From Heterobilharzia americana (lineage: Eukaryota; Platyhelminthes; Trematoda; Strigeidida; Schistosomatidae), in the NCBI GenBank assembly GCA_944470555.2, contig OX104127.1, positions 119,502,741-119,566,740 on the forward strand: 64,000 nt of DNA, read 5' to 3'. A program made the position numbers and the translations under genes. Below the pieces are notes generated by a model. The model did no database searches, was not told the DNA's origin, and saw nothing but the letters and a program-made list of their open reading frames with translations. Positions 1 to 64,000 of this stretch are shown here, one piece after another. Every line of letters starts with the position of its first letter. The first letter of the stretch is position 1.

Positions 1-540
1 CGTTGTTTCACATATCCAGCCTATTTTATGCTTATGGTATAGTGATTTTTACTTTACAGGTGGCCTATACATAACACTCAGTGGTGAGATGATTTTGCAT
101 AAACATTCGTGTATGTGGGAAAGTTTCTCTCTGTTAGAAGTTCATTAATCGTAGCAAAATTATTATAGCTGCGTGAAATTAGTGAAATATAATTGATGAA
201 TAGTTCACTATTGTACTGTTGATACCCACCAGAACGTGATATATACAGCCAGAAAATCGGGTGATAGGGGGACGGATGAGGTAATACCAGAACAGACAGG
301 AACAACACAAGATCTTGCATAATTGTTTAACAGCTCAAGAAGAGAAAATGAAAATTAACATCCCAGTAAAGCAAAATGACATGAAATGAGTAAATTCCAG
401 TTTTGAATATCGAGGGTAAAAGTCACGTTCGAAATGAACATGTACATGTTGTTCACACTACGCCACGAAACAGCATAACTCCACCTCAATATCAGTTTGT
501 CAAATCTTTATAACAGCTAACCAAAAGTATTAACTCTTGA
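1..540. other. No gene recognised
   Basis: AT-rich sequence. Short open frames lack any family signature, and I see no tRNA-like boxes or long repeats. Confidence 0.5.
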
Positions 541-724
541 GGTTGGAATTCATCATGGACTGACAGTAGTTGGAGGGATATTGGAAAACTGGGAGCACTG
601 GACACTAGTTTCGTCCTGGTATGGAACTCCACAGTAATGTGCACGCGTGACCACATAGCGTCCCACCTGGTACCAAACGTAGGACGTTAAAGATTTGTAA
701 CCAGCATGTGATCGACACAAGATT
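541..724 (-). mobile_element. Hammerhead SINE fragment (family F, foldback type)
   Basis: On the minus strand this ends with the tail shared by all family F copies (CAGTTGGAGG-type tail next to a 'ttcatcatggactgac' end). It carries a decayed hammerhead around 596-642. The GAAAC half and stem II are kept, but the catalytic core reads CTGTGGA instead of CTGANGA, so it should not cleave. It abuts the 3'-truncated end of the RTE copy that starts at 725, which suggests insertion into or next to that element. Confidence 0.6.
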
Positions 725-2745
725 TGTTCTTCCTGAATCCAGTCAATCAGCCAGCCTGTTCCGGTCGCAATTTTGAATCGAGAGGATTTTCTGTCTAGTC
801 TCTGCAGGATGATGCGGCTTAATATTTTGCTGGATGTGGACAGGAGCATGATTCCGCGCCAGTTCTTGTAAAGACTGAGGTCGCCCTTCTCTGGAAGTTT
901 GAGAAAGTGGCCCTTCTTCCAATTGACAGCTACCTTTCCTTGCTTCCTTTCCAACCTTCGGCAGTAGTGGTGTGAGCATGTCCTCTGCTGTCTGTGTGTC
1001 TGTTTTCAGTGTTTCTGGTGAGATCCCATCTGGTCCTGCTGCTTTCCTGGATTTCAGCAACTTTATGGTATTCAGGACATCTGATTTTCTGGGAGAAGTG
1101 TTCACTGATAGTTCTGTGAGTGGGCTGTTGGTGGTGTTTCTCGACGAGTTGCTGGTGATGGTAGTGGTCGATTCAAGAGCTTGTTTCAAGTGGTCAGCCC
1201 ATCGTTTCCTTTGATTCTCCTCCTTCCTAACTAGGTTTCCTTCACTATCTCTCATTGCTTTCATCTGTGCTGCGTTGATCTCTTCCCTACCGGATAACCG
1301 GGTAACCTGGTTATTTGATATAATGTCGTCAGGTCTCTCACTATCTCTCTTACCAGCAGCCTGTTCTGCTTCACTTGCAAGTATGTTGTATGAGTGTCTT
1401 TTGTATTTGCGCGCACACTTCTTCACTTCTTTGTCCAGTGTCGTGTTTTATAGGTTGTGTTCAGTTCCTTTCTTCGTTGTTCACCCTTGCACTATACTAC
1501 ACTACACTACACTGGTTCATCTTCTACTTCACCATCTTCCTCTCCTTGCTCTATCAGCTTCCATGTGGACATCCGTGAACATCCATTCCTTATCTTATCT
1601 TATCTTATCTCATTTTATCTTGCTTCTTCCTTCCTAACACGGTTATGCAGGTCCCCTTCGAAGTAGTCGCTTCCACAGAGTTCCAGTGTTCTTCCACACA
1701 GGTTTCTTTAGGGATGTTTCCTAATGTCTCCCATTTTGTCCTGATGACTGATGTGAGGATGGACTTTGTATTTTGGTCGTTCAGTTCAGTTTGTGTTCAA
1801 CTTGGGTGTTCAACTTGAACGTGAAGGCGAAGGTGAAGGTGAACTGTGGTGTATCATCACCAGCTTCTTCGAGGTTTTTCAACTTGATTTTGAAGGCACG
1901 TTGCTTGCAGCACTGGATAGTGGTGTGAGTGGTGTGAAGCACCAACATCTGATCTTGTGTCCAGTAGACTGGCTGTGTCTCCATCTCTACCTTCTTCACA
2001 TTGAGATGAAGTCGATCTGATTTCTAGTGTAGTTTAGTGTAGTGTAGTGTATTGTGTTCCGGTGTCTGATGAAATCAGATGCATGTCGCTGACTCGTGAA
2101 TATCCTTGTGTTTGTACACACTGCCTCACCTCCGATCACCAAATCGTTGAATGTGGAGATGTCTGCAAACAGTTCATCACTTCACCGATTGCCTCCTGAC
2201 CGATGATGAGTTGTGTTCCTGTGTTGTCCGCTCCGAGTTTGGTATTCATGTCACCCCACCGATTAGAATGAATTTTGATGTTACCATTGCCGTCACCGTC
2301 ACCGTCTGTGGTGTTGTCCAGTACTGATAGTAGTTGTCTGTAGAATTCCTCCTTCTTCTCTTGATCCGCATTATTTGTGAGTGCATAGTGTAGCATTGTA
2401 TGACTGTAACTTTGTTTCTTTCTTTTTGAGTTGAATCTTGGTGTCATGATCGTGATTGTGCAGGAGGAGATTGTTTCTCAGTGTATGAAAGAGAGAGAGA
2501 GAGAGTGTGTGTGTGTCTTCGTTGGTGTTGGCGACATGATGATCACCAGTCGAAAAGTCAGTGCAGTGTGCTGTGCTGTGCTTGTGGTTGTCGTCAGTGT
2601 GACAATATCGGAGTAGATTATTGAGTGTCGAGTTAAGAGTTTGTAGAGTTGACTTCCATTGCATGTGGTCTCTCAGACTCGTAACCTAGCACTTCTCTGG
2701 TATTCCTCCTCATCTCTTTAGCAGTGTGTGGAGCCTTACTAGCCA
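725..2745 (-). mobile_element. RTE-type LINE, 5' half, degenerate (copy A)
   Basis: The minus strand encodes broken pieces of an RTE/SR2-type polyprotein. Around 2136-2447 are endonuclease pieces: 'EEFYRQLLSVLD' and 'GDMNTKLGADNTG', the latter matching the GDxNAK-type endonuclease block. Around 743-1426 is the reverse transcriptase N-terminus with 'RKAAGPDGISPETLK'. A shifted frame at 553-954 continues with 'LYKNWRGIMLLSTSSKILSRI'-like text. The frame is interrupted by simple sequence: GA/GT at about 2488-2517, TAGTG around 2027-2050, CACTA around 1497-1512 and TTATC around 1588-1612. The copy at 34740-36737 carries the same interruptions. Not functional. Confidence 0.85.
2488..2517. repeat. 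(GA)n(GT)n simple repeat inside RTE copy A
   Basis: Pure dinucleotide runs, GA followed by GT, inside the 5' part of the RTE element. The same runs occur at the same place in copy B (about 36499-36528). Confidence 0.9.
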
Positions 2746-3182
2746 ACTTCAAACATGGTGTGGACATTCCATGTCCTTATGTTTACTTTTGCTTTCATTG
2801 GGTGAATGGAAGATACATCGGCCAATTGGCTTGTCGAAGGCTTTCACCAGGCGGTGTCATCCGTCCATGTGATTCCAGTGTGGAATAAGTTAATTTGTAT
2901 GTTTCATATTTTCTTTGTTCCTTGAAGTGTTTTAGTGATTGAAATGGTTTTCCGGGGTAGGGTTTCTGACTCTATGCCCAGCCTTCTGTCTTTATCGGAT
3001 CTAAAGACCGGCTATTGACTAGTGAAGTAGTTACATATACGAAGTTGAATAACGTCGCGATACATGTTTACAATGAAACGTTTTGTCCTGCATTTGAGAA
3101 TCGGTGTTTATACGTTTGCTTTGCATCTGAATCCCGAGAAGCGTAGGTATTAAGTTTTTCTGTTTTTTTGAAAAACGAGGGT
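2746..3182. other. No gene recognised between two mobile elements
   Basis: No family recognised. The stretch lies between the 5' end of RTE copy A and the start of an LTR. Confidence 0.5.
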
Positions 3183-3578
3183 TGTTGTTAGGCCCGAGTT
3201 ACGCATAAAACATTGTTATTGATCTGAATATTTTAACGTGTCATTCCCACACTATTTTTGCGGTATGACCAATAGTCTATTTTTTGCCCCCGTTCTAATG
3301 TAAATCGCTGATTGGTTAACCTATACTCTTGCCATGCCAATACCTCCAATTGCAGACTAGGTCATATTTCATGTGTACACATATTCACGTGTTTTTGGAT
3401 TGGTTGAATATTATATTCTCGGAGTAATAAGCTCTCCCATTATCATCCAGCTTCGGTCTTCTCTCTATTCGTCCTGTGGTTGTAGTCAGTGTCTCTTGCG
3501 TACTAAGTTAGCTGTCAGCCAAACGTGCGTATTATATTCGTTCGGAATATATAACCGTTGTCTTACGAAAATATAACA
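3183..3578 (+). repeat. Probable 5' LTR of a Mag-type Gypsy element
   Basis: The interval begins TGTTGTTAGG and ends ATATAACA (TG...CA ends). It is followed at once by GTTGGCGACGGGAC, a typical primer-binding-site position with TGGCGAC, and then by a gag reading frame. No second copy was seen in the window, so the LTR is assigned from its ends and position only. Confidence 0.6.
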
Positions 3579-3579
3579 G

Positions 3580-4970
3580 TTGGCGACGGGACATACAAGA
3601 GTTGCGACGCAGGTGTTAAAAATGGATGTACAGCGACTAGAAAAATTGATGAAGCAGCAACTGAAGATAATGGAACTGTTTGCTGGTCTGCGCGTCACTC
3701 CATCTTTTTTGGATGATAAGATTGGTTCCAGTATTTCGGAGTTTATCTACAGTCCAGATGCCAATATCACTTTTGATACATATTTTCGACGATACGAAGA
3801 CCTCTTCAGAGATCATTTTGTAAATGAAGACGACGCATAGAAAGCTAGACTTCTACTCTGAAAGCTAGGTTCAGATGAGTTAGATAAATATTGTTATCTT
3901 ATCCGTACACTGAACCCGCGTGACAGAGCATTAGATGAAACAGCAGGAACACTACGGCAGCAGTTTGGAGAACATCACTCACTCTACAATGCCCGCTACC
4001 ATTGCATGAAGTTGTCACTCAATGAAGCTGATGGTGTCCATACCCAACTTGGGATTGTGAATAGAGCATGTGAAGGATACAAGTTTAAGTTACTAACACA
4101 CAAACAATTCAAAGTTCTCATATTTATTTGTGCTCTTCAGTCACAGAAATCCTCAGATATATGCACCTGCTTGCTGATTCGTCTGGAACATGACTCCAAG
4201 CTGACATTGATAGATATTGGTGAGGAATATCAGCGGTTAACTAATGCACATCAAGATACCACCCTTGTAAAGACTGGCGGCCAAAACGCGACAGAAGTGA
4301 ATGTTATAAGACACCGAGATCGACATCAGGTAGCGCAATATGCCACCCTACAAATAATACTCAGCGTAAACCATCATCCGCATGTTGGCATTGTGGAGCT
4401 TGGCACTATGTAAAATCATGCTCCTTCAAACAACATAAGTGTCGCTATTGTCATACGGTGGGGCATAAAGATGGGTTTTGCCATCAACCAAGTTCCACTA
4501 ACAGGAAAAGAAGCTTATCTCGACGTCGATCTACACCAAGATCCCTCAGCATCACGGTAACTTTTCATATCAGTAGCCCAGTACAGTGTAAGTATATAAC
4601 GCTCAACATAAATGGTCAACCTGCTTGTCTCCAAGTAGATACAGTGTCCGATATCACAGTTATTTCCTGGAAATTATGGTCCAATTTTGGCCAGAATTGT
4701 TGGCAATGAGGCAAACAGCTATGACTACATGTAGCGGTAAGCTTCAGCTGGTTGGTCAATTACATTGCTGTTTCATTTCGCAATACTTCTTTTGGTGGAG
4801 TTTGGTATATTACTGATGCCAATCTCAACCTGTTGGGTTTCGACTGGTTCGAGAGTTTGAAACTTGCCGACTTTCCATTGAGTATGGTCTGCAACAAAGT
4901 GGAAGGAGCGTAAGATGTTCCTACACCTAACGAAGATACAGCGTCCCCATTAGTGTCCACAAGAGGTTAT
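3580..4970 (+). pseudogene. Mag-type LTR retrotransposon gag-protease, broken
   Basis: Several frames read in order. First comes a gag N-terminus (about 3622-3840) with 'FVNEDDA' next to a stop at 3838-3840. Gag continues in frames through 'LDETAGTLRQQFGEHHSLYNARY', 'CEGYKF' and 'LTHKQFKVLIFICAL' (to about 4410). Two CCHC-like knuckles then read 'CWHCGAWHYVKSC' and 'CRYCHTVGHKDGFC' (about 4385-4485). A retropepsin-like segment follows with 'LQVDTVSDITVIS' (the position of the active-site Asp-Thr) and, near 4830, 'LNLLGFDWFE'. Stops and frame shifts break it, and the polymerase is missing. The gag style matches the Mag lineage common in invertebrates; exact naming would need a database match. 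Confidence 0.8.
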
Positions 4971-5264
4971 GCAATTAACCTACTGGATTGTGCCGTCCAC
5001 ACACTTCTTGTCACTTCAGTTCAAGTGGGAAATGAATCCTGCAGATATTCGATTGCCAACTAAATATCAACGGTCCTATGTTGCATTTAACTGCGTTCTA
5101 ATATATGGCTGTGAATTATGGCAATTCATGTTGGAGGGTACAATAGGGCTACATGTGTTTGCTTACTATTAACTTTGTCGCATTGACCTCGTGTCTTGGA
5201 ACCACTATACCTTACAACTGGATCAAAATTCAGCGGGCCACATTTTGAGAAGTCTCTCTGTTAG
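4971..5264. other. Unassigned, possibly element remnant
   Basis: No clear protein homology in any frame. It may be a decayed continuation of the Mag-type element, but no polymerase motif is visible. Confidence 0.4.
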
Positions 5265-5760
5265 CATTATCACTGGCTGACATTACTTGGGGAAGCATTG
5301 AAAACCCAGGAGCACTGGACAGCTGTTTCATCCTAGCATGGGACTCCCCAGAAGTATGCGCTCACCACCCGGCTAGGGATCGAACTGAGGAACTTCAGGT
5401 CCCAGGACGAACGCGTTAACCATTCAGCCACCGGTTCGGGGTTCAGTGGTTCACAGTTTCCAACTTTTGTCAATTCACAGAATAGCGCAACTATCACCTA
5501 AGCTCTTCAGTTGGCATCCGCTTCCCTTTCGACTATTTGACCCAAACTGCAAACCATTGAACTCCGGCCAAGTGGCTGAATGGTTAACGCGTTCACTGTG
5601 GAACCTAAAGTTCCGAGGTTCAATCCGTAGCCGGGTCATGGGTAAGTACTGCTGAAGAGTCACATACTAAGATGAAACAACTAAACAATGCTCCCGGGTT
5701 TTTCAATGGTTCCCTAACTGATGTCAGTCCGTGGCGAATACTACCTCTAAATTAAAATCC
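5265..5760. mobile_element. Inverted pair of hammerhead SINEs (family F)
   Basis: The left copy (about 5265-5445) is on the minus strand and the right copy (about 5565-5760) on the plus strand. Each has a tRNA-like head. On the right this is 'AAGTGGCTGAATGGTTAACG' as box A and 'GAGGTTCAATCC' as box B, resembling a Leu/Ser-type tRNA. Each head is followed by a hammerhead remnant: left core CTGGGGA (A6 lost), right core CTGAAGA with a weak stem II. The tails face outward. About 120 bp of unrelated sequence separates the heads. Confidence 0.75.
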
Positions 5761-6302
5761 CCACTCATCTCCAAAATAAATTAGCGTTTTATCAAGAGAT
5801 GTCTGTTACCAATATGATTTACGGAAATCCAATGAGTTGAAACACAAATTAAGAATAGAATGGGATCTATGCAGTAGGCTATTCATCAGTTAAGGCTACT
5901 GTATGTTCTTTCAATGCTGAGAATTATTAATTTTGTACTGGGTATACATTTGTGAGCTCATATTAAGGCATAGCATATTTATTCGTCTGTGTATGATACA
6001 AAAAATGAATAAATTCTTAAATGAAACTACATAACAAAACTTCAAATTAACTGAACAATAACTTAAAGTTATGATTTTCACTTGAGTTGGTTTCCTTCAG
6101 AAATTTCAACACTATCTGACTTGGATATGTGGCTGTGATTATCATTACTATTACTGATTCTGTCGTGAATGTGGTTGCTTACAGTAAGTTCAAAAGACTA
6201 ATGAAAATCTTTCAAATTTTCCATTTATTTCACTTTGTTCTTATCAGATGGAAGTCTTTGGATGTGAAATCAAGTAGACAAGCTTTTTCTTCACTTTATT
6301 GA
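5761..6302. other. No gene recognised
   Basis: AT-rich and without tRNA boxes, long open frames or recognisable repeat. Confidence 0.5.
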
Positions 6303-6520
6303 GGTGTGCTCAGTGGCTAGTGATGGATTCATTTCATTCTATTTGGGACTCGTCAGCTGGATATACCTAGCTGTGAGTGATGTTGTTCCGATTGAGGTCC
6401 CCATTGAAGTACAGGTACATCCAGACGACAAGTTCCAAACAGGACGAAGCGCGCGTCTCGGATTCTACTTCCAGTCAGCAAGAGATGAATACAACATAAT
6501 GAATATTCAACAATATCGAG
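6303..6520. mobile_element. Smalpha-like SINE fragments, inverted pair
   Basis: The left part on the minus strand contains TATCCAG-CTGACGA-GTCCCAAATAG, the 5' half of a Smalpha-type hammerhead; its 3' half is altered to AATGAAATG. The right part on the plus strand (about 6412-6490) has the 3' half, AGGACGAAGCGCGCGTC followed by a GGATTC stem strand, but has lost the CTGA core. The two halves point away from each other, and neither looks catalytically complete. Confidence 0.7.
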
Positions 6521-6772
6521 GAGTACACACAAGAGTTTATCTGTCACCAGTGGTCAAGCAATCCAACCCAGTATAGCGACGAGTCGTTAGAAGTATAAAA
6601 TAGCGGGTTTTGTCTTTGAAATCGTCTTGTAGGAACTATCAGTGTCTTAAACTTCCAAATTTGTACTTGCTTCCTTTCATCTAGCTTTAATGACTATACT
6701 TTGTATTATCATGCTGATAAATAGATTCATTCTGATACTAGATTGCTTAGTCGACATAGTATAGAGTGATAC

Positions 6773-6814
<42 letters not shown>

Positions 6815-7094
6815 TAAATAATACTGTATCACTGTGTGCTTTATTGAATAAACAATCAAATACTGAATTATACTTTATAATAGTGTCCTAGCTCTACTTT
6901 TAGGTTCATTTTGTCATCAATTTTCACTAAATCCAACAAGTTCACTTGATTCATTCATCTTGTAAGGATTAGTCTGTAAAGTATGCAGTTCTTTAAATCT
7001 CCTTTTGTGAAACATAACCTATATCTCTATTTCTTTTCAAATTAACATAACAGGTCTAGTTGCTAGGTACTGTAAGTGATAGCTGTTTGAGGTA
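6521..7094. other. No gene; contains an (ATT)n repeat
   Basis: AT-rich. A trinucleotide ATT run lies at about 6775-6811. Nothing else recognised. Confidence 0.6.
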
Positions 7095-7265
7095 GCTTAT
7101 AAACTGTATGAGTAATTCACTCAAGAGCAACGTGGAAGTCGCGGAACTTGGATGTTCTGGGTTCAGTTCCAGACGGGGTTATTACTGAGCACTGCTGAGG
7201 AGTCTCATATACTAGGACGAAACAGCTGTTCAGTACTTCCAGGTTTAATGTTTCTTCAATTGATT
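7095..7265 (+). mobile_element. Hammerhead SINE (family F), single copy
   Basis: A degenerate tRNA-like head ends in GGTTCAGTTCC (box B-like). Next comes the best-preserved plus-strand hammerhead core of this family, and then the usual tail of CCAGGTTTAATGTTTCTTC. There is no inverted partner nearby. Confidence 0.7.
7189..7236 (+). ncRNA. Hammerhead ribozyme motif (family F)
   Basis: The parts lie in order: stem I GCACTG; core CTGAGGA; stem II GTCT/GGAC around a 9-nt loop; GAA; a self-complementary stem III ACAG/CTGT; T at the cleavage position (GUU triplet); and stem I strand CAGTAC. All invariant core bases are present, and stem I pairs at five of six positions. The tiny stem III resembles the one in Smalpha ribozymes. 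Activity is inferred, not shown. Confidence 0.7.
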
Positions 7266-7313
7266 TCACTTTGTGATGAATAACAACTTAAAATTTGAAA
7301 ATTATTTGAAAAT

Positions 7314-8033
7314 GATCTATTATTATTATTATTATTTGTCCCTTGGGTTCCTAGTGGAACATAGGTCTTCAGTAGCACGTCTCCATTCCACTCTGTCCTC
7401 TGCAATCTTTCGGACCTGGCCCCACGACAGCCCAGAAGCTCTCATTTCTTCCTCACACCATCTCCTCCATGTCACCCTCACCTCGGACGCCCAACTCGCC
7501 GTTTCCCATCTGGGTTCCACTCAACAGCCTGGCTGGCCTGGCGCGTCATGTCCCCAGTCGGCCTTCTCAGTGTATACCCAATCCATCTCCAATTTCTTCT
7601 GCATATTTGTTGAGCGATAGGTTTTTGGTTGGTTCGTTGCCAGCCAGCCAGAGTTCCTTGTTGCTCATTCTTATTATTCTGGCCATCTGAGCTTCAGTAA
7701 CGAGCCAGCGTAGGCAGCTGTTGACGAATATCGGTAGTTTGTTGGAAATGCCTTTCGTAACGCACCAAGTCTCTGAACCATACAGAAGCACTGACTTAAC
7801 TGAATTGGTGTTGAAAATCTGGATCTTGTTCACGCTTTATGCTGAGTGCAGTGCAGTAGACCTCCACACTAGTTTCAGGTTAATGAACGCCTGTCTTGTT
7901 TTTTCGATCCTGGCTGCTTTGACGTCCTCGTCTGTGCCTGTGTTGCCTGTAGCAGTTGAAACGATGCTGCCTAGATAGGTGAAAGAGGCTACTTCCTTTA
8001 AGTTTCTACAAGACATTATTTCCTTTGGCCAGG
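7314..8033 (-). mobile_element. RTE-type LINE 3' end, degenerate
   Basis: The minus strand encodes the C-terminal region typical of RTE elements in broken frames: 'SVLLYGSETWCVTK' (7567-7833), 'NKLPIFVNSCLRWL', and '[14 protein letters not shown]' near the end (7332-7520). The 3' terminus is an AAT-type run at about 7317-7336, the usual simple-repeat tail of RTE elements. The 5' side is truncated. Confidence 0.85.
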
Positions 8034-8277
8034 TAATCTTTTCTTATAACAGCCAGAAAATGTTTCATAAATCGCTTTACTTCCAGCAATTTTCTTCCAA
8101 TTGAATTATTTTTCTTGACCAAGCTGCAGAGAGAGATGCTACACTTTGAAATTAGATAATGTTAGAAATGACTCAGAAAATAAAATCTCTAGAAGAAAAC
8201 ACGTTTTAATGGAGAATGAATGTTTGGAAACGTTTTCAGCCAACATTAAGGATCAGACGAATAAAACAGCAGGTATC

Positions 8278-8278
<1 letters not shown>

Positions 8279-8343
<65 letters not shown>
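8279..8343. repeat. (AAT)n simple repeat
   Basis: About 65 bp of AAT units with one interruption (AAC). It creates a poly-asparagine open frame that is not a gene. Confidence 0.95.
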
Positions 8344-8346
<3 letters not shown>

Positions 8347-8499
8347 CGTCATCTTTAACAATATCATATCGGAACAGTACTTCTAAAGACATTAGAGGAG
8401 TATTCAACTCTCATGGTATTAAAGTTTGTTTTAAACTTTCAAATTCATTGGAAAAAGGCTTAGTCAAAGTGGATGATACAATTTCGAAGAGAACACAAA

Positions 8500-8735
8500 A
8501 CAACTGTTAAATTTTGAGGGAGTTGTAGAGATTTGGAAATATTGCAAGTTGTTATTCATCGTCATCATCAAAATTTAATCGAACTGGTGCTCATTGGTGA
8601 CTAGCTTCGAGAAGTATTCACGAAGTTCCAATGAGAAGTCGTGACCGGTGGAGTCAAAGCCTGATGGCTATGAGGACAGATACTCAATGATGACATTGGG
8701 TGGCGGTTGCGCTATATCGTGAACAAAACAATTGT
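8500..8735. repeat. Partial foldback repeat, lacks hammerhead
   Basis: It starts with the 'tttgagggagttgtagagattt' phrase that also precedes the family F copies at 9178, 10205 and 10571. It continues into a unit (8585-8725) that is an inverted, diverged copy of 9425-9570. The landmarks 'ctcattggtgactagcttcgag' and 'ggcggttgcgctatatcgtg' occur in reverse complement there. Confidence 0.65.
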
Positions 8736-9174
8736 GTCTACAAATTCAAATCTTTGGAATTTGAGGCTAATTAAATTAGAGAAAGTTGTAGACCTTTAAA
8801 AGTCATAATGAATGAACGCAAGTTTTGTATGAAACACATCTATCAGAGAATTAAGATTAACTAGGAAGATTAAAAAAAGAGCAATCAGCATGCAGTTGAA
8901 AGTGGACTTTAGTAATGTAGATGTTTTGGGAAAGGATTTCTATTCTCATCAGGAAAGATTAAATTCCGAAACCCTACATATTTTAACAACATCATACACT
9001 AAAAACACAAGATATGAAATAGAATCGTCATCTACTTGGCAAACAGTAAACTGAAAAAACTATTTGAAGAAAAACTTTTCTAATTGGGGCTTTAAGAACA
9101 ATGACAATTACTAATTATTCATCAATAAACTAGTATTCTCATGGACGTACTGAAAACAAAGCACAGTTTACAAC
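8736..9174. other. No gene recognised
   Basis: AT-rich, with no motif or repeat recognised. Confidence 0.5.
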
Positions 9175-9650
9175 TGAATTTTGAGGGAGTTGTGGGGATT
9201 TGGAAATATTCCAAGTTGTTATTCATCGTAGATTGACATCAGTTGAAGGAACAAAGGAGACCTGGAAGCACTGGACAGCTGTTTCGTCCTAGTATGGGGT
9301 TCCTCAGCAATGCGCACCCACGACCCCGCCAGTGCTGGGACCCGCAACATTCAGGTTCCGTGGCCAACACGTTACCATTGAGCCACTGGGTCACAATCCA
9401 ATGGTCCATATTTCCAACTTCTGTTAGCTCATGATATAGCGCAACCGCCACCCAATGTCATAGTTGAGTAACTATCCTCATGACCATCAGGCTTTGCCCC
9501 CGCCGGTCACGACTTCTCATTGGAACTTCGGAAATACCTCTCGAAGCTAATCATCAATGAGCACCATACTAGGACGAAACAGTTGTCCAGTGCTCCCAGG
9601 TCTCCTTTGTTCCTCCAACTGATGTCAGTCTACGATGAATAACAACAGAC
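9175..9650. mobile_element. Foldback hammerhead SINE (family F), near full length
   Basis: The left end (9225-9460, minus orientation) has the tail, a hammerhead, and a tRNA-like head with box B GGGTCCCAGC-like and box A around 'ggccaacacgttaccattgagcc' in reverse. A central block follows (about 9425-9570). The right end (9565-9645, plus orientation) repeats the 3' half of the hammerhead and the tail. Both extremities read as reverse complements of each other, 'attcatcgtagattgacatc' against 'gatgtcagtctacgatgaat'. Confidence 0.75.
9268..9313 (-). ncRNA. Hammerhead ribozyme motif (family F)
   Basis: Minus strand parts: stem I GCATTG, core CTGAGGA, stem II ACCC/GGAC (weak, two good pairs), loop CATACTA, GAA, stem III ACAG/CTGT, cleavage C (GUC), stem I CAGTGC. 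The core is complete and stem I pairs fully with one wobble. Stem II is weakened, so activity is doubtful. Confidence 0.65.
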
Positions 9651-9769
9651 TACAACACAAATAAACATACATACAATGAGTGACCTACATTTTTTGTTGG
9701 CAAATAACAATAAGAAATATGAACTTGTAATTACCAATCATAATTACTTAGTCTGAACAACAAACCATG

Positions 9770-10195
9770 TGACTAATGACGTGCAAACACTGAATATTTG
9801 ATGTTCTGTTCAGCTCCATATCGGCATATTCTGCTGAAGAAGCTATGATTTGCATAGCGAAACGTTTAGAGATTTTTTGTTTTATTCATATACACAGGGA
9901 GAAGTAATCGAGTCATACAGTTGAGGGTGGGAGAACATGTACCGAAATGGCTTCAAAAGTAAATGGAGTGTGAAACAATGGTGAACGCTGGTGAGAAATG
10001 ACCCTCTTCATCTATAGCTAAACATACCATAGAAACAGGTCACAAAATTAATGTTTAAATAACTTTCAAAGTTTTATGTAGAAACAGTTAGGGACGTATT
10101 CTGAGATTTTCAGAAGCCATAGACATACCTAAATGGAAACCATCTTTATGTGTACAAAAACAATTTGTTCTTACACTACACCTACCTTAGTGAAC
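9770..10195 (+). mobile_element. Penelope-like element fragment, GIY-YIG C-terminus
   Basis: The plus strand encodes 'YTGRSNRVIQLRVGEHVPKW' from about 9893, the GIY-YIG nuclease core of schistosome Penelope-like elements. After in-frame stops it reads 'SSSIAKHTIETGHKIN', 'FSEAIDIPKWKPSLCVQKQF' and 'VLTLHLP'. These are the standard C-terminal blocks of that family. A hairpin at about 9829-9870, with CTGAAGA and GAAAC flanking a perfect GCTATG/CATAGC stem, lies just upstream and may be part of the element's terminal repeat. Confidence 0.85.
9829..9870 (+). ncRNA. Hammerhead-like hairpin of a Penelope-like element
   Basis: CTGAAGA, one extra A, a 6-bp stem GCTATG/CATAGC with a 5-nt loop, then GAAACGTTTAG. 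This is the arrangement of a hammerhead core with one inserted base before stem II. Penelope-like elements are known to carry hammerhead motifs in their terminal repeats. The extra base makes this a candidate only. Confidence 0.45.
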
Positions 10196-10640
10196 TTTGT
10201 TTTTTGAGGGAGTCTTGGGAGTTTGGAAATATTTCAAGTTTTTATTCATCGTAGACTGACATCAGCTGGAGGAACAAAGGAACTTTGTTTTCTTACCAAG
10301 ATTAGTATCAACTGGGTCACTTCCTGTTTGTTCTCATCTTTCTTAACTTTAATCTCTTATTATGTTAATCGTTGTATTTGTCCCCCCCCACACACACACA
10401 CACTCCTAGCTTGAATATATATTGACTTGACAAGTGAATGTGTGATCTTTTCTGTTCGAAACGTGTTGCACAAATACATCATATTGTTCAAATGAACTTC
10501 GTATTCTAACCACCCTATCGAAATTAATAAAAGGGACTAACTATTTATTGGCGTACTTGTTTTATGGAACTTTTGAGGGAGTTGTGGAGATTTGGAAATA
10601 TTTACAATGAATAACAACTTGCAATACTTGTTTTATTTCC
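10196..10640. repeat. Family F end fragments and a short AC repeat
   Basis: Two partial ends of the foldback family ('tttgagggag' phrases at 10205 and 10571, 'gacatcagctggaggaac' at 10258). A C/CA run sits at 10381-10403. No complete element and no gene. Confidence 0.6.
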
Positions 10641-10724
10641 GGTGTTTTGTTGGATCGGATCGTTCGACGTCTATTGGCATATGGGCTTCTTTGTGGATGC
10701 CTCAATATTGCCTGAATGTTAATT

Positions 10725-10756
10725 ATGATAATTTGGTTGGTTGTGGCTAGCAGAAG
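10725..10756 (+). repeat. Left arm of 32-bp inverted repeat
   Basis: Matches 10993-11024 exactly in reverse complement. It includes the SINE 3' segment 'ggttgtggctagcagaag'. Confidence 0.95.
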
Positions 10757-10992
10757 AATTCAGGATGCGCCTTCCATCCTATTTGGAACTAGTCAGCGGG
10801 ATGTACCTGCACGTCAGTGATGTTGTTCCCACTGAGACCCGAACCTCTACCTATCGCTTCAAAGGCCAAGGCGTCATCCACTACACCACGGAGGAACGAT
10901 AGCCACTTCTTGTACAACGGGTAGTAGTTATTACTATTTATTGACATACTTGTTATTCTCCGTTGTTTTGTTGGGTCGAATCGTTCGACCTT

Positions 10993-11024
10993 CTTCTGCT
11001 AGCCACAACCAACCAAATTATCAT
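10993..11024 (-). repeat. Right arm of 32-bp inverted repeat
   Basis: Exact reverse complement of 10725-10756. It is preceded by a phrase around a 'cgttcgac' motif that also occurs, in direct orientation, at about 10649-10672. Confidence 0.95.
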
Positions 11025-12055
11025 GAAAGGACTGTTTCAAATTTTTTTCTGAATAAGCTGAGATTATATTAAAATATACTTTTAGAGTGATTAAATTAGA
11101 CTATCCTCCACTTTTTCCAGGACATTTGTAACAACTATAGATTATTAAGATTTTCTTCAGAAATTTGAGAAAGCTTGGACTAAACTTTTGTATGAGACGT
11201 TGAAATTATTTATTTCAAAAAAAGAATTCTCAGATTTATACAAATATAACGTGTATCTAATGTCCACTTTTCATTAGGCGCCCAATATTTGTAAAACTAG
11301 TAGGTCACACTTTGACGGGGACTCATGTAAATAAACACTCGTTTACCAAACGCATATTTATAGATAATATATGGACTTCAAGCATTTAACCTCCTTCGGT
11401 TAAGCTGAGTAGTTAATACAGTAATATGGTTTGTGTACTTTAGTTGAGTATAGTTTCCTCTTAGTTCCTTTATTACATGCGTCACGTAGTGTGATACTTA
11501 GTAAATTCTACTACGAATAGGATGATTATTTTGCGGATGGTTTACAAATTTCACGGCCCATGTGAATATTTCTTTGAATTGAATAGTTTTTCCACTGTCC
11601 AGCTGTGATGTCATCAGAGTTTTCGTTAGAAATCACTTAGACAATGTCACAACGCGAGATCTCTGACACAAAACTTTTATTAACTAAAGAAATATACTGC
11701 TACATAACTTGAGTGGTTGTTAAGTAGTATAAACTCTACTACCTTTAGAACAAAACAGTAAGGAGGGGGGGGGGGGGGTTAAAACTCATATAAACCACAT
11801 GTCAGTATGACTGCAGACAGTAAATTGTACATGGAACATATTCTGATGAATAATACTGTTTCTTTTCTCGATTCGCTTCATAAACACACTAACATGGAAG
11901 TTGAACACACAGTATGAACAGTATCTACAGAATAAAACGATATCTTTTCAGTTCAATGGATATTCGTCATCTACAAACAACTTGAATAAATAAACTGGTC
12001 AATGATTAATGTATCGAAAGGAATTAAACATATTAGTAGGTTTACTTTAGTTACT
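11025..12055. other. No gene; contains a G homopolymer
   Basis: AT-rich intergenic-type sequence with no recognisable element. A run of about 14 G lies at about 11765-11778. Confidence 0.55.
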
Positions 12056-12149
12056 CGTGGCTCATTGTGGAACCTAGGACGTGACGTTTGTCGTATTGAG
12101 AACTTGTCAGTTAGATCTCTATGAGTCCAGATGCTTCTATCAAGGCCTG

Positions 12150-12350
12150 AACTCAGCACTCATCGCTTAATAAGCCAGAGAATTATCCACTAGGCTATTG
12201 ATTCACAATGGCTACCTCTCATACTAGGTGGTCTGCTTGAGAGACAGTGGAAGGACCATTACTCACTGGGATCCAGATGCATCCTGTTGATGAGTCCCAA
12301 ATGAAATGAAATCTACCTCTTGGATTCTACTTATAGCCACCATCAAGCAA
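12150..12350 (+). mobile_element. Smalpha-like SINE, degenerate
   Basis: A decayed tRNA-like head near 12165-12240 is followed by the Smalpha body 'ccattactcactgggatcc'. A hammerhead remnant at about 12284-12330 reads CATCC-TGTTGATGAG-TCCCAAAT and then GAAATC instead of CGAAAC. The CTGATGA core is changed to TTGATGA. The closing 'ttggattctac...tagccacc' is the usual SINE end. Confidence 0.7.
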
Positions 12351-13200
12351 ATAATATCCTAATGAACGTCCAGAAAATATCAAGGCATCTTTACAAGGGT
12401 TCATATACCATTTTTCGCGAAAAATAGACAGTTGTTATCAAATACGTAAGAGGCGATGAGGTGTGACAATCAGTTGAAAGTAATTTACGTCCCAACGATG
12501 GGCAGGTAAGTTTAAATAATAACCAAAAAATAATCATGGTAATGATAATACCAGTAACTGCTTGAAACGGAGGGTGACTTTATAGGCCATCCAGCAGCCG
12601 ATGAGACAGCCAATTACCTTCTTGTATCTCATGGAAAAGTACTTTTCTAGATGAAATACAGAAGCCTGATTGGTTATTTCAGCAGGGTGGCGTTTAAAGT
12701 AACTCGAAATGGAAGTTCGTATGGATTGCAGGTTTCACGGTTTTCTAAAGTGAATGAAGGATTTTTCTAAACTTTGTCTTTATTCATCAAGCTAGTGAGA
12801 GATCGGCTGCGTTTCTTTTCGAGCAAACAAGTTGTTTGAAACGTTTGGTAGCTATCACTTCTAAACATAGAAGTATACTCGAAGACTTTATATGTCAGCT
12901 ATTGTGGTTACTTTTTATGCACAAGTGTACTATCCTGTGTCCATTATGTGGTAAATTATTACATCAATGAACAAAAACGTAACCTAATAAACTCATATTC
13001 CTGGGAACATGCTCAAAAATATGTGTCGACAACCACTAATCTATCCTTCCGACTCACTTTCACATACACACATATTGGTAAACCTAGCTCAGGGTGACAA
13101 AAGTCTCTCGAACATGTTGTTAGATATAGTAGCGCTAACCTTACGACGTGATAGAGGAGACCTTTGATTCCTCTGTTAAATCTGAAATGCAATCTTAAGA
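12351..13200. other. No gene recognised
   Basis: AT-rich; no motifs or repeats recognised. Confidence 0.5.
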
Positions 13201-13269
13201 GAATTCAATTTCGTCTTTAATTTTTCGTTCCTCTCTCTTCCCTTTTTATTTAGCATTTCCCGTCTGGCC

Positions 13270-13933
13270 ATAGTCAATCTGACTTGGCCCCAATGCTGTG
13301 TGAAGTCAAGAGGAATCCTCCTGCCTCCTTAGCTGGGCCTAAGGTCGCTGTCATCGGTGATGGCTTTCCTTGAGGTGAAGGTTCGCATTTGTAGGGTGGG
13401 CGTATCTTCGCTTCTAGGTGGCCTAGTCCTAGTGTACAACATACCATCTCCCATTTCTGTTTTTCGGAAGATTCTGCTTTCTCGAGGAGACCAACATGAC
13501 ATACAGGAACTTTAGATGAGGTGATCGAGTTCAGTTTGTCAGCGGCATCCCTACTGTCGCGAACCATAAGTGGGTCTATGTAGAAAAGGCATAACTTCTT
13601 TTCCACTGTAGCCCGTTTATACCTGTTTACAGCAGGGGTAGCCATTGCAGCAATTTCAGGGTTTCGGGGTGACATTTTTTTCTGTGGCTGGTCGTCGTTT
13701 GTCCATTTTTGGACTATTCACAGATGTGGCTGTCCGCGGAACGACACCGGCATTCTTTTTTAGACTGTCACTTGTAGTAGTGGCTTGTGTGGGCATCGGT
13801 ATTTGAGTAGTTACTGGTGTGTTTTTTACACCCATGGGGAAGCCTGTAGACTGAAGCCGCCTTACCCAGCGTTGTAAGCAGAAGCTACAGACCCACTTGC
13901 ATGAGTGACGTGGCGTGAGGGCGCAATATCAGT
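13270..13933 (-). pseudogene. LINE ORF1 fragment with end of a PHD-like zinc finger
   Basis: The minus strand from 13933 reads 'KWVCSFCLQRWV', the last Cys pair of a PHD-like finger. A Pro/Thr/Ser/Lys-rich linker follows down to about 13670. Another frame (13274-13675) carries 'KKLCLFYIDPLMVRDSRDAA' and 'CCTLGLGHLEAK'. A comparable finger, ending WYFCSHC, begins ORF1 of the CR1-like LINE at 25370. I infer the same protein class (ORF1 of a CR1/jockey-type LINE). It ends abruptly where the Gypsy fragment begins. Confidence 0.55.
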
Positions 13934-15181
13934 TTGGTACATCCAGATACAGCGTTTACTGCCCTGAACAGTGAAGTGACAATATTATGCGACACCTCCA
14001 CAGGCACACCCAGATCGGTTGTTCCTTTACCCTTGCGTAAGCATGTTTTTGATGCTTTGCACAATCTTTCTCATCCTAGCATCCGTGCCACTGACAAACT
14101 CATATCTGCTAGGTTTGTATGGCCTGGTATTAACCGTGATGTTCGAAACGGGACACGGTCATGTATTCAGTGCCAACGTTCCAAGGTGAATCGTCACAAC
14201 ATCCCACCGCTTGGAACTTTCGCCAAACCTGACTCACGATTCGCACATGTCCATTTAGACATTGTCGGCCCACTTCCACCCTCCAATGGATATAGTTACC
14301 TACTGACATGTGTCGATAGGTTTACTCGCTGGCCGTTAGCCATCCCACTGTCTAACATTACTGCCGAAACAGTAAGTCGGGTCTTCGTCGAAGGATGGGT
14401 TTCACAGTTTGGATGCCCTTCCACCATGAAAACCGACAGAGGCCAACACTTCGAATCCGCTACCTTCCAGAAGCTGAGGAATCTGTTGGGATGCAAACGC
14501 ATCCGCACTACCGCATATCATCCAGCTTCCAATGGTTTGGTGGAGCGGTTCCACCGACACCTTAAAAGCGCACTAATGGCAGTCGACAATATGAAATGGA
14601 CTGAGTCTCTGCCGTTGGTTCTTCTCAGTATTCGTTCTACACTCAAGAAGGATATACAGTGTACTCCTGCTAGGTTAGTTTAAGGCAGTAACTTACGTTT
14701 GCCGGGTGAGATGGTCGCTTCAGATTGTAGTGACCCAACTCCTACCAATATCCATGGCTATGCGCAAACTCTAGAGTCACGCATGCGTCGCCTCCAACCC
14801 CCATCCACACGGATACAGTGTAGACGGGTGCAGTTGGATAAAAGACTCCAAGATTGCACTCACGTCTTTGTGCTTTTTGACGGTGTACGTAAACCCTTAC
14901 AATTACTATACGACGGACCTTTCAAGGTTCTCAGTAAGAAAGAAAAGTTTTTCGTCATTGACAGATCTGGACGGCAGGATTTCATAAGTGTCGATCGTTT
15001 GAAGGCAGCCTATACAGAGGACGACCCACCTTCCTCTACACCGACACAACTAGAAAAACCCTTGCCGCCAGACTCCCAAACAGACTAGTCTAGACACGCG
15101 TACCCTGAATCTCCTAAAAGAGCCACGTCTAGTAGCACTGATCCAGTACCCTCTACACGTGCTAGGAGGAGTGTACATTAG
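13934..15181 (+). pseudogene. Gypsy-type integrase, C-terminal pol fragment with two in-frame stops
   Basis: The frame holds an HHCC zinc finger (His residues in 'ALHNLSHPSIR', Cys pair in 'CIQCQRSK'). A DDE catalytic core follows: D in 'HLDIVGPLPP', D in 'MKTDRGQHFES' and E in 'NGLVERFHRHLKS'. The frame stops at 14681-14683 (TAA), continues in the same frame with 'LPGEMVA' and a C-terminal chromodomain-like or GPF/Y-like tail ('YDGPFKVLS'), stops again at 15086-15088 (TAG), and ends at 15179-15181 after 'STRARRSVH'. Domain order and wording fit the CsRn1/Boudicca group. The upstream pol is absent, so this is a 5'-truncated fragment. Without its RT and RNase H it cannot act alone. Confidence 0.9.
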
Positions 15182-17203
15182 CCCAAACGATAAGCCGATT
15201 TCGTTAATTAGCCCCAGCGCAACTTCACACTTGGTAAATTCGGAGTTTCAACTATTCTGTCGTAGCACGCACTATCAATGCGTTTTCATACCTAAAGTTT
15301 TCACCAGTTTCGTTCACTACTTTGAAAACAAAGTTTTTTGAGACAAGAAACAGCCCAAAAATACAATTAAAATTTCAAGAGCTTTTTTTGGTTGGTTATT
15401 ATTATTTTTTTTCTGTACTACTCGCACTCCGAATTGTTTGGGTTTTTCTTTTCTTAACACTCCAATGTCCTATTTCTTTCTTCTTGCAGAACCTTGGGAA
15501 GGCGTTGAAAATTGGATACAGTTGGCCGCTGACGATGCTACTTGGATCGTTCTTCGGTTCTCTTTGTACCAATTTCCCCCTGTGCACTCCCCGGTAGATT
15601 AAGAAGCGGTGGGAAGAAGTAGACGGAGGCTTTGGGTCACCTTCCACCACTGCGAGAAGGGTTGCGTCTAGACGCAAAGTTATCTTACCTCGTAGGTGTG
15701 CATAGTTGCACTAGCTTCGGAGACCCACACGTCACCTACTCCATCACCAATATGGAAAGGTGTTGCGTGTCCGCCTCGCAGTCACCTCCTTGGATCGAAG
15801 GTTGCCGGTATCCCAACAACCTTCTAGGAGGGGGACAACCTGTAGTGCACCTTCCTGGCACCAAAATATAACTAGGGCTAAAATAAATAGTTTAAATTAA
15901 ATTAACTAAATAAATCTCTAGCTTGCCTCCGGATGCTTAGGGTGTTTTAAGTTTCGTTTCAACGAGCATGCATCCAAGGAGGCTTGGACGCCATTTTGCG
16001 CTCCATAGTGCACCATACCACACACGTGCTCCGAGTCCCTAGTTCAGCCTTGCAAGCCAGATAAGTTGACTAAACTTTTCCTTCATTCATTATTATTACA
16101 TTTACTTTAATTAACTACAAAGCTCCTTCAAACACATTGCGTATCAGTTCTTTTGATTTGTGTTTTGTTATCAGTACTCACACGTTAGGTAAAGTACTGG
16201 TTAAGCAGGTACTAGAGCACATCAAGTTAAGTAGGGTCGATCAAACGTTGCGGAATTGTAACACGCACTCCTACGGGTCAATAATTGAGGCGAGGTTCCA
16301 CTTGAGGTGGTTGTGGTGCCAGAATTTCCATTTCACTGTTGCTTCTCATTTCGATGTGTAGTTAGGAGGAGAAAAGTAGGATAAAAATGCTTAAATCAAG
16401 AGAAAGGTGGGAAAACTACGAAACCCAAAATGAGTCGTTCGCCTTACCCAAAGGTCGTTCAGTCCTGCGAGACGGAAGAATCCGAAAAGCCTCCCTCAAG
16501 TCCAAGATGTACGGTGGAGTTAGAAGAATGGCGCTATAAATACAGTAACCCAAGCTACAGCAGTTGATCCAGACGGCTAGACCTACCATATATTTGTCCG
16601 TTTGGAAGGTGATGGTAGTGGCCAGCTGAGGATTGTAGATTCCGTAGACAATACTTTTTGTAAATTGCTAGTTTTGGAGGTGAAAGATTCGTCTGCATAG
16701 GCGCATTTGTGGCTATTTTTGAGGTGCGCCTGGAGGATATATTTTAGGAAGTAAAACGAACTAAAAGTGGGGAATTCGAAATGATACTATCTGGCCCAAG
16801 TTCGAGCAGTGTTGCTTCGACTTTCTTGGTATTGCAACCGCAAACATTACGCAACTCTTCTTTCGTTCCCCTGATACACGTTACTTTAAGAAACTTTCCT
16901 TTTCTGTTTCCAAGTGAACGCAGTGTTTGTATTTCATTATGCAGCTTGAGAATGACGCTGTGGAAAGGTTTTGTTCCTCCCTCTACCTTTCCCAAATTAC
17001 TATTACTTGAAATAAAGATATACTCTTCCTTTCAAAATGTTCAGCTGATATTCAACAACCTTAAAAGCTCCGAGTTCTTCAGTTTATTGCATTTCAGCAC
17101 CATCATACGGCATGCGACATCATCCGAAGCCAGTATTTCCAGAGCAGGAGACTGATAGTTTTTGATCTCTGGGGCCTAGATATTAGGGCTTACTCCTTGT
17201 TTC
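15182..17203. other. Unassigned region between Gypsy fragments
   Basis: No protein family recognised. At about 15645-15705 the plus strand reads 'STTARRVASRRKVILPRRCA' before a stop. This resembles another Gypsy pol C-terminal tail and may be a remnant. A minus-strand open frame at 16744-16995 (83 codons) has no recognisable motif. Confidence 0.4.
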
Positions 17204-17228
17204 TGTAGCGTCATACACTTCCCCAAAA

Positions 17229-17548
17229 TCAATAGCCTAGGGTTTGACGACTTTCGACATTGATGCTGACCTTGATAGTTTAACTGGACTCGCTAAGCTG
17301 AAGGCACCCGGTCAAGCATCCTCGCCATTTGGCACGCTGTCGTGTTACGTTGCATTGCTCGTATTCGACTCTCTAGCCAGTTAGTTGGAACGCATCGGTA
17401 TTTTGGCATAACCATCCAAATATACTATTCCATCCGACTACGCTATCGTGTTCTTCCTTGGTCTCGTATTCGTGGGTATATAACAAGTTCGAATAATTAG
17501 TGATTGGTCTTTGCGTCTGTCAAGTTCGCACCAGGACAAATCCTAAAT
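17229..17548 (+). repeat. 5' LTR of a CsRn1-like LTR retrotransposon
   Basis: About 320 bp recurs at 19648-19967 with about a dozen substitutions. It contains a TATA-like 'gtatataacaag' near 17475. The true 5' end may lie a little upstream (a TGTAG at 17204), but the homology visible between the two LTRs starts near 17229. Confidence 0.85.
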
Positions 17549-17566
17549 TGGTGAGCCCGACGTGAT
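17549..17566 (+). other. Primer binding site, tRNA-Trp type
   Basis: TGGTGAGCCCGACGTGAT immediately follows the LTR. It is complementary to the 3' end of eukaryotic tRNA-Trp with one difference (G for C at position 7). Use of tRNA-Trp is characteristic of the CsRn1 group of Gypsy elements. Confidence 0.8.
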
Positions 17567-17676
17567 CACATATCCCGACCAATAACAAGTATTGAATTGG
17601 TGAGCCTGTTCCATTTTATATTTGTTTATTGTTTTCATTTCGATAACATTTATATATCCATTTACTACACTTTCTC

Positions 17677-18516
17677 ATGTCCGACCACACTCCCAAGCTT
17701 ATTCGTATTAAGCCGACTTCGAACACGATCCAACTCGTGCCATATTGGCCAGACAATGCAGAAACATGGTTTCTGTATGCCGAGGCAGATTTTCGAGAAC
17801 AGGGTGTCTCAGATCCTCATTCTCGATTTCTTGCTGTCATACGGTCACTACCGCGAGAATTAAACAGGTATGTTACAGCAAACATGTTTAATCCTGAAGT
17901 AAGTGACCCTTATGCACTTCTAAAGGCCGCACTCTTGAAGAAAAGCGATCTCACAGATCGCCAACGTCTAGACGAATTGCTTCGTAACATCGAGCTAGGC
18001 AGCCACTCAGCTACTGAAGTCCTCGCACGCATGCGAGAAGTAATCGGTGCACGAACATTTGACGATGGTTTCTTCCGAGAACTATTTCTCTCGAAACTAC
18101 CACAACCGGTGCAAACCGTGTTGGTGACACTCCAGTCAGTCCCACTCGACGACCTGGCAGCCTCAGCAGATAAAATACTGGAGATATCCAGCAGACCAGT
18201 CTCCAACGTATATTCTATCTGCGACAAAACAGAGCGCCAGGATTCAGAGGTGACCAAGTTGTGCAACTCTGTGAAACGGTTGCTACGATCTCGAAGTCCT
18301 AGATCACGTAGCACTTCACGGAAACGCACCTTGGCGCATCGCAGCAAGTCGCGTGGTAGCCCTAAAACGAAACCCAACAGGGTGGAAAACCCTGAATGGT
18401 GCTGGTTTCATAACACTTACGGGGATGAAGCCAGAAAATGTCGTAAACCATGCCGTTTTAAGAAGGACCCGAACTCGGGAAACGGTCACGCCGGCACGTG
18501 CTCACGGCAACCGTAG
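17677..18516 (+). CDS. Gag of a CsRn1/Boudicca-like LTR retrotransposon
   Basis: 279 codons in one intact frame, starting at ATG 17677. The N-terminal half is a capsid-like helical domain ('VPYWPDNAETWFLYAEADF', 'LARMREVIG', 'FLSKLPQPVQTVLVT'). A basic Arg/Ser stretch around residues 205-235 follows. A single CHCC finger is next (Cys in 'EWCWFHNTYG', then 'CRKPC'). This unusual Cys-His-Cys-Cys spacing is the hallmark of the CsRn1 family. The frame ends at 18516 and overlaps the protease frame by about 19 bp in another phase, consistent with frameshift expression. The frame is intact although the element downstream is not. Confidence 0.85.
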   Translation: MSDHTPKLIRIKPTSNTIQLVPYWPDNAETWFLYAEADFREQGVSDPHSRFLAVIRSLPRELNRYVTANMFNPEVSDPYALLKAALLKKSDLTDRQRLDELLRNIELGSHSATEVLARMREVIGARTFDDGFFRELFLSKLPQPVQTVLVTLQSVPLDDLAASADKILEISSRPVSNVYSICDKTERQDSEVTKLCNSVKRLLRSRSPRSRSTSRKRTLAHRSKSRGSPKTKPNRVENPEWCWFHNTYGDEARKCRKPCRFKKDPNSGNGHAGTCSRQP

Positions 18517-19250
18517 CCGGCGGAAAAAGCCGTTTGCTCTACGTCACCGACATTAAAACGAAAGTCCGCTACCTCGTCGACACCGGCGCAGAAGTTAGCA
18601 TTCTTCCAGCAACGACAAAGGAGCGTCATCTTGACCCATCCTTCAATCTTCAAGCAGCCAACGGCAAGGCAATCGCGACATTCGGGAGACGGTATGCCTA
18701 CCTCAACTTAGGTTTACGCAAACCTATCCACTGGATTTTCCTCCTGGCAGACGTCTCTATGCCCATCATTGGCATAGATTTGCTAAACCATTACGATCTA
18801 CTCGTAGATGCTCGCCGTCGACGACTGATAGATAACAGCACAAAGTTATCTATTGGCGGCACCACCTATGTAGGTCCGAGTTTAGCCATCGTTAGGACTA
18901 AACAATCAGACGACGCGTCCTACCAGGCAGTTCTGGAGAAATATCCAGAGTTACAGCAACCGAAGCACACTCTTCCGTGCATAACCAGCAATGTTATGCA
19001 TCACGTCACAACCACAGGTCCACCTGTGGCATCCAAAGCGCGCCGTTTAGCCCCCGATAAGCTCCAAACGGCGAAAAATGAATTCGACCACATGCTCGAC
19101 CTGGGCATTATCAGACCGTCAAACAGTCCTTGGGCATCGCCATTGCACATGGTTCCCAAAAAGGATAGCACGACTGGCGTCCAACCGGTGATTACCGAAG
19201 GCTCAACGCCAAAACAACTCCGGACTGCTACCCGATACATCAATACAAAC
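18498..19250 (+). pseudogene. Protease and truncated reverse transcriptase of the same element
   Basis: The frame opens with a retropepsin: 'RYLVDTGAEVSILP' (active-site DTG) and later 'PIIGIDLLNHYDLLVD'. The start of RT follows, with 'DLGIIRPSNSPWASPLHM' and 'VPKKDST'. Near 19165-19170 the frame shifts; the other frame continues 'DWRPTGDYRRLNAKTTPDCY', the next RT block. At about 19240 homology stops. The RT palm with its YxDD box, RNase H and integrase are all missing, so the element has a large internal deletion. Confidence 0.9.
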
Positions 19251-19647
19251 CCTCGTACACTTTGCCTTTTTATATCAATTTTTATTTACCATGTAATGAA
19301 ATTTTAAAAAAAACGGTGAAGATAAGCGTAAATTTTTATTTTTCGATATGTTGATATATAAATAATTCCATTTTTACGCAACGTTTTCGTGGTATTAAAG
19401 ACTTTTATTTATATTCCAGGTGCAACGAGCACTGGACGGAACGTCGAAAGGAACAGATGACCGCGACCGACGTACAATTTCATTTATTGTATTTTATTTA
19501 TTTAATCGCCACGACACCCTAGAATAAGGTTCAGACAACCAGGGGCCACCTCACGCAGTGAGCCCATCGGAAGAGTTTTACCAGTGGAGAAACCACTGGG
19601 TTTTTACTTCCGGCTGGTATCGTCTTAGGGTCCCCACGAACCCAAAT
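19251..19647. other. AT-rich filler before the 3' LTR
   Basis: AT-rich from 19258 to about 19500, then a GC-richer stretch leading into the 3' LTR. No pol homology. It replaces the rest of pol in the deleted element. The last part (from about 19557) may belong to the LTR itself, with the 5' LTR lacking it. Confidence 0.5.
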
Positions 19648-19967
19648 TCAATAGCCTGGGGTTTGACGACTTTCGACATTGATGCTGACCTTGATAGTTT
19701 AACTGGACTCGCTAAGCTGAAGGCACCCGGTCAAGCATCCTCACCATTTGGCACGCTGTCGTGTTACGTTGCGTTGCTCGTATTCGACTCTCTAGCCAGT
19801 TAGTTGTAACGCATCAGCATCTTGGCACAACCATCCAAATATACTGTTCCATCCGACTACGCTATCGTGTTCTTCCTTGGTCTCGTATTCATGTGTATAT
19901 AACAAGTCCGAATAATTAGTGATTGGCCTTTGCGTCTGTCAAGTTCGCACCAGGACAAATCCTAAAT
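19648..19967 (+). repeat. 3' LTR of the CsRn1-like element
   Basis: Direct repeat of 17229-17548 with about a dozen scattered substitutions, roughly 96% identity by eye. This implies an old insertion. Confidence 0.85.
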
Positions 19968-20439
19968 TTTTAAGTTAGCTCCTGTAGTTGGCAAGAGAAC
20001 CCCTTCCTACTTGCCATTTTTAGCCCCGTAGGGGCAGATGTTTTTGTGGGTTGATGGCCGTGATTTATAGACTGAGATGGTTGTAGAGCTGCAAGTAACT
20101 GGTAAGATAGTTGGGTTTTCACGGCTCCTGTCTGTATAAGGACCTAAATGTGAGTGGCGAAATGAGGGGTAAAAGTTGATGGGAATTCTCCAAAAGGTTG
20201 AAGTAGACGGCAAGTGTTTACGTACTGGAGAAGAGTTAGTAGATGAAGTAAGTGTGCCAGGGGGAAGTTTTAGTGAGTAGTAGGCTTTTGTAGTCAGTAA
20301 TGCCCAGAGAACATCCCTGGTAAGCCATAAAACTCATGCAGCTATCTTGCCGTCTTTTGACAAGTCTACTGAGGGAGCAGTGACTACACTACTTGAGATA
20401 TAAAGGCCATAGATTCAAAGAGAAAAGGTTGGACTGGAG
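19968..20439. other. No gene recognised
   Basis: No clear coding or repeat signature between the LTR element and the LINE cluster. Confidence 0.45.
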
Positions 20440-20910
20440 TCTGGTGTCAGCTCCCTGAAATGTAATCTTCCTTTTGCCAACAAATATTCGAGCATATTGG
20501 GAACGCACAGGCAACCATGGTAGTCCAAAAATACAGAAATATAAACGAATCTGAAACCGAATAAGTCGTCAGGAATTAATGGATTCACCCGAGACTACAC
20601 AGGCGTGCTAAAGTTCCGTGCGCCCCACAAGCAAACCTCTTCAGTGCTCGTTTTTGGAAGACAGATTACCCCCGGAAAAAACTGGTGGCCGTCGTTGTTA
20701 CAGCCCAATCCCCTGATAATTATAAAGGAGGTTAGACGCACACCTGGAGTCCTACGGCACCAATGGGTTTTACTCGACAACCTTCCCATCATCTGCAGAT
20801 CAGATGAAGTAATATGAGCTCGAGACCACATTACTTCATAATAATACTCATATAGATAAAGGCTTTAGAGAACTGAGGAGACAATAGTGACCATTCCGAA
20901 CACGGAACAT
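20440..20910 (+). pseudogene. CR1-like LINE fragment, internally deleted
   Basis: 20546-20713 is a diverged copy of the RT segment at 27760-27920 on the same strand ('NKSSGINGF' against 'NKSPGIDGI'). It is joined directly to the LINE C-terminus (20729-20890: 'RRLDAHLESYGTNGFYS' in frame, then 'FPSSADQM'). About 1.2 kb of RT between these points is missing. It ends where the large minus-strand copy begins. Confidence 0.75.
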
Positions 20911-23900
20911 ATCCAACTAAGAGAGATGTAGAACAAAAAAAACCGCCACTCAAGAGATCAAAAACACGAAATAAGAGGACAGAAGCTCCGACAGTTACTA
21001 AAAGGAGTGGATTTGACAGTTTACGGATTCTTACTGTAAATGAGTTAGCACGGATCTTTGTACGTCCTCTCTCATGCTCTATTCTTAACGGGTGACCCCT
21101 CAGGTCACGTTTCCGACCAAAGCTTAGAAGGGATCTGTCAGGAAGAAGAGGATTATAGGCGATGTGGTACATCATGATCATATCCCCTCCGATCCTCCGG
21201 TATTGTACTGGGCGCAGCTGAAGAGCAACTAAGCGGTCTGGGTACGGTTTGTGCCGCAACCCAATCACTTTCTTTGTAGCTCTTCTCTGTACCCGTTCTA
21301 GGATAGCAACGTCCTTTTTCAAGTATGGGGACATCACAAGCGAGTTTTTTTCTAAGTGAGGATGAGTGTGCAGGGCATACACTGTGGTGAAAAGAGAAGA
21401 AGTTAGACACTCTAAACTTCGCGAGAGAAACCCAGGATTCCATAGGCCCTGTTGGCTGCAAGGCGATAGTGAACTGAGGCTCCTAGTGTATCATTTAGTG
21501 TGACTCCCAGATCTTGTTCGATGTTAGAGTGACAGATATTTATCTCACCTAGAGAGTAAGGACTGGGACTGCCCTTATGTTTGTCAACTATCATAATTCG
21601 ACACTTCTTTGAGTTGAGAGGAAGTAGGTTTTCTGTAGTCCAACTAAGGATTTTCGTAAAATCCTTCTGGAAGATTGGAATACCCGCTGGCTCCTGTATT
21701 TCCTTCCAGGTCTCCAGATCATCGGCATATAATAGTGAATGTGAATCAAGGACCCCTGGTAGGTCATTGATGAAAGCAAGGAACTATAGTGGGCCCAGTA
21801 TGGAACCTTGAGGCACACCACTCAGTATCGGGAACCAACCAGATAGAGAGGAGCCAACTCTAACTGACTGCACCCTGGTGTACAGATAATCTATGAACCA
21901 GATTAATAATTTTCCGTGTACGCCCATGAGCTGAAGTCTCTTACAAAGGATACCATGATTTACCCTGTCAAAGGCCGTAGAAAAGTCAAGCAAACCAATG
22001 TGTATAGGCTTTCTCTGCTTGACAGTGTCCAGCCATTCAAGAAGTTGGTGTTGCATGACCGTACTGGTAGAAAGCCACACTGACAGTCGTTTAGACCCGA
22101 TCTCTGAAGTAAGTGACCACGGAGTGAGTCATTTACGACTCTCTCCATGACCTACACAACTGAAGAGACCAGGGAGATTGGTCTTTAGTTGGAGGCAAGT
22201 AGTTCGTTTCCACCTTTATAAATTGGGACGACAGCCCCCCGTTTCCAATCAGAGGGTAACCTGCCTTCCAGAAACGAGCATTTGAAGAGGTTTGCTAGTG
22301 GGGCGCATAGAACTTCAGCACACCCTTTTAGTGCTCTTGGGTGAATCCCATCGATTCCTGGAGACTTATTCGGGTTCAGTTTCTTTAATATTTCCATGAT
22401 TATAAAGGGTGTAAACTCTACATGATTTAGCCCCTCTACGACATAGGTGTCCGACAGAGGCGGGGTTTTGCCTCCCAAATGACGGTTGTTCCGGAACTCA
22501 TGAGTTGGTAGGTTTGCAACTTCGGAGTTGTAATAGAGAATCTCCAAACTAATAGGGTCCTGTAAACTAGGTGAACTGTTACTCTTTTGTTTCATCAGCA
22601 TGTGCAGTATCGCATGATCCCCTTCCAGGGTTATACAAAATTGTGTCTGGCGGTTTATTCTTTCATTTCTGATCCTTATTGTACGTCTATTGCGGATGAC
22701 CACATAATTTAGCCAGTCAAAAGTGCTATCGGTGCACCTCCATGGATTCCAAGATGACCGCTTACGCCATATTAGTTTGCTTGTGCTTGACTTAAACCAG
22801 GGGGAGTCGAACTTGTTAGTTCCTCTCGGAATCAGAGGAGTGTTGTCTTTTGTCGTGTGGAGGAATGCATTCTTCGACAGATCCCATGTAGCATCAAGAT
22901 CCAGTGGGTCATCGCAATTTAAGCATGCGGAACCTTCTAGATCTTGCCGAACCTTCTCAAAATCAGTCCTCTTGTAATTCCTGACTGGTGGCTGATCGGG
23001 AACGGGTGGCTTGGACACAGAAATATTTAAGGAGATAACTGTATGGTCACTCAGGCTAAGAGGACTGAAAATATCCAAGTTGCTTGCCCTAATGAACTGG
23101 TTTGTGAAAGTATGATCTAGTCGGGATGCCTCACCATCAGGCCCCCAGCGAGTACACTGAGAAACATGTTCCGTCAAGGAGTTTTCCAGTAACAATTCGC
23201 GAAGGCCTTTTAGAGCTGTAGATGGACTTTCTGTGGTGAGGAGTCGAGGAAAGTTAAAACCTCCCATAATGAGGACCTGTGGAAAGTTCACTTCCGGGGC
23301 TCCTCTAATGGACTGTATTAACATTTTATTTGGCGTGGCATCAGCTGCAGGAGGGCGGTATAAAACTCCAACCAAACACGGACCTCCACAGCACTTAATA
23401 CTACACCAGAGGACATCTTTAATGCCAATTCTGTGAGATTGAATCTCATGGACTTTCAGGGAAAGGCAGGTGTAAAGAGCAACGCCACCTCCTGGACCCT
23501 CCGGTCTATCTTTTCAGATTAGGCTGAGCTGTCCTAGACGAACTTCCTCGTCTTTTGTGTTCCCTGATAGCCATGTTTCACAGAAAACCATTATGCTAGG
23601 ATTTTCCTCATCCACCGATAACCTTAACTCAGGTACCTTGGAGCGTAGGCCTCGCACATTGCTGAAGGTACAGCGAATAAGAGTATGAGGGCTGGAGGTC
23701 CCGGAAACCGGTTGAGTTAAGAGTGAGTTGCCAGCCTTTAAATGGTCGGCTTTGATAAGTTTTTTGATAGGGCAGTGGAGCCAGGGGCTACTGTATCCAC
23801 TGACCTATTCGACTGAGAGCTGGTGCAGGGTTCTTCTATCTGGGACAAGGTCGATAAAAACTCTTGCTCATCGTCCAACTGTTCTATCGTTAGATGTGCG

Positions 23901-25445
23901 TTGGCCAACGGTAAGCACTTAAATCACTTCTCAGTTTGCCTTTGTTCACTGTGTCTGTACTCACTTATCTTTATTTCTCTAAGGAATGCATCAGATACAT
24001 TATACCAGGGTTCCAAAGTAGTTCTAACCACGTCCGGAGAGCCAAGGGTTACTTGGAGTAGCCTGGGAGTACACATAGTCGAGAGATGAGCCTGCCTTGG
24101 AAGGAGATTAATTCTTTCGGATCTAGTATCGATTCGAAGTTTGTTGACAATATATCTCCACTGATTTATGTCATGGATAAGTTCAGCAGTATTGGTAGTC
24201 GAACATTCGGGAATCCGGTGTATGATTACCAAGCAGCATAGTTCTTGAGGGTGGATTTTCTTGCTTCTGCGAAGAAGTTCTCGCACTGGCCAGGGTCTAC
24301 CGAGCCTAATCCTGACGTCAGACAGTTTACGTCTCGCCAACTGATGACCTTTCCGAAGAATGTGTTCGTACTGACGCGTGCCATCAAGAGATACTCTCAA
24401 GGGTCTAGGAGAGCCATTGGGGGACAACTTACTACGCGCTAGGCGTTGAAGAGATGGACTGCAGGGGGAGGTCCTTAGGAGTTTGCAAACACTTCCGTTG
24501 CTCAAGCTCATGTTCTTCACGGTCAGTCAGTGGGGAGGAGCCACTTTCCTGAACGTTGAAGAGTATGAGCGATCTAAGATTAAGGTTATGGTCTGTCTTT
24601 TTGAGCTTATTCCAACCTGTGAATACAGACCCAGATTTCTGATGAGCCTTTTGCGAGTGACTCGGAAGACCTGAGGTGCACGCGGTGGGGGTTTTCTTGA
24701 TGACTGAAGGAGGCTGGTGGCGAAATGAAGTCGGCTTCCGCCCTGAGTTACAGGTGGTGGGAGCAAGATCTGCTTTTTCCAGAACTTTTTTCGCCTGAGT
24801 AGGAGGGGCAATGTTCAACTTACGGTTCGGCTTCTCATTAGGCTGAGTAGTCGTTACTCTGTCGGACTTACGATCGTTACCTAATGATCCATTTTAACTG
24901 ATCTGACCTGCCTAAATTTGTTCAGACCTTTCTTTCGGCGCTTATCAGGTGTGAGATGCCCACTCATAACTGAGGGGATCTGCTCCAAAAGCATGTTAAC
25001 GGGGTGACAGTCCGTGACAGTAATGAATTAGCTACTTCCCTTACTGCTAACCTGAAGGATCTTTTTATGGCCATGAGACTTCTTTGGATTGAGGCTGGTA
25101 TGTGTAGAGATCTCAGCTGTAAGGTGGTCAGAGTTCTGCCTCACTAGATCTAGGCCTATTTAATACTTACTTTTGGACCTACAATGTGAGCAGAAATACC
25201 AATCACCATCAAAAGGGCTATTAAGCAGTGCTTCATAATAACCAGATGGCTGACAGGAATCACAGGAGCAGTGAGTCCATTGAGATCAAAGCTCACAACC
25301 CATCGCCTTGGCTGAGAAGCTGACATTTCTGCGACAAACTACGCAGACATCCTTTGAAACTGTCATTAGACTGTATAAAGGGTAGAAAAATGTTTACTCA
25401 GGGAGTTATGAAACTAAACACAGTAAATATAACAAACTAATAAAA
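20911..25445 (-). mobile_element. CR1/jockey-type LINE, nearly full length, inactive
   Basis: In element order on the minus strand: the 5' end near 25445; ORF1 from about 25368 with a PHD-like finger ('CVVCRRNV', then WYFCSHC) broken by an early stop; an ORF1 remainder to about 23924; the endonuclease (about 23680-22950); and the RT (about 22420-21050). The endonuclease has 'CETWLSGNTKDEEV' and 'LDHTFTN', with an Asp-to-Gly change in 'MGGFNFPRLL', where GDFN is usual. RT blocks are 'NKSPGIDGIHP', 'GLLDFSTAFDRVNHGIL', 'GVPQGSILGPL' and 'YADD'. Stops lie at 23514-23516, 22185-22187, 22152-22154 and 21784-21786, and a frame shift near 22045. The 3' part after 21026 diverges from the other arm. 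Confidence 0.9.
21026..24346 (-). repeat. Left arm of a 3.3-kb near-perfect inverted repeat
   Basis: Each position p from 21430 to 24346 matches 50135-p on the other strand (for example open frames 22185-23375 and 26760-27950 translate identically). A single G is missing near 21430; beyond it the sum becomes 50136 down to 21026. I noticed almost no substitutions within the arms. Confidence 0.95.
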
Positions 25446-25712
25446 ATAAGTTAACGGCAATTCCTTATGTTCTACGTTTATCTTAGTGGAATATGCTCCG
25501 AGTTTGGAATGGTCACAATTGTCTCCTCAGTTCTGCAAAACCTGAAGGTATATAGATATGATTACTAAGTAATCTGGTCTCGAGGTAATAATACTGCATC
25601 TGATCTGCAGATGATGGGAAGCTTCTCGAGTAAAACCCATTGGTGCCGTAGGACTCCAGGTGTGCGTCTAACCTCCTTTCAAAGTTATCAGGGGAAGGGG
25701 GGCGCTTCAAAA
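25446..25712 (-). pseudogene. 3' end of a further CR1-like LINE copy
   Basis: The minus-strand frame 25513-25710 gives the LINE C-terminus 'NFERRLDAHLESYGTNGF' followed by 'SADQMQYYYLETRLL'. Its 3' end meets the 5' end of the large minus-strand copy almost exactly (near 25445). The two copies are therefore arranged head-to-tail on the minus strand. Confidence 0.8.
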
Positions 25713-25732
25713 CGGACAGTGTGGTTTGACAA

Positions 25733-28700
25733 ATTCTTGATTAGTTTGTTATATTTACTGAGTTTATGTTCATAACTCCCTGAGCAGACGTCGGTTGGTG
25801 AGACGTAAACTGTCTGACGTCAGGATTAGGCTCGGTAGACCCTGGCCAGTGCGAGAACTTCTTCGCAGAAGCAAGAAAATCCACCCTCAAGAACTATGCT
25901 GCTTGGTAATCATACACCGGATTCCCGAATGTTCGACTACCAATACTGCTGAACTTATCCATGACATAAATCAGTGGAGATATATTGTCAACAAACTTCG
26001 AATCGATACTAGATCCGAAAGAATTAATCTCCTTCCAAGGCAGGCTCATCTCTCGACTATGTGTACTCCCAGGCTACTCCAAGTAACCCTTGGCTCTCCG
26101 GACGTGGTTAGAACTACTTTGGAACCCTGGTATAATGTATCTGATGCATTCCTTAGAGAAATAAAGATAAGTGAGTACAGACACAGTGAACAAAGGCAAA
26201 CTGAGAAGTGATTTAAGTGCTTACCGTTGGCCAACGCACATCTAACGATAGAACAGTTGGACGATGAGCAAGAGTTTTTATCGACCTTGTCCCAGATAGA
26301 AGAACCCTGCACCAGCTCTCAGTCGAATAGGTCAGTGGATACAGTAGCCCCTGGCTCCACTGCCCTATCAAAAAACTTATCAAAGCCGACCATTTAAAGG
26401 CTGGCAACTCACTCTTAACTCAACCGGTTTCCGGGACCTCCAGCCCTCATACTCTTATTCGCTGTACCTTCAGCAATGTGCGAGGCCTACGCTCCAAGGT
26501 ACCTGAGTTAAGGTTATCGGTGGATGAGGAAAATCCTAGCATAATGGTTTTCTGTGAAACATGGCTATCAGGGAACACAAAAGACGAGGAAGTTCGTCTA
26601 GGACAGCTCAGCCTAATCTGAAAAGATAGACCGGAGGGTCCAGGAGGTGGCGTTGCTCTTTACACCTGCCTTTCCCTGAAAGTCCATGAGATTCAATCTC
26701 ACAGAATTGGCATTAAAGATGTCCTCTGGTGTAGTATTAAGTGCTGTGGAGGTCCGTGTTTGGTTGGAGTTTTATACCGCCCTCCTGCAGCTGATGCCAC
26801 GCCAAATAAAATGTTAATACAGTCCATTAGAGGAGCCCCGGAAGTGAACTTTCCACAGGTCCTCATTATGGGAGGTTTTAACTTTCCTCGACTCCTCACC
26901 ACAGAAAGTCCATCTACAGCTCTAAAAGGCCTTCGCGAATTGTTACTGGAAAACTCCTTGACGGAACATGTTTCTCAGTGTACTCGCTGGGGGCCTGATG
27001 GTGAGGCATCCCGACTAGATCATACTTTCACAAACCAGTTCATTAGGGCAAGCAACTTGGATATTTTCAGTCCTCTTAGCCTGAGTGACCATACAGTTAT
27101 CTCCTTAAATATTTCTGTGTCCAAGCCACCCGTTCCCGATCAGCCACCAGTCAGGAATTACAAGAGGACTGATTTTGAGAAGGTTCGGCAAGATCTAGAA
27201 GGTTCCGCATGCTTAAATTGCGATGACCCACTGGATCTTGATGCTACATGGGATCTGTCGAAGAATGCATTCCTCCACACGACAAAAGACAACACTCCTC
27301 TGATTCCGAGAGGAACTAACAAGTTCGACTCCCCCTGGTTTAAGTCAAGCACAAGCAAACTAATATGGCGTAAGCGGTCATCTTGGAATCCATGGAGGTG
27401 CACCGATAGCACTTTTGACTGGCTAAATTATGTGGTCATCCGCAATAGACGTACAATAAGGATCAGAAATGAAAGAATAAACCGCCAGACACAATTTTGT
27501 ATAACCCTGGAAGGGGATCATGCGATACTGCACATGCTGATGAAACAAAAGAGTAACAGTTCACCTAGTTTACAGGACCCTATTAGTTTGGAGATTCTCT
27601 ATTACAACTCCGAAGTTGCAAACCTACCAACTCATGAGTTCCGGAACAACCGTCATTTGGGAGGCAAAACCCCGCCTCTGTCGGACACCTATGTCGTAGA
27701 GGGGCTAAATCATGTAGAGTTTACACCCTTTATAATCATGGAAATATTAAAGAAACTGAACCCGAATAAGTCTCCAGGAATCGATGGGATTCACCCAAGA
27801 GCACTAAAAGGGTGTGCTGAAGTTCTATGCGCCCCACTAGCAAACCTCTTCAAATGCTCGTTTCTGGAAGGCAGGTTACCCTCTGATTGGAAACGGGGGG
27901 CTGTCGTCCCAATTTATAAAGGTGGAAACGAACTACTTGCCTCCAACTAAAGACCAATCTCCCTGGTCTCTTCAGTTGTGTAGGTCATGGAGAGAGTCGT
28001 AAATGACTCACTCCGTGGTCACTTACTTCAGAGATCGGGTCTAAACGACTGTCAGTGTGGCTTTCTACCAGTACGGTCATGCAACACCAACTTCTTGAAT
28101 GGCTGGACACTGTCAAGCAGAGAAAGCCTATACACATTGGTTTGCTTGACTTTTCTACGGCCTTTGACAGGGTAAATCATGGTATCCTTTGTAAGAGACT
28201 TCAGCTCATGGGCGTACACGGAAAATTATTAATCTGGTTCATAGATTATCTGTACACCAGGGTGCAGTCAGTTAGAGTTGGCTCCTCTCTATCTGGTTGG
28301 TTCCCGATACTGAGTGGTGTGCCTCAAGGTTCCATACTGGGCCCACTATAGTTCCTTGCTTTCATCAATGACCTACCAGGGGTCCTTGATTCACATTCAC
28401 TATTATATGCCGATGATCTGGAGACCTGGAAGGAAATACAGGAGCCAGCGGGTATTCCAATCTTCCAGAAGGATTTTACGAAAATCCTTAGTTGGACTAC
28501 AGAAAACCTACTTCCTCTCAACTCAAAGAAGTGTCGAATTATGATAGTTGACAAACATAAGGGCAGTCCCAGTCCTTACTCTCTAGGTGAGATAAATATC
28601 TGTCACTCTAACATCGAACAAGATCTGGGAGTCACACTAAATGATACACTAGGAGCCTCAGTTCACTATCGCCTTGCAGCCAACAGGGCCTATGGAATCC

Positions 28701-29400
28701 TGGGGTTTCTCTCGCGAAGTTTAGAGTGTCTAACTTCTTCTCTTTTCACCACAGTGTATGCCCTGCACACTCATCCTCACTTAGAAAAAAACTCGCTTGT
28801 GATGTCCCCATACTTGAAAAAGGACGTTGCTATCCTAGAACGGGTACAGAGAAGAGCTACAAAGAAAGTGATTGGGTTGCGGCACAAACCGTACCCAGAC
28901 CGCTTAGTTGCTCTTCAGCTGCGCCCAGTACAATACCGGAGGATCGGAGGGGATATGATCATGATGTACCACATCGCCTATAATCCTCTTCTTCCTGACA
29001 GATCCCTTCTAAGCTTTGGTCGGAAACGTGACCTGAGGGGTCACCCGTTAAGAATAGAGCATGAGAGAGGACGTACAAAGATCCGTGCTAACTCATTTAC
29101 AGTAAGAATCGGTAAACTCTGGATTTCACTCCCTTCAGCATTTGTTGCAGCCCCATAGCCTGATGCCTTTGAAAGGAGGTTGTAAGCACATTTGGAGTTT
29201 TATGGTAAGAGTGGGCTATATTCCATATGCTTTCCTTAAATTGGATGCATTATTCTTAACTTAATGCGCAAACGGTTTTTGGCCATATCTCTATCCGTCC
29301 AGGTTTTTCGTAGCCGGGAAGATAAGTGTGACCATTCGAAACTCAGAACGTACTCCAAGAAGACAGACGTAGAACCGAAGGAACCGTCGTTCACTAATTC
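25733..29400 (+). mobile_element. CR1/jockey-type LINE, ORF1-deleted, inactive
   Basis: It starts with the same 5' sequence as the minus copy ('gtttgttatatttactg', then 'ataactccctgag'), jumps at about 25787 to a point about 1 kb downstream in ORF1, and then follows the other copy. Endonuclease: about 26459-27120, with the GDFN position changed to GGFN. RT: about 27740-29110, with motifs 'NKSPGIDGIHP', 'DFSTAFDRVNHG', 'GVPQGSILGPL' and 'YADD' (28406-28417). Stops lie at 26619-26621, 27948-27950, 27981-27983 and 28349-28351, with a frame shift around 28090. All have mirror images in the other arm. From 29110 to about 29400 the C-terminus and 3' UTR are of a different subtype. Confidence 0.9.
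25789..29110 (+). repeat. Right arm of the 3.3-kb near-perfect inverted repeat
   Basis: Partner of 21026-24346; the spacer is about 1.44 kb. One extra G (near 28705) keeps this arm in frame through 'GILGFLSRSLE', whereas the left arm shifts. Confidence 0.95.
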
Positions 29401-30880
29401 TACAGCACTAAGTTTGAAGTTTGAATTCTACCACACAAGGTTTGAATTGTGAACGCTACAACACGAAGTTTGAGGTCTGTGGATATTGGAGTATTCAAGC
29501 GCCCTTTTAACCACCCGCTGAAGTCGGATTCTGAATGATGGATGTAAGTTTTTTTGCGATTGGAGTATAGTCTTTTGAAATTCTTGTTCACATCTCGTTC
29601 ACGTTGTATTTTAGTCTTGTTTTATGTTATTTGAAACATCAGTTAAAATGTTCTAATAAATGAAACTTGTTTTGATCTCGATTGAGACCGTACCAGCTAG
29701 TATTTGGTTTTAGAGCCAGATATATAATTGACTTGAGCATTCCATGGTCATATTGTAATATTATCTTTTTTCATCATATACTGGACATTCGAATTAGAGT
29801 TTTAATGGTGTTTAGCAGTCAGGAGCATGCACATGTTTATTTCAGTATATATTCCAAGCCGGCACTTCGAGCGCCTTTCGGAAATTTCGGGCAGAATCCT
29901 TAGAAAATAATTGGGGCGCTTCGAGGACTACGCAATATGTTTTACTGAAAAAGTTTTAATACTTTGAGTGGGTTTCTTAAATTTTCATTCACCGCAGTAC
30001 ATACGAAGTTTTAGAGAAATTACTTCAATTTATGTTGCGATATTTTGAAATTGTTTTTGTTGATAGGACGCATTTATATATTTCGAAGTCCTCACAGTGC
30101 ACTTTCGACAGATAGTAGGAGACAATTTAGTGGACTTCCTCAAATTTCATAAGTGTGCCTGGAGTTTTCAAGTGCTGCAAAACTGAGTTAAAATGGTCCA
30201 ATGGACAACGTTCCTAATAAATTAACTTAACTGTTGGAGATAATTGGTTGATAACTAATGTTAGTCACCTGTTACCAGTTTTGTTTGACCTTACTGTTCA
30301 GCAGCTCGCTTTATCCTGTTGAAATGTTGAAAATAACTTCCAAAGTAGAAGACATAAAAAGTTACAAGTAACTGATCATACATCTCCACACCATTATTCG
30401 TCTGCATTAGAACTGCAACAAGCCGTGTATAGGTAAGATATAGAGTGCTAAGTAAGAAAGACGTCAATTGACTAAATTGCTTCGCCGACTGAGGTAGTTT
30501 GGACATGCATTGTTGATACCAGTACCTATGCTGTATGTTAATCGAAGTACGTCTGGGTGGAAATGAAACAGAATGGCTAGACTAAAATATAACACCAATC
30601 CATCTAGTCTTTAGTTGGTATTCTCTATCATGTTGAGGTTAAGATTTTTTTACTGATGCCCCTCTGATGATCGAAATAGCGACCAACGTCTTAGTAATCT
30701 GATCCGAAAATGTTTTTTTTGGTGCAGATGTGTATACTTGTCATGCACCGGCTGCAGTTTCAGTCAGTAAATTTAAGTGACCTGATATTAGTGCGTAATA
30801 ACCCAAGTTATCATACCTCAAATCAGCATATCAAGATGAAAAGAAAAGTTGGGGAGATTTAACCAAAATTCTTAAAAAGT
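29401..30880. other. No gene recognised
   Basis: AT-rich, without family signatures. Short open frames are unsupported. Confidence 0.5.
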
Positions 30881-31440
30881 ACCAGATTGAGGAGAGGGAG
30901 TAAAGCAAGCACCGAAATACAATATTGTAATTCGAATGGCAATAAAGCGCGAATGCATCTTTGTCAGTGTCCGATTCTGAGTTAGGTCATCTAGAGTCTT
31001 CAGCCACTGATCTTAATTTGCACACACTCCAACTTGGAAGTCTCCATTCCACCGCACATCTCAAACCAACACTCAGAAACTTCGTGGACCAAAGTCATGC
31101 TTTATTTTGTTCTTTTTTGACCTTTACAGCTTGATACCATTTAAGCCATCGTTGCGTGACGAGGTGAACAATGGCTGAGGATGTTTGACACATATCTTAG
31201 CCACCCAATTAAGGTTTACAACTTTATCAATTGTCTTAACTCTTTTACCCAAAATTCTACGTCTGACTTCACTGACTTGTTAGTCCCATAACAGATGAGT
31301 AGTGCTAGGAAAGCAAGTGACTGAACATCCTAAGCCTCATGTTCTCTGACTTTAGTGGCCATGTTTTACAGCCACATAGCAAAACAAGGTAGACTGTCAC
31401 ACGGTACAGTTGACCTGTATTAGGTGATCCTGACCTATAG
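30881..31440 (-). pseudogene. LINE RT C-terminal fragment
   Basis: The minus strand reads 'YLVLLCGCKTWPLKSENMR' (from about 31390), the block after the RT palm in schistosome LINEs ('YGCETW' type). Broken frames follow with 'VEWRLPSWSVCKLRSVAE' near 31040. The copy at 50390-51130 shares these blocks ('[15 protein letters not shown]'). Confidence 0.7.
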
Positions 31441-32900
31441 TTGCTGCCTTGACGTGGTGGTTGGGTTTGCTTATTATGATGATCCAACCAGCTATGCTGA
31501 TAGGACGCGTTTTTTTGAGGCTTGTACCACATTAAAAAGGTCAATTGGATAAGTGCAAGACGAAAACTTGCCGTTCTAGTGTAAATTGCTACGCTATGAC
31601 GGGCGCCCCAAGTTGAAGTCGTTCCGCTGACTGGATGGGTGTGTAAGAGCAGTAAGGTGTATCCCTTGGATGACCAGAGACCCCATGCTGATGCTGTCTT
31701 CCCTACCCCTAGGGAAAGAAAGTAAGAAAAGGTTATCCCCCAAACTCTCGCCTTACCCCCATGACATACCGGTGCTGACGATGAGTTTGTAGTCAGATTC
31801 AAGAAAAGCAAACTGAAATCTCAGGCATCTAAAAAGATCGTGCGTGACCGACCTGAAGCAAATGTAACTTGCGCTCTGTGGTCACGCACTTACCCTTTTT
31901 CGATTACCTCAAAAAGGACCAGTCTTCTACGGTGTGGGCAGCCAGAGAGTATCAACCATCGTCTAAACCCTGTCATCAAGTTCTGCATGTTCATTATCAA
32001 CCTTCTACATCTTTATCTCCTGATCTTCCTTCATATATCTTTATCAACATTCTTACATCTTGTTTACTTTTTCACAGCTCTGCAGCTCTTGATTACAATT
32101 TGACTTCACGGAATAGCATCTTTGGTCTCCTTAAAGCGCCCTCGAAACTACATATTGGAGCTTTCAGTGTCCACACTCTCTGTCAAATTGACCACTAAAC
32201 TTTACTAGCCATAACTGGTATCTTGGGCCATAGATGTGTTCTATGTTTGGGCGATAAGCATACTACACCCGTGCGTTTATTCACATAGCCCCACCCAACC
32301 AGTATGGTGAGTCCTCAAAATTCACTCTACGAGTTTCCGGAGATCCGATGGCTAGTTCTTACGATCGTGGGGATATAGGAATGGAATTGAAAACTAAGAC
32401 TAAAAGTGCCCTGCTTGACTGGATCCCAGTCGCCAGTCGCCTATGCGCTGTTTTTTTGAACGTCACAGTAAAGACCAAAAAGTGGTGAAACTCGCTGTTA
32501 TCTCCTTGTAATCGTGGATTACGCACCCACCGACTGCAGCTCGGATAAAGTAAATGAAAATTTCTACCGAAAACTGTTTAGCCTACTGAAAGCCACACAT
32601 TCAGATGTGGTTGTTGCAGGTGACTTCAATGTGCAATTGGCTAGGCCAAGGTAATTAGAGTCATTTGGGTGAGACTTTTGGAATGGTAGCCTAACAAACA
32701 GACAATAGCGATCATCTGCTACAGTTGTGCTTAAACAATGCACATTTTACCCATTTCGGATCTTAGGTATAAAAAATGTCATCCGAAGTAGCGTTCATCG
32801 ACTTCAATTTAACTGGGGACACCATATCTCTGTAATTTGTCGTTAAAAAGCGTTGGTGGAGGATTGCACTCCAGACTAAAACGTGGTAACTCTATGAAGT
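31441..32900 (+). pseudogene. LINE 5' region and AP endonuclease fragment
   Basis: The plus strand carries a recognisable LINE endonuclease in shifted frames: 'FTLRVSGDPMASSYDRG' and 'LDWIPVASRLCAVFLNVTV' (about 32320-32470), then 'KLFSLLKATHSDVVVAGDFN' (about 32565-32625; the GDFN motif is intact). The 5' part (31440-32100) has no clear domain. It lies back to back with the minus-strand C-terminal fragment at 30881-31440. Confidence 0.7.
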
Positions 32901-33365
32901 CCCTGACTATTGGTCTAAGTTGTTTAGGGAGGTGTAAACTATCTAGCTGGGGTCCTCGAGACTATAAGAATCAGTGGTTAACGATCCCTTGTGACATGGT
33001 TGAAAATTGGTCATAATGGCGCAGATCTATTCACTCTGTGACATCTAAAACTTGAGTGTTTTGACTAACCTTAATTTTTAAGTCCCTCCTCTCCCCTCAT
33101 GCCTTTGTCTACTTTGATACCAGTCTTTCCTATCCACTTGTTATTTGAATGTTACTGTGGTGTGTAGCAGCTTGAAATGATACACTTGTATGCAAGCCTC
33201 TACGTTGGTTTTATCTGCATCTGCTTCTGAAGCACGTTTCTGGATAGCGATAACGCTTATGTCTATGCCTAAATAGATGTGAGAAAACTGCAGCGAAAAT
33301 ACCATTGCGAGTTCTGCTTGACGATGAAAATACTGAGGCTTCTTTCATCAAGAGATTTTTTAAAT
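32901..33365. other. No gene recognised
   Basis: Possibly decayed LINE continuation; no motif seen. Confidence 0.4.
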
Positions 33366-33934
33366 ATTATTATTAATCCTTTGGCTTCGTAGTGGAACAT
33401 AGGGCTTCAGTAGCACGTCACAATTTCACTCTGTTCTCTACAGTCTTTCCAACCTGCCTCCACGACTGCCCACAAGCTTTCATTTCTTCCTCACACCATC
33501 TCCTCCATGTCATCATCGCCTCGGACGCCTAATTCGTATTTTCCCATTTGGCTTCCACTCGACGGCCTAGCCTGGCCTGACGCGTGATGTTCTTAAACGG
33601 TCTTCTCAATGTATGCCCGATCCACCTCCACTTTCTCCCTCTGCATATTTGTTGAGTGATGGGTTCTTGGTTGGTTCGTTGCCAGCCAGCCAGAGTTCCT
33701 TGTTGCTTATTCTTTCTGACCATCCATCTGATCTTCACTATTGAGCATAGGGCGCAGCTGTCGATGAATATCTGTAGTTTGTTCGAAATGCTTTTCGTAA
33801 CGCACCACCAAGTCTCTCAACCATCACAGAGAAGTACTGACTGACATTAGAGTTGAAAATCCGCATGTTGTTCACGCTTTATTCTGGCTGAGTGCAGTGC
33901 AGTGCAGTAGATTTCCACACTGATTTCAGGTTAA

Positions 33935-33939
<5 letters not shown>

Positions 33940-33998
<59 letters not shown>

Positions 33999-33999
33999 G
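33940..33999. repeat. (AAT)n inside RTE coding region
   Basis: About 20 AAT units interrupt the RTE C-terminal frame. The inverted copy has a shorter run at the same place (42329-42358). Confidence 0.95.
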
Positions 34000-34736
34000 G
34001 AAGGCCTGTCTTGCTGTGTTTCCGATGCTGGCTTCTTTCACGTCCTCATCTGTACCGCTGCCTGTAGTTGGAACGAAGCTGGTTAGGTAGGTAGGTAAAA
34101 GAGATAACTTCCTTTAGATTTCTCCCGTTGATGGTGATTGATGCTTGTTGTTACTGGTTGCTTATCTTCATCACATGTCTTCTCTACGTCCACCTGAAGG
34201 AAGTCCCGTATTCTTTCGCTGCCCTCCCTGTCCTGCCAACTTGTTAGTTTTCGCCTCTAGATCTTCGAGCTTGTGTGACATAAGACATAAATCATTGGCG
34301 AAATACAAATCTTCTGGGGTTTTTTCATCGGCCCAGCGTATGTCCATCTCACTCCTCACATTTTGTTGCATGATCCAGTCGACCACAATGAGAAAAATCA
34401 TCGGTGATAGTAGGCGACGACCTCGTCTTACTGTATTCTTCACTTCAAGGGCATCACTGAGCTTTCCATTGTGAATCACTTGGCATGTAGCCTCACTATA
34501 TAGCATGTAGCTGTTGAATGAGGGTAATAAAGGTTTGTGGCACTAAAACCGTAGTGTTGAAGCAGCTGCCTGCCAAATTACTTCTCGGTCGACGCTGTCG
34601 AAGCCCTTTTCAGAATTGATGAAGTTGAAGTCAAGAGAGTTGACTGGCATTCTATGCTCAGTTCTATGATGATATGTAGTGTAGTGTAGTGCAGCGTTGC
34701 GTTGCAATTTGATCCACAAATGATTTGTTTTACCTG

Positions 34737-34770
34737 AATCCAGTCAGTCAGTCAGTCAGTCAGCCAGCCA
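34737..34770. repeat. (CAGT)n/(CAGC)n in RTE copy B
   Basis: Tetranucleotide expansion at the point where copy A has only 'cagtcaatcagcc' (about 743-757). Confidence 0.9.
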
Positions 34771-36737
34771 GCCTGTTCCGGTCGTAATTTCGAATCGAGA
34801 GGATTTTCTGTCTAGTCTCTGCAGGATGATGCGGCTTAGTATTTTGCTGGATGTGGACAGAAGCATGATTCCGCGCCAGTTCTTGTAAAGACTGAGGTCG
34901 CCCTTCTCTGGAAGTTTGAGAAAGTGGCCCTTCTTCCAATCGACAGCTACCTCTCCTTGCTTGCTTCCTAATCTTCTGCAGTAGTGGTGTGGGCATGTCC
35001 TCTGTTGTCTCTGTGTCTGTTTTCAGTGTTTCTGGTGAGATCCCATCTGGTCCTGCTGCTTTCCTGGATATCAGCAACTTTATGGTATTCAGGACATCTG
35101 ATTTATTTGGAGGGTGTGTTCACTGATAGTTCTGTGAGTGGGCTGCTGGTGGTGTTTCTCGACGAGTTGCTGGTTATGGTAGTGGTCGATTCAAGAGCTT
35201 GTTTCAAGTGGTCAGCCCATCATTTCCTTTGATTCTCCTCCTTCTAACTAGGTTTCCTTCACTATCTCTCATTGCTTTCATGTGTGCTGCGTTGATCTCT
35301 TCCCTACCGGATAACCGGGTAACCTGGTTATTTGATATAATGTCGTCAGGTCTCTCACTATCTCTCTTACCAACAGCCTGTTCTGCTTCACTTGCAAGTA
35401 TGTTGTACGAGTGTCTTTTGTCTTTGCGCGCACACTTCTTCACTTCTTTATCTAGTGTAGTGTTTCATAGGTTGTGTTCAGTTCCTTTCTTCGTTGTTCA
35501 CCCCTGCACTACACTACACTTTACCACACTACACTACACTGGTTCATCTGCTTCACCATCTTCCTCTCCCTACTCTATCAGCTTCCATGTGGACATCCGT
35601 GAACATCCATTCCTTATCTTATCTTATCTCATTTTATCTTGCTTCTTCCTTCCTAACACGGTTATGCAGGTCCCCTTCGAAGTAGTCGCTTCCACAGAGT
35701 TCCAGTGTTCTTCCACACAGGTTTCTTTAGGGATGTTGCCCCTAATGTCTCCCATTTTGTCCTGATGACTGATGTGAGGATGGACTTTGTATTTTGGTCG
35801 TTCAGTTCAGTTTGTGTTCAACTTGGGTGTTCAACTTGAACGTGAAGGCGAAGGTGAAGGTGAACTGTGGTGTATCATCACCAGCTTCTTCGAGGTTTTT
35901 CAACTTGATTTTGAAGGCACGTTGCTTGCAGCACTGGATAGTGGTGTGAGTGGTGTGAAGCACCAACATCTGATCTTGTGTCCAGTAGACTGGCTGCGTC
36001 TCCATCTCCACCTTCTTCACATTGAGATGAAGTCGATCTGATTTCTAGTGTAGTGTAGTGTATTGTGTCCTGGTGTCTGATGAAATCAGATGCATGTCGC
36101 TGACTCGTGAATATCCTTGTGTTTGTACACACTGCCTCACCTCCGATCACCAAATCGTTGAATGTGGAGATGTCTGCAAACAGTTCATCACTTCACCGAT
36201 TGCCTCCTGACCGATGATGAGTTGTGTTCCTGTGTTGTCCGCTCCGAGTTTGGTATTCATGTCACCCCACCGATTAGAATGAATTTTGATGTTACCATTG
36301 CCGTCACCGTCACCGTCTGTGGTGTTGTCCAGTACTGACAGTAGTTGTCTGTAGAATTCCTCCTTCTTCTCTTGATCCGCATTATTTGTGAGTGCATAGT
36401 GTAGCATTGTATGACTGTAACTTTGTTTCTTTCTTTTTGAGTTGAATCTTGGTGTCATGATTGTGATTGTGCAGGAGGAGATTGTTTCTCAGTGTATGAA
36501 AGAGAGAGAGAGAGAGTGTGTGTGTGTCTTCGTTGGTGTTGGCGACATGATGATCACCAGTCGAAAAGTCAGTGCAGTGTGCTGTGCTGTGCTTGTGGTT
36601 GTGGTCTGTGTGACAATATCGAAGTAGATTATTGAGTGTCGAGTTAAGAGTTTGTAGAGTTGACTTCCATTGCATGTGGTCTCTCAGACTCGTAACCTAG
36701 CACTTCTCTGGTATTCCTTCTCATCTCTTTTGCAATC

Positions 36738-37059
36738 TGCACATGATCAAGAAATTGGCTAGACATTATCGGTAGGCAATAACGTCACTCATTCAGAAGA
36801 AGGCTGTCTACAATCTCAGCCTAGTCGGAAAACAGCGTTAAAGACCGTAGCTGACTTTCATAAAGTGGCTAGGGAAAATCCGGTGGTCTCATAAACCTCT
36901 ACGGAATTAATGGTTGCATGTTAACACATTCTTTTATATTCCGATCACATTTAGAAGCATGAAAAACTCGAATGTAAACTGACAAATAGTGTATGAAATG
37001 TCCATCAACAGTGGTTGGTAGCGAAGACTGAAGAGATTGAAAAGATGTCAGTGATACGT
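36738..37059. other. No gene recognised
   Basis: Short spacer with no recognised motif. Confidence 0.4.
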
Positions 37060-37530
37060 ATTAGTGGACAGTTATTGAGACTTATGAGAAAACTTTGGGT
37101 CGTAAAGGTCAACAGTTAGTAAGACTATGATGGGAATGGATGGGTGTGCGATTCATTCAGGTGGGAGGCAAGTGGAATGATATGCGGAACACTTAGGGAA
37201 ACAGTTCAACTGGTCTTCATGTAAGATACCGTTACCTGCTATTCAATCGGGTCCTGAATGGGAAATCGAGATATATATAGTCCCCAACACTTGCAGAAGT
37301 CGAGAAAGCTGTAATTAGTCTGAAATGGAAGGCATCGAGACCAGACGGACTAACACCGGAGATATTTAAAGATAGTGGTGTAGATTATTGGTCAGGTTAA
37401 CTGAAGCGTTATCTAGTGTACGGAAGTCATATGTAATCCATTGTGATTGGTCTCAATCGATGCTTATTCCAGTTATCAAAAAAGGAGAGGAATCTTTCTT
37501 TGAAAAGGACGGGAGAAGTAGCTGAAGGAA
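37060..37530 (+). pseudogene. LINE RT N-terminal fragment
   Basis: Plus strand, several frames: 'AEVEKAVISLKWKASRPDGL' with 'TPEIFKDSG' (the RT block usually KAxGPDGLTPEIFK), then 'LTEALSSV' and 'CDWSQSMLIPVIKKGE' (about 37440-37490). This is the same LINE group as the C-terminal fragments at 30881 and 50390. It is heavily mutated. Confidence 0.65.
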
Positions 37531-37779
37531 TATAATGTGTGCGATTTTTGGTTCTATGAATGTAAGGCGTCTGAGTAAAGTACGAGAACAGCAAGCCCGT
37601 GAAAATCGATGTAGCTGTTTCAGGAGGTCACTCTGAAGCTTTTCAGTAAGCCGTTGGTTACATGATGTAGGTAAATTAGTATTGGAAGTTGCCCAATAGC
37701 AGCATACTCCGACATATCATGAGTCTTACCATGGTCTTTAAAATGGTTTGCTGATTCAATATACTCAAGATATCTTTAC

Positions 37780-37960
37780 TGTAGGTGGAGTTGTGGCTCA
37801 TTGATTTCGAGAATAGACTTTCACCCATTGGGTTACGGGTTCGAACACCGCTCCACTTACCGAGGTGTAGGAACTCAGATAATATAATTATCCCTCACCC
37901 AAGGGGCATGACTCTCTACATACTGCATAGACGTGGGCAAGGCTGCTGAATTGTTGATTT
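37780..37960 (+). mobile_element. tRNA-headed SINE-like repeat (family H)
   Basis: Box A-like 'GTGGCTCATTGATTTCGAGA' at about 37791 and box B 'GGGTTCGAACACC' at about 37840. Related copies are at 46020-46160 (+) and 49490-49660 (-). There is no hammerhead core in this family. Confidence 0.65.
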
Positions 37961-38709
37961 TCTAAGAAGTTCTTATACACCACTCTTAGGTTGCCGATCA
38001 CTATGTCTTCCAGTTCCGAAAATTACCTAGGGGGGAAAACTTTGTTGGTAACTTTGCAAAATTCAACTAAGGAGGAACTTCTGACTTTTCATGTTTAAAC
38101 AAACTGACAAAGTAAACACTTTGGGACTTAACATCAAAAGTAGTATCATATATATGCATTTTTCCCGCAGTATAGAAGGAGATCAGCGAAGATGGTAAAT
38201 TATCGAGACAATTAAGATATAAAAAAACTGTAGGACGAATAAAAAACGACTGGTTAGATATTTCCAACCAATAGCTTAAAACAATTTCAGTATAGACAGG
38301 AAGTTGACACTCTCCTACTTAGCCCTAACCAATAATCTTTAACTTTATGGCTTGATACCAATTCTTAGTGTTTTCGCTTTCAGCTGTTTTCTAACGTGGT
38401 TTTACAGTGTTTCACTTTACTAACCAAAGCAGATAATAGATTGATATTCGTAACAAATCCCAGCTGAGCCAGTCGATGCAGTTTCATAAAATGATTTTCA
38501 GAATTATGTACCCTGCGCCTAACCTCAACAATACCTATTCTTTTATTCTGTATTATGGAAATTTCATAGAAATACTTTTTACTTTTGATAGCCACTTTTA
38601 TAATAGTAAAATGAGATAAGAATTGAAGAAATGCAAATACTTTCTCTTTTTTTTCAGAAAATCACTGGACTACTTTTGTCTCTAAATTCACTGCCTTTGT
38701 GTTTTTCAG
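37961..38709. other. Upstream flank of the first visible CTR9 exon
   Basis: Presumed intron. It ends in a pyrimidine-rich tract and AG at 38708-38709. An earlier AG at 38656-38657 is excluded as the acceptor for this frame by an in-frame TAA at 38683. No start-codon exon was recognised here. Confidence 0.55.
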
Positions 38710-39035
38710 GTTTCAGTGAATTCTGACTACAGTGGGTTGCCAGCGGAGAATACTATTGAGATACCACTACGAGGAGGAGATGAAGTTATAGAACTAGATA
38801 CGGATCAGTTACCTGATGGTGAAGAAGTTCTTAACATACTCAATCAAGAGAAGGCCCCCTTGCAAATTTGGATTAATGTTGCTATCGCTTATTACAAAAA
38901 GAAATTGTATGATGATTTTGAAAAAGTCCTTGAAGAAGCTTATCGTAATGCTGCTGACCTACAACCATATCATGATAGTGACTTAGTTCGATTGTTGGAT
39001 ATGCTTGCGAACTATTACGGTCGGAAGGCTTATAA
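38710..39035 (+). CDS. CTR9: CTR9 exon a (N-terminus)
   Basis: Acceptor 'gtttttcag' before 38710; donor GTAAGTG from 39036. Encodes '[15 protein letters not shown]', '[20 protein letters not shown]' and '[18 protein letters not shown]'. These match the conserved Ctr9 N-terminus, which begins a few residues after the start Met in other animals. There is no Met in the first 25 residues, so the start codon must be in an upstream exon. The last two bases (AA) complete a Lys codon with exon b. Confidence 0.95.
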
Positions 39036-42000
39036 GTAAGTGATTGTGTTGTGAAAATTGATTAATCGGTTAGATATTTAGTCAAATCTGTAAAAATATC
39101 CAAATTTTGTAATGTCTTCGCACTAGGTATTTTGTATGTAGCATTTGTGAGTAATAACATTCCGTTCTCTGATTGGGTTGAACTTTGTTGAGAAGTTGTT
39201 CCAGTTGAGTTTGCGACGTTTACTTATTAAGAACATGGCTGGCTTTATCTTGCGTTCTTGCTTACCGGAATTGATACACGGTCTTATCGCTGAAAACAAT
39301 TAAATATGTATGCCAGATAATACAGTTAGGAAAGGTGATCACTCATCAGTTACTAGGAGATTTGAAAGATCTTACTTTATGTTACGTAGGTAGCATGCTT
39401 CGTGAGAAGTTATACAAACGAATGAATAAAACTTTATTTATTTTCCCCATTGGTTTTTGCTGGAAGATGTTTTCATGACTAAACTTGAGACAATAAACTT
39501 CGGTCAAGTATAATGACAATAGGCTTTATATTGCCTTTGTATGTGCTCTACACCCGCTGTGTCTATCAAGAACATAAATACAGAATTGTTAGCTAAATTT
39601 AATGGTGTTCGTCGAATGATCCTGTTCATATATAAAGTAGAAAATTAAAGTCGAATTTTCTTCATGATATATGAAGCTCAATCGATTGGTATACAGGAGC
39701 ATACACGAAGAGAACAGTATGCGTTGCTGATAAGAATGGATATAAGTAGCATATGTTGAGAGGGTGGCAGAAATCATAGGAAATTACCAGCAATAGGTAA
39801 GGATTCCGTCAAGAGAAACGCAAGAGACAAGGCAGGCGTATGAAGAGCAGATCAAGAAAGAAGCAGAAGAGGAAATGAAACACATTTTGCTAATGACGGT
39901 TTTAGTGTATCATATTTAACGACTACTGTCCCACTTGTTGACAATAAACATTCCTTCCTGCATACCTGTCTTCTTTCTTCTGTCAAACTCATTTCCATTC
40001 TGTTTTTGACTTCTTCATCTTCACTTTGCCAGGGTGCATTTATACGCTTAATTACTGCCATACTGTATGTCACTTCTTGTGTATTATGAGGTCTCTTTCT
40101 AGACGTACAAGAAATTTCCTGCCGCCATGTTTAGTCAAGAGATAGTTGGAAACTGTCAATCATTCCTTACAGTGGCTGTTTCAACCAATGGGTTATGGCG
40201 GTCAGACCCCAACCTAACCTGCTGAGGTCTAGGTAGCCAGGTAGAATTACTGTCTCTTACAAAATAGATGTTTTCTTACCTAGTGCGTGTAACTGTCTAC
40301 GGTCGCTGAATTACATTAGTTGGTTTTATATACTCACAGTATCTTAAAGTTTATTCTCTTAGATTTTTTTAGTCATCCCAAATGGATTTCTTTTCTTTCT
40401 CTTAAACTGAAATGATGTAGTAGCTCAACAAACCGAAACTGATTACTCATTGTTTTCTGTACCAAAATAGTGCTTCATCTGGTTTGATGAGTAATTTGGG
40501 ACCAAAGTATTTAGAGACTTTTGTAGATAGTTGATGAGAACCTGTTGGAATGTCAACATCAATGTTTTATTCACGATGTGATTAAGTGTTTACTAACTAG
40601 AGAATAATCGATGACCAGTGGAATTACTCTTCATAGTATTGTATCTGTTGTCCTGACAACGTTTCTCTTAGTCTATCACTATTTGGTCTTTCTTGTCAGC
40701 TGTCTTGGTATTCATCGTGGATTGACATCAGTTGGAGGAACATTAGAAACCTAGGAGCACTGGACAACTGTCCCACCCTAGAATGGGACCCCTCAGCAGT
40801 GCACACCCATGACCTTGCCCTGCCAGGGATCGAACCCACGACCTACAGATTCTGTGGCCAGCACGTTTCCATTGAGCTACTGCGTTGGAATCCAACGGTT
40901 CATGTTGGACCGTGGATCATGAGTGCGCACTGCTGAGGAGTCTCATGCTAGGGCGAAACAGCTATCCAGTTCTCCCAGGTTTCTAATGTTCCTCCAACTA
41001 ATGTCAATCCATGTTGAGTACCAACCTGAAATCAATCAATAAACCCCCTTAAACTCCCAAATTAAACTGTTTACTTCCAGTCAATCTTCGATTAGTCCAT
41101 CACCCAGATCGCATGCCTTCCTTTTTTCAAATTTCTTTAATCGTGAATAAGTGTTTAGTTTGTACTCTGTTTAGAATAAGTACAACAACTTATCTCTTCA
41201 TTTAAACAACGTAGTGAGAAGACGGAAATTAACGAAAACATGTAATGTGTAAGCGCTATACATTTTAAACATTCTGATCACACATGAACTTGTCGAGAAA
41301 GTTACATAAAACTAAGAAAGGTTAATGAAGCCAACCGAATTATAATTAAGAGAGATAATTAGGACAAAACGAAAACAAGAAAGGGAAAAAGAGGTCAGAC
41401 CACTTCCAACAATATGAAGAGTTGAACCCAATGCTGCCAGGGTAAGTACAGATTATTTTTGAATACATAAAACAGGTTTGAAGTTATGGATAGCAAGTGC
41501 TTCGATAAACGTAAGTATTCATCCTTGATTATATGTATACAATACACTAAAAGCTGTCTTTATATCGATCGCATGGTAAGTTTCTAGTGCGTATTTTGCG
41601 ATCGATTAGGAAGGACGTTTATCACCTGGACTTATCAAACTGGAGCCATTTAGGCACATGTTCAACCGTTCTTAACTGGATATCATGATTACTCCTCCAT
41701 ATATATATGTGTCCACATAAACGTGTAAATTGATAGGCACAATGGGATATGTTATACTTGTTGGGATGCTGTTTAGATTTGTATTGAGGTATGGGGGTTG
41801 TCTTCACTGAGATGACCATTCTAACATAACAACTGATTCACTGCCTATTTATGAGATTATATTCACACTTATCACTACATATTTAAAAACTCCTGGAGAT
41901 ACTGTTGGGTTGAGTATAATTGGTCGAACCGTAACCAATTTCTAATCATTTAATTATTCACGTTACTGTGGGAACTAAGGCGTAACTATTTGAAATTACC

Positions 42001-42328
42001 TTGTTCTCTTCCTCAACTATTAATTCATCTTTGGCGTTTTGTGCTCTTATTAACGTGCTACTGTATAGATCTTTAGTAGTATATTTGTATGATCATAATT
42101 TATTGATACATATTGATGACGAATTATCCTCTGTTGTTAAGACGAAAATTCTTTTCAATCAAGACGTTCTTTGGGGAATTGATCAGTTCGAAAGCAACAA
42201 AAAGCATCAATCACCATCAACGGGAGAAATCTAAAGGAAGTTGCCTCTTTTACCTGCCTACCTAGGCAGCGGCACAGATGAGGACGTGAAAGAAGCCAGC
42301 ATCGGAAACACAGCAAGACAGGCCTTCC

Positions 42329-42359
<31 letters not shown>

Positions 42360-45300
42360 TTAACCTGAAATCAGTGTGGAAATCTACTGCACTGCACTGC
42401 ACTCAGCCAGAATAAAGCGTGAACAACATGCGAATTTTCAACTCTAATGTCAGTCAGTACTTCTCTGTGATGGTTGAGAGACTTGGTGGTGCGTTACGAA
42501 AAGCATTTCGAACAAACTACAGATATTCATCGACAGCTGCGCCCTATGCTCAATAGTGAAGATCAGATGGATGGTCAGAAAGAATAAGCAACAAGGAACT
42601 CTGGCTGGCTGGCAACGAACCAACCAAGAACCCATCACTCAACAAATATGCAGAGGGAGAAAGTGGAGGTGGATCGGGCATACATTGAGAAGACCGTTTA
42701 AGAACATCACGCGTCAGGCCAGGCTAGGCCGTCGAGTAGAAGCCAAATGGGAAAATACGAATTAGGCGTCCGAGGCGATGATGACATGGAGGAGATGGTG
42801 TGAGGAAGAAATGAAAGCTTGTGGGCAGTCGTGGAGGCAGGTTGGAAAGACTGTAGAGAACAGAGTGAAATTGTGACGTGCTACTGAAGCCCTATGTTCC
42901 ACTACGAAGCCAAAGGACTAAGAATAATGAAATGATGATATCAACTACAGGACGGTTGGAGATTCAGTGTTACTGAAAATCGGTTTCACTCTGGGTAAAA
43001 TGGTTCATTAATAGTATATATTTGCAATCGAGGCTACAACGTTTCTTGAGTTTCATGACAAGTATACCACTACTTAACATACCATTAGATCAAAATCTAA
43101 TGATTTATATTCCTTCACCTTGAGTTGGTTGCCGATAAATAGTGTACCAAGTAATCAGTTATTCTTAAACTATTCAGTTGAATCAAACTCCATCGATCAT
43201 TTGAACTTGTTTTTGACAAGGATTTCTAAAAGTTCTTAATATCACGTGAATGCATTATAGTTGAAGATACCTATCAGTTTTTTTTAATGTTTATATAAGG
43301 TATTCAGAAGAATTGAATTAGAGAATTGTTAACTTATGAGTTGGAACCTAGTAACTGGATGTTAGCGTTTACCCTGTGATTTCTTAAAGAAAAGAGGGTA
43401 CTTATTATTAAGTTAAAACAACTGTTCCGTGTTTTACTAGATCCCTTACTTTTTTAATCTATGATAAAACCTATTCTATTATTATGATTTTATTTATGTG
43501 TCGATTTTTTTTATTTTGCAGAGAAAAAAGTAAGGATAAAAAGAATCAATTGATTGCTCATGCCACTAGACTTTTCACTTCTGCTGATAGAATTGATATG
43601 TATGATCAAAAACATTTATTGGGACGAGCTTTCTTCTTTATATATGAAGGTGAAAATTGGAGTCAAGCTGATAGTCAATTAAATTTTGTATTGAATCAAG
43701 GTGCTCCAAGTGTACCAGCTTATTTAGGCAAAGCATGTATTGCATTCAATAAAAAAGAATACAGAAATGCATTAGGATTTTATCGTAAAGCATTACGTTT
43801 ACAACCAAATTGTCCAGCAACTGTTCGTCTTGGCATGGGTCATTGTTTCTTTAAGCTTGGTAATATGGAGAAAGCACGTTTAGCATTTCAAAGAGCTTTA
43901 GATTTAGATTCAGAATGTATAGGTGCTTTGGTTGGACTTGCTGTGTTGGATTTAAATGAGAAAACTCAAGTAATTTATTTAATTTTTATTTTTATTACAT
44001 TTTTTTCAATAAATATATATTAGCTACCTTCTAAAAAGTTAGATTAATGTTTTTAAAATGGATTCGATACATGTATTATCAGATTAGCTAGTTGTAACCT
44101 GCCAGCTGGTCATTTTTTTTTAAAGGTATGTGTACACTGAAGTTATTGAAGTTAAGGGAATGTATACACTTCAATTGTTAAGCCATTTACATGTAAAGCA
44201 ACTGAACTTTCCTTGATTGTTAGGGTAGAGAGAGTTTTCATCCTGTGAATTAAATAGATGCCCTATGTGTTGATTGCTCTGAAAATTTGTGTAAATTAAA
44301 ATGTTCACTATGGAATGGATCAATTTTTCTGGATTCTTTTTTGTTGTTGAGAGTTGACGATTCACTTAGATTGTTTAGACACAATAACGTGTTTGTAGAT
44401 AAGAATATATGAACTCTGATCTTTTTGAAGTTTCTTTTTAGAGTTCTGACTTGCTTTTTGATACTTTTAACTTCCTGTTACTATACTAACAGGATTACTC
44501 AACCTTTGTTGGTAGATAGACTCTTATGCAGATGCTTTGGTACAGCCTGTTTACACATTATGTTAATGTCTGCTTCGTGGCTAACAGTGGAGTGCAGGAT
44601 GCAGACAGTATCAAGGTATCTGCATGGGAGCCCACCTGTCAAAAGACGTAGAACAATTCAATCGTGTACAGTAAGGAGAGATTACAAGCATTATAAGTTT
44701 TCATGCTCCGGTGGCCTAGTGGATAACGCTTTTGTATTTAAGCCGATGAATATGAGATTCGAGTCCCATTGGAGACAACACCACTCATTGGGATGGAGGT
44801 ATATCCAGCTGACGAGTGTCGAGCAGGACTAAACGCATGTTCTAGATTCCATTGGTAGCCACCAAGCAGACAATAACATTCTTTCAAATTACTTTCTCAG
44901 TGACTTACTGATTTACTGTCGTACTATTTTGCAGGACCAGGCTTTCAGATGAATACATCAAAAGAAATTACGAGAAAGCTGCTGACTAAATATGGAAGGT
45001 CTGAATGAAAGTATGCAGTTGTTGCATTATTGAGTTTGATTTAGCTCATGACTAATGACTTTCTGAATACATTGATAAAAGAGTTAAGTAAGCAACCTCG
45101 TAGCTCAGTGAGTAGAGAATCGGGCCGGAACCCCCGGTGGTCGCTGGTTCGAATCCGATCGCGGTTCAAATTTACATTTCACCTTCAATCATTACCCAGT
45201 ATCAATAATACAAGTTTGCCTAACTACGGCTATCTCAAATAGTCAAAATGATAATCATCATGATGCTCCCCTTCTCTAATTCAGTTACATTTGGATTCGA

Positions 45301-48300
45301 ATGAGAAGTCCTGACTGGCCATCCAGTGTGAGTGCAATCAGTCGGTAGTGATGTGTCACGAATTCATATGGTAGTCTGGTAAAATCCATCTTGGTGATTG
45401 GAGTGAGATAAGAATCTGTTCAGCAGTCGGACCTCGTAGCTGAGTTGTTAGAGCATCAGGTCGGAAACCCCGGTGGTCGCTGGTTTGAATCTGACCATGG
45501 TTCGAATTTCCATTTCACCTTCATTCATCACCCAGTATCAATAATACAAGTCTACCAAACCAGTGGCTATCTCACTCAGATAATGAAACTGATAAGCAAA
45601 AGTTGTAACTATCTTGTATACGCCATTCACTATAAATAGTGAAAAGTTTCATACAGGTAGAGATTCTAAAGAAGGTGTTATCAAAAAGTTGCTTATTAAT
45701 CTGATTTCTCGATTTATTTCATTTTTTCCCATAGGTTTTAAGCAGCCATATGATACTTGTGTCTCCAAGACACAAATACAGTTCACAGTATTATGCTGTT
45801 TGCATAAGGGGGAGGGGGGGGACAGGGAACAATGCAGTGATCATCAACTGAAGAATAAAAGAGAATCATTGAAGTATATCTTATTTTGGTGTACTGGCTA
45901 GAGCTAGTTATGTTCAGCGTTGAAGATGATAGTACAGTAGCAGTAATTAACAACAAAAGCTGAAAGAATTTCATTAGACTTGACATTATTTACTACAAAT
46001 AAATTCTTTATCCTGCTTCAGTACCTTTGTAGTGAAGACGTGGTTAATTGGTTTAGGCAGTTGACTTTCAACCAAGTAGGTCACAGGTTTTAACATCACT
46101 CTACCTATTAAGGTTTAAGCAACTATAGAGTTGTATCGTTAGCTCGTCATATATAATAACTGGTAGCTTAATGCCTACTACACAAATGTACATATAATTA
46201 CTGAGTAATGCATTTCAATTCAATTCATTAATGTTATAATTTTATGCATTTTTATTCTATTAATTTAGGAATCAATTAAACAAGGAGTTCAGAAGTTATC
46301 TCGAGCATATAATCTTGATCCAACTAATCCTATGGTATTGAATCATTTAGCAGATCATTTTTTTTATAAAAAAGAATATGCAAAAGTTCATCGATTAGCA
46401 TTACATGCTTTTTATAATACAGAAACTGAATCTATGCGTGCTGAAAGTTGTTATCAAATGGCTCGTGCATTTCATATGCAAGAAAATTATGATAATGCAT
46501 TCCAATATTATTATTTAGCTACACAACTTGCTTCATCAACATTTATTCTACCTTTCTATGGTCTTGGTCAAATGTATTTACATCGAAATGATCTGGAACA
46601 TGTAAGTACAGTTTGACTTTTTTTTCCTTTTTGTGTGTATGTATCCCATCTGTTTGTGATATATATAGTAAGTAGATCCTGACATTGATATAAGAGTAAA
46701 ACTTGGGCATTGTGGTCGATTGTAATTCCATTTTAGTCTGTTTATTAGAAATATCACACAGTGAGACAGTAGCATTTACTGGATAACGTTTCGGACATAA
46801 TTTATTGTCCATATTCATATCAGGTAACTCCACAACTTCGAGACAGCCTTTATATATTCCTAATTTTCTCTCCTTCTCTGTGATGACAAGGGTAGTAGAA
46901 TTTTCCACATATAATATGAGACAGGTGCAGAGTCATTTCGATTGCATGTGTTTGGTGTTGATTCGATAAACAAAGATTCAGTTATCAATCTCTACATCCA
47001 CCTAACTAAGTTAGTTTTCAAAACTGTCGCCTTATCTCACCCTACTGTGTGATTGTGTCGTCGCATGCAGAGCCATAGCCGAGTTTTTCTCTAGATTTCT
47101 TATCTTATTAGGATCTACTAATCCTGATTTAACTAAGTTTTTGTGCTCTGTTATTCTAATCGACCCTGGTCGACTGCTTTGACCTATGTACTTGACCTCG
47201 CAATCATTGCAAGGGATCTGGTAGACCAGATTATTTTGCTTAATTGCATCGATAGGATATTTTAACCTACAAAGCTTGTTTCTAAGTGAGTTTGTTGGTT
47301 TAAATGCCAGCCACTTTAATCCCAACAGGCTTATTGAGAATTCTTGGTAATGCTTCTGAGGTGCCTTCCTTGTATGGTAGGTAACACAGCAGAGGCTTTG
47401 AATTCTCTCTCAACCCTGTCACCATTATTACCATTAGTAGTGGGATTATTATTAATAACACCTGTATTACTACTACTACTACTGCTACCACTCATAATAT
47501 TTTTCTTTCGATTTCTTATGAATTTTTTTATAAATTTTGATGGGTAATTACTGAGACGTAGGGTATTCTTGATGTGTCAAATTTCTTGTCTCAGATTTTC
47601 CAATCTACTAGTAAGCTTTTCGCTCTATCACTTCAACTGAAATGGGATGCGATGGTTCTAAGTCTAAGTAGCAATATGAATGGGTAGGTTTCCCATAGAC
47701 ACTAGTCTCTAGATTTCCTTCTTGTGTTCGTTTAATCTTGCAACCCAACATTGCTAGCTCACCTTCACTTTCTAAGTCACAGGTAAATTGGATTGCATTC
47801 ACTACTGAGTTTATATGTGCCAATAAGCTGTTGATGTGTTCCGATTTCAGTGCTGTAAACGTATCATCTACATATCGGAACCATATCTTTGGAGTGGGGC
47901 TAAATGTTTGAAGGGCCATCTGTTCCCAACTTTCCATAAATATGTCTGCAACGATAGGGGATATTGGTGGTCCCGTGGCAACACCTTAAGTTTGTTTATA
48001 TATTTTATTTTGAAACTTAAAAACTGTAGATGTTAGGCACAATCGAACTCTTAGCATGATTTCCTCGATCGGCACCTTAGTTCGATGTGTAAGTTCTTTG
48101 TCATCTTTAAGCCCATATCTAACTGCCTCTAGAGCCGTATCAGTCGTTATATTTGTGTAAAGGCTAGTTATGTCAAAACTAACCATTTTTTCACTGTCGT
48201 CTAATCTATGCTTTAAGTCATAAGAGTCGGTAAGTCGACTTTGAGTGATTTCTTATTGGACCTAACACTATTGCTAAATATTTAGACAACTCGTAAGTCG

Positions 48301-51300
48301 GAGTGTTTCTAAAATCTACTATGGGCCTGATGGGATAACCTGGCTTTTGAATCTTAATAGTACCATACATTCGACTGGGATCATTAGTTTTCGGCATTAA
48401 ATTAAACCACTTTGACTCACCTAGAAATGGCTTCATCTGGAGTATCAGATCCCCTGTCGATTTCTCGACCTTATTCGCAATAGTATCCACTCACTTCTTA
48501 ATTTCCTCATATGGTCCTGTTTCTATACGCTCGTTCACTTTGTAGACGTATTCAGATTTGTTCATTACAACTGTTGAGTTGCATTTATCCGATTTGGCAA
48601 TTACCATATTGTTATCATTTCAAAGGTTCCTGAGAGCTTCTCTCTTTAACTGTGCTCTTAGCTCATCCTCATATACATGGTCTGTTACTTTCTTTTTGTT
48701 TCTTGATTATCTCCTTATCTACTAGATGGTCAAATAAATAATTAATACTAGATGATGATTGGAGGTGAAATAAAAATTTGGATCGCCGCCGGATTCTAAC
48801 CAGTGACTATAGGGTTTCCGACCTGATGCTCTAACAACTCAGCTACGAGGTCCGACTGCTGAACAGATTCTTATCTCACGCCAATCACCAAGATGGATTT
48901 TACCAGACTACCATATGAATTCGTGACACATCACTACCGACTGATTGTACTCACACTGGATGGCTAGTCAGGACTTCTCATTCGAATCCAAATGTAACTG
49001 AATTAGAGAAGGGGAGCATCATGATGATTATCATTTTGACTATTTGAGATAGCTGTAGTTAGGCAAACTTGTATTATTGATACTGGGTAATGATTGAAGG
49101 TGAAGTGAAAATGTGGGGCGCAGCAGGAATTCACTTTCAATTACCACATAGGATCAATACAAGTCTTCCAGACCACGGCTGAGATAGTCAAACTGAAAAT
49201 AAGTAATTACTGACTGTTAGTTCCTAGAGTGATGAGGAGTACTGGCAAAACCATTAGTTACTGTGATAGTATCTTTAGCTTAACTGATTTATTCTAAGCA
49301 CAGTAGTATTCATTTAACTTCTCTTGCTTTCCTATAATATATATGAGTTTCTTTCTATATCTACTAATGAATAATCCGTATTAAAAACTCAAGTATTCAA
49401 AGATGATTACACAATAAGTGATGATGCAACTGAAAGTACTTTTTTAAATAGTGGAAAATAGTGAATTCAATATATTTGAGTCCTTTACGCGTATATTCAT
49501 GCAGTAGACAATGGACCATACCTCTTATGTGAAGACTAATAATACTACCTATCTGCCCAAACCTCGATAGCTGGGGCAGAGTTCGAATCCATGACTCACT
49601 GGGCGATGGTCAACTCCCTAAACCATTGAGCCACAAATCCACCTACGCGTACAACAGTCATACTCAGTTGGATTACGTGCAAGGTGTCATTGGTTATTAT
49701 TAGCCGATGAACTACTGAAAAACAAGAGAAAAAAAATAGTCATTGATTTTTGTTTATTTTGTATTTTTCTATAATAAATACTTATTTTGATTTTTGACGT
49801 CATATAAATAATGTTTAAAAATGTTTTGTCTTTTGGGCTTTCTTTCTTACCAATTAGGCTGCTATGTCATTTGAACGTGTACTAAAAGATAATCCTAATA
49901 ATTATGAAACATTAAAAATACTTGGCAGTTTATATGCTCAATCGAATAAACCTGATAAAAGAGCACAATCGAAACAGTTATTTAAGCAAGCAAGTTTAAT
50001 AATCCACTTTTTAATTGTTATTTTAATATGCATTAATTTTGTCTTATTTATATAATAGGAATACCTTGACCAGGTTTTGGTCCACAGGCACACTTGTGGA
50101 TTCCCGACCCTAGTTGTATTTCTCTGTCCGAAGGTGACATTCAACTCCGTTAACCGAGATGTCATATTACAGTAGTGTCTCTCACAAAAAAAGAGTGCTA
50201 AATAAGTACATCATTTTGTTGAAAACTGTGTTAGAAAACCTATAGGCGTATTAGAGCCTATGATGAGTTATCAGATGTTTACATCTAATCGTGTACGTTA
50301 CAATAATGAAGTCTTTCTCTCTTGTCACTTTTGTCAGACGTGCTTGTTAGTGTCCATTACTTGTCGTAATTCACCTTGCACAGGAAGTTCTTAAGTGTCG
50401 ACGTAGAGTATGCAAATGACATGATCATGTTAGATGGAGATGCTGACCAGAAATAGAGTCTTCTGAACGCATTGAGTGGCAATTTTAGAGTTCTTGGACT
50501 GCGTTTTTCGCTACCCGAATGCTTCAGGAATGGTCTTTACTGGTTCATTGCCTCACAGTAGAAAATGAAACGGTTAGACGCATTGGCCTCTCCACTTATT
50601 CAGGAAGTAAGATCAGCCCGGGTAGTTCACTGACCGACACTATAGTTTGTTGTGTTGTATTATATGGTTGTAAAACACGACCGTTAAAGTTAAAGGATAT
50701 CAGAAGGCTCCTTGTTTTAGATCAACGTTGGTTTCATAGCATAGGTCACTTGTCATGGTGCTGCCATGTCAGTAACATGTATGTTGCACACCGATTTTTA
50801 TTTTGGAAGAGGAAGGTCAGTTGGTAAGGTTGTGAAATTTTATAAACTCAGGTGATTGGGATATGTGTTATGCATGTCTAGTCATAGTCAACGTCATCGC
50901 ACAATATTAACTGAAGTATGCTTAGGTTAGAGAAAGGTTAGAAGTGGACAGACTAAAACATGACGTCACTGTATCAAGTCTTTGACTGTTTACTTTAGGT
51001 GTCTAGCGAGATGTAGACCTTCAGCTTGGAGTACACGTGTAGACCGAAATCAGTGATTGAAGCTGTGAGTGATATGGTTCAGAATCACTATCAGTGGCTC
51101 AGATGTATCCACCACACATAATCTTCGTCTTACTCGTCATGCTACCATCGCTTCTTGTTTTCTTGCCATGACTTTCTCCCTTATTTGTGTATCTTTCATC
51201 TTGATACCTTTTGCATTGATATGTTGATATCACTTATAACAACTTGGACCGTTACGCAGCAATGGTAGACCTCACGTTGGTACTGATTATCTGAGCCCTG

Positions 51301-54300
51301 ATGAAAGTTTTTCTATCAAGTTTGCAATGTGATCCCCCTCCCCGCAACCATACTCATGGTGTACTGCAGTGCACTGAATTTTGATGTTCTGTTTTCGATC
51401 TGAATGGCTGAGTGTTAGGATCTGTGTGCTTTCAGCAATGAGTGACGCAGGGGATCCGCCTTGGTAACGAGGGCCAAAAAGCACAAAGTTTAAATCATAC
51501 AGGACCCCTTCTACCAGCGGAAACGTAGACACATATATGTTTATCGGGTTTATTGTCTAAAATACTTTCTCTTTTGTAAGTTTCACATCCCACTTGAATT
51601 TGCCAACCGACGATTTAATACATTTTTAATCAAATAATAAGCTCCAGTATTCTATTCGGAAGTTTACTTTGTTTTTATGTTATTTGGTTACTGATCTATT
51701 TTTTTCTTTACTAGGAGTCGAACTTACCAGTCATCGTTTCACAAATATCAGCAATTTAATTTGAGATTTGTGGAGGTTTACTGATTTTTTTCAAGTTAGT
51801 ATTCATCATGGACTGATATCAGTTGGAGGGATATTGGAGACCTAGGAGCATTGTACAGCTGTTCCGTCCTAGTATGAGACTCCTCAGCGGTGCGCACCGA
51901 TGGTCTACGGTCTAATATGGACCGTTGAATTTCATTCAACACAGTAGCTCAATGGTAACGTGCCAACCACGGAACGTGAAGGTCGTGGGTTTGATCCCTG
52001 TTGTGGCAAGGTCATGGGTGCGCACTGCTGAGGAGTCGCATTGTAGGACGGAACAGTTGTCCAGTGCTCCCAGGTCTCTAATGTTCTTCCAACTGATATC
52101 ACTCTATGATGAATACCAGGAAATTATTCACTGATCTACCCTCAATTTATACTCTCATTTTTAACAAATCAGTTTCTTTATTTTATACATTTTCTTTTCT
52201 CAACAGGTAACTGAAAGTCAACCTGAAGATGTAGAAGCATGGATTGAATATGCTCAACTGTTAGAAAACAATGTAAATGAAGCTTTAGAGGCATATTCAA
52301 AAGCATTGACAATTTTACAAAATATCCAATTAGATATTGCTCCAGAAATATTGAACAACATAGCTACTCTTCATTTTATGAAAGGTGAATATGACAAATC
52401 GTCTGTAAGTGAAAATAAAATCTGTTTTTCTCTTCTTTCATATAGCCGAGTTTATTGTCTTTCAAAGTGTCCTTAAATAATATTCAATTGAAGTAGGTTG
52501 TTATTTCATGTATATTTCATTTCATCTTCAAATGTTTATCACCTTTTAATAACTATTTCTAATATAGACAATGTAAAACTTGACGGTGAATTATTCCTAG
52601 TAGTTATACACTGAGGTGGTATTCCGTATTCCCTTTGATGATTTTATGTTATCGATGATGTGACTTTCTGAGAAGATAGCCGTATTTTGGCGCAGACTGG
52701 TATTATTGGCACCTATTTTTCGGCGGGAGTAACTATATTTCGCTCAAGGTAGTCATGTGTCTCGCCATAGTTACGTGGTTATAGCGTCATTGTGAAGAAG
52801 CTCTACATGGTACTGTTATGTGGTGTAGTTGTTTGAGCTGCAGGCCAAGAAAGCTGGAGATGACATGTGTATCGGTGAATACTGATCGGAACTAGTTAAG
52901 CAACAATGGTGAGCCTCTTTGTAACCCCACCGTATTCTTACCAATACACCGTCATAGTTGACTTAGCAATAATAGCAGTCAACGAGATCTGTATACACTT
53001 GTTATTGGCATGAATCTCCAAAGCTTGAACAGGCTAGCTAACCGTAAGTATTTCGCTTAGCGGGCTGGAAGCAGTGCAGCAATATAAGGTAAGAGAGCTC
53101 AGCTTCCTAATTTCGTTAGTCACTGTTGTTGAAGCAGTCTCAACAGGCGTGGTATAGTTTAGCTAGCGAAGGTGAGACGGTATTCGGTCCGGAATGCCGA
53201 GTATCGTTCACTGTAGCCAAAGTCTATTTCTTAGGTAGTTTCAGAGGGGCGTCCATTTCTGAATTTTCGTTGTAATGTGGTTGTCCGGTTCCGAGGAGGT
53301 GTGGTGCATCGCTTTCTGCAAGATTGTGAATAATCAGTGAGACATATCTCACGTACGTCTCCCCACAAGGAGTTGAGTACGGCCAACAAGCCGATTACTT
53401 GATGAACCCGGATACGTTGAAGTCTGATAGTTGGGATTGAGGGATTCACTGATCAATTTCAAGGGACGGTTAACACAGTGCTCTGGCAGGAGTGTTCATT
53501 TTCATGTGGTTGAGTTACTAAAGATGCTTCCTACTCACTGAGGTGATCTATTCCCCGGGTCAAGAAATGGTAATGTTTAAACTTACGATGTCTGACCTAG
53601 AACTGGGATGTTAGCCAAAAACTGGAGTAAAACTTTAAAAATATCCTCGCCAGCTAGGTTATCTTGACTGAACTATTCATCTTGTTCCTTTGGTCAATTT
53701 TCAATATGATGGTATGATGTCGTTCTTAATGCAATCCCGTTCATTATAGGTCATGAAGGTATTTTAAACCAACGTTTTGCACCATGTTGAGAAATTACTG
53801 ATTAGTAGCTTATGGAGCCATCATCTATCTAAACATGCTATATAAGTGTTAGATTTGGTTAAAGCTAAGAGTGGGGAGACTGAGGCGTGGAAAAGCATCA
53901 CTAATTGGTAACAGTTCTTTCGAAAACTACAGGAACTTTGGTTTTTCTAGTTGATCCATCCCAAAGTCTTGCAACTCTCGTGGAATTTGTAAATTAACTT
54001 TGAAAGTTTACATTTCATTCTCAGCGTCTCGTTGTCCAAGCCCATAAATGCTTGCATTTTGTCCCCTATATTCTTATCACTGGGAGTGCCAGAAAGCTTT
54101 TTAGATTTCCTGTTTTGGGGTTGCGTTGAACTGGTAATGGTTGAATTAAGGGATCAGAACGTGTATACCACATCGGTTTCATATCATGTTATCTGTTGTT
54201 CAATGTATAGCCATGTCATGCTTGTCGAACTTTAAATCATATCATCAATAAAGTTATCGTTTGTTCATTTAAATTGCGCAAGGAAGCTTCATTTTAGTTG

Positions 54301-57300
54301 ATTGATCATACTTATCACATAGGAAAACAGTATTATTTACAGGCTTACGTTTGGCAGAAAAACAGCTATCTCGGATAGTGAAAATGATAATCAATATGAT
54401 GCTCCCCTTCTCCAATTCAGCTAGATTTGGATTGGAATGAGAAGTCCTGATTGAGTAACCAGTATGAATAAGATCAGGCGATATTGACGCATCGCGAATT
54501 CAAATGGTAGTCGGGTTAAACCCACCCTGGTGATTGAAGTGAAATAAAAATATGTTCAGCAGTCGGACCTCGTAGTTCAGTTGGTAGAGTATTGGGTCGG
54601 AAACCCTATAGTCACTGGTTCGGATCCAGCTGAAGTCCAGATTTTTCTTCCACCTTCAATCACCATATCATATATGATATTTAAAGACTCCAATCTGTGA
54701 GGAGGATTAAATTTTAGTTGGTTGGAGGCAATCGACAGGAAGCCATGGACCTAGGTTTCATGCTTTTCGGCACTCGTCAGCAAGGCGTATCTGCAACCTC
54801 GACGGAACTGATGTCCTGCCTAAGATTCGAGCCCGCGTCACCCAGTGTTGTAGTCAGCGACTTTACCACTGAGCTATTCAGGTCGCGACTGACCTCCTGT
54901 AGGACTGGCTTACATGTATTGATTGGTCACGGAAGTGCAACCAATTTCTTGTTGTCTAGTCCTGAGTGCAGACCGAATTCTATCGATCATATTAGCAATA
55001 TGGCAACCAAGCTAGGAAGCTCAGCATCGCGATGCACATTAGTGGTTGGAGGCAATCAGCAGAAAGCCATGGATCCAGGTTTCGTGCTTTTTGGCACTCG
55101 TCAGCAAGGCGTATCTGCAACCTCGACGGAACTGATGTCCTGCCTAAGATTCGAGCCCGCGTCACCCAGTGTTGTAGTCAGCGACTTTACCACTGAGCTA
55201 TTCGGGCCGCGATTAAATTTAAATAACAATAGTTATTATAATAGTTATTATAATAGTTATAGTTATAGTTATTATAATAGTTATTATAATTTTGCTAGTT
55301 GATGAGGTTAAGGTTGGATGATAACAAAAAGGGTTACGTAAGATTTTCTCGATCGTTTGTAAGGTGTATATAGGTTACAAAAGAGTGAAAACGTGATAGA
55401 GTTAATAAACAATCAAAGGATTAGGTAACGTGAATGAGACAAGTTGGCTGAAATAAGTTGAAAATGTTTTGTTAAAATTGCAATTATTAAGAAGACCAAA
55501 CTAAGTAACACCGAAAACTATTAAATGTAAAAATAAAAATGATAATAACGATATAATAGTACAAAGATTCATCTAAGAAAAGAAAGGGAGTTGAAAAAAC
55601 AAAAAAGGAACGAAACAAATCAAGACCAAACCAAGGTAAAGACAAAGACTGTACAAACTGCTTTCGCACACAAAATTCAGGGTTCAGTTCATAGATAACC
55701 AAGGCATCTGCTGTTTTTAGAAGCTTAAAACAGAGAATACATGAGATGTTTAAGCGAATTCGATAGACGATCGTAAAATCATTGTTTGAGCTGGTTGAAT
55801 GGTTAGAATCGATTAGATGTTGAAGGATAGAACTTCTAATGTATTTTCTTTCACCTTTCTAAAACTAGGCGGGAATATGTTGTTGTATACATGTTGACAG
55901 CAATCTCTGACTACGACCAATGTATCTCGGTCTACAGGAGCAGATGAGCTGGTAGATACATATGGAGGTGGGCTGTCAAAAGCTATTGTCTTTTACACAA
56001 ACGGAGAACAATAATTATAATCAATGATAATAAAGGTCAAATGAAGTTTGGGTGAGAAAAGACTCCTGCTGATAGATCTCGAAAGACGATTTTTCTGGAT
56101 GTCTGGTGCTGCATCACCTTTAGATTCCGTATTCATGAACAAAGTCTTTTTATAAACTGACCTGATCACTGGTTTCGCATGTCTTTGTCGTATATTCTTA
56201 TCAACAAATCGACTAGAATAGCTGTTTTCTGCAAGCGTCCCTCTTAGAAAGTCAAGTTTAACTTGGACACAGTCTATGCTACAAATATTACGTATTCGAT
56301 AGCAGAGTGAGTGACAGGAAGGTACAATGGTCGTAGTCAGAGATTGCTGTCAACATGTATACAACAACATATTCTCGCCTAGTTTTAGAAAGGTGAAAGA
56401 AAATACATTAGAAGTTCTATCCTTCAACATCTAATCGATTCTAACCATTCAACCAGCTCAAACAATGATTTTACGATTATCTATCGAATTCGCTCAAACA
56501 TCTCATATATTCTCTGTTTTAAGCTTCTAAAAACAACAGATGCCTTGGTTATCTATGAACTGAACCCTGAATTTTGTGTGCGAAAGCAGTTTGTACAGTT
56601 TTTGTCTCTACCTTGGCTTTAACTTATTTCGGTCTTGATTTGTTTAGTTTCCTAATCTTGTGACTCATTTGGTAGAGAACACTAGGCCGAAAACTCAGTG
56701 GTCATTGGTTCGAGTACGTCCGCAGTTCATATTTTCATTTCACCTTCAATTATCACCCATTTTCACTTTATTCCACTTAACTTATTCATATTACTCAATC
56801 CTTTGACTATTTATCAACTCTACAACCTTTTCACCCGTTTGTGATTTACATGCCATTTTCAGAAAATCTTACGTAACCCCTTTTGTTATCATCCAATCCT
56901 TACGTCATCAACTAGCAACATTATAATAACTATAACCATTATTATTGTCTATAGTCGAATCAGGATAACTCTACAACTTTGAGACATATTTTCTGTCTGA
57001 AAAATTATTCACTAAGTCGATTAAATCAACTGGAATGGAATTATATTATATATTAGCACAGTGGTCAAATTTTACTCTTATAATGATGAATAAAGTGTCA
57101 AATAATCTACTTAGGGTTTATTAAGATGTTACGAATCAATAGTATTTTAGTACTTTCAATGAGATGGCACAAAATTGATCGCAATCATACTGATGTTTTT
57201 ATTTATGTTTTTTTTCTTTCATTTTTCAAATTGTTAACATTTCATTCTGTAATTGTGATTTTTTTTCAGATTTCCGACTGTTTCATTCATTCAGTATCTT

Positions 57301-60300
57301 TCTGTTGGCATTCACTTTTTATAATGTTCCAAACTTAAATAACTTGAACTATTACATTTTCCTACAGTATTTTTCATCATTCCATTTGTCTTCCTCTCTG
57401 GTAAGGTGTTGATTATACTGATCAATCAGTTAGGCTAATTTTTTTGAGTTTTCTATCCTTTTTCATGATTCCACTTGATTGTTATTGATAACTGTTATAA
57501 TCCACGGTATATATAACGATACAATGCTCCCATGTGATACGATTAACGATAGAACAATGACTTCTCAGCACGACATTCAACTGACACTAGAAGATAATAA
57601 TCTACCTGAAAACTCAGTCGTTTATATTTCCTTACATAGCCTTGCCTAGGGAAAACAAAATAGCATATTAAAAGTGTTAAATGGACCAATTAGCGTTTAG
57701 TATAGTAAATCTCGGTAAAAATAAGTATTTATACTGGGTGATGATTGAAGGTGAAGTGAAAATTTGAACTATTGCCGGATTCGAACCAGCGACCACTTGG
57801 TTTCTGACCTGGTGCTCTATTAACTTGAACTACGATTGGTCGGACTGTTGATCGGATTTTTATTTCACTTCAATCACTAAGGTGTGTTTTACCCGACTAT
57901 TATGTGAATTGGTGTTGCGTTGCTGTCCCTTAATCGTATTCACATGGACTGCCCAACCGGCACTTTCATCCCGATCCAAATGTAACTGAGTCAGAGATGG
58001 AGAGCATCATATTGATGATTATCATTTTGACTGTTTGAGATAGCCGTGGTTTGGTAGACTTGTATTATTGATACTAGGTAATGATTGAGGGTGAAATGGA
58101 AATTTAGTTCGTTGCCGGACTCGGACCAGTGACCACTGGGTTTCCACCCGATGATCTACCAACTGAGTTATGAGGTCGGACTGCAGACCAGGTTTTTTTT
58201 TCACTTCAGTCACTAAAGTGTGTTTTACCCGACTACCATATGAATTCGTGACATGTTCCTACTTCTTGATCGTATTCATCACCCAGTATAAATACAAGTC
58301 TGCCAAACTACGGCTATCTCAGATAGTCAAGTGGTAAAATAAGTAACATCTCATGACGCACAAAGGGAGCATACTGATGACATATACGTCCTATAAGTTA
58401 GTTTTTCTTCGGGATTAAGCATCCCTGACGATAACATCCTTTAAAGGTAACAAGTTATAAAATACACTTCTTATCGTGATTCCACTTTCTTTTTTCATAA
58501 TAGGAATTTTTCACACGTGCATATGATCGTATTCTTGAAGAGCAGAGACATGAAGAAAATGAATCTGCTGATACCACTGGTGGTGGTACTATCTCATCCA
58601 ATGATGATTATTATCATGGGCTAGGTGTTACTGTTCGTTATAATCAAGCAAGACTTCATGAAGCTCAAGGTAGATCTGATTTAGCTGAAGAAATTTATAA
58701 GAGTATTCTACTTCGACATCCAAGCTACATTGAATGTAAGTTTATTATATGATGAATATAGAAAAAAAATACATATGAGTAAATTTTCTATGAAATTAAG
58801 TTGTGTTTGTTGACGCTTCACCTTCCTTCATCTTCATAGATTATAATTCTTACCTAATTCATTGTTTTCATATACTCCTTTTCCTGCCTTATAGAACTGA
58901 GTGAAAAATAACTTTTAAGTGATCAAAATTGATTGATTTTCTTGTCACTTTCATTTAAGGATAATAATGATAATACTAATCAATTTATTCAATCTAGAGG
59001 TTTGTTAAGATTTATTAATTTCAAGTTGCTGTTCATCATGAACTGACATCAGTTGTAACCGGTGGGGCAAACCTGGTTGGACGTGTGAGGACAAGTACTA
59101 AACGATGAAATTGAATGAGATTGATCGTGCTATACCGTGAACTGATAAAAGTTGGAGGTATTGACCACTAGATTCTAATCCAATGGCTCAGTAGTAACGT
59201 GCTGGCCATGGAACCTGAAGGTCGCGGGTTCGATCCCTAGCGGGGTGGGGTCATGGGTGCGCGCTGCTGAGGAGTCCCATGCTAGGAGGGAACAGCTGTC
59301 CAGTTCTCCCAGGTTTTCAGTGTTCTCATTCAAATGATGTCAGCCCACGGTGAATACCAACTTGGAATATTGTTGTTACAGTATGATATTCTGTGTCATA
59401 TTTTAAAAAACTCCTTGTATAGTATTTGCAAATGAACAGCTATGGCATCTAAATAGTGTTAATAATAATGGTAATAGTTTAATAGACAATAATATATGAC
59501 GGTCAGTTGTTGTTTTTAGGTTATCATCTGGTTTGTTCATAGGTTGTTGCTTGGGATAGATACACAAACAGATAGACGAAACTAACTTAGAACCTGGCAC
59601 ACAAATACATCGGTCCAAGTTGTCATACTTCACAGTAGTATACAAAAAACAGGTGGATAGAAAAAGAGTGATATTAAAGTAAACAAAGCTGTGTGAAAGA
59701 ATAAACTATTTGCAGATAAAGGTTAGTCCAAATATTTAAGCTTTAGATGTCAAGGAGTGAATACATCTGAGCCACTGAGACCGATTTTCAACCGTATCAT
59801 CAAGAGTCCTCAACCACTAATTCATTTCGCCATGGGGACCCCAACCAGACATAGTTTGACTTAATCGACTGTTGCCGGGTCTTGGTCTGGCCCCCCTGAA
59901 CCCTCTTCTAACCTAATCCAACGTCCACCTACCATGACATGTCGAGGTAGACGATGGCTCAGCATACGCAACATATGAAATAATGGGGAATATTTGTAGC
60001 TCAGGTGGATGGTCTTGGTTGTATTATCTTCTCTGAGCTGGGTTGTTTAATCGTGAAGCTTTCATCGTCTTTCTAGATGACATCATCAGCTCTAACTTTA
60101 GCATGAAGTGAGCTGTCAATATCTCTCCGTAAGTGATTTAGTAGCTTTCCTAACGAACTGGTTTATAATTGGTTGTTTCCTTTGATTGTTATGTCATTGA
60201 CTGTACAGACTTTACGATTGGCTGTTGATAGATTGGGTCTATGTCTATACATCTATTGATTTCTGACTGACTGACCTGAATGCCAAGCTTTTAGGAATTC

Positions 60301-62416
60301 TCTGATATTCTTTGTGTTTCCTCTGTCCAAAATTTCTACATTGTCGAAATTGAATTCATGTTCATAATTACCACGTGAATTGAAATGAATAATGAAATGT
60401 CGTGATGTTTAATAGTCAATTGGTGCTCATGTAGACGAAGGCGAAGAGGGCAACCACTTTGTCCAATGTAGTGTTGACTACAGTTATTGCAGTCAGTTTT
60501 GTAAATGATATTCTGTTTGTCTTCTTTGATTGTTGCATCCTTTGGTCCGCATAATAGTGTTTGTGGGGAATTTGTTGCATTATGAACCACACCGATTCCA
60601 AGTGGTTTCAATAATCTTGTCATGATTTCTGATATATTCTTTATGTATTGTAGAATGATACGTTTATTGATTTCTGTCAATGACTTTGTAGTTGATGATG
60701 TACGGGATAAGCATCTTCTGATAAATTTCCATCGGTAGCCGTTTTTCTTAAGGATGGACATCAAGTAGTTTTCTCCGTTTCTCCATGAAGTTGTTGCACT
60801 GCAGTGCAGTGTTTTCTCGATCTTTTGAACCACACCGATTCCAAGTGGTTTCAGTAATCTTGTCGTGATTTATGATATATTCTTTATATATGGTAGGATG
60901 ATGCGTTCGATGATTTCTTTCGATGACCTTGTAATTGATGATGTACGGGATGGGCATCTTCTGATAAAGTGTCATAGGTAGCCGTTCTTCATAAGAGTGA
61001 ATACCAAGTATTTTCCTTCGTTTCTACTTGAAATTGTTGTACTGTAGTTTGTTCTCTCTCTTTTGAACAGGGTTTGCATCCAACTAATTTTGTGTGTTGT
61101 TTGGTTGTTGCTACTGTAGTTGAGGATTTGGTCAGTGTGTGTTGGCTTCCTATACACTTGGGTTCCCAGCTTTCCGGCATTTGTCCTACTGGCTAAAACA
61201 TCCAGGAATGGTAGTTGATTGTTTGACTCCTTCTCCATTATGAATTTGATGTCATTGAAAACGTTATTGATCAAACTGTTAGTGTTTTTTATATTACCTT
61301 TTTTAATGATGACGAAAGTGTCGTCCACAATAGCGAATCCAAATTTTTAGTTTCATCACAAGTAGAATGATGGCTTCCAGTCTATGCATCACTACTTCTG
61401 ATATCGTCTAGAAAGACGACGAAAGCTTCACGACTGAGCAACCCAGTTCAGAGAACATAATACAACGAAGATACGCAATATATTTCAAAGCCATCTCAGC
61501 CGATTAGGGTCCACAGTCTTATCAGTCCAATTGCCTTGTATGTCAAGATGAATCAAAAAGAACTTATATGTTTTGTGATTGAGTTTTATTTGATGACTGA
61601 GTTGCATGGAAATGTATCACATCTTATTACAGTAGATGATTTATGGTAGTTATTAAACGTCTCTGTCATAATGGTCCATCTATGTTATATTGGTTAGGAA
61701 GCTTGTTTCTTGCAGTTCTATCATACCAGAAAGGTTGTTTTGAGGGAAAGATAGGAGAAAAGTCATCTTGATAATTTAAAAAGCAAATTAACACTAGGGT
61801 GAAGTCAGGCTCCTAATCATTATTCACAAAGGGATAGTATTAAGGTGTTGATAATTTTGTCTTCATTTTAATGGCGAAGATTAACTCTAGACACACTTCA
61901 TCTCTCCTATCTCTACATTACACTTCGTTTGTGACAGTAAGAGGTTTTGAAGTTTTTCTAGTTTAACTCAGCTAATTTTCAGTCAGAAAGATCGTGTGTT
62001 TTTGATCTTTTTCAAATCGATATAACTAACCAAGTATCATCTTCCTGTCAACAATAAGATGCTTGTGAAAATCGAAGCAATGGTCTATCGTCTTGCTACT
62101 GAGTATACTGGTTCACTGTAAAATCTTACGTATGATTTGAAAATATCTAGTGACATACAATGCATAACAAGTTTATTCACTAATGAAATATCCTTAAGAT
62201 TATTTTTCTCCAATCAATTTCTTGCATGTCAACAATTTGATTGACTTGAAAATTGTCTATTTTTGTTTACTATTTGAAAGTAATATAATGTGATAATTTG
62301 AAAATAGTATAAAATTTTACAAATCAGGTTATATTCGTTTGGGTTGTATTGCACGTGATCGAGGACAAATTCGTGATGCTTCAATTTGGTTCAAGGAAGC
62401 TTTAGATGTGGATCAG
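38710..62416 (+). CDS. CTR9: CTR9, PAF1 complex TPR subunit (5' half; seven exons, partial)
   Basis: Ctr9 is a nuclear scaffold of TPR repeats that holds the PAF1 complex together on elongating RNA polymerase II and supports histone H2B ubiquitination and H3K4/K36 methylation (established for the family). Seven exons splice in frame into about 586 residues, collinear with human CTR9 from its N-terminal 'IEIPLR' through the block ending '[14 protein letters not shown]', about half of the usual 1,100-1,200 residues. The start-codon exon lies upstream of 38710 and the TPR remainder plus charged C-terminus beyond 64000. Intron phases in order are 2, 0, 0, 0, 0, 1, then 0 after the last exon. Introns are 4486, 2299, 3256, 2217, 6099 and 3592 bp. 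All hold repeats in both orientations, yet exon frames are uninterrupted, so the gene looks functional. Confidence 0.96.
39036..39718. other. CTR9 intron a, unannotated part
   Basis: AT-rich intron sequence with no recognised element. Confidence 0.5.
39719..40000 (+). repeat. Solo LTR-like repeat
   Basis: It matches 63460-63690 in reverse complement over more than 200 bp with scattered changes (landmarks 'ggcagaaatcatagg', 'accagcaat', 'agaagcagaagaggaaatga', 'gacaataaacattcc'). The partner at 63.5 kb sits directly before a gag frame, so both are read as LTRs. No internal sequence follows here. Confidence 0.65.
40001..40715. other. CTR9 intron a, mostly unassigned
   Basis: A possible SINE remnant lies near 40180-40330 (a reversed tRNA-like phrase around 'accaatgggttatggc'). 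Otherwise AT-rich. Confidence 0.4.
40716..41035. mobile_element. Foldback hammerhead SINE (family F), compact form
   Basis: The left arm (minus) runs from the tail 'tattcatcgtggattgacat', through a decayed hammerhead (core CTGAGGG, GGGA for GAAA), to a tRNA-like head with box B GGGTTCGATCC and box A 'TAGCTCAATGG' (at about 40830-40885 in reverse). After a 30-bp centre, the right arm (plus) has a hammerhead with intact core and the same tail in opposite orientation. Only one tRNA head is present, in the middle. Confidence 0.8.
40927..40972 (+). ncRNA. Hammerhead ribozyme motif (family F)
   Basis: Parts: GCACTG, CTGAGGA, GTCT/GGGC with loop CATGCTA, GAA, ACAG/CTAT, C (AUC triplet), CAGTTC. The invariant core is complete and stem II pairs with wobbles. 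Stem I has one mismatch and stem III one. Confidence 0.65.
41036..41459. other. CTR9 intron a, unassigned
   Basis: No motif recognised. Confidence 0.4.
41460..41830 (-). pseudogene. Penelope-like element GIY-YIG fragment
   Basis: The minus strand encodes '[20 protein letters not shown]' and '[12 protein letters not shown]' (41622-41819), the GIY-YIG core with the second Gly of YIG changed. After a stop, '[15 protein letters not shown]' and '[10 protein letters not shown]' follow (about 41490-41610). This is the same domain as at 9893-10190 (+). Confidence 0.8.
42195..42925 (+). mobile_element. RTE-type LINE 3' end, inverted copy of 33366-34160
   Basis: Reverse complement of the 3' part of RTE copy B. 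Positions add to 76294 across 33529-33844 without indel, and the 69-codon frame 42556-42765 ('[15 protein letters not shown]') is identical. It keeps the internal AAT run (42329-42358) at the same place but shorter, and lacks about 30 bp near 42262. 5'-truncated at about 42195. Sits in CTR9 intron a. Confidence 0.9.
42926..43521. other. CTR9 intron a, 3' part
   Basis: AT-rich, ending in a T-rich tract before exon b. No element recognised. Confidence 0.5.
43522..43969 (+). CDS. CTR9: CTR9 exon b (TPR region)
   Basis: Acceptor 'ttattttgcag'; donor GTAATT at 43970. Encodes 149 codons of TPR helices: '[14 protein letters not shown]', '[17 protein letters not shown]', '[19 protein letters not shown]' and '[13 protein letters not shown]'. 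The highly conserved 'GMGHCF' turn is intact. Codons are strongly A/T-ending, as expected for a schistosome host gene and unlike the GC-richer LINE frames. Confidence 0.96.
43970..44702. other. CTR9 intron b, 5' part
   Basis: AT-rich; no element recognised. Confidence 0.45.
44703..44882 (+). mobile_element. Smalpha-like SINE
   Basis: tRNA-like head with 'GGTGGCCTAGTGGATAACGC' (box A) and 'GATTCGAGTCCC' (box B), then 'ccactcattgggatgg', a hammerhead remnant and the usual end 'attccattggtagccacc'. Typical Smalpha layout of schistosomes. Confidence 0.85.
44803..44847 (+). ncRNA. Decayed Smalpha hammerhead
   Basis: Stem I ATCCAG/CTAGAT and core CTGACGA are present, but GAA is changed to TAA and stem II is rearranged (GTGTC/GGACT). 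Probably inactive. Confidence 0.6.
45085..45590 (+). mobile_element. Tandem tRNA-headed repeat (family D), head-body-head
   Basis: Two tRNA-like heads about 338 bp apart (45091 and 45429), each 'CCTCGTAGCT' plus box A and 'GGTTCGAATCC'-like box B. The first head is followed by a body of about 260 bp; the second keeps only the start of that body. Inverted copies are at 48770-49110 and 57725-58330; the same-strand copy is at 54360-54665. Confidence 0.8.
45591..46268. other. CTR9 intron b, 3' part with a family H SINE remnant
   Basis: Around 46035-46150 is a tRNA-like phrase ('GTGGTTAATTGGTTTAGGC', 'CACAGGTTTTAAC') related to the repeat at 37780. A short G run is at 45810-45820. Otherwise AT-rich. 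Confidence 0.5.
46269..46601 (+). CDS. CTR9: CTR9 exon c (TPR region)
   Basis: Acceptor 'attaatttag'; donor GTAAGT at 46602. 111 codons: '[14 protein letters not shown]', '[20 protein letters not shown]', '[20 protein letters not shown]' and '[16 protein letters not shown]'. Starts and ends on codon boundaries. Confidence 0.96.
46730..48760 (-). mobile_element. Penelope-like element, near full-length but broken
   Basis: Minus strand in element order. RT begins with '[20 protein letters not shown]' (about 48370) and '[10 protein letters not shown]'. Then come '[11 protein letters not shown]' (48186) and, after a stop at 47986, '[20 protein letters not shown]' (about 47930-47990). The catalytic 'FRYVDDTF' (about 47875) and '[11 protein letters not shown]' follow. 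A Ser/Asn-rich linker coded by TAG/TAA-type repeats (about 47405-47500) leads to the GIY-YIG nuclease: '[20 protein letters not shown]' and '[12 protein letters not shown]' (47032-47325). The nuclease follows RT, the Penelope order. Frame shifts and stops disable it. Inserted antisense in CTR9 intron c. Confidence 0.9.
46768..46822 (-). ncRNA. Hammerhead-like hairpin at the Penelope 3' end
   Basis: The minus strand reads CCTGATATGAATAT, hairpin GGAC/GTCC with a 10-nt loop, then GAAACGTTATCC. The CTGA and GAAAC halves flank the hairpin as in hammerheads, but the segment between CTGAT and the stem is longer than the canonical core. Candidate only. Confidence 0.35.
48765..49110 (-). mobile_element. 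Family D tRNA-headed repeat
   Basis: Near-identical reverse complement of 45100-45470. One tRNA-like head is at 48780-48860 on the minus strand, followed outward by the body up to 'gataatcatcatgatg' at about 49020-49040. Confidence 0.85.
49111..49490. other. CTR9 intron c, unassigned
   Basis: AT-rich; no motif recognised. Confidence 0.45.
49490..49660 (-). mobile_element. tRNA-headed SINE-like repeat (family H)
   Basis: The minus strand has 'TTGTGGCTCAATGGTTTAGG' (box A) and 'GATTCGAACTC' (box B). Same family as 37780-37960 (+). Confidence 0.7.
49858..49989 (+). CDS. CTR9: CTR9 exon d, followed by a GC donor
   Basis: Acceptor 'ccaattag'. Encodes 44 codons: '[19 protein letters not shown]', '[16 protein letters not shown]' and 'SKQLFKQ'. 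To join exon e in phase 0 and keep the family alignment ('KQ' then '[12 protein letters not shown]'), the exon must end at CAA 49989, and the intron begins GCAAGT. Using the nearby GT (49994) would shift the frame into a stop two codons into exon e. Confidence 0.92.
49990..49995 (+). other. CTR9: Non-canonical GC splice donor (GCAAGT)
   Basis: The intron starts GCAAGT, the common form of GC-AG introns handled by the major spliceosome. It is supported by reading frame and by protein alignment on both sides. Confidence 0.85.
49996..50380. other. CTR9 intron d, 5' part
   Basis: No recognised element; a phrase around 50055-50165 is GC-richer but unassigned. Confidence 0.4.
50381..51140 (+). pseudogene. 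LINE RT C-terminal fragment
   Basis: Plus strand in shifting frames: '[17 protein letters not shown]' (the YADD box changed to YAND), '[17 protein letters not shown]', '[15 protein letters not shown]' and '[17 protein letters not shown]'. These are the blocks that close the ORF2 of a common schistosome LINE. Stops throughout. Confidence 0.8.
51141..51789 (+). mobile_element. Family E SINE remnant in otherwise unassigned intron
   Basis: At about 51458-51500 the plus strand has GCCTTGGTAACGAGGGCCAA, then AAAGCACAAAG. This is a decayed copy of the family E hammerhead seen at 54742 and 55066. The rest is AT-rich without motif. Confidence 0.5.
51795..52132. mobile_element. Foldback hammerhead SINE (family F), compact form
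   Basis: Left arm (51800-51905, minus): tail plus hammerhead with core CTGAGGA but GGAA in place of GAAA. Then a centre with a tRNA-like head on the plus strand ('AGTAGCTCAATGGTAACGTG', 'GTGGGTTTGATCCC' at about 51944-52000). Right arm (52010-52130, plus): hammerhead plus tail. Compared with 40716-41035 the single central head has the opposite orientation. Lies just upstream of CTR9 exon e. Confidence 0.8.
52022..52067 (+). ncRNA. Hammerhead ribozyme motif (family F)
   Basis: Stem I GCACTG/CAGTGC pairs perfectly. Core CTGAGGA; stem II GTCG/GGAC with loop CATTGTA (three pairs); GGA where GAA is expected; stem III ACAG/TTGT; C at the cleavage position. The A13-to-G change probably abolishes cleavage. 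Confidence 0.6.
52207..52404 (+). CDS. CTR9: CTR9 exon e (TPR region)
   Basis: Acceptor 'ttctcaacag'; donor GTAAGT at 52405. 66 codons: '[20 protein letters not shown]', '[13 protein letters not shown]' and '[20 protein letters not shown]'. Phase 0 at both ends. Confidence 0.96.
52405..54359. other. CTR9 intron e, 5' part, unassigned
   Basis: About 2 kb without a recognised element. The 52.6-53.6 kb part is less AT-rich than its surroundings. Open frames at 53231-53449 (-) and 54032-54235 (+) show no motifs. Confidence 0.45.
54360..54670 (+). mobile_element. Family D repeat, body then tRNA-like head
   Basis: Body 54360-54560, then head 'ACCTCGTAGTTCAGTTGGTA' and 'ACTGGTTCGGATCC' at 54567-54630. 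Same family as 45085-45590. Confidence 0.8.
54742..54786 (-). ncRNA. Hammerhead ribozyme motif (family E, unit 2)
   Basis: Minus-strand parts: GCCTTG, CTGACGA, GTGC/GCAT with loop CGAAAA, GAA, palindromic stem III ACCT/AGGT, C (GUC triplet), CATGGC. Core complete; stem II four pairs with one wobble; stem I five of six. The most complete hammerhead in the window. Confidence 0.8.
55066..55110 (-). ncRNA. Hammerhead ribozyme motif (family E, unit 1)
   Basis: Same layout: GCCTTG, CTGACGA, GTGC/GCAC (four Watson-Crick pairs) with loop CAAAAA, GAA, ACCT/GGAT, C (AUC triplet), CATGGC. Stem III is weaker than in the other unit. Confidence 0.75.
55223..56960 (-). mobile_element. Penelope-like element fragment folded into a large inverted repeat
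   Basis: The arms 55240-55935 and 56320-56950 are reverse complements of each other with moderate divergence and some indels; the centre is about 385 bp. Reading minus from about 56340, the centre plus left arm give '[20 protein letters not shown]', '[17 protein letters not shown]', '[16 protein letters not shown]', '[12 protein letters not shown]' and '[19 protein letters not shown]'. These form the GIY-YIG C-terminal region of a Penelope-like element. The right arm holds a second copy of the last part in opposite orientation. A family D head (56660-56720) interrupts the right arm. A TTATAATAG-type repeat (55225-55290) ends the left arm. Confidence 0.8.
56961..57720. other. CTR9 intron e, unassigned
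   Basis: AT-rich; no motif recognised. Confidence 0.45.
57721..58335 (-). mobile_element. Tandem family D repeats (minus)
   Basis: Two tRNA-like heads on the minus strand (about 57770-57840 and 58115-58185), about 345 bp apart. Boxes are 'GGTTCGAATCC' (57776-57795 in reverse) and a more decayed second. Body segments alternate with the heads as at 45085-45590. Confidence 0.8.
58504..58735 (+). CDS. CTR9: CTR9 exon f (TPR region with Gly/Ser-rich insert)
   Basis: Acceptor 'ttcataatag'; donor GTAAGT at 58736. Encodes '[19 protein letters not shown]', then an insert '[19 protein letters not shown]', then '[20 protein letters not shown]' and '[14 protein letters not shown]'. The insert lengthens a loop that is short in vertebrate Ctr9. 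One base (T) carries over to exon g, giving Cys. Confidence 0.95.
58736..59029. other. CTR9 intron f, 5' part
   Basis: AT-rich; nothing recognised. Confidence 0.4.
59030..59372. mobile_element. Foldback hammerhead SINE (family F), left arm shortened
   Basis: Only about 25 bp of the left tail remain ('ttcatcatgaactgacatca' at 59031). A central block related to 8585-8725 follows. A plus-strand tRNA-like head comes next ('AATGGCTCAGTAGTAACGTG', 'GCGGGTTCGATCCC'), then a hammerhead with intact CTGAGGA but damaged stem II and GGGAA, and then the tail. Confidence 0.75.
59373..59990. other. CTR9 intron f, unassigned
   Basis: No clear motif. The minus-strand open frame 59403-59645 is unsupported. 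Confidence 0.4.
60035..60100 (-). ncRNA. Hammerhead-like hairpin, inner terminal repeat
   Basis: Minus strand: GAG-CTGATGA, one extra T, GTCATC/GACGAT stem with loop TAGAAA, GAAAGCTTCACG. Core halves are present, with an extra base before stem II as in 9829-9870. Candidate only. Confidence 0.4.
61383..61432 (+). ncRNA. Hammerhead-like hairpin, outer terminal repeat
   Basis: Plus strand: CTTCTGATATCGTCT, AGAA, AGACGACGAAAGCTTCACG. The stem is intact and longer than in its partner, but CTGATGA is altered to CTGATAT. Inverted partner of 60035-60100. Confidence 0.4.
61481..62327. other. CTR9 intron f, 3' part
   Basis: AT-rich, no element recognised. It ends with the acceptor of exon g. Confidence 0.45.
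62328..62416 (+). CDS. CTR9: CTR9 exon g (last visible)
   Basis: Acceptor 'acaaatcag'; donor GTAAAA at 62417. After the shared Cys codon it encodes '[20 protein letters not shown]' and 'FKEALDVDQ', a TPR helix pair. The next exon (expected to start near 'HPDAW' in the family) was not found before 64000. Confidence 0.95.
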
Positions 62417-62690
62417 GTAAAATAGAAAAAAAAAGTGTTCAATTTGATCATTTCTGTTTGACAATATTAGACAATATTAATTACAGTACAGTTTAAATGA
62501 TTTACCACTTATCAGTATTTGATTTAATCTTTCTTACTTAATCATCATGTTTAGGGATATCGATCTCTTTTATCAAATTCTGTTTATATATTCTTGTTCT
62601 CTAGAATTTCTGAAGGTGTTTTTATGTCTGAGTAATAAGCCAGTATAAATATGTACTGGAAGTGAATGACTGAAGGATATTTTATTATGT
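62417..62690. other. CTR9 intron g, 5' part
   Basis: AT-rich; no motif. Confidence 0.45.
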
Positions 62691-62796
62691 TCATGTTGGA
62701 ATTCATCATGGACTGATATCGGTTGAAGGAACATTGAACAACTGTTTCATCCTATTATGGCCCTCCTTAGCAGTGCGCACTCATTGTACTGGGTGT
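62691..62796 (-). mobile_element. Family F SINE end fragment
   Basis: Minus-strand hammerhead remnant at about 62742-62785 (core CTAAGGA, stem II GGGC/GGAT) and tail 'ggaattcatcatggactgat'. Abuts the gag fragment. Confidence 0.6.
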
Positions 62797-63403
62797 TTCA
62801 AAGTGCGACCATTGCCTCTCGAAGGTTATCGACTTTTTTTCTCCAGTTATTCACCTCTGATGACTCCACCGTAGCTAATGTTGTACCAATCAGCTGTCTG
62901 GTCATCCTTCCCAGCCCACTAATATCCATGGGTTGGGCTGCATTTACTAGTTGTAACTTCTGGGCGATGGCATCTGGGACACTTTCAGTGAACTGTGCAT
63001 CCAGCAACTATGCTTGGGAGTCCTCATCCAAAGTGGGAAGTGCTCGTCGAAATAGTTTCGTCAACTTCACAGCCAATACCAGCGGATTTTCGTCTATTCC
63101 AAGTTTTGTGCTCCGGAACCGCTGCATCGCCAGCTCCCCTGTCCGTTGAACTGTCGGACTTCACCTCCAGTCATTCAACCATTCTCTCCCGAATCTCCTT
63201 TCCATCGCACGTTTCACACTGTCATATACCGCTTTCGCCCTACTCCTCAGCAACGTGCTAAGCACCACAATCTTTTCTCTGGGATCCCGGACACCCACCA
63301 GCTCGGCGACTGTCGAGGAGTCCGTGAGAAAGACCTTTATGTTTCTGTTTTCGAACACTGGAGTCCACGGAATCTTCATCACATCCAGAAGCAGTGACAC
63401 CAA
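62797..63403 (-). pseudogene. LTR-retrotransposon gag fragment
   Basis: The minus strand from 63403 reads 'MKIPWTPVFENRNIKVFL', 'ELVGVRDPREKIVVLSTLL' and 'VKRAMERRFGREWLNDWR'. After a frame shift (about 63150) come 'IDENPLVLAVKLTKLFRRAL' and 'LLDAQFTESVPDAIAQKL', and the fragment ends with a heptad-like 'EVNNWRKKVDNLREAMVAL'. I recognise it as a schistosome gag-type protein but cannot assign the lineage. It follows an LTR and a primer-site-like sequence at 63404-63420. Pol is absent. Confidence 0.6.
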
Positions 63404-63695
63404 TTGTAGGAAACGACAAGACTGAGACGCAAGAAGGAGGGAATGTTTATTATTGACATCGTGTACAGTAGTGATGACTTATTGCACACCTTGTACTAAA
63501 ACGGTCATTTGCACAGTTTACTTCATTTCCTCTTCTGCTTCTATCTCAATTTGCTCTTAATATGCCTGCGTTGTTTCTTGTGTTTCTCTCGGCAGAATCT
63601 TTACCCATTGCTGGTAATTGCCTATGATTTCTGCCTCCTTTTCAACATATACTATTTATGTCCATTCTGATCAGCAACGCCCACTACACTATGAG
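63404..63695 (-). repeat. Probable 5' LTR of the gag fragment
   Basis: Shares more than 200 bp with 39719-39950 in reverse complement. On the minus strand it ends '...gtttcctaca', followed by TTGGTGTCACTG, a plausible primer site, and then gag. Confidence 0.6.
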
Positions 63696-64000
63696 TAATA
63701 CACTTGCAATAACATTTCAGCTACTAATTTATTGTTTACATTACTGTCGATCACCGTAGAATCGGTTGATCTCATCTTGGTTTTAGGCAAAAACTGTGAA
63801 GACTCAGTCAGTCCATCGGTCAGTCATTAATATCACTGTGGGACCTGAAATTACTGTGTGACGGTCTAAGTGACCGCTACTCTTCTCAAAAAATCAACAC
63901 AGAAGATACCAAGATTAAAAATGGATAAGTAATGGGGAAAGTCATCGATAGTAGTGGGAGATCGTGAAAAGGGTACACGAAGCGATGAAAAGAAAAACAA
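63696..64000. other. CTR9 intron g continues; nothing recognised
   Basis: No exon or element recognised up to the window end. Confidence 0.45.

Follow-up and report, generated by a model that had tools for sequence, protein, structure and literature searches.

Metazoan non-LTR retrozymes are described, in the sections of PMC7229834 available, as short tandem units (150-450 bp) with a type I hammerhead ribozyme, many genomic copies and duplications of more than 4 bp, in animals that include platyhelminths. The same sections name Penelope-like elements (PLEs) as candidate movers of retrozymes and leave both the mobilising enzyme and the circular-RNA template of animal retrozymes as a hypothesis (Cervera and de la Pena 2020). 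In schistosomes, Smalpha of Schistosoma mansoni is a SINE-like retroelement with a hammerhead, whose W36.2 member has 335 bp according to the portion of PMC8490949 at hand. A purified PLE of Anolis (PAc) differs from R2 and L1 in cutting and extending both strands, and its synthesis begins at two neighbouring internal sites, which delimit an optional "tail" of 30-40 bp in genomic copies (PMC11167929).

The window analysed here is the whole stretch of 64,000 nt from Heterobilharzia americana (C1:119502741-119566740), and the searches covered the 664.9-Mb assembly. The initial annotation reported in it a foldback SINE with opposed hammerheads. The family monomer was derived from 30 genomic matches to the unit at 40705 (the best 40 of 9836 candidates being scored), mapped on the repeated unit. 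It has 402 nt and reads head (1-110), hammerhead (about 112-160, cut after 155), tail, spacer to 402 and head again. The tail has two end sites, S1 at about 221 and S2 at about 255; the S2 end sequence is ...CTCAAAATTTAA and the S1 end, 35 nt upstream, is ...CAACTTGA. The linker between them, including the last A, is composed of 14 A, 11 C, 11 T and no G. Motifs spotted by eye in the head (TGGCTCAATGG, GGTTCGATCC) resemble A and B boxes. More than one monomer per copy is found in loci L013, L017, L020, L032 and L036, one arm of a pair reaching 518-617 nt in the first three, and spacer and monomer searches (best 40 of 1626 and of 2930 scored, respectively) gave arrays at 402-bp steps. An array on C4 holds 5 (-) and 4 (+) monomers at such steps. 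The small unplaced contig C50 carries at 3370-13613 a palindrome of about 10 kb, 13 (-) followed by 12 (+) monomers head to head, whose arms may be a rolling-circle product. With its type I hammerhead, 402-bp tandem unit and duplications of more than 4 bp (8-16 bp in the 18 pairs taken for the nick-motif count below), the family has the anatomy of a metazoan retrozyme, a name that suits it better than SINE. A single copy of this retrozyme-like family gives an RF00163 match of 41.6 bits (7189-7236); pairs give weaker matches.

The foldback is real. The arms of the unit (40705-40812 and 40917-41024) are 85% complementary across 108 nt and, as first described, one tRNA-like head lies between them, contributed mostly by the left arm in reverse complement. 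Homology extends to about 41057-41069 when the linker is counted. The unit is organized as follows:

40705..40906 (-): S1-side arm with reverse-complement tail, decayed hammerhead (CTGAGGG, GGGA in the core check) and tRNA-like head, corresponding to monomer 14-213
40893..40916 (no strand): junction zone of the two arms, with an identical non-consensus sequence at 51907-51927
40914..41066 (+): S2-side arm with hammerhead-like motif at 40927-40972 (23.2 bits, below cut-off), tail and linker to about 41057-41069

The hammerhead claimed for each end of this unit holds by homology only; the core of the left one is lost. The Rfam search matched the right hammerhead alone (cut-off 34 bits) and gave no match to the left one up to E=1. 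The right arm keeps the hammerhead core, with a stem III that appears weakened by eye. Self-cleavage of transcripts from both strands, an idea raised in the initial annotation, is doubtful for this unit because the left core is dead. No clear target-site duplication adjoins its ends (score 0); the copies of a 12-bp repeat (one mismatch) are found farther out, 25 bp beyond the left end and 39 bp beyond the right one. Exons of a CTR9-like gene span 38686-46616 (+) of the window: 43412-44020 matches human-type CTR9 (E=7e-67) and frames at 38686 and 46269 resemble, by eye, the neighbouring CTR9 exons. The foldback seems to be housed in an intron of this gene, an example of how head-to-head pairs place inverted repeats in introns.

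The recurrence of this architecture at three further places of the window is borne out (51752-52129, 9160-9646 and 58994-59371), and two other head-to-head units (5267-5773 and 8495-8735) had been overlooked. Their parts are:

51752..51905 (-): second unit (copy of the 40705 unit), arm with linker and dead hammerhead (GGAA in the core check)
51914..52129 (+): second unit, linker-less arm with head and hammerhead-like motif at 52022-52067 (31.7 bits; GGAA)
9160..9564 (-): third unit, arm with linker, comprising spacer, head, intact-core hammerhead and tail
9559..9646 (+): third unit, short arm beginning within the hammerhead
58994..59076 (-): fourth unit, short arm with linker and without hammerhead
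59044..59371 (+): fourth unit, spacer, head, hammerhead (GGAA) and tail ending at S1
5267..5773 (no strand): old head-to-head unit found by profile match, in which (-) 5267-5546 abuts (+) 5546-5773
8495..8735 (no strand): young unit within a 13-bp duplication (8495-8507 and 8723-8735, one mismatch), with (-) tail at 8507-8562 and (+) spacer at 8568-8722

In the 51752 unit GGAA replaces GAAA in both arms, and the right arm of the 9160 unit lacks the 5' half of the ribozyme. Among the window pairs the core is kept only in the left arm of the 9160 unit and in the right arm at 40914. Over all loci, 39 of the 68 readable copies have an intact core; for young copies the figure is 35 of 47. Of the 29 units in which two or more copies can be read, 10 have an intact core in every readable copy. 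Two-strand self-cleavage is conceivable for transcripts of young pairs.

The window holds several other repeats. Two LINE arms (20985-24344 and 25791-29151) are inverted, 99.5% identical over 3361 bp, with heads inward and differing 3' ends; they are perhaps a large foldback or an inverted duplication. A second repeat with tRNA-like heads and a direct period of about 336 bp is found at 45071-45599, 48704-49130, 54352-54666 and 57723-58336; at L020:2958-3089, L032:5470-5791 and window 58027-58330 two copies of it lie inverted, abutting or close to each other. The two Rfam tRNA matches of the window also fall outside the retrozyme-like family, in another repeat. The second-repeat copy at 48704-49130 lies directly upstream of a Penelope-like reverse transcriptase frame (47032-48700, -) on the same strand, as a chimera or an insertion. 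Two HH9-like hammerheads (54725-54798 and 55049-55122, -; scoring 33.6 and 37.3 bits against a cut-off of 52) sit in a direct repeat whose units are 94% alike, another candidate retrozyme. Two 2-kb retroelement copies (706-2723 and 34707-36734) are 95% identical on the same strand. The PLE-like frames of the window are fragments with no intact 5' end: 47608-47985 matches Pfam RVT_1 at 21.8 bits (cut-off 29.6), and GIY-YIG-like motifs noticed by eye at 47032-47409 and 60336-60869 have no Pfam match. For the PLE-like frames at 60336-61346, the match at 62677-62784 was considered as their hammerhead and rejected, as gag-like frames and stops lie in between (translation, by eye).

The family is abundant. 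Its tail 21-mer has 6109 and 6111 genome matches on the two strands with up to one mismatch (12,220), the reversed sequence none, and this abundance is what could favour pairs made of two independent insertions, one into or beside the other. Pairing is nevertheless strongly oriented. Around the first 100 exact occurrences of the tail, which all sit at one end of C1, a search out to 800 bp gives 19 head-to-head neighbours, 5 tandem ones at a spacing of 399-408 bp and no tail-to-tail one, with about 0.3 expected per orientation. When copies within 90 bp are joined into groups, the window and 200 kb of random genome together yield 30 groups, of which 12 are head-to-head and none is tail-to-tail: the random sample gives 14 single-orientation groups (one of them tandem) and 6 head-to-head, for an expectation of about 0.08 head-to-head, and the window gives 4 and 6. 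Flanks of the loci matching the 40705 unit hold 9 single-orientation groups, 3 head-to-head and 1 tail-to-tail. A looser earlier profile, joining copies up to 250 bp apart, counted 45 head-to-head pairs against 10 tandem and 5 tail-to-tail ones over all loci, including one weak tail-to-tail pair inside the random sample (L039:2951-3239); the matches listed in the monomer search include 13 head-to-head loci and 0 tail-to-tail. Pairs make up some 30-60% of insertion groups in these small samples. The initial annotation was ready to give up its reading if most genomic copies were single and pairing no commoner than chance; pairing is far above chance.

Duplications surround full units, which is where the initial annotation proposed to look for them, and a separate duplication for each arm is not supported. 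A whole-unit duplication score of at least 10 is reached by 15 of 43 units versus 5 of 645 shuffled flank pairs, and one of at least 12 by 10 of 43 versus 0 of 645. The 43 include L001 and L002, which are duplicates of two window units, and L011, whose score depends on a TA repeat; leaving out all three gives 14/40 and 9/40. A looser first test gave 15/45 versus 0.9% of shuffled pairs. In L013, L017 and L020 the duplication encloses pairs with their 518-617-nt arm. In 23 young units the distance from arm to arm is only -9 to +8 bp, too little to accommodate a duplication for each. Two independent insertions hardly come into question in view of the orientation bias, the abutting arms, the one duplication round both and the private variants common to both arms (see below). 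An assembly or read artefact is scarcely more credible. Foldback reads can mimic palindromes, which applies above all to the small contig C50; however, the arms of old pairs are about 15% from the young consensus, duplications are present and all 30 loci matching the 40705 unit sit on eight large contigs.

The edges of the duplications also show a nick motif. In 18 units with a duplication score of at least 8 (L011 left out, S1 side oriented on the right), AAAC precedes the duplication in 5 (p=1e-7) and GTTT follows it in 4 (p=6e-6), which amounts to T|GTTT on both strands. An identical motif at both nicks is unusual for the second-strand cuts of L1-like elements, and suggests that a single endonuclease makes both cuts. 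At the junction between the arms, an overlap of at least 2 bp is found in 14 of the 23 young units, all of them taken from matches to the 40705 unit only.

The two arms of a pair differ at their ends. Exactly one arm carries the 35-nt linker up to S2 in 39 of the 43 evaluable pairs (by eye with scores), and the opposite arm stops at S1 or, occasionally, elsewhere. This has p=1.6e-8 even assuming 50% mixing. The linker score of 22 used corresponds to 99% of controls, and L039 and the second unit of L007, which reach the locus end, are left out of the tally. By score alone one-linker pairs are 40 of 43, the second arm of L028 scoring 20. The exceptions are L012 (at most a partial linker), L042 and the second unit of L024 (none) and L028 (seemingly two). 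BLAST ends alone give one of each end in 30 of 43 pairs, none in 13 and two in 0, the 13 being explained by old linkers that are missed; BLAST places an S2 end in 29 distinct units, and in 21 of these the other end is at monomer 215-228. The rule is weakened somewhat by the fact that re-copied pairs could inherit their ends and are not independent. Among 26 single copies read by eye, 19 are without linker, 6 have it and 1 is unclear.

The sequences of the arms bear on the number of templates. Private non-consensus, non-CpG variants common to both arms amount, in comparison with shuffled arms, to 0.75 versus 0.19 per unit in 24 young pairs (0/5000 permutations) and to 1.89 versus 1.08 in nine old pairs (p=0.006); pairs were classed as young or old by a limit of 11.5% divergence together with the AA variant, chosen by the authors. 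Part of the sharing could come from hidden subfamilies. The 5+4 array of C4 has, by eye, private changes common to both arms at the junction. At monomer position 200, one arm has T and the other A in young units L004, L011, L013 and L015; of 23 units, 4 are T in both arms, 4 mixed and 15 neither, the arms being still associated (p=0.008). The mixed site implies that some pairs have two template sequences. Most pairs look like the product of one source, and some need two. A single cDNA that folds and primes its own second copy (snap-back) would be expected to yield inverted arms with identical variants. It is very improbable all the same, because the second arm could not hold a linker missing from the first, the unpaired loop is in the S1 arm of some units and the S2 arm of others, and alleles at site 200 are mixed.

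The junctions show whether pairs are inherited as such. Among 41 distinct units two couples have a common junction and the other junctions differ, several old ones being ill defined. The units 40705-41069 and 51752-52121 have in common a non-consensus junction over the whole head, have an identical end order and are about 81% identical. Their homology stops at the element ends, so both derive from a single foldback, and a completed pair can now and then be re-copied as a unit. A 28-mer test of the junction, allowing up to 3 mismatches, matched just the 40705 unit and overlooked 51752, and therefore carries no weight on uniqueness. L009 and L019 have junction coordinates and sequence in common, with a 5-bp overlap, different flanks and 94.6% identity over 333 nt; their likeness could result from descent or from recurrence through the 5-bp microhomology. 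The joint of L015 resembles that of L016, with the ends swapped. Note that a junction-coordinate sum of about 108 among matches to the 40705 unit was dismissed as a bias from the query's loop length, units outside that query varying widely. A palindromic family multiplying as such would account for both couples. It is improbable given the other differing junctions and the fact that the best 30 matches to the 40705 unit, themselves selected by similarity, include one sibling, 51752. Nor does the family look like a foldback or MITE DNA transposon, in view of its unequal ends and its junctions, which mostly differ with the exception of the two couples. Since the junctions of the other units differ, pairs mostly form anew, from a tandem or circular template. 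The initial annotation's palindromic derivative arising by reverse transcription is therefore right in its origin and for the 40705 unit, which was copied as a palindrome, but does not stand as a general account.

The best explanation for the architecture, orientation bias, duplications, one-linker rule, two-nick motif, common variants, tandem arms and one re-copied pair described above is both-strand target-primed copying from the adjacent S1 and S2 sites of a tandem or circular retrozyme RNA, probably by a Penelope-like machine; a probability of about 0.6 is assigned to it. The template would be a non-autonomous retrozyme RNA of 402-nt units, in the form of a circle or a concatemer. The reverse transcriptase would nick both strands of an AT-rich target and both 3' ends would serve as primers. 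S2 would be the start of one cDNA and, in most cases, S1 that of the other; a single RNA, or RNAs from one source, would usually template both. Each cDNA would run back through tail, hammerhead and head for a variable distance, sometimes over several laps, and the cDNA ends would then join, often through a few bases of microhomology, to give a head-to-head pair within one target-site duplication. The completed pair would occasionally be copied as a unit. Circularity of the RNA, as opposed to a concatemer, and the Penelope-like nature of the machine are what we infer. As no insertion was noticed to end at the hammerhead cut, the data give no indication that cleavage or circles are required. The start sites of PAc were not seen to differ between strands, and the one-linker rule is thus not predicted by that work (PMC11167929).

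The main rival is classical LINE twin priming, with an APE-type endonuclease, on a multimeric RNA. The first cDNA would start at the RNA 3' end (S1) and the second at the internal A-rich S2 of an upstream monomer, palindromes arising only from a tandem template. Duplications, microhomology and truncated arms agree with it, templates longer than the monomer exist, most readable single copies lack the linker, heterogeneous monomers would account for the mixed alleles, and twin priming with two RNAs has been described for snRNA and L1 in the part of PMC4476161 available. It is nonetheless rated unlikely, considering the high share of pairs, the identical motif at both nicks and the single LINE inspected (20985-29151), which by eye has no S1/S2 tail. 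A bolder form of the preferred both-strand copying can be entertained tentatively, the odds being against it. A Penelope-type dimer would load one RNA circle and its protomers would nick and prime separately at S1 and S2, palindromic insertion being the normal outcome and retrozymes being parasites of Penelope elements. If true, there would be a dozen rolling-circle laps per arm at times and the pairs would be an in vivo record of both-strand target-primed copying.

Compared with known systems, the repeat agrees with the described metazoan retrozymes in its ribozyme, its unit length, its many copies and its duplications. Head-to-head insertions and a two-site start rule, found here, are absent from the sections of PMC7229834 available. 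Smalpha is alike in its hammerhead, its SINE-like retroelement character and its schistosome host, a likeness by description in the portion of PMC8490949 at hand, and its W36.2 member is shorter than the 402-bp monomer. Titles and abstract beginnings in the open-access literature gave no account of a foldback form of a hammerhead SINE or retrozyme. In L1 twin priming (Ostertag and Kazazian, via the available part of PMC4476161) the second strand likewise primes within the RNA and an inversion with microhomology is left in one duplication. The pairs studied here have this same hallmark, an inversion inside one duplication with microhomology at the join; in contrast to L1, both of their arms carry the identical tail and, mostly, the ribozyme. 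The inverted piece of L1 is not known to overlap the rest, both coming from separate stretches of one linear RNA. The arms here overlap in monomer coordinates, although a concatemer could still give non-overlapping stretches. PAc shares with the present family an AT-rich target, a tandem template and a hammerhead upstream; it differs as an autonomous element studied in vitro, with no head-to-head genomic product in the main text (PMC11167929). End sites 35 nt apart and head-to-head arms would, by analogy, be those of a Penelope-like element, as read from insertion ends rather than from an assay. Footprints that preserve both nicks, both starts and both arms make the questions of the retrozyme mover and template testable, and suggest that the two-strand target-primed synthesis observed in vitro with one Penelope element yields a product that is common in a genome.
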